Shown one piece after another: positions 1 through 40,850 of a stretch of 40,850 nt of DNA. The DNA is from Actinomycetota bacterium (lineage in GTDB: Bacteria; Actinomycetota; Thermoleophilia; Gaiellales; Gaiellaceae). The notes beneath the pieces were generated by a model. It searched no databases. It saw nothing but the letters and a program-made list of their open reading frames with translations, and had not been told where the DNA came from. The stretch lies in NCBI GenBank assembly GCA_003161615.1, contig PMOB01000017.1, positions 1 through 40,850 of the forward strand. Direction: 5' to 3'. Each line of letters begins with the position of its first letter. The stretch's first letter is position 1. The position numbers were made by a program, and so were the translations under genes.

Positions 1-116
1 ACGCCGAGCGCTCCGGCGACGAGGCGCGGGCGCGAGGAGCGCTCGCCGCGGGCGCAAAGGACGAGCCCGATCGCGAGGGCAGGCGCCAGGCCCACGGCCT
101 CGGCCGAGGGGAACAT
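1..116 (-). CDS. Partial hypothetical membrane protein, N-terminal end
   Basis: An open frame on the minus strand starts at ATG 116-114 and runs off the left edge. The 38 visible codons encode a hydrophobic, Ala/Leu/Gly-rich segment followed by Arg-rich residues, as at the start of a membrane protein. It is divergent from tRNA-Gly, 23 bases away. No family can be assigned from so short a stretch, and in GC-rich DNA an open frame of this length can occur by chance. Confidence 0.35.
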   Translation of the reverse strand, partial: MFPSAEAVGLAPALAIGLVLCARGERSSRPRLVAGALG

Positions 117-139
117 CTCGCTACCGTACCGAGCGCCCC

Positions 140-210
140 GCGGGTGTAGCTCAGTGGTAGAGCCCTAGCCTTCCAAGCTAGTTATGCGGGTTCGATTCCC
201 GCCACCCGCT
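140..210 (+). tRNA. tRNA-Gly(TCC)
   Basis: A complete 71-nt cloverleaf is visible. The acceptor GCGGGTG pairs with CACCCGC, the anticodon stem CTAGC/GCTAG encloses loop CTTCCAA with anticodon TCC, and the T arm has GGTTCGATTCC. The discriminator is T and CCA is not encoded. The next gene begins 2 nt after the tRNA. Confidence 0.97.
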
Positions 211-212
211 TC

Positions 213-680
213 ATGGCCGAGCGGCTCGAGGATCAGGAGACTCCGAGGGAGCGGACGAACCGCGAGCTGATCGAGCTCCTCAACGAGCTGCGCGTCGTCC
301 TCCCGGGGGTCACCGTCCTCTTCGCCTTCCTGCTCGCGGTCCCGTTCGCGAAGGGCTGGGCGCGCGTCACAGACTTTCAGCGCGACGTCTTCGTCGTCGC
401 CGTGCTCGCGACCGGCGTCGCCATCGCGTTTCTGACGGCGCCCAGCTCCTACCACCGGCTCCGTTTCCGCCACGGCGACAAGGAGCGCATCGTCGAGGCC
501 GGCAATCGCCTAGCGATAGCCGGGATCGCGGCGTTCGCGGTCGCGCTCGAGGCCGCGATCCTGCTCGTCGTGGACTACGTGCTCTCGCTCGGCGCAGCGA
601 TCGCCGCCGGCGCGGGCGTCGGCGGACTCGTGCTCCTCCTCTGGTACGGGCTGCCGCTCAGAGACCGACGCGCTGAATGA
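213..680 (+). CDS. DUF6328 family four-helix membrane protein
   Basis: A 155-aa protein with a charged N-terminus (RERTNRELIELLNELRV) followed by four hydrophobic helices at about residues 27-46, 65-85, 103-124 and 128-150. The pattern of a short acidic/basic leader, then GVTVLFAFLL, then DFQRDVFVV, then LTAPSSYHR matches the actinobacterial DUF6328 family, which has no established function. The ATG at 213 lies two bases after the tRNA-Gly gene, so there is no room for a separate Shine-Dalgarno site. Translation from a transcript cut at the tRNA 3' end, or from an internal start, is possible. Its 3' end overlaps the convergent cyclophilin gene by 23 bp. Confidence 0.8.
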   Translation: MAERLEDQETPRERTNRELIELLNELRVVLPGVTVLFAFLLAVPFAKGWARVTDFQRDVFVVAVLATGVAIAFLTAPSSYHRLRFRHGDKERIVEAGNRLAIAGIAAFAVALEAAILLVVDYVLSLGAAIAAGAGVGGLVLLLWYGLPLRDRRAE

Positions 681-1110
681 CGACATCGACGCGCGGCCGG
701 TCGCCCGGGCCTATCTCCACCTGCTCGATCGCGTCGACGACGTCCATCCCGGACGTGACCTGGCCGAAGACGGTGTGCTTCCCGTCGAGCCACGGGCACG
801 CGTCCGCGGTGACGATGAAGAACTGACTGCCGTTCGTGTTCGGGCCGGCGTTCGCCATTGCGAGCGCGCCACGCGCGACCGGGTGGTCGTTGAACTCGTC
901 CTCGAACGTGTAGCCCGGACCGCCGGAGCCGGTGCCGGTCGGGTCGCCGCCCTGGATCATGAAATCCGGGATGACGCGGTGGAAGATGACGCCGTCGTAG
1001 AAACCGTCGGCCGCGAGCTTGCGGAAGTTCTCGACGGTCTTCGGGGCGTCGGCGTCGTGGAGTTCGAGCTCGATGGCTCCGTGGTTCGTGTGCAGCGTTG
1101 CGTTGCTCAT
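658..1110 (-). CDS. Cyclophilin-type peptidyl-prolyl cis-trans isomerase
   Basis: A 150-aa protein covering a whole bacterial cyclophilin domain, the usual length for the cytoplasmic single-domain form. Diagnostic stretches are FHRVIPDFMIQGGDPTGTG (catalytic Arg and the Gln/Gly loop), ALAMANAGPNTNGSQFFI and WLDGKHTVFGQV. There is no signal peptide. It catalyses proline isomerisation during protein folding. The gene is convergent with the DUF6328 gene and has its own upstream region (1111-1244). The ATG at 1110 is the natural start because residues 1-10 already form the first beta strand. Confidence 0.96.
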   Translation of the reverse strand: MSNATLHTNHGAIELELHDADAPKTVENFRKLAADGFYDGVIFHRVIPDFMIQGGDPTGTGSGGPGYTFEDEFNDHPVARGALAMANAGPNTNGSQFFIVTADACPWLDGKHTVFGQVTSGMDVVDAIEQVEIGPGDRPRVDVVIQRVGL

Positions 1111-1244
1111 CAGGAGTGGACGCTATCTGCCGGAGGCTCGGGCGTGCGACGGTGTATGCGGGTTGGAACTGTAGGTCCCCCGGCCCCTCAAGTGGGTACT
1201 AATGACCTATAGCGAGTTCGGTCGAATCTGCCGAAGATAACGAT

Positions 1245-1781
1245 GTGCCCGGCTCGAGAGCACTCCGCCTTGCCGCCGTCCTGCTAGCGATCCTCGTCAC
1301 GGGTGGTATGACCACGTCCGCCTTTGCGACGACACGCAGCGAGACACAGCTCGCGACGCTGAACCACCAGGTGCTCGCGGCGATCAACGCCTTCCGCGTC
1401 GAGCACCATCTCGTGCCGCTCGTGGAGTCGCCGCGTCTGGCCCGCTCGGCGCAGCAGCATTCGCTCGAGATGGGATCGGACGGCTACTTCGCCCATCCGT
1501 CGGCCAGCGGCAGCGCCTTCTGGAAGCGGATCCAGCACTACTTCTCGTCGCGCAACTTCTCGTACTGGTCGGTCGGGGAGAATCTGCTCTGGTCGTCGCC
1601 GAACGTGAGCGCCACGACCGCCCTGCAGATGTGGGTCGCGAGCCCCGAGCATCTCCGGAACCTTCTGACACCGGGGTGGCGCCAAATCGGCATCTCCGCC
1701 GTGCACGTCGTGGACGCGCCGGGCGTCTACCACGGGCTCCCGGTCACGATCATCACGACCGACTTCGGCGTTCGCCGCTAA
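1245..1781 (+). CDS. Secreted CAP/SCP-domain protein
   Basis: A 178-aa protein with a signal peptide (residues 1-28: basic start, hydrophobic core, then TTSAFA) and a CAP (SCP/PR-1-like) domain. Family signatures are ALNxFRxxH-type helix 1 (LAAINAFRVEHHLVPL), the HSLEMGSDGYFAHPS stretch with a metal-site His, GENLLW, and SPEHLRNLLTPGWRQIGISAV near the end. Bacterial CAP proteins act outside the cell and their biochemical roles are mostly unproven. The start is a GTG; the ATG two bases upstream is in another frame. The gene end overlaps the convergent membrane-protein gene by 4 nt. Confidence 0.88.
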   Translation: MPGSRALRLAAVLLAILVTGGMTTSAFATTRSETQLATLNHQVLAAINAFRVEHHLVPLVESPRLARSAQQHSLEMGSDGYFAHPSASGSAFWKRIQHYFSSRNFSYWSVGENLLWSSPNVSATTALQMWVASPEHLRNLLTPGWRQIGISAVHVVDAPGVYHGLPVTIITTDFGVRR

Positions 1782-2752
1782 GCGCCGCCGGCCGGGCGAC
1801 GCCGCAGCGCGAAGAGAGCCGCCGCCGCCGGCCCGAGCGGCAGCCAGAGGTTGAAGACGCGGTACGCGAAGACGGCGAGGAGCGCGGCCGGGAGTGGATA
1901 GCCGACCCAGTGCAGCGCGAAGGGGAGAAGTGCTTCGACCGCTCCGGCACCGGCGAGCGGGAGCGTCCGCCGCGTCAGGGCGTAGCCGGTTGCGTAGCCG
2001 ACCACGACCGCGGGCACCGACGGGCTGTGGTGCGTGAAGGCGGCGAGGCAGACCCAGAGGACGAACACCTCGCCCGCCCAGTAGAACGACATGCCGGTGA
2101 ACGCCTTCCCGCCGTGACGGCGCGGCGCGGCGACGATCTGTCCGACGACGTGGATCGCGTCGAGTGCGGGGCGGATGATTTTCCCGAGGCGGCCACGGCA
2201 GAGCCAGTCGCGGTAGGCGACGGCGACCACGGCGAGGAGCGTCCCGACCGGGACGCCGATCACCCACGACAGCACGACCGCGTGCTGCGCCGGGTAATGG
2301 CGGACGAGGAGGATGACCGAGCACGCGCAGGCGCCCGCTGCGAGGACGGCGTACTCGAGCGAACCGAGTCCGAGCACGCGCACGCGGGCCTCCTCCCGCG
2401 GCACGCCGAGGTCTTCGAGCGCCTCGAGGTCGACGGCGAAGCCGCCGCGCGGGATGAACATCCCGAAGCCCGCGGCGACGACCGCGCCGGCACGGAGGGC
2501 GCTGATCCTCGTCCCCCGGTCGACGCGCGCCACCTCGCGGTAGGCGAAGACGTAGCCGATGTGGGCGGCGACGGCGCCGGCCATCGCGAACGGGAACCAG
2601 TAGTAGTTCACGTGGCGAAAGACGTCTGCGACCTGGTGGAGCCCGGCCACCCACGCGACGACGATCGCCGCGATGAGCGACAGCGCGCCGGCCAGCAGCA
2701 TCAGCAGCAGCAGGTCGTGCGGCTCGTGCTCGAGGTGGTGCCTCCGCAGCAC
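1778..2752 (-). CDS. LPG-synthase TM / YbhN-like integral membrane protein
   Basis: An all-helical membrane protein with about seven or eight hydrophobic segments. The stretches AHIGYVFAYREVARVD, GGFAVDLEALEDLGVPREEARVR and SLEYAVLAAGA resemble the lysylphosphatidylglycerol-synthase transmembrane region (UPF0104/YbhN family), whose stand-alone members are thought to move or flip lipids. No soluble aminoacyltransferase domain is present. The frame is open to a GTG at 2788, one base from the tRNA-Arg gene and without a ribosome site. The GTG at 2752 has AGAAGGGG 10 nt upstream and is preferred here (324 aa). Confidence 0.75.
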   Translation of the reverse strand: MLRRHHLEHEPHDLLLLMLLAGALSLIAAIVVAWVAGLHQVADVFRHVNYYWFPFAMAGAVAAHIGYVFAYREVARVDRGTRISALRAGAVVAAGFGMFIPRGGFAVDLEALEDLGVPREEARVRVLGLGSLEYAVLAAGACACSVILLVRHYPAQHAVVLSWVIGVPVGTLLAVVAVAYRDWLCRGRLGKIIRPALDAIHVVGQIVAAPRRHGGKAFTGMSFYWAGEVFVLWVCLAAFTHHSPSVPAVVVGYATGYALTRRTLPLAGAGAVEALLPFALHWVGYPLPAALLAVFAYRVFNLWLPLGPAAAALFALRRRPAGGA

Positions 2753-2789
2753 TGCGAGTAGGCCCCTTCTCTCGGGCGAGCCAGCCACA

Positions 2790-2862
2790 TGCGCCCGGGA
2801 GGATTCGAACCTCCGGCCCGCGGATTAGAAGTCCGCCGCTCTGTCCACTGAGCTACGGGCGC
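2790..2862 (-). tRNA. tRNA-Arg(TCT)
   Basis: A 73-nt cloverleaf on the minus strand: acceptor GCGCCCG/CGGGCGC, D arm GCTCAGTGGACAGAGC, anticodon loop with TCT, T arm GGTTCGAATCC, discriminator A. CCA is not encoded. It lies between the divergent membrane-protein and carboxypeptidase genes. Confidence 0.97.
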
Positions 2863-2895
2863 GCGCAGGAAGAGTAGATCGCTAGCCTGCCCCCG

Positions 2896-4380
2896 ATGGC
2901 AGACGCGCTCGAGCGGCTGAAGGAACGTCTCGTCGAGGTCGTCGACCTCGGGAAGATCGCGCGGATCCTCTCCTGGGATCAGCAGACGAAGATGCCTCCC
3001 GCCGGCACGCGGCATCGCGCCGAGCAGATGGCGACGCTGCAGCGGCTCGCGCACGAGAAGTTCACCGACCCCGAGGTCGGCAAGCTGCTCGACGAGCTGC
3101 GTTCGGTCGAGGAGTCGCTCGATCCGGACTCCGACGACGCCACGACGATTCGCCTCGCGCGCCGCGACTACGAGAAGGCCGTGCGGGTTCCGTCGTCGCT
3201 GCGCGCGGAGATCGCGCATGCCGCCTCTGCCGCGAATCCGGTGTGGAGAAAGGCGAAGGCGGAGTCGGACTTTGCCTCGTTCCTCCCATACCTCGAGCGC
3301 AACGTCGAGCTGAAGCTCCGGTACGTCGAGTGCGTCGCCGAGGGAGCGGACGAGCGCTACGACGTGCTGCTCGACGACTACGAGCCGCAGACCAAGACCG
3401 CCGAGGTGCGCGAGGTCTTCGCCGAGCTCAAGCCGCCGATCGTCGAGCTCATCGCGGAGCTGCGAGACCGCGAGATCGACGACTCCTTCATCCACGGTGA
3501 CTTTCCGCCCGACCGCCAGCGCGCGCTCTCGCACGAGGTCGTCGACCTCTTCGGCCACCGGCCCGACACCTGGCGGATCGATCCGACCGAACATCCCTTC
3601 GCCTCCGGTCCGGGCCGCGACGACGTCCGGATCACGACGAACTACCACCCCGACCGGCTCGAATCGCTGTTCTCGACGATGCACGAGTACGGCCATGGGC
3701 TCTACACCCACCAGCAGCCGCAGCATCTCGAGCGGCTGCCGATCGGGCAGGCGTGCTCCCTCGGGATCCACGAGTCGCAGAGCCGGCTCTGGGAGAACCT
3801 CGTCGGCCGCAGCCTCCCGTTCTGGCGGTTCTTCTATCCGCGGCTGCAGGAGACGTATCCCGAGCAGCTCGGCGGCATCGAGCTGGGCGTTTTCCACCGC
3901 GCGGTCAACCGCGTCAAGCCGGGGCTGATCCGGATTCAGGCGGACGAGGTGACGTACGGGATGCACGTGATGCTCCGCTTCGAGCTCGAGCAGGACATCG
4001 TCGAGGGCCGCGTCGAGCTGCGGGACCTGCCGCAGCGGTGGAACGAGAAGATGTGGGACTACCTCGGCGTCGAGGTTCCCGACGACGCGCACGGCGTCCT
4101 CCAGGACGTCCACTGGTCTGGCGGCTCGATCGGCTACTTCTCGACGTACCTGCTCGGGACGGTCGCGTCCGTGCAGATCTGGGAGGCGGCCGTTCGCGAC
4201 ATCCCGGACCTCTCCGAGCACGTCGGCCGCGGCGAGTTCGCGGCGCTCCGCGAGTGGCTCGGCGAGCACGTCCACTCCCTCGGCCGCAAGTTCTCGCCAC
4301 AGGAGACGCTGAGCCGCGCCACCGGTTCCACTCTGCAGGCGCAGCCGTATCTCGACCACCTTCGGCGTACATACGGCTAG
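2896..4380 (+). CDS. M32 family metallocarboxypeptidase (thermostable carboxypeptidase 1 type)
   Basis: A 494-aa protein, the normal length for peptidase family M32. The zinc-binding HExxH motif is in STMHEYGHGLYTHQ (about residues 256-270). The family signatures GIHESQSRLWEN and DEVTYGMHVMLRFELE supply the third ligand and substrate contacts. The N-terminus (LGKIARILSWDQQTKMPPAG) is also typical. These cytoplasmic enzymes remove C-terminal residues with broad specificity. The ATG at 2896 follows the divergent tRNA-Arg by 33 bp. No operon partner is evident, since tRNA-His follows on the other strand. Confidence 0.96.
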   Translation: MADALERLKERLVEVVDLGKIARILSWDQQTKMPPAGTRHRAEQMATLQRLAHEKFTDPEVGKLLDELRSVEESLDPDSDDATTIRLARRDYEKAVRVPSSLRAEIAHAASAANPVWRKAKAESDFASFLPYLERNVELKLRYVECVAEGADERYDVLLDDYEPQTKTAEVREVFAELKPPIVELIAELRDREIDDSFIHGDFPPDRQRALSHEVVDLFGHRPDTWRIDPTEHPFASGPGRDDVRITTNYHPDRLESLFSTMHEYGHGLYTHQQPQHLERLPIGQACSLGIHESQSRLWENLVGRSLPFWRFFYPRLQETYPEQLGGIELGVFHRAVNRVKPGLIRIQADEVTYGMHVMLRFELEQDIVEGRVELRDLPQRWNEKMWDYLGVEVPDDAHGVLQDVHWSGGSIGYFSTYLLGTVASVQIWEAAVRDIPDLSEHVGRGEFAALREWLGEHVHSLGRKFSPQETLSRATGSTLQAQPYLDHLRRTYG

Positions 4381-4389
4381 AAGCGCGAG

Positions 4390-4463
4390 GGTGGCGGACG
4401 GGACTCGAACCCGCGGCCACCGGGACCACAACCCGGAGCTCTACCAACTGAGCTACCGCCACC
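4390..4463 (-). tRNA. tRNA-His(GTG)
   Basis: A minus-strand cloverleaf with acceptor GTGGCGG/CCGCCAC plus an encoded G-1 (complement of c4463) facing C73 (complement of g4390), the identity pair of bacterial tRNA-His. The anticodon loop is TTGTGGT with anticodon GTG and the T arm is GGTTCGAGTCC. CCA is not encoded. Confidence 0.96.
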
Positions 4464-4666
4464 GCGCTCGGACAAGCGTAGCGCCGGAGAAACGAGGGCT
4501 ACGCTCTGTTGTCCCGCTCGCCCGCTTCGCTGGCGCAGGCGCGCTGCGCGCGCTTTCCCTGCGCTGTGCTTTCCGCTCGCTCAGCAGCGACCGGCTTGGC
4601 CGGTCGCGCTCGCCGCGCCCGCGCGGGTGGGTCGCGGCGATTCCAGAGGGCTACGCTTTACTGCTC
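4464..4666. other. Intergenic region between divergent tRNA genes, with a palindrome
   Basis: About 200 bp without a convincing gene. It holds a 9-bp perfect hairpin, GCGACCGGC/GCCGGTCGC with a 3-nt loop (4587-4607), and the string AGGGCTACGCT twice, once near each tRNA. It presumably contains the divergent promoters of tRNA-His and tRNA-Arg(TCG). No clear -35/-10 pair could be chosen. Confidence 0.4.
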
Positions 4667-6488
4667 GGCCCCGTAGCTCAGTGGACAGAGCGGCAGCCTT
4701 CGAAGCTGCGTGCGGAGGTTCAACTCCTCCCGGGGCCACCATAGTTTCCTTATTCAAACCAACGCGACTTGGACGAAGTCGCGTAGGCCGGGAGGCGCCC
4801 ACCAGCCGGTGGGCGCCTTTCTCGTTGAAGGAGGCCTCCAATGTCGCCCAGTCCGGCTCTGGCGCGACAGGGGCCGGTTGAGAAGCCCTGGAAGCCGCGA
4901 GTCGGCGGATTTGCGGGCTCAGCAGGACGTTGAATGGCTCGGCGAGGGTGCTTGAGAGCTCTCCGTCTTCCTCTACGACAATCTCGGCAAAGATCCAGCG
5001 GTTGAGCCTCCGTCGAATGGCGTCGGAGGCCGTCCGGTACGAGTCTTGGATATCTGTTGCGAGGGCGAGTGCGGCTTTGAGCTGGGTGCCGACGAGTTCG
5101 TCCTGTGTGGCGGTTGCGGCCAGTCGATCCTCGATGTGGGAGAGCGCGTCGCCGATGCGACTTTGTTCACTCTTGAGGAGGTCGAGCGGCACGGCCTCGG
5201 CGTAGTGGGCTTGAAGGAGTTTCTCGCGCTCGTCGAGGAACCGGCGTTGCCGCTTGTGAAGCTTCGCGCGCTCCCCCGCAGTTTCATCGCGAAGGGCGAT
5301 CAGTTCTTCTCCGAGAACCTCTTCGAGGTTGTCCCGCTCGTCAGGGGTGAGCTGGTAGGCGGCGTAGTGATCGATGATCTTGTCTTCGATCGTGTCGATC
5401 ATGACCGCCTTGAAAGTGCAGCCGTTGCGCTTGTTGTGACGACTGGAGCAGACGAAGTACGGATAGATCCGACCTGATCGACTCCGCGCGTGGGTGACGA
5501 TCAGGCGGCTACCGCATTCGACGCCGTTCTCGTCCTTCCAGCCGCAAAAAACGGTGCCCTTGAGGTAGTGGTTGTGGACTTGCGGTCGGTCGCCCGCCAG
5601 GCTGTGAGCGGCGAGGATTTCCTGGACGCGCTGCCAGGTTTGGGCACTGACGAGCGGCTCGTGACGTCCCTCGTACTCGACGCCTTTGTAACGGACGAGC
5701 CCTTTGTAATAGGGGTGCTTGAGCAGCTTGTGCAGGTGTGAGAGGTAGAGCGCCCGTGACGGCCTGGCTGCGGTCGGTGTGGTCTCGAGGCCTTGCTTTG
5801 TCAGCTCGTCGAGGAGTCGTTGGACTGACCATTCCCCGGTTGCGTAGGCCTCGAAGGCCCACTTCATGAGCGGGCCGCGTTCCGGGTCGATGTCGACGGT
5901 CCGGACTTCACGACCGTTGTCGATCCGCCGGACGTTGAGATAGCCGAGCGGCGCTTTGCCGATCGTGCCGCCGACTTTGGCCTTTTGCGTGGAGCCCTTG
6001 ACGACTTCGAGGGCCAGGTTGCTGGAATAAAACGCTGCCATCCCGCTGAGGATGGTGCGCATTAGCTCACCGGTCGGAGTGTCTTCGATGTTCTCGGTGG
6101 AAGAGATCACCCGTGCTCCTGCGGTCTTCAGTGCAAGAGTGATGTTGACGTCGTCGGCGAGGTTACGGGCAAGCCTGTCGAACTTGTGCACGATCACGTA
6201 TTCGACTTTGTTCTCCTTGACGTAGGCGAGCATCCGCTGAAGCTCCGGCCGGCGCATGCTCGTGCCGCTTTCACCCCTATCGGCGAACTCCTCGACGACA
6301 ATCGCGTCCAAACTCGCGGCCTGTCGCTTGCCCGCGTCGCGTTGCGCTGGGATCGAGTAACCCTCAGTCTCGCCCCCTCTTTCAGCCTGTTCCTTAGTCG
6401 AGACTCGTAAATAGAGAACGGCTCGCTTGGAGCCGTTCTGACCGTCTTCGGACCATGATGCGTCGCCATGAGCGACGCGGGAGGTCAC
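4581..6488 (-). CDS. Large serine recombinase (site-specific integrase)
   Basis: 635 aa in the integrated state. The resolvase domain begins at residue 23 with VLYLRVSTKEQ, catalytic Ser30. The recombinase domain follows (GKAPLGYLNV at about 178), then a zinc ribbon with Cys 315, 325, 347 and 357, then a charged coiled coil (about 380-470). It should cut and rejoin att sites for integration and excision. The GTG at 6488 is chosen because AGGAGG lies 6 nt upstream and the leader ORF's TGA overlaps it (GTGA). Residues 1-575 are element-encoded, about 576-584 come from the att core, and the last 51 are read antisense through tRNA-Arg and the flanking chromosome. In the excised circle the frame would continue into 35403-35063. 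Confidence 0.95.
   Translation of the reverse strand: MTSRVAHGDASWSEDGQNGSKRAVLYLRVSTKEQAERGGETEGYSIPAQRDAGKRQAASLDAIVVEEFADRGESGTSMRRPELQRMLAYVKENKVEYVIVHKFDRLARNLADDVNITLALKTAGARVISSTENIEDTPTGELMRTILSGMAAFYSSNLALEVVKGSTQKAKVGGTIGKAPLGYLNVRRIDNGREVRTVDIDPERGPLMKWAFEAYATGEWSVQRLLDELTKQGLETTPTAARPSRALYLSHLHKLLKHPYYKGLVRYKGVEYEGRHEPLVSAQTWQRVQEILAAHSLAGDRPQVHNHYLKGTVFCGWKDENGVECGSRLIVTHARSRSGRIYPYFVCSSRHNKRNGCTFKAVMIDTIEDKIIDHYAAYQLTPDERDNLEEVLGEELIALRDETAGERAKLHKRQRRFLDEREKLLQAHYAEAVPLDLLKSEQSRIGDALSHIEDRLAATATQDELVGTQLKAALALATDIQDSYRTASDAIRRRLNRWIFAEIVVEEDGELSSTLAEPFNVLLSPQIRRLAASRASQPAPVAPEPDWATLEASFNEKGAHRLVGASRPTRLRPSRVGLNKETMVAPGGVEPPHAASKAAALSTELRGRAVKRSPLESPRPTRAGAASATGQAGRC
4667..4741 (+). 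tRNA. tRNA-Arg(TCG), integration target, CCA encoded
   Basis: A cloverleaf with acceptor GGCCCCG/CGGGGCC, anticodon loop CTTCGAA (anticodon TCG), T arm GGTTCAACTCC, discriminator A4738 and encoded CCA at 4739-4741. It is the only one of the five tRNA genes in the window with an encoded CCA. The last six bases, CCACCA, are shared with the att repeat at 35404, so the mobile element sits at its 3' end and the gene stays whole. Confidence 0.96.
4736..4762. repeat. attL: left copy of the 27-bp att repeat
   Basis: CCACCA, one variable base (T here, A in the other copy), then AGTTTCCTTATTCAAACCAA. The same 27-bp string, with that single mismatch, is at 35404-35430 in the same orientation. It begins in the 3' end of tRNA-Arg(TCG) and runs into the recombinase reading frame, where it encodes GLNKET on the minus strand. 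This is the expected geometry for an integrated element. Confidence 0.9.
4763..4818. repeat. Two perfect hairpins in the left att arm
   Basis: Directly inside the att core are CGCGACTT/AAGTCGCG with a 5-nt loop (4763-4783) and an 11-bp perfect stem AGGCGCCCACC/GGTGGGCGCCT with loop AGCC (4793-4818), followed on the plus strand by TTTCTCGTT. The second could terminate the tRNA-Arg transcript. Both lie inside the recombinase coding region near its 3' end, so they may instead be recombination-arm elements. Confidence 0.6.
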
Positions 6489-6565
6489 GCTGGCCCTCCT
6501 GCTCCAAGAGCGCGAAGGAAGGCGAGGACACTCGGGCTGTTCGTGCTGGTGATTGTCGGGTGCAT
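6485..6565 (-). CDS. 26-aa leader ORF, translationally coupled to the recombinase
   Basis: A short frame starting at ATG 6565 with AGGAGG five bases upstream, the strongest ribosome site in the operon. It encodes 26 residues beginning MHPTITSTN and ending GAGGPA. Its TGA overlaps the recombinase GTG (GTGA), and the recombinase's own AGGAGG lies inside this ORF. The arrangement suggests that ribosomes finishing the leader restart on the recombinase. It has no recognisable domain, and its role is more likely coupling than protein function. Confidence 0.6.
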   Translation of the reverse strand: MHPTITSTNSPSVLAFLRALGAGGPA

Positions 6566-6585
6566 GTCTTCCTCCTTTCCTTTGG

Positions 6586-6951
6586 TTAGTTGATTGCGTC
6601 GGGGTCGTAGTCGTGTTTGCGGCTGATCCGCTCGAAGGCCTTGTTGAGTTCGTCGACCGCAGCGGCTGGCATGTCGCGGTACTTGCCACGCAGGTACGGC
6701 TGGAAGCTCGGTAGGTCGCCGGGGCCGGTGTAGTCGGCAAGGGCAAAGAGGTCGGCGGTGCTGATTCCCAGGGCTTCGGCGATTCGAGCGAGCTTGTCTG
6801 GCCCTGGGGCCGCGAACTGGCCTTGCTCGATCCGTGAAAGCGTCGCGAAGTTCATGCCAGCCTTCTCGGCGAGCTGTCGGACGCTGAGTCCGAGGTCGTT
6901 GCGGCGATCTCGGATGAGACGTCCCAGCTCGGCTGCTTGTTTTGGTTCCAC
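6586..6951 (-). CDS. XRE/Cro-cI family regulator, probable repressor of the element
   Basis: A 121-aa protein with an N-terminal helix-turn-helix (residues 7-60). LGLSVRQLAEKAGMNFATLSRIEQG is the classical XRE helix 2-3 region, followed by PDKLARIAEALGISTADLF. The C-terminal half is short and charged, too small for a protease or sensor domain. The GTG start at 6951 has GGAG upstream. It is the first gene of an operon with the 26-aa leader and the recombinase. A perfect dyad, GTTGCG-N4-CGCAAC, covers the -35 box of its own promoter and recurs at the transfer-operon promoter, so autorepression and control of transfer are inferred. Confidence 0.9.
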   Translation of the reverse strand: MEPKQAAELGRLIRDRRNDLGLSVRQLAEKAGMNFATLSRIEQGQFAAPGPDKLARIAEALGISTADLFALADYTGPGDLPSFQPYLRGKYRDMPAAAVDELNKAFERISRKHDYDPDAIN

Positions 6952-6977
6952 GACGAAATGCTCCGTTTACGGGGACC

Positions 6978-7006
6978 ATTATCGCTCACTTGTTGCGCGG
7001 ACGCAA
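6978..7006 (-). promoter_or_regulatory. Promoter of the XRE-leader-recombinase operon
   Basis: Read on the minus strand: -35 TTGCGT (7006-7001), a 17-nt spacer and -10 GATAAT (6983-6978), 26 bp before the XRE start codon. The -35 hexamer is inside the GTTGCG-N4-CGCAAC dyad, so a protein bound there would block RNA polymerase. Confidence 0.65.
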
Positions 7007-7007
7007 C
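6992..7007. promoter_or_regulatory. Operator dyad O1, GTTGCG-CGGA-CGCAAC
   Basis: A perfect 6+4+6 palindrome over the -35 region of the repressor/recombinase promoter. The same half-sites recur at 12035-12050 and 12071-12086. Binding by the adjacent XRE protein is inferred from position and from reuse of the site. Confidence 0.7.
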
Positions 7008-7126
7008 AGGAGTAGACGATTCCACAACAACATCTCCGATTTGTTTTCCGTATTTCTTTTGGCTGTATTCGCTTGGCATATTTTAGCGGTTTTCCGTTTG
7101 GTTCGCAAAACTGATCCAAGGTTTAT

Positions 7127-7158
7127 GGTGGCCCGGATTGTTTCCAATCCGGGCCACC
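7127..7158 (-). terminator. Strong hairpin terminator after the minus-strand operon 9491-7175
   Basis: A perfect 14-bp stem GGTGGCCCGGATTG/CAATCCGGGCCACC with loop TTTC, 17 nt beyond the stop of the 7175-7546 gene. There is no clean T-run after it, so it may be a weak intrinsic terminator or a transcript-end stabiliser. Confidence 0.65.
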
Positions 7159-7174
7159 GACCATCCGCCCGCGA

Positions 7175-7546
7175 CTAGGCCTTGAGCACGTCGATCTTGG
7201 CCTGGATAGCGGCCTTGCGCTCGGCGGCTGTGTCGCGGAGGTGCTCGTACTCGGTCTTCGCCTCGTCGACGCGCGTCTTGGCGTCAGCGACTTCGGCGTC
7301 GATCGACTCGACCGCCCTGGTCAGGACAGTCGTGGCTTGCTCGATCGGGTCACCGTTGCTCGCCGCTTGCTTGCGCGGCCGAGAGGGCGCTCCTCCGAGC
7401 GTCCGAGTGTGGGCGTAGTAGGCGCCGCGCATTGAGTTGAACGGCTGTTCGAACTCGTCGGCGACCTGTCGGAAGGCGTCAGCCTTCTTTACGCCCGAGG
7501 CAACTAGTGCCTCGACTCGGTCGTAGACCTCTTGAGCCTTTGTCAT
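7175..7546 (-). CDS. Hypothetical protein, HTH-like N-terminus plus coiled coil
   Basis: 123 aa. Residues 1-47 (TKAQEVYDRVEALVASGVKK, then DAFRQVADEFEQPFNSMRGAYYAH) look like a helix-turn-helix for DNA binding. Residues 70-123 form a long heptad-rich helix (VESIDAEVADAKTRVDEA), probably for oligomerisation. The start overlaps the methyltransferase stop by 4 nt, so the two are translationally coupled. It may be an accessory DNA-binding protein of transfer or of the methyltransferase. I do not recognise a named family. Confidence 0.7.
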   Translation of the reverse strand: MTKAQEVYDRVEALVASGVKKADAFRQVADEFEQPFNSMRGAYYAHTRTLGGAPSRPRKQAASNGDPIEQATTVLTRAVESIDAEVADAKTRVDEAKTEYEHLRDTAAERKAAIQAKIDVLKA

Positions 7547-8697
7547 GGCTCGTTCCCCCTTTCAGGGATAGATGGCTGTGCGGTGGACAGAACCTCGTGG
7601 GTTCCATCCACCGTTCCGCCATCTGTCTCGCGCTGCGCCCGATCCTCGGCAAGCCGTCGTTCGGCGATCTTCGCGTAGGCCGGATTGATCTCGATCCCGA
7701 CCCAGTCGCGGCCTTTGCGTTCGGCGACGAGGCCGACGGTACCGGCGCCGAAGAACGGGTCGAGCACGACGCCAGGCCGAGCGCCCGCGACGCACTTGCA
7801 GCTTCGGCGGAGCGGGCCCCGCTCGCGGATCACGGTGTATCGGCTGCTGTAGTGCCGCACGCGCGGTTCGCGTCTCATTGGTCGCCGATCACGGCCGATC
7901 TCGTCGCGCCTAGCCCGACTTGTCCGCTTGAACGGCGTTCGGCAGGAGTCGCAGATCAGCTCCGGGCAGGTCGCCAGTAGTGGGCGCTCGACCAGACCGG
8001 GCGGGAAGGTCGCGAAGTGCCCACCGGGAAAGTTCGCACCTGGAAGGCTCCACACATCTCCCGGGTTCTTGCCTAGCTCATGACCGACCGAGCCGCGGGC
8101 CTTCTGCGCTGCCAGGCCGCGATTGCCGCCGCCGTGTTGGCGCCAGAGCGGTGCGCTTGCCCGATCTGGCGGGTAGACACCGCCGCGACGTGTTGTCGCC
8201 ACCGAGCGATGCGGCAGCCTGATCGCATCGAGATCGAAGTAATACGTGGGAGAGCGCGTGAGGAAGTAGACAACGTCGTAGGTGTTGCTCAGACGGTCGG
8301 CCACGGCGTGCGGCATCGGGTTGGTCTTGGCCCAGATGACCTTGCTGCGGACGATCCAGCCGTCTTCGGCAAGCGCCAGCACCAGCCGCTCAGGAGCGAG
8401 CAGCAGGCTCTTTCGTGCCGCGCCGTACTTGGTGTGACGGGAGTAGCTGTCCCCGAGGTTCAGCCAGAGCGACCCGGATGGTTTGAGCACGCGCGTCAAG
8501 CCATTCAGGATCAGCCGCAGTTCGTTCACCCAGGCATCGACGCTTGCCTCGAGACCAAGTTGGCCCTTGATCCCATAATCGCGAAGCTGGAAGTACGGTG
8601 GACTCGTTATGACAGTGTCGACCGACGCGGCCGGTAGATCGGCCAGCCGGTCCCGGACGTCGCCGATCAGAACCCGGTTTCGCGCTAGGCGGCTCAC
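7543..8697 (-). CDS. Beta-class DNA methyltransferase (N4-cytosine or N6-adenine)
   Basis: A 384-aa protein with the motif order of beta-class methyltransferases: catalytic TSPPY near residue 32 first, and the AdoMet-binding DPFFGAGTVGL near residue 315 at the C-terminal end. A middle region with CPELICDSC and a later CKC pair looks like a zinc-binding insert within or next to the target-recognition part. It should methylate DNA at a specific sequence. No restriction partner lies beside it, and it shares 4-nt overlaps with the genes on both sides, so it probably protects the element or marks it during transfer. Which base is modified cannot be decided from the motif alone. Confidence 0.9.
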   Translation of the reverse strand: MSRLARNRVLIGDVRDRLADLPAASVDTVITSPPYFQLRDYGIKGQLGLEASVDAWVNELRLILNGLTRVLKPSGSLWLNLGDSYSRHTKYGAARKSLLLAPERLVLALAEDGWIVRSKVIWAKTNPMPHAVADRLSNTYDVVYFLTRSPTYYFDLDAIRLPHRSVATTRRGGVYPPDRASAPLWRQHGGGNRGLAAQKARGSVGHELGKNPGDVWSLPGANFPGGHFATFPPGLVERPLLATCPELICDSCRTPFKRTSRARRDEIGRDRRPMRREPRVRHYSSRYTVIRERGPLRRSCKCVAGARPGVVLDPFFGAGTVGLVAERKGRDWVGIEINPAYAKIAERRLAEDRAQRETDGGTVDGTHEVLSTAQPSIPERGNEP

Positions 8698-9491
8698 GCC
8701 TTACCTCCGATCAAGGTGCTGAGAGCGTCGGCGCTGGTCGTTACCAGCATCAGTCCATCGCTGAACCCGCTACCACTCGATACCGCTCGGACCCGTTCGG
8801 CGCGGGCAGCGTCAGGAGTTACCCAGATGATGCGGGGAAAGACTCCGTGCGCAGCTTGCTCGACACCGCTTCGGTAGTAGCTCTCGTACAGCTGGGCCTT
8901 GCGGAGCAGCGCCGGGCCGCGGTGAGTGCCGCGATCGACTTCGACGAACCAGCGGTACTCCAGCTCGCCCTTGCCGATTGCCAGAAACAGATCGGGGCGA
9001 AGCACAGAGCGCCCGATCGCCGGCAGCGTTCTCCAGCAGACAGGTTCTCCTTCGACCGTCAGAAGCTCCAGGTGACCATTCCGGCCGGCAAGAGTCAGAT
9101 CGACGACGAGCTGGCTGACGGCGAGTTGATGGTCGACAAACGCCACGCTGGGCTCGTAGGCGCGCAGTCGCGAGCCGTCCGCTTGAAGTAGACGGTGTCC
9201 GATCGGACCCAGCCCATAAATGAACGCGTCCGAACCGGCTCTGAGGCCTCCGACCTTTCGCTCCAGCCGAACGAGCGAGCGATCGGCAACGAGCCGTGAG
9301 AGCACCCGGCGGCAAAGCCGCGCTGCTGTGGCGGCGGTCGCGTGACCTTCGGGCGGGAAGTGCAGAACCTCAACCTGTCGCCCACTCATCAAACGTAGTT
9401 CGGCGACCTGCGAGACGATCTCCATGTCGCGGCGCGAAAGGTCTTCGCGGAGTTCACGAACAACCGCACGGCCGAATCTCGAACTGCTCAT
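8694..9491 (-). CDS. Replication-relaxation family protein
   Basis: A 265-aa protein like the actinobacterial replication-relaxation family (PF13814). The N-terminal winged-helix part (RRDMEIVSQVAELRLMSGRQ ... RRVLSRLVADRSLVRL) is followed by GLGPIGHRLL and a C-terminal nuclease-like fold with RPDLFLAIGKGELEYRWFVEVDRGT. The D/E residues there resemble a PD-(D/E)XK core. Members occur on conjugative plasmids and integrative elements and are thought to act in plasmid replication or DNA processing. Here it is upstream of and coupled to the methyltransferase, and is the only candidate for a DNA-processing transfer protein. Confidence 0.8.
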   Translation of the reverse strand: MSSSRFGRAVVRELREDLSRRDMEIVSQVAELRLMSGRQVEVLHFPPEGHATAATAARLCRRVLSRLVADRSLVRLERKVGGLRAGSDAFIYGLGPIGHRLLQADGSRLRAYEPSVAFVDHQLAVSQLVVDLTLAGRNGHLELLTVEGEPVCWRTLPAIGRSVLRPDLFLAIGKGELEYRWFVEVDRGTHRGPALLRKAQLYESYYRSGVEQAAHGVFPRIIWVTPDAARAERVRAVSSGSGFSDGLMLVTTSADALSTLIGGKA

Positions 9492-9633
9492 CGTCCGGCC
9501 TCCCCGGTTGCGCCTACAGATAAGGATGAGCAGAAAGGCACATCAGTCACCGGCCTTATTGCGCCAAACGCGAGTAGCCCGTAGGCGTCGCGCCGTCTCC
9601 GACTCGTAGCGACCGGATAGGCGACCGGACCGC

Positions 9634-11784
9634 TCATCTCTCGCCCCCGGCTCGGCGCTTCGGCTCGAGATCACCGTCACGACCGCTGCCGCGCAACTGC
9701 TGAATCTCCCGATCAACTTGGCCCAATGACCTCGCGTACTGCTCTCGGGATAGCTGTCGCACCGTGTTGGGATCGCTCGATTGCGGCGGCGGTGGCAGCG
9801 TGCGCAGGCTCAGCCACGGCTGGACCGCATCACCTGCGACGAGCTGGGCGTACGCCTCGAAGGCTGCGAGCGTCCGGAAGTCCTCCGGTGCGAGAGTTGA
9901 ATCTGAGGCAAACGCCTTCGCATCCTCGGCGGCAAGCTGAAAGACGATTCGAGAACGAGCATTGGCTAGCACCGCCGAGCGCATCTGCGAGCTCAATTGC
10001 GCAAGGTGCTGGTGAGCCAACGTCAGCCCGACCCCGAGCCCGCGAGCTTGCGCGAGCGCGTCGGCCAGGTCGGTCGGGAGGCTTAGGTAGTCCTGGAACT
10101 CGTCGACGTAGACGAAGACTGGATGCCGCCGCTCGGCAGGGATAGCGCTTCGCTCAAGTGCCGTCTGCCAAACCTGGGAAACGACGAGGCTGCCGAGCAG
10201 CGCTGCTGCCTCTGGCCCCATTGATCCCTTGGCGAGGTTGACCAGCAGGATCTTCCGCTCGGTGAAGACCTGCCGTAGCTCGAATCGCGGGGAGGCTTGC
10301 CCGAGTACCGCACGCAAACTCGGCCTGACGAGCAGCGGCCTGACCTTGTTCATGATCGGCTGGATTGCTGCGACGCGCTCGCCATCGCTCCAGGCGTCGA
10401 ACGCCTGCCAGAACGGTTGCAGCACGACCGGCTCGTCGAGAGCGCCGACCAGCCCGCGGCGAAAGGTCGGATCGCTCAGGAGCAGCGGCAGCGCGGCCAG
10501 ACTCATTCCTGGCGTACGGCACAAGCTGAGTAGCGAGGCATAGAGGATGTCGCTGGTACGCGGTCCCCAGGACGCTGCGTATTGATGATGAAAGACGCCG
10601 AGCAGTTGATCGGCGACAAGCTCGGACGAACCGGCGGTCGATACAAGCGGATTGATGCCGACAACGGCCTCGTGATCAGTCGGATCGATCAGGACCACAT
10701 CGCGCATGCGCGCGGCCGGGATGCGCGCGAGCACGTCCTGAATGAGATCGCCTTTGGGCTCGACGACAACGACCGCTCGACCCGCATCGATGTCTTGGCA
10801 AATCAAGTTGAGAAGCAGCGTCGACTTGCCGGTCCCGGTGGGTCCCAGGACGTGGAGGCCTCGGAGCCCTTCGCGGATTCCAAGTGCAATCGATCGTTCG
10901 CGACCAGGGAACGTCGCGACACCGAGTACCCGCCCGCTTGAGCTGACGAGCTTGCTCGGCCCAATCGGTCGGCTCGTTTGTCGGATGATTGGCAGAGCGC
11001 TCGTGTCGCCGACCGGCCAGCCAGAAACAACGGCTAACTCGGCAACGTTGAGACGCATCGGCACTCGCCATGGCCGTCGAGCGTTGATCAAGTCGTTTCG
11101 ACCGATACTGCGCAACCCGAAGCGAACGCCGGGAGCCTCGGCTGACCGCAACGCAATCGTCACTTGGCGAATCAGTTGTCGTTGCCGAGGAGCGTCTTTT
11201 GCGTGAGCGCCAACCCGGCCGACGATTCGCCAGCCGGGAAGTGAACGTTTGACTCGAAGCGACCCGCGCTCGTCCGCATCGAGTGACGGCGGGTTGCCGA
11301 ATAGCGCTCGTGAGACTTGCGCTGGCAATGATCCCGAATCGGGTCGCTCTGCTTTGTTTCCGACCGGCACTGGCCCCACAGCTCCGACTAGCTGCCACTG
11401 CAAGACGACTGACTCCGCCTTGCGGACGGTGCTCAGCGCCGTCAGCAGTGCCCGGCAGACCGCCTCTGCTTCGTCGAGGCTGAGCGAACGGCTCGCGGTG
11501 CTCAGACGCACCTCGACGGCGCGATCGATCGTGAGCGACGGTCGAGCGTCGAGACGTACAAAGCCGACAGTCGGTAACGCTGCTCGCATTTGCTCAAGCA
11601 ACATTGGAGCGGCTGCGGTTGGCAAAGCGATCCGGTGGACGACCCCGCCACGAACCCCTATCGCCTCGATGACGATCGGTACAGCGCTCGATGCGGCGAG
11701 AAGCCGCAGCGCCTGCGTGAGCCGGTCGACGTCGATCTCGCGTGACCAGTGCAGCTCATACCAACTGAGCGTGTCCTTGCTCAT
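9634..11784 (-). CDS. TraG/TraD-like conjugative coupling ATPase
   Basis: A 716-aa protein. Residues 1-300 are poorly conserved. The RecA-like motor begins with Walker A GPTGTGKS (314-321) and has Walker B VFVYVDEF (556-563) and the TraM-recognition-type C-terminal region (LADALAQARGLGVGLTLAHQ). It belongs to the type IV secretion coupling or DNA-transfer ATPase group, which feeds DNA to a membrane channel. No N-terminal membrane helix is obvious, so it may dock to the separate membrane proteins encoded upstream. Its start overlaps the stop of the 70-aa gene by 4 nt. The operon starts at the operator-bearing promoter at 12064-12092. Confidence 0.9.
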   Translation of the reverse strand: MSKDTLSWYELHWSREIDVDRLTQALRLLAASSAVPIVIEAIGVRGGVVHRIALPTAAAPMLLEQMRAALPTVGFVRLDARPSLTIDRAVEVRLSTASRSLSLDEAEAVCRALLTALSTVRKAESVVLQWQLVGAVGPVPVGNKAERPDSGSLPAQVSRALFGNPPSLDADERGSLRVKRSLPGWRIVGRVGAHAKDAPRQRQLIRQVTIALRSAEAPGVRFGLRSIGRNDLINARRPWRVPMRLNVAELAVVSGWPVGDTSALPIIRQTSRPIGPSKLVSSSGRVLGVATFPGRERSIALGIREGLRGLHVLGPTGTGKSTLLLNLICQDIDAGRAVVVVEPKGDLIQDVLARIPAARMRDVVLIDPTDHEAVVGINPLVSTAGSSELVADQLLGVFHHQYAASWGPRTSDILYASLLSLCRTPGMSLAALPLLLSDPTFRRGLVGALDEPVVLQPFWQAFDAWSDGERVAAIQPIMNKVRPLLVRPSLRAVLGQASPRFELRQVFTERKILLVNLAKGSMGPEAAALLGSLVVSQVWQTALERSAIPAERRHPVFVYVDEFQDYLSLPTDLADALAQARGLGVGLTLAHQHLAQLSSQMRSAVLANARSRIVFQLAAEDAKAFASDSTLAPEDFRTLAAFEAYAQLVAGDAVQPWLSLRTLPPPPQSSDPNTVRQLSREQYARSLGQVDREIQQLRGSGRDGDLEPKRRAGGER

Positions 11785-11993
11785 GCGGCATCCTTGGCCG
11801 CTCGCGTCGGCTTCTTCCGCGGGAGGTCAACGACCTGACCGGCTCGCTGCTTGTGCTGCGCCTCGGCTTCTGCCTCGGCCTGAGCCTGGGCAAGGTCGAT
11901 CAACACGCGCGCGAGCGTTCGCAAGTCACGTTTCTCACGCCGGACCCCGCGGACGCGGATCCGACGCTCACCGTGATGAAACGTTCTACTCAT
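11781..11993 (-). CDS. 70-aa basic protein at the head of the coupling-ATPase operon
   Basis: The ATG at 11993 has AGGAGG 8 nt upstream. The protein starts MSRTFHHGERRIRVRGVRR, has an Ala/Gln/Glu helix (LAQAQAEAEAEAQHKQRAG) and a basic tail ending KKPTRAAKDAA. The 4-nt overlap with the ATPase gene implies coupled translation. The high Arg/Lys content suggests contact with DNA or with the ATPase. No named family is recognised. The longer in-frame opening to 12026 is ignored because it lacks a ribosome site. Confidence 0.75.
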   Translation of the reverse strand: MSRTFHHGERRIRVRGVRREKRDLRTLARVLIDLAQAQAEAEAEAQHKQRAGQVVDLPRKKPTRAAKDAA

Positions 11994-12034
11994 AAAAGGA
12001 CCTCCTTTCAGCCGCCCGCAGAACATGCTGCGTC

Positions 12035-12050
12035 GTTGCGTTTACGCAAC
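12035..12050. promoter_or_regulatory. Operator dyad O2, GTTGCG-TTTA-CGCAAC
   Basis: The same 16 bp as O3, centred 36 bp away and downstream of the transfer promoter. Paired sites at this spacing could allow cooperative binding. Confidence 0.7.
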
Positions 12051-12063
12051 TGGTGCTTGCTCC

Positions 12064-12092
12064 ATTGAACGTTGCGTTTACGCAACAGTCAA
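12064..12092 (-). promoter_or_regulatory. Promoter of the transfer operon with operator in its spacer
   Basis: Read on the minus strand: -35 TTGACT (12092-12087), a 17-nt spacer and -10 TTCAAT (12069-12064). The whole dyad GTTGCG-TAAA-CGCAAC fills the spacer. It points at the 70-aa gene and coupling ATPase (start 11993). Confidence 0.65.
12071..12086. promoter_or_regulatory. Operator dyad O3, GTTGCG-TTTA-CGCAAC
   Basis: A perfect palindrome identical to O2 and sharing both half-sites with O1. It sits between the -35 and -10 boxes of the transfer promoter, a position expected to repress. Confidence 0.7.
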
Positions 12093-12140
12093 GGCGGGTT
12101 GTGTATTCCACGACACCGACCGGTACAGCTCGACCGCTGT

Positions 12141-12311
12141 TCACCAGCGGCCTCGGTACCACGCGATGACTCGTACAACTACGACCAACACGATCAGGAT
12201 CCCGAGCGCCGGAATGGCCGGGCGGACGACGTCGTAGGCCAGCCTGATCGCGACACAAGCCGCAACCACGACGACGAGCAGCTTCAAGAAATTGTTGAAG
12301 AGCTCGTTCAC
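12141..12311 (-). CDS. 56-aa small membrane protein
   Basis: A frame of 56 codons from GTG 12311, which overlaps the stop of the upstream gene (GTGA), so translation is coupled. The protein has an amphipathic start (MNELFNNFLK), a first helix (LLVVVVAACVAIRLAY), a Pro/Gly turn, a second helix (LGILIVLVVVVRVIAW) and a basic tail YRGRW. Two membrane spans with a short cytoplasmic tail are predicted. It is the last gene of the 14415-12141 envelope operon and may be a channel or anchor component. No homologous family is recognised. Confidence 0.75.
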   Translation of the reverse strand: MNELFNNFLKLLVVVVAACVAIRLAYDVVRPAIPALGILIVLVVVVRVIAWYRGRW

Positions 12312-13567
12312 GACCGCGAGGCAGTGACGCCGCGAATCGTGTTGATCCGCGGTGTGAGCTTGTCCTTCAGTGACGGGAGAGTGAGGTCACGGACGTGCCT
12401 GCTCGGGTCGCTGATCACGTCCTGAACGTGGCTTGGATCGACCACGGTGTTGTAGATGTGTGGGTTGGCCGCCGCCCGCCGCGCGATCTCTTCCAGGGCC
12501 AGGTGTAGTTGGACAAGCTGCTCGTGGCGGCGGCGGGCGTCGATCATCTGCAGCTCCTTCTGATGGGCGTCCACCCGGGCCGCGAGCTTGTAACACTCGC
12601 GGCGCTTAGCGTCGATCTGCTTGCCGAGGTTCGAGATCCCGGCCTCCATCTCGGCCAGAACCTTGGCAATCGGATTCGCCGCCCAGTAGCCGACGGCGAC
12701 CAGCCCGACGAAGATGCCGAGCGTCAAGGCCAGGAAGACCCACCACGACACGTGCACGGTGTTCTGCCCGGCTCCGGCCAAGATCCCGAGCGCGGTCTCG
12801 CGGACAATCGAGGCGCCGTAAAGGGCGAGTCCGCCGCCGATGAGAGCAACCGTGACCATCCAGTCGGCGAACACCGCGTGAGCCGTCCGCGCCCAACCCT
12901 CGGCTCCTCCTCCATCGGTCTGCTCAGCCTCAAGCAACGGGCGGTAATGGCGAGCCTTGAGCTCGGCACCGGCGCGCTTGCTGACCACCGCCAGCACGGA
13001 GGCATAACCAAGTGCCAGCAAGCCGGCAAAGATCGCGCCAAGACGCTCCTGGGTGCGCGCGCCGACACCGAAGTCGAGAACGCCGAGCAACGCCATCGGC
13101 GAACTCATGCTGAGGGTCTCGAACATAATCGCCAACCCGACCGTCACGGCCACTGCGACCGTGAGTAACGGCTGTCGAACCAGCTTGTGCCCGAGCCCGA
13201 TCTTCCTAGCCTTCTCGACGTACTCGTCGCGCCGTTCGACCTGTTTCCCCCGCTCGCCGTTGAGCTGTCCTAGCTCGTCTTCAGCCGCGGCTTCGTCGGC
13301 CTGGTGCTCGTTGAGCTGGACATGAACACCCAGCGCTTCCTCCTCGCCTAGAGCGGCGATGGCGGTCGTGACTGCATGGGCGTTAGCGATCGTTGCCGTG
13401 TCGTGGTGCGTGTGGGTCGGAGCGGCCGGCTGGAGCGGCTGCTGCGTCCCCTTCGGCACGAGGATCTTCTTGTTCGCCTGCCGGTGTCTCCAGCTACGTC
13501 CGCGGCGACCCTCGCGCCGCAGACGAGCGGAGTTAGTCCCGTTTTTGTTCCACCCGAAAATCGCCAT
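12308..13567 (-). CDS. Coiled-coil integral membrane protein of the transfer region
   Basis: 419 aa from ATG 13567, with GAGG 9 nt upstream. It starts MAIFGWNKNG with a basic segment, then a heptad-rich region (about 70-140, LNEHQADEAAAEDELGQLNG), four or five membrane helices (about 145-330, including LLTVAVAVTVGLAIMF and WWVFLALTLGIFVGLVAVGYW), and a second coiled coil (about 335-385, LAEMEAGISNLGKQIDAK). The shape suits a structural membrane component. It lies between the vWA-like gene and the 56-aa membrane protein in one operon. The open frame continues upstream into the vWA gene, which is why the SD-supported ATG is chosen. Function unknown. Confidence 0.75.
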   Translation of the reverse strand: MAIFGWNKNGTNSARLRREGRRGRSWRHRQANKKILVPKGTQQPLQPAAPTHTHHDTATIANAHAVTTAIAALGEEEALGVHVQLNEHQADEAAAEDELGQLNGERGKQVERRDEYVEKARKIGLGHKLVRQPLLTVAVAVTVGLAIMFETLSMSSPMALLGVLDFGVGARTQERLGAIFAGLLALGYASVLAVVSKRAGAELKARHYRPLLEAEQTDGGGAEGWARTAHAVFADWMVTVALIGGGLALYGASIVRETALGILAGAGQNTVHVSWWVFLALTLGIFVGLVAVGYWAANPIAKVLAEMEAGISNLGKQIDAKRRECYKLAARVDAHQKELQMIDARRRHEQLVQLHLALEEIARRAAANPHIYNTVVDPSHVQDVISDPSRHVRDLTLPSLKDKLTPRINTIRGVTASRS

Positions 13568-13587
13568 GATCGTTTTCCTCGCCTTTC

Positions 13588-14415
13588 CTAGGAGAAGTTG
13601 CCAAGCAAATCCGGCGTGACTAGGCAGCTGCGAGGGTGAGTCGAAGCGCAGATGCGCTGCCAGACGTCCTGCATGCGACGCACGTCTTGGGTCGAGATCG
13701 GGCTGGCAGCGCCGGTTCGACCGACTCCCTCGATCTGGATCGACGTCAGGCCGCGGGCGTCTGGCGGCGGCAGCTTGCCGATGATCTGGGCCGCAATCGC
13801 CTGATCGGACGCCCGCGTACCGAGCAGACGCCGCAGGTGCAGCCCGCCACGGTCGGACTCGTCGCCGTCGGTGATCACAACGACATGGGCGGGGAGTGGC
13901 TGGCCAGCTCGGAGGAGCTGGACACGCTGAATCCCGTCGACGAGCGCGCCGTAGATCGACGAGCCCGCCGCACCCATGTTTGTCCGGCTCGCCTGCTTTG
14001 AGATCTTGTTCAGAGCCTGTCGGAGAGCCGTTTGCTGAGCCGTGACGAACAACGGGGCAGCGCCGGCCACCCGTGTCGAGGTCGCACAAAGCGTCTTGAT
14101 GCTCCCGACGGTCGACCCGAAGACATCGACGACCAAGTAAGCGCCTTGACTTGAAGCGGCTGCGGCGATTCCGGAGAGCGCCTGTGCATACTCGTGCCGC
14201 AGCGCGACGCTGTTCGTCGAGCCCGTTCCGTCGACGCTCGCGAGCACGATGGGCTGCCCGACCTCATACTTCGTCGCCGTACAGGCCACAGCCGCCGTGC
14301 GGCTGACCGGCTGAGCCACGGCATGATTGCTCAGCACAACGACGGACAGAACTGCCAGCGCGCCAGCGCCAGCGATCAACCACTTCCGAGGAGGGACGTT
14401 TAGAACCACGTTCAT
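13588..14415 (-). CDS. Membrane-anchored vWA-like protein of the transfer region
   Basis: 275 aa from ATG 14415, with AGGAG 5 nt upstream. An N-terminal membrane anchor (about residues 12-32, WLIAGAGALAVLSVVVL) leads to a presumably extracytoplasmic domain. VLASVDGTGSTNS resembles the DxSxS metal-site loop of a von Willebrand factor A domain, and VVVITDGDESDRGG resembles its later TDG motif. The middle region (ASSIYGALVDGIQRVQ) supports the fold. vWA domains bind partner proteins. It begins the operon 14415-12141, 20 nt before the coiled-coil membrane protein. A role in an envelope complex for DNA transfer is inferred from location only. Confidence 0.7.
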   Translation of the reverse strand: MNVVLNVPPRKWLIAGAGALAVLSVVVLSNHAVAQPVSRTAAVACTATKYEVGQPIVLASVDGTGSTNSVALRHEYAQALSGIAAAASSQGAYLVVDVFGSTVGSIKTLCATSTRVAGAAPLFVTAQQTALRQALNKISKQASRTNMGAAGSSIYGALVDGIQRVQLLRAGQPLPAHVVVITDGDESDRGGLHLRRLLGTRASDQAIAAQIIGKLPPPDARGLTSIQIEGVGRTGAASPISTQDVRRMQDVWQRICASTHPRSCLVTPDLLGNFS

Positions 14416-14514
14416 CGAAGCTCCTTTCGTTCGGCTCGACCGGCCTTCGCCGGACTCGACTCCGAGGCTGCCGTCCTCGCCTGCGCATCCGCTAGGTGTC
14501 AAACTGGGCATGAA

Positions 14515-15459
14515 GTGGGTATTTCTGTCTCAGCCGCGCACCGGGGCGACGTCGCGCCGCCGCCGATCGAGAACCTGACGGCCGCCCTCAGGGTCGTGGT
14601 CCGCAAAGGACTGCCGGTTACGCCGGACCGCGCTCCCGAACTGCTCCTCGAACTTCGGGGCGTCCTCGCTCGAGCTATCGACGGGGGCGACTACCTCAGC
14701 CGAGTCAAGTCACTCAACACGCTCTTGCAGACCTTGCTCTTGGCACTCGGCGAGGCAGAAGAAGCTCAGGCTCTGAAGATCCTCTTCGCAGTCCGCCCGG
14801 CTGACCGCGGGACGACACTCACCGTGCGACGGGAACGAGCCCGCATGGTCGGCGCGTGGGACTACGACGCAACCCACTTCCGCCGGCACATCGAACCGCG
14901 CCTGATCCGCGACCTCGCCTGGTTCCTCCACGAAGACAGCCAGAACTACACGCCCCGGACGAAGTACGCGCCCGACCCAATCGAGATCTCAGGCGACAGC
15001 CCATCGCTGCACCCCTCCGACGTCAACGAGCAAGAAGAACTCTTGTCGCGTATCTGGGCGCTTGTCTATGAACTTCGCGCCGAGCTGATCCACAAGGCTC
15101 GGCTCGAAGCCGACGCCCCCGCCAGCGCTGAAGTCCACGAAGCAGCCGACACGATTCTCTGGATCGTCGCGCGCCTACTAACTCGCATCCACGAGTACCT
15201 CGAAAGCTATGGCGACCGCATCCTCCACGGCGAGGCCGAGTACCGCGTGGAGGGGCTGATCCGCCTTGCCGGCTGGCGTTACGAGTTTACCCCGGAACAG
15301 GCGGTAGAAATTCGCCTGGCCATTGCTGCGTCCGGTGAGAACCGCGTTGCGTTTCTCGCCACCGTCCGAAAGTCACGCGTGGTACCGATGCTGTTCAATG
15401 CCGCAGGGACGACGGCTAGAGCGCCGCGACGTGGCTCGACAGGTCACTTGCGCGCTTGA
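14515..15459 (+). CDS. Uncharacterised actinobacterial protein
   Basis: A 314-aa soluble protein, mostly helical. Recognisable stretches are RVKSLNTLLQTLLLALGE, RGTTLTVRRERAR, HFRRHIEPRLIRDLAW, EEELLSRIWALVYELRAELI-like residues and VEGLIRLAGWRYEFTPEQA. The style is that of a hypothetical family seen in Streptomyces and relatives. I know of no assigned function. The GTG at 14515 has no clear ribosome site, so the true start may differ. A C-terminal fragment of a second member lies at 23915-24127, so the family is represented twice in this element. Confidence 0.7.
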   Translation: MGISVSAAHRGDVAPPPIENLTAALRVVVRKGLPVTPDRAPELLLELRGVLARAIDGGDYLSRVKSLNTLLQTLLLALGEAEEAQALKILFAVRPADRGTTLTVRRERARMVGAWDYDATHFRRHIEPRLIRDLAWFLHEDSQNYTPRTKYAPDPIEISGDSPSLHPSDVNEQEELLSRIWALVYELRAELIHKARLEADAPASAEVHEAADTILWIVARLLTRIHEYLESYGDRILHGEAEYRVEGLIRLAGWRYEFTPEQAVEIRLAIAASGENRVAFLATVRKSRVVPMLFNAAGTTARAPRRGSTGHLRA

Positions 15460-15626
15460 GACTCGGCGCGAGCCCTCCAGGGCAGGCAATGTCAAGGTTG
15501 ACGCGCGTCCCGACACCCGCGATATGGCTTACGTGTTGCCGAGCCCCGTTCAGATCCTCGGCCGCCGAACGCGGTCAGACCCGCACGCTTAGAGAGCCTG
15601 TCCGCGCCCGAGCCTTTGTCGATCTA

Positions 15627-15833
15627 TCACTCGGACTTCGGGCGGCGGCCTCTTCGGGCCTCTTGCCGACCGACCTTTGCTATTTCCTGAACGATCTTGT
15701 CGTCGATGTGCGCATCAGCGACGATCACACCTCGACGACCGTCTCCAAAGCGGACAGTGATAATGGCACTCTGTTTATCGTCGGCGATCTCCTGGCTAGT
15801 GAAGTCGCTGATAAAGATGGTCTTGCGTGCCAC
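15627..15833 (-). CDS. Lsr2-like small protein
   Basis: 68 aa from GTG 15833, with AGGAGG 7 nt upstream. It starts MARKTIFISDFTSQEI and continues IITVRFGDGRRGVIVADA, a strand pattern like the N-terminal dimerisation domain of Lsr2, and ends with a basic ARRGRRPKSE tail containing RGRRP. In full-length Lsr2 a similar RGR motif inserts into the AT-rich minor groove. It lacks the long linker and helical DNA-binding domain, so it may modify nucleoid silencing rather than act as a full silencer. It is divergent from the winged-helix gene. Confidence 0.65.
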   Translation of the reverse strand: MARKTIFISDFTSQEIADDKQSAIITVRFGDGRRGVIVADAHIDDKIVQEIAKVGRQEARRGRRPKSE

Positions 15834-16002
15834 TCTTGAGCCTCCTATGTCGATCGCTGAGACACGACTAAATCTGGGCGAGCATCGCTTCGATGGGAAG
15901 CGGGTCGTGAGAGTGTACTGCGCGTCGGTCGCAGCTACATCCGCGCATACCGTCGCCAGAACGGACCCGCGATCGAAGCCGACCGTCACCGGGCCATTGA
16001 AG

Positions 16003-16008
16003 TACACT
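16003..16008 (+). promoter_or_regulatory. Candidate -10 box for a leaderless transcript
   Basis: TACACT ends 6 nt before the ATG at 16015, a spacing that would make the transcript start at or very near the start codon. The -35 region (CCGACC, 18 nt upstream) matches only partly. Leaderless genes are common in actinobacteria. Confidence 0.35.
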
Positions 16009-16014
16009 GACAGC

Positions 16015-16311
16015 ATGGCAAGCTCTCTCTCGACCTACCTTGGCGTTACGCAGGCCGCGAGCAGATCCGACGCTACGAGGGTGATCCAAGAAGACGACGC
16101 TGACTCGACTCTACAAACAGCAGAGGTACTCGCCGCTATCCACTCTGGTGCTAAGTCGGTCGGTGAACTGCCGGCAAAAACTGACCTCGACATCCCGCAA
16201 ATCCTGTCGGCACTGGCCTGGTTGTCGAAAGCCCGCATGATCGAGTTCGATGAGGCGCATGGGAGCCTGCGGCTCACGGAGCCCGCGAAGGCTGCGCTAA
16301 GCGCTTCTTAG
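16015..16311 (+). CDS. Small winged-helix protein
   Basis: 98 aa. Residues 36-95 (VLAAIHSGAKSVGELPAKT, LDIPQILSALAWLSKARMIE, GSLRLTEPAKAAL) follow the helix-helix-helix-wing pattern of a MarR/ArsR-like winged helix; the N-terminal 35 residues are polar. The ATG at 16015 begins just after a -10-like box. The next gene, a membrane protein, starts 26 bp downstream on the same strand, so the two probably form an operon. It could be a local regulator or the intracellular sensing partner of the membrane protein. Confidence 0.65.
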   Translation: MASSLSTYLGVTQAASRSDATRVIQEDDADSTLQTAEVLAAIHSGAKSVGELPAKTDLDIPQILSALAWLSKARMIEFDEAHGSLRLTEPAKAALSAS

Positions 16312-16336
16312 TACTAAGAGGAACCGGGATACGAGA

Positions 16337-17071
16337 ATGGCCATAGGGTGGCAGATCCTCATCGTTGTGGCGTTCGGCGGACTTGTGGGCCTTGCCGAAC
16401 TCATTGGTCGATATCGAAGCGATCCGGTCTATGCGCTCAGGCACTCCCTCGCTGCGTGGTTCTATGTTTTCGTTAACGCACTCGCGGGAGTCGGAGCGCT
16501 ACTCCTAATCCGCGCGCTCGGGTGGACGTTCGGGCACGCGAGTCACGTCGACCTCTGGCGTATCCTTGTGGCCGGCTTTGGAGCGATCGCATTCTTCCGA
16601 AGCTCGCTCTTCGTGACTAAGATCGGCGGATCCAGCGTGGGAGTCGGCCCTAGCCTCGTCTTAGGCGCGCTGCTCGATGCATCGGACCGAGAAGTGGATC
16701 GGAAGAGCGCCGAGATGATGTCGGAAGTAATACGGATGGAGAAACTCCGAGATCTCGATCCTGGCACCGTGTTGTTCGCACTCCCCGTCCTGTGCCTTGC
16801 GTTGATGCAAAACTTCCCGCCTAGCGATCAGGCCCAACTCGGAACTGAGCTCATAGTGATTCGGAAGGACGACACGCTAAGTCCGCAGACCAAGATGCGC
16901 GCGGTTATCATCCAGCTCGCGAAATATTTGAGCCCGGACTTGGTTGCCAAAGTACTGACCAACGCTCATGATCTTTTCGCCGTTCCACAACCTGTGTCGA
17001 CCGCTACTGTGATCGAACAAGCGAGGCAGATTGAAAAGGAAAAAGGGGCTATAGGCTCGACGGAGCCGTAG
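16337..17071 (+). CDS. Membrane protein with cytoplasmic domain, paired with winged-helix gene
   Basis: 244 aa. Residues 4-24 and about 40-62 are hydrophobic helices separated by a polar loop (RYRSDPVYALRHSLAAW), and weaker hydrophobic stretches follow near 75-110. The second half is soluble and helical (SAEMMSEVIRMEKLRDLD ... QTKMRAVIIQLAKYLSPD). No named domain is recognised. A two-gene unit of winged-helix plus membrane protein between a transfer region and a defence-like region could be a small stress or defence cassette, but this rests on context alone. Confidence 0.6.
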   Translation: MAIGWQILIVVAFGGLVGLAELIGRYRSDPVYALRHSLAAWFYVFVNALAGVGALLLIRALGWTFGHASHVDLWRILVAGFGAIAFFRSSLFVTKIGGSSVGVGPSLVLGALLDASDREVDRKSAEMMSEVIRMEKLRDLDPGTVLFALPVLCLALMQNFPPSDQAQLGTELIVIRKDDTLSPQTKMRAVIIQLAKYLSPDLVAKVLTNAHDLFAVPQPVSTATVIEQARQIEKEKGAIGSTEP

Positions 17072-17244
17072 GCGACCTCGGCAGCTCGAAGTTTGGCGAC
17101 CTCGCCGACAGGCGCACCTCGTAGAGCCGCCTACTTCCGAAGGCATTTGCATCGCAGGCTCAGAGTCCGTGAGAGTGGACGTGAGACATGAGTCTTTAGG
17201 TGGCGCTCAGCTCAGCTAACGCGAGCCCTCTCGGCTGGGGATTC

Positions 17245-18555
17245 TTACGCCAGGGCATCGCGTATCGGGTCAGCGAACATGTGGCGGCCGGCTCCGACAC
17301 CGGCGCGCAGCCACTCGACCCCCGCCGGCGACGCCGTAAGTACTTCAGCAGCCATCTGAGCTTCACCGCTCTCAGTGATGCCGGACAAGATGTCCAACGC
17401 GGCCTCCCTCACAACGCGTTGATCGTGTTGCGGCCCGAGGGCAACCAATCGAGTTAGGACCTTCCGCCGGAGCAAAGGATCACTCGAGACGTCCCAGGCG
17501 CATGTGTAAAACTCGGCAGCTTCATTGTACGTTTGCAAATCCACAACGCCCCCTGAAAGGCTTTCGCTGTAACCCTCCACGAGCCACTTGAACTCGTCGC
17601 CGAAGTTCACACAGTATTGCCGCACGAGTGGACGCGGGAGAGTTGGAACGACCGAACGCAGCAGCTCTTCATCTTGAGAGTACTGCTCGAAATGGGCGTG
17701 AAGTTTCCGAACCACCGCTAGGTCCTCTTCTTCCGTGAAGCCAAGGTGCGCCCAGGCATCGACGAGCTCTTGTGCCTCCTCGAGTGGAGTTCTGGCGGGC
17801 GGCGTGTCGGCAGCCGCCTCCTCAAACGCTTTCTGGGTCGCCTCCATCCGGTCGTACCGTTCGTCCATCAGATGTTCGGTGCACTTCTCGATGAACCGTC
17901 GGTACTTTCGAGGTACGGGTGGGTTCTCGCTCCCGATCCGTTCAGTCGGCGGCCGCCCGGTCAACATCGCTTGAAGGATCTTCCCTAGAGCATGAATGTC
18001 CGACCGCTCGTCAGCCTCCCGGAAATTCCCCAGCTGCTCGGGGGCTGCATACGGCCACGTGCCCCCGATGACATAGGTCTGCGTAAGTGTCGTTCCGTCG
18101 CTCAACAAACTCTTCCCAAGACCGAAATCCGATACTCTCGGTTCGTCGTCATCCATCATCATCACGTTTTCAGGCTTAAGATCGCGGTGAATTACACCGC
18201 GAACGTGTGCGTGCGCCACGCCAGCCATGATCCCGCGAAATATCCGAACTGCTGCGAGTTCATCCAAGCCTGCTTCAATTGCATCTAGCAATGTTGACTT
18301 TGCAAGAGGCATGGCGAACCAAGGCGGTGAGATAGTCACATCAGCGGCCTCTATCGGAAGAACGTTAGGATGATCAAGTTGTTGGTGTAGGCCGACTTCT
18401 CGACTGAATCGCGCGAGAACGTTTTCCTTTTTCGCATGCTCGCTCGCGAGCTGCTTAACAGCCCAAACTGTACCGTCGTCACGCTGCGCGCGATAGACGA
18501 CCCCGAAGGACCCCGCTCCGATGCGATCAGCCTCATCGAACTTGTAACGCGACAC
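17245..18555 (-). CDS. Serine/threonine protein kinase with helical C-terminal domain
   Basis: 436 aa from GTG 18555, with AGGAGG just upstream. An active-looking Hanks-type kinase: glycine loop GAGSFG (13-18), ATP-anchoring Lys34 in AVKQ, HRDLKPEN with catalytic Asp125, DFG (143-145) and APEQ. There is no transmembrane helix or PASTA repeat, unlike housekeeping PknB. Residues about 270-436 form a helical repeat-like region (LRRKVLTRLVALGPQHDQRVVREAALDIL). It is the last gene of the minus-strand cluster that includes STAS-GHKL, PRTase-like and phosphorylase-like genes. It might sense or signal within that system. Its substrate is unknown. Confidence 0.92.
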   Translation of the reverse strand: MSRYKFDEADRIGAGSFGVVYRAQRDDGTVWAVKQLASEHAKKENVLARFSREVGLHQQLDHPNVLPIEAADVTISPPWFAMPLAKSTLLDAIEAGLDELAAVRIFRGIMAGVAHAHVRGVIHRDLKPENVMMMDDDEPRVSDFGLGKSLLSDGTTLTQTYVIGGTWPYAAPEQLGNFREADERSDIHALGKILQAMLTGRPPTERIGSENPPVPRKYRRFIEKCTEHLMDERYDRMEATQKAFEEAAADTPPARTPLEEAQELVDAWAHLGFTEEEDLAVVRKLHAHFEQYSQDEELLRSVVPTLPRPLVRQYCVNFGDEFKWLVEGYSESLSGGVVDLQTYNEAAEFYTCAWDVSSDPLLRRKVLTRLVALGPQHDQRVVREAALDILSGITESGEAQMAAEVLTASPAGVEWLRAGVGAGRHMFADPIRDALA

Positions 18556-18631
18556 GCTCGCCCTCCTGCCGAGTGGACTCGTCAACACTACTACGCGCCA
18601 CTCGGCTTCGCGATAACTCAGCAGAGGCGCA

Positions 18632-18991
18632 CTACGTCTCGGTCAGTCCCGTGACGCGTCGTGCCTCGTCGGCAACGACTATATCGCTGTCGGCTCTCAG
18701 CATCGTCAGCGTCTCACGCATGCCTGCGTCGCGCGCGATACCGCTGCGCTCCACGGACAATACGGCGAGAAGGCTGACTCGCGGATCGCCGTGGGAAGCC
18801 AGTATGACTGCGAACTCCCTAGCAGCATCCGGAAAAGATGGGAGAATATCGTTGAACAGTACCGCATCAACTTCTTCTTGCTGGGGTGAGTCGAGCTCCA
18901 GGCTCTGCCAGGCATACCGTATCGCTAGCGACTCGATATCTGCCCTAATTCGTGGTGCCGGCCCGTCGCCGCCAGCACTTGCTTCCTTCAT
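18632..18991 (-). CDS. Hypothetical 119-aa helical protein
   Basis: 119 aa, acidic and helical, with FPDAAREFAVILASHGDPRVSLLAVLSVE resembling a HEAT-like helical pair and a second one near VVADEARRV. It sits 76 bp upstream of the kinase gene, whose C-terminal region has a similar repeat-like style, and 63 bp downstream of the phosphorylase-like gene. No domain family is recognised. It may be a partner or inhibitor of the kinase. Confidence 0.55.
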   Translation of the reverse strand: MKEASAGGDGPAPRIRADIESLAIRYAWQSLELDSPQQEEVDAVLFNDILPSFPDAAREFAVILASHGDPRVSLLAVLSVERSGIARDAGMRETLTMLRADSDIVVADEARRVTGLTET

Positions 18992-19054
18992 TTCTACTTA
19001 CCTACTCTATGCTGACGCAAAGCTGCTGTCAATCACGACGCGATCTTTGCAATC

Positions 19055-20068
19055 CTAAAAAACTGGACCTCCAGGAGATTCGAATTGATGTACCAGAAAG
19101 TCATACGCGGCCGCGCTCGCCGATACGGCGGCGGCGTATTCCCAAGGTTTCGATTCAGGCTTACCCGGATGATGGCTGACACCGTAAAACGCCACCCACG
19201 GTTTGCCCATCAGCCATTCGAAGACGCCTCGTGCCTGCCGCCGGGTGATCGCGAGCGCAGGACTGCCGGCTGCCTCCTTGCTCGGCTCGTCTAGGCGGAC
19301 GGAAAGCGCCACACCGCCGCGATGCACAGTCGGCTCGGGATTCGCCTTGAACTTCTGCATCAGCCGAAGGTGCGGTGCGGCACAGTCAATCGCTGCGTTC
19401 AAGGTCCGATGGTACGCCGTGCGAGCCGGGCTATATGTCTGAATCCTGTCAGCCATCGTTGCGGGCAGCTCGAAGGGCCGTGGACTGCCGCGAACATCCG
19501 GAAGGCCGTCGTCTACTGCAACACGCTGAGGGATAAGAACATCTCCCAGCGCGATCTTGCCCGAGAGCGTCGCCACAGTATCGATCACGAAGTATGTCCG
19601 TGCTGAGAAGAGCCACAGCGCATCACCGATTGCCCGCTCGGGAGTGGAGTCACTCGTCCGGCCGACGCCCACGACAACAACGTTCAACGCTGCATTGCGG
19701 GCGACCGAATGAACTCGACCGCGATAGAACCGCGTGCCGTATTGCTCGACCGGAACGACGTCTTCCATTCCAAACGCGTGCAAGACCGCTTGCAGCTGAC
19801 GGCGGGTCATGGCAAATACCAGGGCATCCACGCCTTCAGGCCTTCCCGGGGCAGCCACCTCGCTCAGTAGTTCGTCGACGGTACGGCCCTGCCACGACGC
19901 GGTCTCGAGCAGGAGGTACCCGAAGCTCGCCCTAAACTCACGAGGCATGTCGATGGTCCGTTGATGCAGATCGCGCGCCAGCAAGAGACGTTTCGAGCCG
20001 TCTCGCCGCTCGTGCGCGAGGAAATACAGCGTGGTTCGCGCAGCTATGAGTTCGTCAGGTTCCGACAC
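19055..20068 (-). CDS. Nucleoside phosphorylase/nucleosidase-like protein
   Basis: 337 aa. The N-terminal 80 residues are unrecognised. From DALVFAMTRRQLQAVLHAF (81-99) the chain follows the PNP/MTA-nucleosidase fold: VVVGVGRTSD (glycine-rich phosphate-site strand, 131-140), VIDTVATLSGKIALGDVLIP in place of the usual VGIAGG..ALGDVVV, and SKPWEYAAAVSASAAAYDFL near 309-328. The residue at the usual IAGG turn is altered, so activity on a standard nucleoside is uncertain. Such domains occur in metabolism and as effector domains of anti-phage systems. The start lies 14 bp after the PRTase-like gene's stop, so co-translation with a nucleotide-handling partner is likely. Confidence 0.7.
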   Translation of the reverse strand: MSEPDELIAARTTLYFLAHERRDGSKRLLLARDLHQRTIDMPREFRASFGYLLLETASWQGRTVDELLSEVAAPGRPEGVDALVFAMTRRQLQAVLHAFGMEDVVPVEQYGTRFYRGRVHSVARNAALNVVVVGVGRTSDSTPERAIGDALWLFSARTYFVIDTVATLSGKIALGDVLIPQRVAVDDGLPDVRGSPRPFELPATMADRIQTYSPARTAYHRTLNAAIDCAAPHLRLMQKFKANPEPTVHRGGVALSVRLDEPSKEAAGSPALAITRRQARGVFEWLMGKPWVAFYGVSHHPGKPESKPWEYAAAVSASAAAYDFLVHQFESPGGPVF

Positions 20069-20082
20069 GATCCCCCACGTTT

Positions 20083-21819
20083 CTAGAGTCGAGGGCTATG
20101 AATCTCATATAGCGGTCGCGTCTTCGGCGCTTCGTTCGGAGTTGCGATTACTCGATTGAGAAACGGCATATATGCATTCACCGCGACAGAAAAGTGCCGC
20201 ATAACCTGCATCATGTCGTCTCGCGTGTGATTCGAGGCGTTGAATTCATCTAACATCACGACGAAGGCTTTGCCGCGGGAGAGGTGGCGAAGCTGGCGCC
20301 GCCATGCTGCACTTCCACGTCTTTCGGGATCACCTAGACCTTGGGGACCGTGCTTTCTGACGTCGTTCAGGATGCGTCGCGGTATCTGGACGACTGTCAG
20401 GGGGCGATCGTCGAACCGAGCGGTCAATTTCTTCATGAGTTCTCGCACGCCGTCCTCTGCCGGGCAGACGAGCGCGACATCCCGCGTGGCGCCCATCTCT
20501 TGGAGGATCGTCTCATACCGCGTGGCGAGCCAATCGCCATGTTCTCGAAACATGCTGCGCGTGTCGGGAATCGCCTCGAAGAACTTTGCGCCCTCCGGAC
20601 CGTACGTCTCTTCTACCCAGGCTCCGCGTAGCGCCATGTCCCAAAAATCGTAGGTGCCCAACGCTCCGCCAACTAGCACGGCAGAGTCAAACAGCCCGTC
20701 TTCCGTAAAGACACGCTCCGGGTGCGGGACGCCCACCTTGCATTGGGGGCACGCAGCTCGCGGCAAACGAGCCAGATCGACCGATTCGATCGCTTTCACC
20801 TTGAACTTCCACCTTCCACGATGAATCTCCTCGCGTGCCGCGAAGACGGCGAACACGTGATCTGGAACAGGTTTGCCAAAGAGCCGTAATCTCGCCAACA
20901 TAGCCGTGACTGTACGTCCACTATTGACGACGTCGCAGATCACAATATTGCGGACGTCGGATAATTGGGCTTTTGCACGGGCCGGGTTCTTCAGCGCGAG
21001 TCGCCGCGGATCCTCCAGATCCAACGGCACGACGGGCAACGCCAGTTCGAAACCACAGAGAAGACCAAGGCGGTGCGCCCATTCCGACCGAGGCGCGGCG
21101 ATGACGAGGGTCGCACCTTGGCGTTCCGCCTTCGAGTAGCGAGATGCGATGTTCGCACTCAACTCGTCCGCGTACTGCGATAGATGTGCTCTCGGGTCGA
21201 AGAAGTATCTCGCACACTCCAACGGACCGCCAAAAGCCGTCGCGTCGAAGTGGCCTAGATGGCGAACGAACCTATCTCTACGCGGCTCTGGCGCATTCAG
21301 AGTGTCTTGGCGGAGCGCATACGCGCGCCGAAGCGGAGCCGACCAACGCCACGAGGCCTGACCAAACAGTTGACACTTACCGTCTGACGCAATTACGAAG
21401 AGCGCCCCCGCGGTCACATCGGAGACGACTGAAGACCAAAATGGTGAGTCTCGTGGTGGATGCTCCGGCAGCAATAAGGTGACGAGTCGCCGGGCATCGC
21501 GGGCGTACGTCCGCGCGATATCACCGATCTGCATGAGCAGCGGCTCGCGAAGGAGGTCATACGGTGCGCCGGAAAGGTCGAGTATTACGTGAGCGGCCCT
21601 TGGCACGCGGGAAACGGAGAGGTGCTCTCGAATGCTCGCAGGCGACCGCTCGAGGTCTTCAAACGTAAGGTACGTGGTGCCGCGCCTTGCCAGCGAATAG
21701 CTGTTTGGAGGTTCCCCCGTGATCTGCGTCGACAGCCACTTGTGGAACTCGACACGCTCAGGGCTCACGGGCTCGGTCACCGCGCGCCCAACTTGCACAA
21801 CGAACGCGACGACGTGCAT
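20083..21819 (-). CDS. Protein with phosphoribosyltransferase-like domains
   Basis: 578 aa from ATG 21819. Residues about 215-335 look like an orotate-type phosphoribosyltransferase: ATLVIAAPRSEWAHRLGLL, then the PRPP-loop stretch VICDVVNSGRT (293-303). The usual paired acidic residues read DV, so catalysis is doubtful. A second copy of the fold may lie at about 440-545, with VVMLDEFNASNHTRDDM in the loop position. Between them is a CPQC pair. The first 180 residues (AHVILDLSGAPYDLL) are of unclear fold. It lies 30 bp after the STAS-GHKL gene and 14 bp before the phosphorylase-like gene. A nucleotide-linked function is inferred; the reaction is unknown. A TTG at 21828 is an alternative start. 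Confidence 0.65.
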   Translation of the reverse strand: MHVVAFVVQVGRAVTEPVSPERVEFHKWLSTQITGEPPNSYSLARRGTTYLTFEDLERSPASIREHLSVSRVPRAAHVILDLSGAPYDLLREPLLMQIGDIARTYARDARRLVTLLLPEHPPRDSPFWSSVVSDVTAGALFVIASDGKCQLFGQASWRWSAPLRRAYALRQDTLNAPEPRRDRFVRHLGHFDATAFGGPLECARYFFDPRAHLSQYADELSANIASRYSKAERQGATLVIAAPRSEWAHRLGLLCGFELALPVVPLDLEDPRRLALKNPARAKAQLSDVRNIVICDVVNSGRTVTAMLARLRLFGKPVPDHVFAVFAAREEIHRGRWKFKVKAIESVDLARLPRAACPQCKVGVPHPERVFTEDGLFDSAVLVGGALGTYDFWDMALRGAWVEETYGPEGAKFFEAIPDTRSMFREHGDWLATRYETILQEMGATRDVALVCPAEDGVRELMKKLTARFDDRPLTVVQIPRRILNDVRKHGPQGLGDPERRGSAAWRRQLRHLSRGKAFVVMLDEFNASNHTRDDMMQVMRHFSVAVNAYMPFLNRVIATPNEAPKTRPLYEIHSPRL

Positions 21820-21849
21820 GAGCGGCAAGTTGTGGAGCAGCGACCGGCG

Positions 21850-23079
21850 TTAAGGCTGAGTCGGGATCCGCAACGTAATCATGTTCCCTGGGAAGTGAGT
21901 CTGGGTGTCGTACGACACGACCTTGGCCTTATAGCAACGACGCTGCTCGCCTTTTGTGGCCCGCTTGCGCTTCACGTTCATAAATAGATTGTCACTGCGC
22001 ACCGCGATCGTGCCGCCGAAGGTGTCCAACACAGAACGATAAAGCATACATAGTCCCATCCCCACTTCAGCATCCGAATCACCCTTGCCGACGAGCTCCT
22101 CGGCAACTTCCGAGTCCGGATGTTGCACTGGTTCAACACGGGCATAGCCTCTCTCGGAGATCCCCGGGAAGAAACTGGCAACCAGCAAATGAGCATCAGA
22201 TGGCTCCTCATCGCGGCTTGGCTCCCACGTGGTCTCAAGTTCGGTGATGTGCCCGTGTTCATCGACGACAAAAAGGTCGTCGATGTCGGTGTCATGCACT
22301 CGCACCCGATGGCCATGACGTAACCCGGCGCGCAGAGTCTCAACTATCCCTTCTCCGTCATCCCAGACGCTAATCGTCAGCCATCTGGGAGGTTCGCCCT
22401 TGGGTCCCTGCACGGAGGACACGACGCCGGCGACTTCGGCCTTTGGGTGTTGAATAGCATTGGCGAGTAGCTCAAATATGTGGACACGAGCTACGTCTGA
22501 ACCTGGGCCACGTAGATGGCGATTAAGGACTTTACTAATTAGCGGCTCTCGCCATTCCGTGTGTTGCTCGTCGAGCATCCTGTTGGAGTTGGTCTTGGTC
22601 GAAAGGTCGTAGATCATCAAACCGAAAAAACGCCGAGACTCCAGGTACTCGATGATCTGTTCGGCACTGTACGTTTCAAGTTCATCCTCGCTCGGACTCT
22701 TGTCAGCCATGACGTAGAAGCGTTGAGGCTCGCCGAAATAACGCGTATCCTGGCTGTGCACCAGGTCGTAAAAGCGGGCTCCGCTAGCTTCATACACGCC
22801 TTCCGGGAAACGCCAAGCCCGGAGGAAATCACGCACTTGCTGACTTTCGGGAAGACGTATACGAGTGGTCGCGCCACGTGACTGCCGATCCCGGACAATT
22901 GCAACCACGTGAAGCAACGCGACCGGGTCTATGAACGTCGAGGCGCTTAGATCGAGGACGAACTCCGAATCCAGGTCTTTGGCGTATCGCCTGGACCATG
23001 ACATCCAAAAAGCATCGAGCCTCTCGACGGTCACCTGCTCCGGAAGGACAAGGGTGTCGTCGAGCAAAGCGCTAGTCAT
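21850..23079 (-). CDS. STAS domain fused to GHKL ATPase domain
   Basis: 409 aa from ATG 23079. Residues about 35-95 (EFVLDLSASTFIDPVALLHVV) resemble a STAS domain. Residues about 185-405 form a GHKL (HSP90/histidine-kinase) ATP-binding domain with all main boxes: N box E203..N207 in FELLANAIQHP, G1 box WDDGEGI (239-245), G2 box VGMGL (339-343) and FGGTIAV. No phospho-acceptor His domain or receiver is seen. The mix recalls partner-switching regulators such as RsbT/RsbW with STAS partners, but here both parts are in one chain. It heads the cluster with PRTase-like and phosphorylase-like proteins and may act as its ATP-dependent switch. The frame is open to a TTG at 23136. Confidence 0.8.
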   Translation of the reverse strand: MTSALLDDTLVLPEQVTVERLDAFWMSWSRRYAKDLDSEFVLDLSASTFIDPVALLHVVAIVRDRQSRGATTRIRLPESQQVRDFLRAWRFPEGVYEASGARFYDLVHSQDTRYFGEPQRFYVMADKSPSEDELETYSAEQIIEYLESRRFFGLMIYDLSTKTNSNRMLDEQHTEWREPLISKVLNRHLRGPGSDVARVHIFELLANAIQHPKAEVAGVVSSVQGPKGEPPRWLTISVWDDGEGIVETLRAGLRHGHRVRVHDTDIDDLFVVDEHGHITELETTWEPSRDEEPSDAHLLVASFFPGISERGYARVEPVQHPDSEVAEELVGKGDSDAEVGMGLCMLYRSVLDTFGGTIAVRSDNLFMNVKRKRATKGEQRRCYKAKVVSYDTQTHFPGNMITLRIPTQP

Positions 23080-23293
23080 TGCCGCGATGGGACGCTCGGC
23101 GACCAAGGCGCCACAGCGCAAGAGAACCGAGTACAACTGGAACCGAGCGCCCGATCAGCGCACATCGACGACACATGAGGCCCCTTCCAAGACTATTGGT
23201 ACGCCCGTGAGGCGTGCACTTTTGAGCCAAAATTCGTCGGGCACCCGTCCGGCGAGACCAGCAAACCAAGCCTAGGGCACGTCTATGCTCGTG

Positions 23294-23908
23294 TCAAGCT
23301 CGCAGCGCGTACTGCCGCTCGGCTTCGCGGAGGTGCGCTAGAGCCTTGCTGAACGTCGATCCTGCGGCACCCTTAGGAAGGGCGATCTCGGTGAGGACGT
23401 ATTCCAAGGTGCCGATCGGCTCCAGTACCTGCTTGAGCCAGTCACTGCGGGAGACGCGAACTTGGAGCTCGGTCGCGCTCCCGCGTCCTACGCTCACGAA
23501 GCCCCATTCGCCGGGCTCCGGTGCCGACATCACCTTCCGATCCTCCGGGTCCGCCTCGCGCAGTACGTTCAACCATCCCGAGAGCACCAGCTTGAGATCA
23601 AGGCTGTCACCCGTGAACTGTTCACTGATGAACGACAGCGCCTGGCGGCTGACCGGAACGTCGATTGAGAAGTGGTAGTCACCGAACGAGGGCCATAGGC
23701 CGGTCACCGTGGCGACACCAAGAACCTCCTTCGCGCACTGAAGTTCAACGTGCAGCTGGTGAATCTGGACCTTCATCTTCTCGCGCGGCGTGCGAGCGAC
23801 GAGCTGGAACGACAAACGCGGCAACACGATGCCCCGGCCATAGACCGGGCCGGGAGTGATGTTCAACCAGCCGATTCCTGAACTGTCGCCGAGCTGAACG
23901 GAAAACAC
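23294..23908 (-). CDS. Hypothetical 204-aa protein, possibly C-terminally shortened
   Basis: 204 aa, beta-rich in the first half (LPRLSFQLVARTPREKMKVQ, GDYHFSIDVPVSRQALSF), with SRSDWLKQVLEPIGTLEYVL and a short final helix ending AERQYALRA. Proteins of this general build, as I recall them, continue beyond the AER helix, so this one may have lost its C-terminus, but that is from memory only. Start GTG 23908. It lies upstream of the STAS-GHKL gene with a 214-bp gap and may belong to the same transcript. No function is assigned. Confidence 0.6.
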   Translation of the reverse strand: MFSVQLGDSSGIGWLNITPGPVYGRGIVLPRLSFQLVARTPREKMKVQIHQLHVELQCAKEVLGVATVTGLWPSFGDYHFSIDVPVSRQALSFISEQFTGDSLDLKLVLSGWLNVLREADPEDRKVMSAPEPGEWGFVSVGRGSATELQVRVSRSDWLKQVLEPIGTLEYVLTEIALPKGAAGSTFSKALAHLREAERQYALRA

Positions 23909-23914
23909 GAGGCG

Positions 23915-24127
23915 ATCGTACTCTCGGGCCGAGGGGTCGACCTAGAAGGGCTGATCCAACTCGCCGGCTGGAGTTACGAGCTGTCACCGGAAGACGCGAT
24001 AGGTCTTCGTTACGTCCTGGCCAAGTCCGACGAGGCAGACTGTGATCGGTTCATAAAGGAGCTGGGGCCAGCGCAGCTTCCACCAAGTCCTGGCCTCTCC
24101 GGGCCTTCCTTAGGACGGGTTCTCTAA
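23915..24127 (+). pseudogene. C-terminal remnant of the 14515-15459 family
   Basis: The plus-strand frame reads GVDLEGLIQLAGWSYELSPE and ends at TAA 24125-24127. It matches VEGLIRLAGWRYEFTPEQA near the end of the 314-aa protein at 14515. No start codon or upstream part of the gene is present; the sequence before it belongs to the divergent 204-aa gene. It therefore looks like the tail of a deleted paralogue, left at the junction between the two cargo clusters. The remaining bases to 24303 carry no gene and should hold the promoter of the restriction operon. Confidence 0.6.
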
Positions 24128-24303
24128 GTTACAATAGGCACATATGGTGTCTAGAGTGGCAGCAACACATGCAGACGAAGCTATAGCCGTCCGGTTGGCT
24201 TCTTACTCTTGTGCTCCAAGGAGCGAGCGACGGTTAGAGGGCGGGTGGATGCGCACCGAGAAAACAGACGCGCCTCCCCTCATCGGGAAGGGCGACCGCT
24301 CTC

Positions 24304-27282
24304 ATGTCGCGTGAGGAAGCTTGCGACGTCGTCGGCCGCCTAGTTGAGCGGTACGTGGCGAATCGGGAGCACTACGAGCGAGTCGACGGCGGGTATAGCG
24401 AAGCACAAGCGCGCTACGACTTCATCACGCCGTTCCTCGAGGCGTTCGGTTGGGATGTGGCAAACCTCCAAGGGCTGGCCGACTCTGTCCGCGAGGTCCG
24501 CGTCGAAGAGAGTGTTGAGCTGCCGGACGAAAACGATCCGGCCAGAGCTGGTGCGGCCGGCAACCCGGACTACACCGTCCAGCCAGACGGTAGACGACGC
24601 TTTTTCGTTGAGGCGAAGAGGCCATCAGTGCAGATCGAAACAACAATCGCACCCGCGTATCAGACCCGGCGCTACGGATGGAGTGCGGGTCTCAGCGTCT
24701 CGGTACTGACGAACTTCGCCCAGCTCGCCATCTACGACTGCCGCGTCCAGCCGCGTTCGGGTGATGGGCCTGCGGTCGCCCGGATACCCGGCCGTCTCTA
24801 CTCATGCGAAGAATACGTCGACCGATTTGACGACCTGTGGCGTTCGCTCTCGAAGGAGTCCGTTCTCGATGGAACGTTCGACGCCGAGTTCGACGTCGAA
24901 CGCGAGCTTCGCGGCGAAGCGTCGTTCGATGCCGTCTTCCTCGGTCAAATCCGCGGTTGGAGACAGGGTCTTGCGACTGACATCGCACAGCGGAACCTCA
25001 CGCTGGACGCTCGTGCCGTCGGTCGAGCGGCGCAACGGCTGCTGAACCGGCTCGTCTTTTTGCGAGTGTGCGAGGACCGCAACCTCGAAAACTACGGGGA
25101 CCTTCTCAGGATCAACGACCGTGCCGCCCTCAACGATCGATTTCGTGAGGCCGACCGCATCTACAACGCGGGCCTCTTCCACGTTCTCGATGACGTGGAG
25201 GTCGACGCTGATCTGATCCATCAACTCGTCGCGCAGCTCTACTACCCCGAGAGTCCATATGCGTTCTCAGTGGTGGAAGCGCCAGTCCTCGCGTCGATCT
25301 ACGAACAGTTCCTAGCCGAGCGCGTCGAGCTTCGTGCTGACCGTTCTGTCGAACTTGTGCGGAAGCCTGAGATAGTCCACGCCGGTGGGATCGTTCCTAC
25401 ACCCGGATACATCGTCGATGCGATTCTTCAGCGAACGCTCACGCCGCTTTTTATCGAGCGCTCTCTCGACGAGATCCGCGAGCTGAAGCTCGCTGATCTG
25501 GCATGCGGATCAGGGACGTTCCTCCTTGCCGCCTTCCGATTGCTGCTTGCTCGCTTTGAGGCCGAGGGCGAAGAAGCATCACTGGAATTGAAGCATTCGC
25601 TGCTGCGCAACAACATCTTCGGAGTGGACATCGACCCCGAGGCGGTCGAAGTTACGAGATTCAACCTGTCGCTTGCCGTCGTCGAAGGCGAGACGCGCGA
25701 GCGTGTCGAACGGTTCGGTGCAGCGGCGCTTCCAGACATCGATGCCCAAATCGTCAGCGGCAACTCGCTCGTCACCTCCCACTTCCTTGAGGTCTTTCCC
25801 GAGGTACGCGACAACCGCGAAGAGCTACTTTCGACTAATCCGTTTGACTTCGAGACAGCCTTCGAAGGCGTGATGGCCGACGGCGGTTTCGACGTGATTG
25901 TCGGGAACCCGCCATATGTCCGCATCCAGACTCTGGCTGAGTTCGATCCTCTGCAGGTCGCCTATTTTCAGACCCACGCTCCATTTAAGAGCGCGCGATC
26001 TTTCAACTTCGATAAGTACTTGCTGTTCATCGAACGGGCGCTCGGGCTCCTCAATCCCAGCGGACGGTTCGGTTTCATTGTTCCGCATCGCTTCATGTCG
26101 ACGCTTCCTGGCCAGGCCGTCCGCGAGATTTTGAGCGAAGGCAAGCACGTCCGCGAGATCGTGCACTTTGGACATGAGCAGGTCTTCCCAGGAGCTACCA
26201 CCTACACATGCCTCCTAGTCGGCGGGAAGGAGCCGTCACCCGATTTCACCGTCCTGCTCGTGAGCGACCTTGATTCATGGCGTGACCACGGGACAGCGAC
26301 GAAGCGAGGTGTGTCCGCCGACGAGATTGATGCCGCTCCGTGGAGCTTCAGCCCCGACGACACTCAGGCGATCTTCGATCGGCTTCAGGCAGCGCATCAG
26401 ACGAAGCTCGTCGATGTCGCCGAGATCTTCGTCGGCGTCCAGACGAGCGCGGATGACATCTACCTGATCAAACCAAAAGCAATGAGCGCGACCGAGATCA
26501 CTTTCGATCACGCTGGGCGAGAGTGGCAGATCGAACGAGCGATCTGCCGGCAAGCTGTCCGAGATCGCAGGCTGAGACCCTACGACGGAAGGCCGGACCC
26601 TGATGCCTGGGCGATCTTCCCATACGACATAGACCGAACGGGGAAGAAGCCGAAAGCGGTCGTCATCTCTCCCGAGCGCATGCAGGCCGAGTTCCCACTT
26701 GCCTGGGACTACCTGACTGCAAACCGAGAGCAGCTCGAAGGTCGAAGCATCTCTCCACCCGGACCCGAGACCTGGTACAGGTACGGCCGCTCGCAGAGCC
26801 TCGCGAAGCTCGAAGGCGAAAAGATCCTCGTCAGAGTTATGTCAGTGATCCCCCAGTACAACTGGGACCCCGATGGACTGCTGGCGCCGGGCGGAGGAGA
26901 TGGCGGGCCGTACGGTTTCATCCGGCCTCACGCCGATAGCCCGGTTTCGCTTCCATTCCTGATTGCGCTTCTCTCGCATCCCGCGATCGATGCGATGGTG
27001 TGGGCGGCGAGCCCAAAGTACCGCGGCGGCTACTTCCCGCATCGCAAAGCATTTCTTGCCGGTCTCCCCGTGCCGACTCACGATGAGGCGCTCGCTGCGC
27101 GAATCGCGGGAATGACGCAGACGCTCATTGAAACCACCATCCGCGTTAGATCCGAAACAGACGCCCAGGCGCGACTCGTCCTTGAACGAGATCGTGCATC
27201 TCAGACATTGCGGATCGAGGCTGAGATTTCGACGTTACTTGGATTGTCAGACAGTGACCTGAAAGCGGTGGTAGGAGGATGA
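24304..27282 (+). CDS. Eco57I-like restriction-modification enzyme (type IIG-like)
   Basis: A 992-aa single-chain enzyme. The N-terminal nuclease domain has the PD-(D/E)XK site D89 in NPDYTV and E103-A-K105 in FVEAKRP, preceded by YDFITPFLEAFGWDV. The methyltransferase domain has ACGSGTF (400-406, AdoMet site) and catalytic NPPY (535-538), adenine-N6 type. The rest (about 690-960) should contain the target-recognition domain. It would both cut and methylate one DNA sequence. It is the first of four plus-strand genes joined by 4-nt overlaps with a second methyltransferase, a DUF6998-like protein and an OLD nuclease, a layout suited to phage defence. Confidence 0.92.
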   Translation: MSREEACDVVGRLVERYVANREHYERVDGGYSEAQARYDFITPFLEAFGWDVANLQGLADSVREVRVEESVELPDENDPARAGAAGNPDYTVQPDGRRRFFVEAKRPSVQIETTIAPAYQTRRYGWSAGLSVSVLTNFAQLAIYDCRVQPRSGDGPAVARIPGRLYSCEEYVDRFDDLWRSLSKESVLDGTFDAEFDVERELRGEASFDAVFLGQIRGWRQGLATDIAQRNLTLDARAVGRAAQRLLNRLVFLRVCEDRNLENYGDLLRINDRAALNDRFREADRIYNAGLFHVLDDVEVDADLIHQLVAQLYYPESPYAFSVVEAPVLASIYEQFLAERVELRADRSVELVRKPEIVHAGGIVPTPGYIVDAILQRTLTPLFIERSLDEIRELKLADLACGSGTFLLAAFRLLLARFEAEGEEASLELKHSLLRNNIFGVDIDPEAVEVTRFNLSLAVVEGETRERVERFGAAALPDIDAQIVSGNSLVTSHFLEVFPEVRDNREELLSTNPFDFETAFEGVMADGGFDVIVGNPPYVRIQTLAEFDPLQVAYFQTHAPFKSARSFNFDKYLLFIERALGLLNPSGRFGFIVPHRFMSTLPGQAVREILSEGKHVREIVHFGHEQVFPGATTYTCLLVGGKEPSPDFTVLLVSDLDSWRDHGTATKRGVSADEIDAAPWSFSPDDTQAIFDRLQAAHQTKLVDVAEIFVGVQTSADDIYLIKPKAMSATEITFDHAGREWQIERAICRQAVRDRRLRPYDGRPDPDAWAIFPYDIDRTGKKPKAVVISPERMQAEFPLAWDYLTANREQLEGRSISPPGPETWYRYGRSQSLAKLEGEKILVRVMSVIPQYNWDPDGLLAPGGGDGGPYGFIRPHADSPVSLPFLIALLSHPAIDAMVWAASPKYRGGYFPHRKAFLAGLPVPTHDEALAARIAGMTQTLIETTIRVRSETDAQARLVLERDRASQTLRIEAEISTLLGLSDSDLKAVVGG

Positions 27283-28886
27283 TGACTGTTGCTGCCGCTG
27301 CTGCTCGCAAGCTCAGAGGCGGGTATTACACTCCGCCGCCAATCGCCGAGTTCCTCGCGCGCTGGGCGGTTCGTGCTCCCGGAGATCGGGTGCTTGAGCC
27401 GAGCTGTGGTGACGGCGAGATTCTCTTCGCCGCGAAGAACCGACTGAGCGCGGTGGGCGGGGGCAAACTGATCGGTGTCGAGTTTGACGCGGCCGAAGCG
27501 AGAAAGGCTCGCGCGCGTGTGGGGCGTAGCGCGACCATTCACGTCTCGGACTTTTTCAGGCTCGCCGAGAAGAAGGCGGCGAGCTGGCAGTTCGATGCGG
27601 TTATTGGCAACCCACCGTTCATCCGCTACCAGTTTTTCCCCGAAGAGCACCGTGAGCCTGCATTCCGCATCATGGCCGACCAAGGCTTGAAGCCGAACCG
27701 TCTGACGAATGCCTGGGTGCCGTTCGTCGCTGCCTCGACGCGCATGCTTGCCCCTGGCGGTCGACTGGGATTTGTGATTCCGGCCGAGCTCATGCAGGTC
27801 AGTTACGCAGCCCAACTCCGCGCTTACCTCGCCGCTCAGTTCGCAGAGATCCGCTTGATCACGTTCCGCAAGCTCCTCTTCGAAGGTGTACAACAGGAGG
27901 TCGTCCTCGTCCTTGCGGAAGGAGCACGAAACGGCCCAGCCGCGATTCAGCTCGTGGAACTAGACGATGCGTTCGATCTCGCTTCTTTTGACGTACGTCC
28001 TGCCGCTTTGGCTACGGCGGACATGGACCATGCGACCGAAAAGTGGACGCAGTACTACCTGACACCATCAGAGCTTGAACTCGTTCGCTCGCTGCGCGAC
28101 AGACTCGACCTACCACGGCTCGGAGATGTAGCCGAGGTCGACGTCGGTGTCGTGACAGGCCGAAACGAGTTCTTCGTCCTTGAGCCATCCTCCGTCAGAA
28201 GGCACGGACTCGAGGCCCATACTCAGAAACTCGTCGGCCGTTCCGCGCAGCTGCGCGGCATCATGTTCTCGGAGGCTGATTGGGAAGGGCTTGCGAGCGC
28301 TGACGCACGGTGTCTGTTACTGACGCTTGAGGACGCGCCTGCTCACACCCTCTCGAAAGCGGCGCGGCGGTACATCTCACTGGGTGAGGCCGAGGGTCAT
28401 CACATGGGTTACAAGTGCCGGACTCGCCAAAACTGGCACCGAGTCCCCTCAGTGTGGTCCCCTGATGCGTTCTTGTATCGCCAAATCCACGACGCTCCAC
28501 GACTTGTGGTCAATCATTCGGGCGCCACTTCGACGGACACGATCCACCGCGTCCGGATGAGAAATGGGCTTGATCCAGCCGATCTCTCAGGAAGTCTCTT
28601 CAATTCGCTCACGTTCGCATTCAGCGAGTTGTACGGGCGCAGCTATGGAGGGGGAGTCCTTGAACTCGAACCAACGGAGGCCGAGCTTCTTCCCGTGCCG
28701 ATCGCTACCACGCTCGACGTACGGGAGTTGGACCGTCTCGTCCGAGCCGGACGACCTACGGACGCTCTTGATCTGACCGACTCCGCATTGCTGCACGGAA
28801 CACTCGGCCTTGACCATCAGGACGTCGCACATCTCAGAACCATCTGGATGAAGCTGCGGGATCGGCGACTAGGTCGCAAGAAATGA
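27279..28886 (+). CDS. Gamma-class N6-adenine DNA methyltransferase
   Basis: A 535-aa protein with GGYYTPPPIAEFL at the N-terminus, AdoMet motif EPSCGDGEIL, and catalytic NPPF in VIGNPPFIRYQ, in gamma-class order. A long C-terminal part (about 250-535) contains a likely target-recognition domain (GDVAEVDVGVVTGRNEFFVL). It lacks a nuclease domain. It overlaps the restriction enzyme's stop by 4 nt and the next gene's start by 4 nt, so all are made together. It may protect the second strand of an asymmetric site recognised by the upstream enzyme, a known need of type IIG systems with non-palindromic sites. Confidence 0.9.
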   Translation: MMTVAAAAARKLRGGYYTPPPIAEFLARWAVRAPGDRVLEPSCGDGEILFAAKNRLSAVGGGKLIGVEFDAAEARKARARVGRSATIHVSDFFRLAEKKAASWQFDAVIGNPPFIRYQFFPEEHREPAFRIMADQGLKPNRLTNAWVPFVAASTRMLAPGGRLGFVIPAELMQVSYAAQLRAYLAAQFAEIRLITFRKLLFEGVQQEVVLVLAEGARNGPAAIQLVELDDAFDLASFDVRPAALATADMDHATEKWTQYYLTPSELELVRSLRDRLDLPRLGDVAEVDVGVVTGRNEFFVLEPSSVRRHGLEAHTQKLVGRSAQLRGIMFSEADWEGLASADARCLLLTLEDAPAHTLSKAARRYISLGEAEGHHMGYKCRTRQNWHRVPSVWSPDAFLYRQIHDAPRLVVNHSGATSTDTIHRVRMRNGLDPADLSGSLFNSLTFAFSELYGRSYGGGVLELEPTEAELLPVPIATTLDVRELDRLVRAGRPTDALDLTDSALLHGTLGLDHQDVAHLRTIWMKLRDRRLGRKK

Positions 28887-29377
28887 ACGGGTCGGGCGAG
28901 GCTTCGCGGCCCTCCTCGAGGAGACTCGTGAAGCTCATCGGTGAACTCAAGCTACTTGCCAGGGAGTACCGTGACCTCACCGGTCGTCCCCTGGGCATCA
29001 CAGGCGAAGTCGCTGAATACGAAGCTGCGCGTTTGTTAGGTGTCGAGCTATCAAGCGTTCGTCAGTCTGGATACGACGCAATCCGCAAGACACCTCAAGG
29101 CGACCAACTCGTTCAGATCAAGGGCCGCTGCATTCTTCCTCAGTCGAAGCAAGGGCAACGCATGGGCCGGATCGACCTCGGCAAGGAGTGGGACGTCGTT
29201 CTGCTCGTACTGCTGGATGACAACTTCGACGCCACCGCGATCTACGAAGCTGACCGCGCGCTAGTCACAAACGCTCTTTTGACACCCGGATCGAAGGCCC
29301 GCAACGAACGAGGCGCGCTCGGCGTCAGCAAGTTCAGATCAATTGGCCACAAAGTGTGGCCGCATGAGCAGCTATGA
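28883..29377 (+). CDS. DUF6998-like PD-(D/E)XK protein
   Basis: 164 aa. LAREYRDLTGRPLGITGEVA and EYEAARLLGVEL are followed by GYDAIRK and LVQIKGRCILP, giving the acidic-D-QxK arrangement of a PD-(D/E)XK nuclease fold (Glu in GEVAEYE, Asp in GYDAI, Gln-Ile-Lys). The C-terminal NERGALGVSKFRSI is also typical of the DUF6998-type family as I remember it. It could be an active nuclease or a structural DNA-binding subunit. It is coupled by 4-nt overlaps to the methyltransferase before it and the OLD nuclease after it. Confidence 0.75.
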   Translation: MNGSGEASRPSSRRLVKLIGELKLLAREYRDLTGRPLGITGEVAEYEAARLLGVELSSVRQSGYDAIRKTPQGDQLVQIKGRCILPQSKQGQRMGRIDLGKEWDVVLLVLLDDNFDATAIYEADRALVTNALLTPGSKARNERGALGVSKFRSIGHKVWPHEQL

Positions 29378-31383
29378 GAATTAGCCATGTTCGAATCAGC
29401 AACTATCGCTGCCTGAAGAACATTGACCTCGACCTCGATTCCTACACCACGCTCATTGGCGCGAATGGGACGGGCAAGTCCTCCGTCCTGTACGCGCTCG
29501 ACTGGTTTTTCAACGGCAGTCACATGGACGACAATGACGTTCATGCTGGACCTCGAGACGACCGCGAGGAGTTAGGCGCCCCCGATCCAAACGGAGCAAT
29601 CACGCCAGCTCGGATTGAAGTTGAAGTCACTTTCGATCAAGTCGATGACTCCGACCGGCAAGAACTAGGTCGCTATGGGCGCGGCGAAACTGTCCGGTTG
29701 CGGCGGTCATGGCAGACCGACGGGAAAGACAAGCTCATCGGTAACTCCACTCAGGGCCCAGGGTTCGCTGCGGTACGTGCGGCAACGAAGATCCCTGAGA
29801 TACGCCAGGGCTACAACGAACTGCGAAAAGATTTAACGGAGCTTCCGGCGGTGACGGCAAAAGACGACATCATGAACGCCCTCACGAGCTGGGAAAATAA
29901 TCCGGCGAACGTCGAGAAGCTCGTCGACGTGGAGGACGACGATGCGACGCATTTGTTCGGGTTCGCTGGTGAGGACGTTCTCAGCAAGCGATTCCGCCTC
30001 ATCCTCGTTCCCGCCGCAGTCGACATCGCGGCCGCGATCGGAACGGCCGGCAAGGGATCGGTCCTATCCCAGCTAATCGGCGCATTGACGACTGAAGCCG
30101 TGAACGCAGCGAAACGAGACTGGGAGACGAAGCATCAAGAACAACTCGACGAGCTAGAGAACACGATCCGGCAGAGCGTCGAAGACGCGACGAAGGGGCA
30201 CATCGCCAAGGTCAATCGTCACTTCTCGGAATTGGTTGCAACCGGTGAGGTCAAGTTCACTGGCGAACCTCCTGCGTGGTCGCTGCGCGGTGAGGGAACT
30301 GTCCGTGCCGACGTCATGGTCAACGGCATGGAGACTGATGTTGCTCGACAGGGCCACGGCGTTCAGCGGGCACTGATGATGGCCGTCCTGCAGACGATGG
30401 TCGGCGTTGACGCTGAAATCAGTGATTCCGACGATGGCATCGTAGTAGCCGAGGAGATCCCTCACGTCGGCGATGTTCCGAGACGTACGCCGCCGGCCCT
30501 CCTGCTTTGTCTTGAGGAGCCCGAGATTTACCAGCATCCGGTCCGTGCGCGTCACTTCGCCCGGGTACTGACCAGGCTTTCCTCCGAGGCGGGCTCGCAG
30601 GTGCTTCTCGCCACGCACAGTCCGTACTTCGTGCTGCCCTCGCAATTCGCATCGCTGCGTAGATTCTCCGCGGACCGAGGTGTTGCGGAAGTGGTGTCTA
30701 CCTCACGGGGAGCTATCGCCGCGGCTTCTGGGGTAGACGAAGCTCGCGTCCTGAAATGTATGGAGAAGGAAGTGCCGCGAACCTTCTCTGAGGGCTTCTT
30801 CGCCGACGCGGTTGTGCTCGTCGAGGGTGATACGGACCGCGCAGTGATTGAGACCCTTGCAGAACGGCTTGATAAGCCACTCGATGCTCGTGGGATCGCC
30901 GTCCTTTCAATGGACAGCAAGCAGAATCTGCGCGTGCCTGCGGCGATCCTGGGTGGCATCGGCGTCCCGGTTTATGTTGTTGCGGATGGAGACGCTCTGG
31001 GAGGCAAGCGTAAGCATCCACTGGATGACGAGAAGGCTAAGGAGGTAGCTGGTTCACACAAGGCAGCGACAGAAACGCTCTTGAACTGGCTCCCGAAGGA
31101 TGTCACGAAACGTCACGGGGAGATCCCGGCGGCCTTCGAAGACCCAACCGCCATCACGAGCGGGTGGACTCTCTTTCACGACGATCTTGAAGAAGAGCTT
31201 GCTGGCTGGACAGGATTCGAGGCAGAGCTCAAAGCCGCGGGCGGTGAGCTGCGCGAGAAGAATCTTGCGGCATACAGGAGCGCCACGTATTCGTCTCAGC
31301 TGGACGCATTACCCGAGGCGCTCCGTGAGCTTGTCGAGGCACTGGTCGCATTTGGAGTCCGGAGCAAGCCCGCAAAGAAATAG
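29374..31383 (+). CDS. OLD-family ATP-dependent nuclease
   Basis: 669 aa. The ABC/SMC-like ATPase has Walker A GANGTGKS (29-36), a coiled-coil middle, and Walker B/signature LLLCLEEPEIYQHP followed by LLATHSPYFVLP (about 370-415). The C-terminal TOPRIM nuclease domain begins with VVLVEGDTDRAVIE and includes VYVVADGD, the acidic metal ligands of OLD enzymes. OLD nucleases act in phage exclusion, alone or with partners (as in Gabija or PARIS-type systems). Here it is the last gene of a four-gene restriction operon. No UvrD-like helicase of the Gabija type is present nearby. Confidence 0.92.
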   Translation: MRISHVRISNYRCLKNIDLDLDSYTTLIGANGTGKSSVLYALDWFFNGSHMDDNDVHAGPRDDREELGAPDPNGAITPARIEVEVTFDQVDDSDRQELGRYGRGETVRLRRSWQTDGKDKLIGNSTQGPGFAAVRAATKIPEIRQGYNELRKDLTELPAVTAKDDIMNALTSWENNPANVEKLVDVEDDDATHLFGFAGEDVLSKRFRLILVPAAVDIAAAIGTAGKGSVLSQLIGALTTEAVNAAKRDWETKHQEQLDELENTIRQSVEDATKGHIAKVNRHFSELVATGEVKFTGEPPAWSLRGEGTVRADVMVNGMETDVARQGHGVQRALMMAVLQTMVGVDAEISDSDDGIVVAEEIPHVGDVPRRTPPALLLCLEEPEIYQHPVRARHFARVLTRLSSEAGSQVLLATHSPYFVLPSQFASLRRFSADRGVAEVVSTSRGAIAAASGVDEARVLKCMEKEVPRTFSEGFFADAVVLVEGDTDRAVIETLAERLDKPLDARGIAVLSMDSKQNLRVPAAILGGIGVPVYVVADGDALGGKRKHPLDDEKAKEVAGSHKAATETLLNWLPKDVTKRHGEIPAAFEDPTAITSGWTLFHDDLEEELAGWTGFEAELKAAGGELREKNLAAYRSATYSSQLDALPEALRELVEALVAFGVRSKPAKK

Positions 31384-31707
31384 GCAGATGGGGACAGGCG
31401 TCTTCTCAGAGGAAGTAGGTGCGAGCCCGAGTAGGCGCACCAGGGCCACCGGAGGGTTTGAAAGCTGTACTCAATCAACCCAGGCCGCCTAACCAGGTGT
31501 GTCCGCACCGCGGACGATCATCGGCCAATTCAATGACTCGTTCGCCAATCGACGGGCCGCCTGTCCAACTTGCGACGCGACGCCTGGCACGAAAACGACC
31601 GGTCAGCCTGACAAGGCGGCGGGAGGCGGTTAGAGTGCTGCGTCGAAAGAGAAAGAAGATCGCCGCCCCGAAGGGCGGCGATCTTGAAGGAGTAGAACTG
31701 CGAAGCC
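31384..31707. other. Gene-free stretch with a bidirectional terminator
   Basis: About 320 bp between the convergent OLD and 39-aa genes. The frames present are short and show no protein character. It contains the perfect hairpin at 31656-31685, which can stop transcription from both sides. Confidence 0.5.
31656..31685 (-). terminator. 13-bp perfect hairpin with a TTCG loop
   Basis: AAGATCGCCGCCC pairs fully with GGGCGGCGATCTT. On the minus strand the loop is C(TTCG)G, a very stable tetraloop, and a pyrimidine-rich run CTTTCTCTTTC follows. It ends the 39-aa gene and probably also the OLD transcript from the other side. Confidence 0.8.
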
Positions 31708-31827
31708 CTACTTCTTCTCCTTGACCGTCGTCTTCGGGTGGCTCTTCCCGTAGCGGGGAGAGACGTACCGGCCGGTGACCGCCGAGCGGTACTTACCACC
31801 CGAAGACGATGAACCTTTTTTCGCCAC
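31708..31827 (-). CDS. 39-aa basic small protein
   Basis: GTG 31827 has AGGAGG 9 nt upstream. The protein reads MAKKGSSSSGGKYRSAVTGR and then YVSPRYGKSHPKTTVKEKK: basic, no hydrophobic part, with Gly/Ser/Tyr/Lys repeats. A strong ribosome site and a dedicated terminator show that it is a real transcription unit. Small proteins with the YRSAVTGRYV pattern occur in many bacterial genomes, often with doubtful transporter names; this one has no membrane segment. Function unknown. Confidence 0.75.
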   Translation of the reverse strand: MAKKGSSSSGGKYRSAVTGRYVSPRYGKSHPKTTVKEKK

Positions 31828-32001
31828 TAATTTTCACCTCCTTCCTGACTGATAGCGGTAGGGTGAACGTACCTATGTTCCCTCCCACTCGCAACGCAGC
31901 TACCCCTCGCTTGCGCCGGCGCTACGGATACCCTTATGGAGGTTGTACTTATACTTAGCGGCGGCATCACTCCGCGGCAGCTGCCGTCATGAGCGTCACC
32001 T

Positions 32002-32862
32002 TTGTGGCCGGTAGTAACCTGTAACCTTGCAGATGCCCAAAAGAAAGCCATAGCTACTACCGTTACTCATAGCCGATCGCCCCGCCGCAAGGGCACGCAA
32101 GTGGTCCGGAGCGAGCGAGCCGAAACGCTCGCCCTTGCCGCGTCGAGGCGTGTCAAAAATCGCGCGACTCCTGTCCGCAATCAGTTCGTCGCAGCCGCCG
32201 GCGAGGCACCCATACCGCCACTCGCACAGATGCTCCGTGGCGGACGCGGTGGCGAGGTCCGCCTGAAGCTCTACCTTGCGCTGCTGTGGATTGCGGCGTC
32301 GCCGCCGCACGACGTCTCATTTCCGGCGCGCGCATGGGCCGAGCTTCTCGATCTTCCGGACCCCGCGGGCCGCGGCGAACGTCGCGTGCGCGACGCGATC
32401 GACTGGCTCGAGAAGCGCCGCTTCATCCACGTCGAGCGCAACAGCGGTCGGCCACCACGAATCTTCCTCCTGCGCGAGGACGGGTCGGGCGAGCCGTACT
32501 CCATCCCTGGAAAGGCCGAACATGGAAAAGACGGCAAGTTCCCTTCCGAGCATCTGTACAAGACCCTCCCCCCAACGTTCTGGACAGCAGGATGGGGCGT
32601 CGTCCTGTCCGGGGCCGCAATCGCGATCTTGCTCGCCCTCCTCCAACTCGACCGAAGTGACGGCGAAGCCGTGTGGGTAAGCCCCGCCGAGGCACGACGG
32701 CGCTTCGGCCTCTCCGAGGACACATGGACAAAGGGATCGAAAGAACTTCGGGCCAGGGGTCTTCTGACGGTTGGGCGGAAGCCCGTATCTGAGGAATTCG
32801 GCTGGCGACGTGTCCGGAACACGTACCAACTCGCGCACGACGTTCTCGCGTCCGAACAGTAA
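32002..32862 (+). CDS. Winged-helix protein, possible replication initiator
   Basis: 286 aa in the longest form. From about residue 60 it has two winged-helix-like modules: EVRLKLYLALLWIAASPPHD then RRVRDAIDWLEKRRFIHVER, and near the C-terminus WVSPAEARRRFGLSEDTWTK then ELRARGLLTV. Two such modules in one chain recall plasmid Rep proteins, but no iteron array is seen beside it. The GTG at 32002 lacks a ribosome site; the GTG at 32101 is another possible start. The frame continues open after its TAA (see 32863-33048). A DNA-binding role is likely, a replication role only possible. Confidence 0.6.
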   Translation: MWPVVTCNLADAQKKAIATTVTHSRSPRRKGTQVVRSERAETLALAASRRVKNRATPVRNQFVAAAGEAPIPPLAQMLRGGRGGEVRLKLYLALLWIAASPPHDVSFPARAWAELLDLPDPAGRGERRVRDAIDWLEKRRFIHVERNSGRPPRIFLLREDGSGEPYSIPGKAEHGKDGKFPSEHLYKTLPPTFWTAGWGVVLSGAAIAILLALLQLDRSDGEAVWVSPAEARRRFGLSEDTWTKGSKELRARGLLTVGRKPVSEEFGWRRVRNTYQLAHDVLASEQ

Positions 32863-33048
32863 GACGGGCCGGGCGACGAGCCGAACACCCTCGCGCGCAG
32901 GAATGCTGCAGGTGCTTCCGGCACGCTGCTCATCGTCGACTCCGACGACTCGGGCGTGACGCTGGTCGACGACAAGAGGCACGAGAATGTCCACACGACG
33001 GTCGCGTGGGATGACATCAAGCGACTCTCCGTGACCGGCTACTCGTAA
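32863..33048 (+). other. In-frame open stretch after the stop of the winged-helix gene
   Basis: After TAA 32860-32862 the same frame stays open to TAA 33046-33048 and has protein-like content (LLIVDSDDSGVTLVDDKRHE, then VAWDDIKRLSVTG, resembling a small beta domain), but has no ATG, and its only GTG is late. It could be the end of a longer ancestral protein cut by a stop, a readthrough extension, or chance. Confidence 0.35.
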
Positions 33049-33068
33049 GATATGCCTAAGTTGTCCTC

Positions 33069-33638
33069 ATGGCTGCGGCGGAGAACACGAAAAAGCGTGG
33101 CACTGGCCTCACGGGTGCGGCGGGCGAGTACTACGTAGCCGCCGAGTTGTCGCTGCGAGGGTGGCTCGCGACTCCAACGATCAAGAACGCGCCAGGAACG
33201 GACGTACTAGCGCAGTACCGCGAGGCGGGAATTCTCGTGGCCATCCAGACGAAGACTGCGAGCTTCGGCAACCAGTTCATGATGAACGCGGGCATCGAGC
33301 GGCCGTCGATGGCGGATAACGAGTGGGTCGTCCTTGTCAAGCTTCACGAGATCAAGAGCCGCCCCAGCTTCTTCGTCGTCCCACTCAATCATGTAGCAGC
33401 GGCGGCTTACGCGCAGCACAGGCGTTGGCTCGGGACGCCGGGTCAGGGAGGCCAAGAGCACCGCGATAACCCGCGCCGGACGTTGATCGCGAAGCGGTTT
33501 CTCGACTACGAGGATCGATGGGACCTCCTCCTCCAACCGACAAGCGCGGTGCCGAATCTGCTCGGCGCCGACTACGCGGAGTGCATCGCCGCGTGGGGAG
33601 TCCCGCCCGGGCACCCTGGTATGCCGTCCCGCGAGTAG
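33069..33638 (+). CDS. PD-(D/E)XK-like protein of unknown role
   Basis: 189 aa. TGAAGEYYVAAELSLRGW, APGTDVLAQY and VAIQTKTAS give the E...D...QxK layout of a PD-(D/E)XK nuclease core at residues 15-65. The rest (SFFVVPLNHVAAAAYAQHR) is typical of small stand-alone members whose function is unknown. The ATG at 33069 has no clear ribosome site. It is followed by the 55-aa zinc protein and the cyclase on the same strand, with gaps of about 110 bp each, so these may be separate units. Confidence 0.65.
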   Translation: MAAAENTKKRGTGLTGAAGEYYVAAELSLRGWLATPTIKNAPGTDVLAQYREAGILVAIQTKTASFGNQFMMNAGIERPSMADNEWVVLVKLHEIKSRPSFFVVPLNHVAAAAYAQHRRWLGTPGQGGQEHRDNPRRTLIAKRFLDYEDRWDLLLQPTSAVPNLLGADYAECIAAWGVPPGHPGMPSRE

Positions 33639-33747
33639 ACGCGCCCCCAAGGGGTCGTGAGGACGCCAGGTTGATCCCCGAGTGTCCGCTCCGTAGTGTC
33701 CGATGGCCCTGCGAACATTCGTTCGCAAGCTACGAAAGAAGGTTGGC

Positions 33748-33915
33748 ATGAAGATCGCGCCATTCCACACTGTCACGCCCGAGGAAGAGGACGGCCATCG
33801 GGATGTCTACCACGACAACAGTGACTGTCATTACGGTCGGGCGATCAAGCCCGAGAACCGTGTACCAGGGACAGGCGGACGGCCTAAGTGCGATCGGTGC
33901 AAGGAACTCAGCTAG
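33748..33915 (+). CDS. 55-aa small protein with Cys/His zinc-type motif
   Basis: The ATG at 33748 has AAGAAGG 5 nt upstream. The protein contains DVYHDNSDCHYG and ends GRPKCDRCKEL, giving candidate ligands His/Cys at DNSDCHYG and a CxxC pair. It is cytoplasmic, with no membrane helix. Proteins with the DNSDC..G...GTGGRP.C..C pattern are small and uncharacterised. It may be an accessory of the neighbouring nuclease-like or cyclase gene. Confidence 0.65.
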   Translation: MKIAPFHTVTPEEEDGHRDVYHDNSDCHYGRAIKPENRVPGTGGRPKCDRCKELS

Positions 33916-34032
33916 GTCGGAGGCGGGCCGCCGCAGCACCAGCTGGAGCTAGCGCGTTTTTTTGCGGAGGGTCAGGGCCCCGCGAACGGCTGCAAAGTAG
34001 ATGCAAGATCTCGTCCGGCCAGGAGGTAGTTG

Positions 34033-34851
34033 GTGACGATCAAAGACGACTTTCGCTCGCTCGAAGACTTCCTGGTCTCGTCGCATCTGACGGTGGACGC
34101 GGCGCTCGACGACGGGGCGGGCGCAACCATGCCGGTCAAAGGGAGGGAGATCAACGCCACGGTGCTCTTCGCCGACATGGCGAACTTCTCGGGACGAACG
34201 GTGGACATGACGCCCACGGAGACGCTGATCTTCGTTCAATGGTTCTTTGCGTGGATCGGCGCGGAAGCGCTCAGGCACGGCAAAGGCATCATCGACAAGT
34301 ACATCGGTGACGAAGTGATGCTCGTCTTCTCGGACGAGTTCGGTTCAGACGATCCCTTTCGGGAGGCGGTTGAGACGGCTCGATGGATGGCGGACCACGA
34401 TCCGTGGAGCTTCTGTCCGCACATCGGCATCGCGTCCGGAGCGGTAGTGGTCGGCTACGTAGGTACGCCCCTGAAATACAACTGCTCGGTCTTCGGGTCT
34501 CCGGTTGCGGTAGCCGCGCGGATGGCAAGCGTGAAACCTGACTACGACGGCACGTACTCAAGCTCCATCGCGTTCCCAGACAGCGAGTGGGGCGAGCGCG
34601 ACTTCGATGAGGTATTCCCTCCTAAGAAATACCGCAACCCAGACGGAACGACCTTCACGCAGCCTCACTCATGGCAGATGCTCGAGGCGCGAACAGCGGA
34701 GCTGAAGAACCTGCCGTCGATGTCAATCCGCGAGATCGTGAAGACGTCGATCAACTTCTCGTTTACTCCTGTCGAAGCCGCCGCCAAGGAGGTACTAGAC
34801 GACATCAAACGCGCCGGGCGTTACTGGCCCCACGAGCCATCGCGGGTATGA
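34033..34851 (+). CDS. Class III nucleotidyl cyclase, soluble
   Basis: 272 aa from GTG 34033, with AGGAGG 6 nt upstream. The catalytic domain (about 35-190) has the first metal Asp in ATVLFADMANFS, the second in KYIGDEVMLVF, and GIASGAVVVGYVG in the later strand. There is no membrane, HAMP or other sensor part. Stand-alone cyclases of this class make cAMP or cGMP for signalling. Pyrimidine cyclases of Pycsar defence systems share the fold, but the usual Pycsar effector (TM or TIR with a cyclic-nucleotide-binding domain) is not visible here. The base made cannot be told by eye. Confidence 0.85.
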   Translation: MTIKDDFRSLEDFLVSSHLTVDAALDDGAGATMPVKGREINATVLFADMANFSGRTVDMTPTETLIFVQWFFAWIGAEALRHGKGIIDKYIGDEVMLVFSDEFGSDDPFREAVETARWMADHDPWSFCPHIGIASGAVVVGYVGTPLKYNCSVFGSPVAVAARMASVKPDYDGTYSSSIAFPDSEWGERDFDEVFPPKKYRNPDGTTFTQPHSWQMLEARTAELKNLPSMSIREIVKTSINFSFTPVEAAAKEVLDDIKRAGRYWPHEPSRV

Positions 34852-35062
34852 CTTCGCAGCGGTCGACGCGCCCAGTTCTTAGTGGTCGGTGCCGCCCAAG
34901 CCTCTTGTGTCTTTGAGGGAACCTGTCGTACGCTGAAGATGCGCCTGCTGAGTTCGCGGATCGCGCTACATGCGAGGGTTCGGAGCTCAAGCAGGCGGGC
35001 CAGAGGTTCCGGCGGGTTTGAAAGATGCGGCCGTGCCGGGCTGAAACCATTGAGCGTGAAGC
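34852..35062. other. Gene-free stretch near the right end
   Basis: About 210 bp between the cyclase gene and the segment that completes the recombinase in the circle. Only short frames without protein character are present, and no clear promoter or terminator stands out. Confidence 0.4.
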
Positions 35063-35403
35063 TCACTCGGGCCGTAGCAGCCGGTAGTGACCGTGACGGG
35101 TCCGGACGAAGAGCGGCCGTGCCCCCTTCGAGCGGGTAAGAAGGTAATCCGAGACCGAGTAACGGGACACACTTCCGCCGAGCAGGCGCTCGACCTCGGC
35201 GTGGATCGCCTTCACACGCATCTCCGAGTCCGTCTGCGCGAGGACGGACACGACTGCGCCGCCGACCGTCCCGAACTTGCGGCGTCCGTCCGGCCATCCA
35301 GCCGGCGCAGAGCTTGAAGAATGTCGGCGTTGGTCCGACGTGTCACACGTGAGACACTGGAGAAGGTCGGCGAACGAGTGGTTTGAGAGTCCTCCACTCA
35401 GGC
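35063..35403 (-). CDS. Right-end segment: would-be C-terminus of the recombinase in the excised circle
   Basis: The minus-strand frame comes in from the att core (GLNKET) as LVGLSGGLSNHSFADLL and ends with a small helix-turn-helix-like domain: MRVKAIHAEVERLLGGSVSR then DYLLTRSKGARPLFVRTRHG and HYRLL. In the circle, the recombinase frame from 6488 passes the core and enters here without a shift (698 codons including stop, 697 aa). In the integrated state this piece is cut from the recombinase. It may be silent, or read from ATG 35221 (52 aa) or a GTG at 35464. The winged-helix-like tail could bind DNA. Confidence 0.65.
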
Positions 35404-35454
35404 CCACCAAAGTTTCCTTATTCAAACCAAGGTGGTGGTTTGAAGGTCCTCCAC
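35378..35454. repeat. 20-bp near-identical repeats flanking attR
   Basis: GTGGTTTGAGAGTCCTCCAC (35378-35397, element side) and GTGGTTTGAAGGTCCTCCAC (35435-35454, chromosome side) differ at two positions and flank the core 57 bp apart. They could be recombinase-binding arms shared by attP and attB, or a trace of an older event. Confidence 0.5.
35404..35430. repeat. attR: right copy of the 27-bp att repeat
   Basis: CCACCA, A, then AGTTTCCTTATTCAAACCAA, 26 of 27 positions identical to 4736-4762 in the same orientation. Beyond it the sequence returns to chromosome-type intergenic DNA and a lipoprotein gene. Confidence 0.9.
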
Positions 35455-35471
35455 CGAGGACCACTCACGAC

Positions 35472-35858
35472 CTAGGAGAGGCAGCCCTCGACGACGCGTT
35501 TCTGCTGGTCTGTCGGGGTCTTGTCCCACGAGATGTAGACGTTGCCGACGTTGTAGGCCATCGCCCGCTTGTCGCCCATCATCTCGAGCTGGCGAACCTC
35601 TTTGCCCGCTTGATCGGCCGAGCGCTCGAAGCCCACGTTGACGCGGTTGCCCTCGAACCGAATGCCACCCCCGCCGCCGGATGCGTCCCGGGCGATGTAG
35701 TCGCCGTGCGCTGCCGCGAACGTGAGGCTGTGGTTTGCGACGCAGGTTCGGAAGGGCCCGACGCTGTACGCCTTGCCGCCGCCACCGCATCCCGCAGCGA
35801 GGACGGCGAGAGCCGCCACCGATACGAGTAGAAGTCGCTCTACAGGAAGGTGAGGCAT
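35472..35858 (-). CDS. Secreted lipoprotein, unknown function
   Basis: 128 aa with a lipoprotein signal peptide: basic/hydrophobic start, LVSVAALAVLAAGC with the lipobox Cys at 24, then a GGGG linker. The mature domain is small and has two more Cys (RTCVANH and VEGCLS), which may form a disulphide. It would be attached to the outer face of the cell membrane. It is the first chromosomal gene right of the element and reads toward the att site. No known domain is recognised. Confidence 0.7.
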   Translation of the reverse strand: MPHLPVERLLLVSVAALAVLAAGCGGGGKAYSVGPFRTCVANHSLTFAAAHGDYIARDASGGGGGIRFEGNRVNVGFERSADQAGKEVRQLEMMGDKRAMAYNVGNVYISWDKTPTDQQKRVVEGCLS

Positions 35859-35977
35859 CAGCTTTTCCTCCTCAAGGGTTCGTGTTGAGCATTGCCGCGG
35901 GAGGCCGCCGACCGCATCCGTGATTTCCGCGGAACGGTCCGCCAGTCGCCCCGTTGTCGCCTCGCGGGTTTCCCGGT

Positions 35978-36142
35978 TCAGGGGCGCGCGCTGCGCCAGG
36001 CTCCGACGACTGCTGCGACCGCGGCGACCACGAAAACGACGACGAGCGTCTGGCGGTCGATCTTCCCGATCTGGCCGACCGCCGCGAAGAGGACGGCGAC
36101 GACCACCGCGAAAACGCCGACGAACACCCCGATGGCGCGCAC
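35978..36142 (-). CDS. 54-aa small membrane protein
   Basis: Starts at GTG 36142, two bases after the S9 peptidase stop, so it is probably co-translated with it. Two hydrophobic helices (GVFVGVFAVVVAVLFAAVG and TLVVVFVVAAVAAVVGAW) are joined by a short polar loop (QIGKIDRQ). The tail is RSARP. It is likely a small inner-membrane protein. No family is recognised. Confidence 0.55.
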   Translation of the reverse strand: MRAIGVFVGVFAVVVAVLFAAVGQIGKIDRQTLVVVFVVAAVAAVVGAWRSARP

Positions 36143-36144
36143 GG

Positions 36145-38103
36145 TCAGCTCCCGGGGGAGAGGTAGCGCCCGAACCATTCGAGCATCGCGTCGAACCGCA
36201 TCACCCGGTGCAGCGGCGAGCCGGAGCGCGACAGCTCGTGACTCTCGTTCGGGAAGCGGAGCATCTCGACCTCCTTGTCCATCACCCGCAGGAGGTTGAA
36301 GAGCAGTTCGCCCTGCTCGATGTTGCAGCGGAGGTCGTTCTCGGAGTGGAGGACGAGGACGGGTGTCTCGATCTCGCTCGCGTACGTGGCGGGCGACATC
36401 GCGAGGTAGGCGTCCATGTCGCCCCACATCGGGCCACCGAACTGGTCCTTGAAGACCCAGCCGACGTCACTCGAGCCGAACATGCTCGTCAGGCTGTTGA
36501 CCGCGCGCTCCGACAGCGCAGCCTTGAACCGCTTCGTGTGGCCGATGATCCACGAGGTCATGTAACCGCCGTAGGAGCCGCCCAGCACGCCGAGCCGGTC
36601 CGCGTCGAGGAACGGGAACTTCTCGAGAGCCGAGTCGACGACGCCCATCAAGTCCTCGTAGTCGAGGCCGCCCCAGCCGCTGCCGCCGCCGTCGATCGGG
36701 CCGCGGATCGCGCGTCCCCACGCCTCCGTGTAGCCGGACCCGCCGCGCGGGTTGGAGAAGAGCACTGCATAGCCGGCGCCGGAGTAGACCTGGACCTCGT
36801 CGAAGAAGCCGGTGCCGTACTGGGTGAACGGCCCGCCGTGGATCGTGAGCAGCGTCGGATAGCTCTTGCCCTCCTCGAAGCCGGCAGGGCGGACGAGCCA
36901 CGCGTCGACCTCCGTCCCGTCGGCGGACGTCGCCGTGAAGCGCTCGACTTCTACGAGCTCGCGGCCGGAGGCGAAGTCGTCGGTGACGCTGGTCAGCCGC
37001 CGGCCCTCTCCAACGAAGAGCTCGGCCGGGCGAGTGTGGGTCGTCGCGGCGTAGACGAGGACGCCGTCGACGACGTCCCAGAGCCCGATCGACTGCTCGC
37101 CGCCGACGAGCAGCCCCGGCTCGCCGGAACCGTCCGGCGCGACGGCATAGACGTGGACGTTGCCGGCGTCCTCGACCGTGAAGACGATTCGGCCGCCGTC
37201 CCAGACCGGGTCGCGCAGCATCGGATAAGGGCTGCACTGGCGGTCGAGTGAGGCCGTGAGGATCCGGCGCTCGCTGCCGTCGGGTTGCATCACCGCGATC
37301 TGGCCGTGATGCGGAGAGGTGTGGTCGTGGGGCGAGCAGTGGTAGGCGATGAGCGAGCCGTCCGGGGAGAACGCCGGCTTGTACGCCTCCTCGTCGTCGG
37401 GGGTCAGCTGGCGCGGCTCGGCGCCGTCGGCGTCCACCTCGAGCTCGTACAGCCGCGTGACGAGATCGACGTCCCAGCGCTCGCCGCGCATCGAGGGGAA
37501 GACAAGGCGGGAGCCGTCCGGAGACCAGGCCGGATCCTCGTTCTCGCAGTCGCCCTGCGTGAGCTGGCGCTCGTCGCCGCCGTCGAGGCCGACGACGAAC
37601 AGGTGCCTGCGGCGATCGCCGACCCAGCCGACGCTGTCGAGCTTGTAGAAGACGCGCGTGAACCGCCGCGGCGCCCGCTTGCGGTCGTCCTCCTCGTCGT
37701 AGGCTGCGTCGCGCACCCGGCGTGCGAAGGCGATGCGGCTGGAGTCGGGAGACCACGCGATCGACTCCACCGACTCGTCGCCGGAGGTGAGCTTGCGCGC
37801 CTCGCCGCCGTGCGCCGGCACGACGTAGAGCTGCCCTTTCGCCTTCTCCTCCTCGCCGTCGCGGGTGGAGACGAACGCGAGCCAACGGCCGTCGGGCGAC
37901 CAGCGGGGGGAAAGGTCGCGGCGCTCGCCGGAGCTGAACTGGCGCGGCTCCTCGGATCCGTCGACCGGCGCGAGCCAGATCGCGCTGCGGTAGGCGTTCT
38001 CCTCCTGGTCGATGCGGGTGACGACGTAGGCGACGAGCCGCCCATCCGGAGACAGGCGCGGGTCGCCGGCACTCGCCACGGCGTAGACATCCTCAGGCCG
38101 CAT
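36145..38103 (-). CDS. S9 family prolyl-oligopeptidase-type serine peptidase
   Basis: 652 aa from ATG 38103. The N-terminal beta-propeller (about 10-380) has repeated WSPDG/FSPDG blades. The C-terminal alpha/beta hydrolase has the nucleophile in GGSYGGYM, the acid in HSENDLRC and the His in NESHEL. This matches acylaminoacyl-peptidase/dipeptidyl-peptidase-like S9 enzymes that degrade short peptides. No signal peptide is seen, so it is probably cytoplasmic. The longer frame upstream would run into tRNA-Leu and is not used. Confidence 0.95.
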   Translation of the reverse strand: MRPEDVYAVASAGDPRLSPDGRLVAYVVTRIDQEENAYRSAIWLAPVDGSEEPRQFSSGERRDLSPRWSPDGRWLAFVSTRDGEEEKAKGQLYVVPAHGGEARKLTSGDESVESIAWSPDSSRIAFARRVRDAAYDEEDDRKRAPRRFTRVFYKLDSVGWVGDRRRHLFVVGLDGGDERQLTQGDCENEDPAWSPDGSRLVFPSMRGERWDVDLVTRLYELEVDADGAEPRQLTPDDEEAYKPAFSPDGSLIAYHCSPHDHTSPHHGQIAVMQPDGSERRILTASLDRQCSPYPMLRDPVWDGGRIVFTVEDAGNVHVYAVAPDGSGEPGLLVGGEQSIGLWDVVDGVLVYAATTHTRPAELFVGEGRRLTSVTDDFASGRELVEVERFTATSADGTEVDAWLVRPAGFEEGKSYPTLLTIHGGPFTQYGTGFFDEVQVYSGAGYAVLFSNPRGGSGYTEAWGRAIRGPIDGGGSGWGGLDYEDLMGVVDSALEKFPFLDADRLGVLGGSYGGYMTSWIIGHTKRFKAALSERAVNSLTSMFGSSDVGWVFKDQFGGPMWGDMDAYLAMSPATYASEIETPVLVLHSENDLRCNIEQGELLFNLLRVMDKEVEMLRFPNESHELSRSGSPLHRVMRFDAMLEWFGRYLSPGS

Positions 38104-38152
38104 CCCTGCCACGGACCCCGATGCTAATACGGAAGTACGCTTTCCGGCGCGC

Positions 38153-38236
38153 GCGGGCGTGGTGGAACTGGCAAACACGCCGGCTTTAGGTGCCGGTGCT
38201 CTTAGGAGCTTGGGGGTTCGAATCCCTCCGCCCGCA
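38153..38236 (+). tRNA. tRNA-Leu(TAG)
   Basis: An 84-nt class II tRNA: acceptor GCGGGCG/CGCCCGC, anticodon stem CCGGC/GCCGG with loop TTTAGGT (anticodon TAG), a long variable arm TGCTCTTAGGAGC, T arm GGTTCGAATCC, discriminator A. CCA is not encoded. Confidence 0.97.
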
Positions 38237-38238
38237 TT

Positions 38239-38436
38239 GGAAGGCCCGGTGGAACGGTGCTCGTTGCGGGGGTGCGCTGGGCGTCGCGAGGCAAGGACGC
38301 AGGGAGCGCCGATAGCGGTGTTCTATCGGCGCGACTGAGGACGCCGCAGCCGGCGTAGCCGGCCGACGAGCGAAGCGAGGAGTCGCGGCGCTCCAGTGTG
38401 GCCGCGCGACACAGCCACTGTTTCGCCGGGCCTTCC
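38239..38436. repeat. 198-bp imperfect palindromic element after tRNA-Leu
   Basis: Bounded by perfect 11-bp inverted repeats GGAAGGCCCGG (38239-38249) and CCGGGCCTTCC (38426-38436), whose match continues imperfectly inward. Inside is a 10-bp hairpin GCGCCGATAG/CTATCGGCGC (38306-38332). No coding frame of note. It may be a MITE-like or REP-like repeat or a structured RNA. Confidence 0.55.
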
Positions 38437-38559
38437 CTACGGCCGCGCGTGGACGACGTAGGCCACGGCGGAGAGCATCGCCGTCCAGATGGCGGCGGCG
38501 CCGCCGAGCATGAGGATCGTCCAGGCGTCCACGCGGCTTGAACGTTCGACCTTGGGCAC
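38437..38559 (-). CDS. 40-aa small membrane protein
   Basis: From GTG 38559: a polar start (MPKVERSSRVDAW) and one hydrophobic helix (TILMLGGAAAIWTAMLSAVAY), ending VVHARP. AGGGA lies a few bases upstream. It is divergent from the trigger-factor gene by 15 bp and its stop borders the palindromic element. Single-span microproteins at this spot could be real, but the evidence is only the start region and the helix. Confidence 0.45.
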   Translation of the reverse strand: MPKVERSSRVDAWTILMLGGAAAIWTAMLSAVAYVVHARP

Positions 38560-38574
38560 AGGTTCCCTGCTTGA

Positions 38575-39936
38575 ATGAACCGCGTGGACACCCTGGTCGA
38601 GGAGCTGCCCGAGAACCGCGTCCGCCTGACGGTTCAGGTGCCGTCGCACGACGTCCACCACGCGGTCGAGCACGCCGCCGAGGATCTCGCGCAGAGCGTC
38701 AAGATCCCGGGCTTCCGCAAGGGGAAGGTTCCGCGCCAGGTGCTCCTCCAGCGCGTCGGCCGCGAGCGGCTGATGACGGAGGCGGTCGAGAGCCACATCG
38801 GCGGCTGGTTCTGGAACGCCGCCGCGCGCACGCGGCTCCGGCCGGTGGCGCAGCCCGAGTACGACTTCCAGCTTCCCGACTCCGACGACGCCGACTGGTC
38901 GTTCACCGCGACCGTCGCTGTGCAGGAGAAGCCCGAGGTCGCCGACTGGACGCTGCTCGAGGTCGGACGCGAGGAAGCGGAGGTCCCCGAAGAGCTCGTC
39001 GAGGCGGAGCTCGACGCGCTGCGGTCGACGGTTGCGGAGCTCGTCCCGGTCGAAGGACGCCCGGTCGCCGCCGACGACACGGTGATCGTCGACCTCCTCG
39101 GCACCGACGGCGACTCCCGCAAGGACTACGTGATCGAGCTCGGTCGCGGCGCCGTCGTCGAGGAGATCGAGCGCGAGCTCGTCGGTCTGGCCGCGGGCGA
39201 GTCGAAGGAGATCAGCTTCGAGCTCTCCGACGAGTCCACGCAGACGCTCACCGCCACGGTGAAGGAGATCAAGGAGAAGGTTCTGCCGCCGGCCGACGAC
39301 GACCTCGCCCGCGCTGCGAGCGAGTTCGAGACGATCGCCGAGCTGCGGGACGAGATCCAGTCGCGCCTGCGCGAGCAGATCTCCGACGAGATCGAGTCGC
39401 GCTTCCGGGCCGACGCCGCCGATGCGCTCGTCGCCGCCTCGAAGGTGGACGCTGCAGGACCGCTCGTCGACGCGCGGACACGGGAGCTGCTGCGCGGCGT
39501 CGCGCGGCAGGTCGAGGCGCGGGGTGTCCCGCTCGAGACCTTCCTCGCGATGACCGGCCAGAATCCCGACGACCTCCTCGCGCGTCTCCACGAGGAAGCG
39601 CAGCGCTCGGTCGCCCGCGAGCTCGTCCTCGACGCGGTCGCCGACCAGCTCGAGCTCGACGTGCCGGACGCCGAAGTCGAAGACCTCGTCCGCGAGCAGG
39701 CTGAGGCACTCGGCGACGACAGCGGCGAGATGCTCGTCGCGCTCCGCGAGAGCGGCCGCTTCGAGACGCTCCGCGACGACCTCCGCCTGCGGCAGGCTCT
39801 CGATCGCATCGCCGCCGAGGTGAAGCCGATCCCGAAGGCGCAGGCCGAGGCCCGCGAATCGATTTGGACGCCCGACAAGGAGAAACCCCCGACCGACACG
39901 AAACTTTGGACCCCCGGCGAAGGAGCGGTGACATGA
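38575..39936 (+). CDS. tig: Trigger factor, ribosome-associated chaperone
   Basis: 453 aa, full length. The N-terminal ribosome-binding domain has the signature [12 protein letters not shown] (about 43-55). The FKBP-like isomerase domain (about 145-240) and the helical C-terminal chaperone domain follow, ending in a charged tail. It meets nascent chains at the ribosome exit and helps folding. Its stop overlaps the clpP start (ATGA), and clpX follows, the standard bacterial order tig-clpP-clpX, linking folding to degradation. Confidence 0.96.
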
Positions 39937-40529
39937 ATCAGCCCACGAATCTCGTCATTCCGTCCGTCATCGAGCAGACCTCGCGCGGCGAGCGCTTCTT
40001 CGACATCTACTCGCGGCTGCTCAACGAGCGGATCATCTTCCTCGGCACCCCGATCGACGACCAGGTCGCGAACCTGATCGTCGCCCAGATGATCCATCTC
40101 GAGTCCGAAGACCCGGACAAGGACATCAACCTCTACATCAACTCGCCCGGCGGCTCCGTCTACTCCGGGCTGGCCATCTACGACACCATGCAGTTCATCA
40201 AGCCGGACGTCGCGACGACGTGCTGCGGGATTGCGATGTCGATGGGTGCACTGCTTCTTTCGGCCGGTGCGGAGGGAAAACGGACTGCGCTGCCGAACTC
40301 CAAGATCCTGATCCACCAAGTCTCCGGCGGATTCCAGGGACAGGGCACCGATATCGAGATCCAGGCGCGCGAGACGATCAATCTCAAGCGGAGCTTGGAG
40401 GAGATCTTCGCTCGCCACACAAGTCAGCCGATCGACAAGGTTTCGAAGGACATGGAGCGCGACTACTACATGACCGCGGCAGAAGCGCACGAGTACGGGA
40501 TCGTCGACCAGGTGATCGCCCAGCGCTAA
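39933..40529 (+). CDS. clpP: ATP-dependent Clp protease proteolytic subunit
   Basis: 198 aa. The catalytic Ser is in [11 protein letters not shown], the His in ILIHQVSGG, and the Asp in the region of [21 protein letters not shown]. The N-terminal part with [11 protein letters not shown] and [18 protein letters not shown] is conserved. Tetradecamers of this serine protease form the chamber fed by ClpX. ATG 39933 overlaps the tig stop; an earlier in-frame start at 39864 lies inside tig and is not used. Confidence 0.97.
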
Positions 40530-40570
40530 CGGGCGTAGACGCAACGGACAAACAGAGGTAGAAACCGAAA

Positions 40571-40850
40571 ATGGCACGCGCGACAGACGGAAACGAGCAG
40601 CTCCTCTGCAGCTTCTGCGGCAAGAGCCAGCGCCAGGTCAAGAAGTTGATCGCCGGTCCGGGCGTCTACATCTGCGACGAGTGCATCGATCTCTGCAACG
40701 AGATCATCGACGAGGAGCTGACGACTCCGACCACGCTCGATCTCGACAACCTGCCGCGCCCGAAGGACATCTACGCCGTCCTCAACGACTACGTCGTCTC
40801 GCAGGAAGAGGCGAAGCGGACGCTCTCCGTCGCCGTCTACAACCACTACA
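40571..40850 (+). CDS. clpX: ClpX unfoldase, N-terminal part (cut by window edge)
   Basis: 93 codons are visible. The zinc-binding domain has CSFCGKSQ and CDECIDLC (four Cys), followed by IIDEEL and the start of the AAA+ part ([21 protein letters not shown]). ClpX unfolds proteins and passes them to ClpP. The ATG at 40571 has GAGG about 11 nt upstream and lies 41 bp after clpP. The rest is outside the window. Confidence 0.96.

Follow-up and report, generated by a model that had tools for sequence, protein, structure and literature searches.

A candidate layered defence operon on an integrative element: an Eco57I-type restriction-modification pair coupled to a predicted cytosine-modification-dependent nuclease and an OLD nuclease

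When the BREX system is combined with the type IV enzyme BrxU, protection is complementary and the two layers stop different phages (PMC8565348). A survey of BREX loci has proposed OLD and TOPRIM proteins as backup effectors (PMC12839542). As summarised in PMC13261556 and PMC12839542, P2 Old responds to the inhibition of RecBC, and the trigger of PARIS is the anti-restriction protein Ocr. Among modification-dependent enzymes, the purified restriction enzyme Pam7902I cuts GCS^SGC in DNA containing 5-methylcytosine (5mC) and is active on DNA containing 5-hydroxymethylcytosine (5hmC); its activity is lost upon alanine replacement of E39, D59, K74, D98 or D106 and weakened in Q72A (PMC8281217). 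Eco15I and NhoI belong to the BisI family and cut cytosine-methylated GCNGC (PMC11347163). Here, we describe an operon of an Actinomycetota bacterium (assembly GCA_003161615.1, contig PMOB01000017.1) in which relatives of some of these proteins are encoded together; the window, i.e., the whole stretch of DNA that was analysed, spans 40,850 nucleotides.

The four genes lie on the forward strand at 24304-27282 (gene 1, 992 aa), 27279-28886 (gene 2, 535 aa), 28883-29377 (gene 3, 164 aa), and 29374-31383 (gene 4, 669 aa). As reported in a preliminary description of this DNA, all four open reading frames are present on the same strand with overlapping junctions. Each junction reads ATGA. The start of gene 2 contains a tandem ATG (27279 and 27282), and an AGGAGG at 27273-27278 abuts the first of these and lies 3 nt ahead of the second. 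Because the Shine-Dalgarno spacing is better there, gene 2 may start at 27282, with an overlap of only 1 nt with gene 1 (TGATG); the two genes are coupled whichever ATG is used. The Shine-Dalgarno sequences of genes 3 and 4 are weak or absent, which fits translational coupling. Short gene overlaps are frequent within bacterial operons, and the arrangement points to a translationally coupled operon, which is in itself no proof of a protein complex. The four genes are taken to be genuine since they share the same codon-position GC profile and all have family matches in Pfam and PADLOC (E-values from 3e-7 to 4e-240). No promoter above chance level was found near the operon.

Gene 1 (24304..27282, +) encodes an Eco57I-type IIG restriction-modification (RM) enzyme. 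It matches the PADLOC model PDLC03604 (REase_MTase_IIG) over its full length (E = 4e-240) and the Pfam family Eco57I (2.6e-38), and it fuses an N-terminal PD-(D/E)XK nuclease, with the motif D89...E103-A-K105 (PD...EAK) near the N terminus, to a gamma-type N6-adenine methyltransferase domain that carries DLACGSG (398) and NPPY (535). It is adjoined by a separate M.Eco57I-like N6-adenine methyltransferase, encoded by gene 2 (27279..28886, +), which matches PADLOC PDLC03267 (1.4e-182) and Pfam M_Eco57I_C (8e-40) and contains EPSCGDG (40) and NPPF (111). These matches and motifs bear out the preliminary assignment of an Eco57I-type RM enzyme with a second methyltransferase and, judged from sequence, genes 1 and 2 are an ordinary Eco57I-type system. 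Pairs of this type are also present on plasmids of Xanthomonas, rhizobia, Acinetobacter, Escherichia, and others, and genes 3 and 4 were absent beside them in the loci examined. A single-sequence scan of viral contigs with gene 1 returned no match.

Gene 3 (28883..29377, +) is assigned above the cut-off to the Pfam family DUF6998, the name it had been given at first, and matches mREase_II ('methyl-directed type II restriction enzyme'; 7.5e-46) in PADLOC. This call can be sharpened to that of a relative of Pam7902I and Esp638I. Pam7902I (WP_054068722), which is encoded in one of the homologue loci of gene 3 (L137), shares 49% identity with it over 148 aa, and itself matches the mREase_II model at 6e-55 and DUF6998 weakly. 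All six of its mutated residues are kept in gene 3 at an offset of +6 (E45, D65, Q78, K80, D104, and D112), where they make up an E...D-X12-QxK active site with further acidic residues; across 23 homologues, these positions vary little or not at all. A profile of 11 homologues, compared with all solved structures, matched only Eco15I and NhoI; similarly, NhoI and Eco15I were the top Foldseek matches of an AlphaFold2 model of gene 3 (pLDDT 88), with an E-value of 6.5e-8 and loose superpositions. The active-site residues and this fold match uphold the earlier view of gene 3 as a PD-(D/E)XK protein. It is predicted to be an Esp638I/Pam7902I-type modification-dependent (5mC/5hmC) restriction enzyme that probably cuts cytosine-methylated DNA, the specificity being transferred from Pam7902I across 51% divergence. 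DUF6998, a Pfam family of unknown function, is now tied to characterised cytosine-methylation-dependent restriction enzymes. Given this kinship, the restriction of phages with modified cytosines is a more likely role for gene 3 than the second killing step that the preliminary description had suggested. The sole C5-methyltransferase match in the host genome is located at G000:C28:67814-68824, adjoining a Vsr-like nicking endonuclease gene; compatibility with gene 3 predicts that the site of this methyltransferase is not of the GCSSGC type.

Homologues of gene 3 were found in 27 plasmid records and at 167 candidate chromosomal loci, the best 80 of which were examined together with 11 plasmid and 21 viral loci (112 in all, some cut by contig ends). 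Relatives of gene 1 or gene 2 were present near none of these homologues, whether chromosomal (80), plasmid (11), or viral (21), and a distant OLD was found in a few examined loci only. The neighbourhoods are varied and unrelated to one another. A fixed partner of gene 3 was rejected on the grounds that the flanking genes differ, a DUF3800-like protein of 390 aa recurring only in Pseudomonas. In addition, no gene 3 relative was detected in 60 related genomes. These data also bear on the hypothesis of a conventional type II pair made up of genes 2 and 3, in which gene 3 would now cut unmodified DNA and gene 2 would protect its site. The methyltransferase-endonuclease order with an ATGA overlap is what such a pair would show, and a few BisI homologues do cut unmodified DNA (PMC4926085). 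However, the conserved partner of gene 2 on plasmids is of the gene 1 type, no gene 2 homologue adjoins any gene 3 homologue among the examined loci, and a GC-only site is unlikely to be protectable by an adenine methyltransferase; we consider this pairing very unlikely.

At the sensitivity used, no second example of the four-gene set was found in genome contigs, plasmids, or viral contigs, and no named system in the libraries matches it, in agreement with the preliminary description, to which the set was not known as a named system. That description had proposed a composite defence and had made it depend on the co-conservation of the OLD and DUF6998 genes with the two methyltransferase genes. 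Such co-conservation is absent across the examined loci, which argues that no four-gene system is maintained as a unit; its view of the genes as one operon, joined by overlaps, is upheld. The four-gene set is private to the present element at the sensitivity used: its parts are of known kinds, and their combination was found nowhere else among the loci searched, which leaves a joint function without evolutionary support. A dedicated new four-component system, with DUF6998 and OLD as obligatory subunits of the RM machine, is consistent with the tight overlaps and with nothing else here; since the set has no second example in any of the three collections, it is extremely unlikely.

Gene 4 (29374..31383, +) encodes an OLD-family nuclease, that is, an ABC ATPase fused to a TOPRIM domain with catalytic acidic residues. 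It matches AAA_15 (1.5e-38) and OLD-like_TOPRIM (3e-19) in Pfam and Old in PADLOC (1.6e-54), and its motifs, which are conserved among homologues, comprise Walker A (29), RQGHG (325), Walker B (376-384), H415, the TOPRIM residue E484, and D538/D540; on all these points the first identification as an OLD nuclease was correct. Its best relative in the PDB, by sequence and by fold, is 6p74, the Class 1 OLD of Thermus scotoductus. Gene 4 is not an isolated gene of the Class 1 kind, as it overlaps the RM operon and its relatives repeatedly have RM neighbours.

Other systems with related nucleases were considered and rejected. For Gabija (Class 2 OLD), the UvrD-like helicase GajB is lacking, the genes downstream encoding a protein with a weak HTH match and a 189-aa protein without a Pfam match. 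For the Retron-Eco8 type (Class 3 OLD), no reverse transcriptase family is present among the neighbours, and Rfam gives tRNAs only and no retron RNA. For PARIS, the TOPRIM of gene 4 is OLD-like (PF20469), and DUF4435 (AriB) is present neither as a separate gene nor as a fusion. The 189-aa protein (33069-33638, +) resembles a PD-(D/E)XK nuclease, and a 30% relative of it is encoded about 0.9 kb upstream of the gene 3 homologue in L070.

A single-sequence scan of genome contigs with the OLD protein gave no match; homologues of 29-50% identity were gathered with alignment-based and genome searches, from plasmids, viral contigs, and genomes of the host's phylum. Adjacency was scored at a distance of at most 5 kb in 21 loci, a sample that leaves out the studied window and two near-duplicates. 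Because ISP, type III, and N6 methyltransferases escaped strict motif filters, the filter was loosened, in the same way for the control loci, and the OLD-adjacent RM matches were confirmed by Pfam/PADLOC or by record annotation. A confirmed RM or BREX methyltransferase was present within this distance in 8/21 loci: type III RM in G490, Citrobacter, and Aeromonas, a C5-methyltransferase with Vsr in G667, type ISP in Citricoccus, an M.Eco57I-like methyltransferase in Paraburkholderia, HsdM (type I) in G1022, and PglX/PglY (BREX type 2) in G1099. In seven of these eight loci the RM or BREX genes are co-directional with OLD; a ninth candidate, from Rhodococcus, is an ISP gene that may be broken and lies on the opposite strand. 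By the same motif test, 8/112 gene 3 loci and 0/20 random regions were positive (Fisher test against the OLD loci, p = 6e-4 and p = 0.003, respectively, for a small sample of loci that are not fully independent). On a maximum-likelihood tree of OLD, the RM-adjacency label changes eight times, and well-supported branches force at least six of these changes, because of which an inherited OLD-RM pair was rejected. The recruitment of OLD beside RM is thus repeated and reversible.

Several neighbourhoods deserve description in their own right. In the BREX type 2 locus of G1099 (L180, 703-16137), the OLD gene lies between PglX and PglY. The closest OLD relative (G195, 50%) adjoins PDC-M24 candidate genes and not RM; at 8612-12080 of L133, from this genome, OLD comes after the candidate defence genes PDC-M24A/M24B, and it may belong with some PDC-M24 loci. 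An OLD of the gene 4 clade is directly followed by a DUF2130 gene in L170 and L046, and by a gene of similar size in the viral loci L143 and L146, which makes an OLD-DUF2130 pair possible.

The preliminary description had also suggested that OLD acts when restriction is blocked. The recurrence of OLD relatives beside several RM and BREX types supports this indirectly, the mechanism itself being a proposal. In a wider form, which we put forward as a rather doubtful conjecture, the OLD clade filed as isolated Class 1 would be a portable guard of DNA-modification defences, recruited repeatedly beside any type of RM or BREX system, that kills or arrests the cell once a phage disables restriction, in the manner of PARIS. 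The recurrent attachment of OLD to restriction systems is sequence evidence that makes a role as 'backup for restriction' directly testable. Counter-evidence to OLD-RM cooperation comes from Pseudomonas aeruginosa, in which the OLD protein PA1939 was dispensable for an RM system (PMC6945700), and from the position of the closest OLD relative beside PDC-M24 genes.

It is also possible, with a real but less than even chance, that the OLD protein is an independent cargo nuclease which defends alone, for instance by nicking DNA or cleaving tRNA, and has no tie to the RM genes beyond the common transcript. No RM gene lies within 5 kb in 12-13 of the 21 other OLD loci, that of the closest relative among them, RM adjacency was often gained and lost, and anti-phage phenotypes have been described for a Class 1 OLD protein on its own (PMC13261556). 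Against such independence, RM adjacency is about five times commoner than for another defence gene family and is mostly co-directional, and gene 4 overlaps the operon here. Alternatively, OLD could be a processive partner that degrades the ends produced by the IIG enzyme or by gene 3, as might be expected from the closest solved structure, the T. scotoductus OLD, which acts as a 5'-3' exonuclease and can also linearise circles (PMC10568477). This role is unlikely: the relatives adjoin many RM types as well as BREX loci, BREX defence has been described as independent of nucleolytic degradation (PMC10568477), and the RM system of strain PAO1161 is functional without OLD (PMC6945700).

The operon is carried by an integrative element of about 30.7 kb (4743..35430), bounded by a 20-nt direct repeat, AGTTTCCTTATTCAAACCAA, at 4743-4762 and 35411-35430. 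The element sits immediately downstream of tRNA-Arg(TCG), at its 3' end; in congeneric genomes, the tRNA-Arg and the right flank are about 0.7-0.8 kb apart, as expected of an empty site. Its GC content is 0.60-0.64, vs. 0.68-0.69 outside. A large serine recombinase and probable integrase (4581..6746, -; Pfam Resolvase, Recombinase, and Zn_ribbon_recom), the end of whose reading frame crosses the left attachment site, is encoded together with two proteins assigned by Pfam to transfer or replication, a Replic_Relax protein (8694-9491, -) and a TraG/TrwB-like coupling ATPase (9634-11784, -). With these three proteins in the element, the operon is likely mobile. Apart from the operon, the element also encodes a further N6/N4 DNA methyltransferase (7543-8697, -) and a close cluster (19055-23136, -, and 17245-18588, -) of a STAS/HATPase protein, proteins of 581 and 337 aa, and then a Ser/Thr kinase. 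The 581-aa protein has a weak phosphoribosyltransferase match and the 337-aa protein is nucleoside-phosphorylase-like; a PADLOC scan of three of these proteins (STAS/HATPase, 581 aa, and 337 aa) gave no match. The cluster may be a further, as yet uncharacterised cassette for defence or signalling.

We consider it somewhat better than an even chance that the four genes make up a modular layered defence operon on this 30.7-kb element. What the sequences show is its anatomy: what each gene encodes, the catalytic residues, the arrangement of the operon, its place in a mobile element, and the repeated adjacency of OLD and RM genes; from it we infer the activity of each protein, the specificity of gene 3, the trigger and target of OLD, and all cooperation between the layers. 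In the first layer, formed by genes 1 and 2, the IIG enzyme would cut DNA unmethylated at its own site, while this enzyme and the gene 2 methyltransferase would place N6-methyladenine on host DNA. In the second, gene 3 would cut DNA at GCSSGC-like sites that carry several 5-methyl- or 5-hydroxymethylcytosines, and phages that modify their cytosines to evade the first layer would thereby be exposed; the host N6-methyladenine laid down by genes 1 and 2 should leave gene 3 untriggered. In the third, the OLD ATPase-nuclease, made by translational coupling, would cleave nucleic acid upon a trigger of its own, most likely an infection that survives or inhibits restriction, perhaps in a backup role. 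The triggers of P2 Old and PARIS make such a restriction-failure trigger plausible. A compact operon of this kind could stop phages whether their DNA is unmodified or carries modified cytosines.

With known systems, the locus shares parts and departs in their arrangement. Like Eco57I-type IIG RM systems, it pairs a fused REase-MTase of about 990 aa with a free-standing methyltransferase (about 535 aa) that carries the M.Eco57I C-terminal domain, but here two more genes are coupled downstream. Gene 3 resembles the type IIM enzymes Esp638I and Pam7902I, distant relatives of BisI, in its identity to Pam7902I (49%), the six mutated residues, and the NhoI/Eco15I fold; it differs in being embedded in an m6A RM operon, whereas its homologues stand in varied neighbourhoods, and in a specificity that is predicted. 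Gene 4 shares with the Class 1 OLDs (P2 Old, T. scotoductus OLD) the ABC ATPase and TOPRIM, the catalytic motifs, the relationship to 6p74, and the lack of a UvrD helicase or reverse transcriptase partner, but these are described as isolated single genes and gene 4 sits in an RM operon. PARIS (AriA/AriB) likewise combines an OLD-type ATPase with a TOPRIM nuclease under a guard-of-restriction logic, whereas gene 4 is one fused protein with an OLD-like TOPRIM and no separate AriB. In BREX loci with OLD/TOPRIM auxiliary effectors, an OLD nuclease is also placed with methylation-based defence (PMC12839542); that survey covers BREX and BREX-related loci, whereas the system here is a type IIG RM. 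Finally, the BREX-BrxU island (pEFER) similarly joins restriction of unmodified DNA and a modification-dependent nuclease in one locus; here, an Eco57I-type RM replaces BREX, a Pam7902I-like nuclease replaces the GmrSD-type BrxU, and an OLD nuclease is added.
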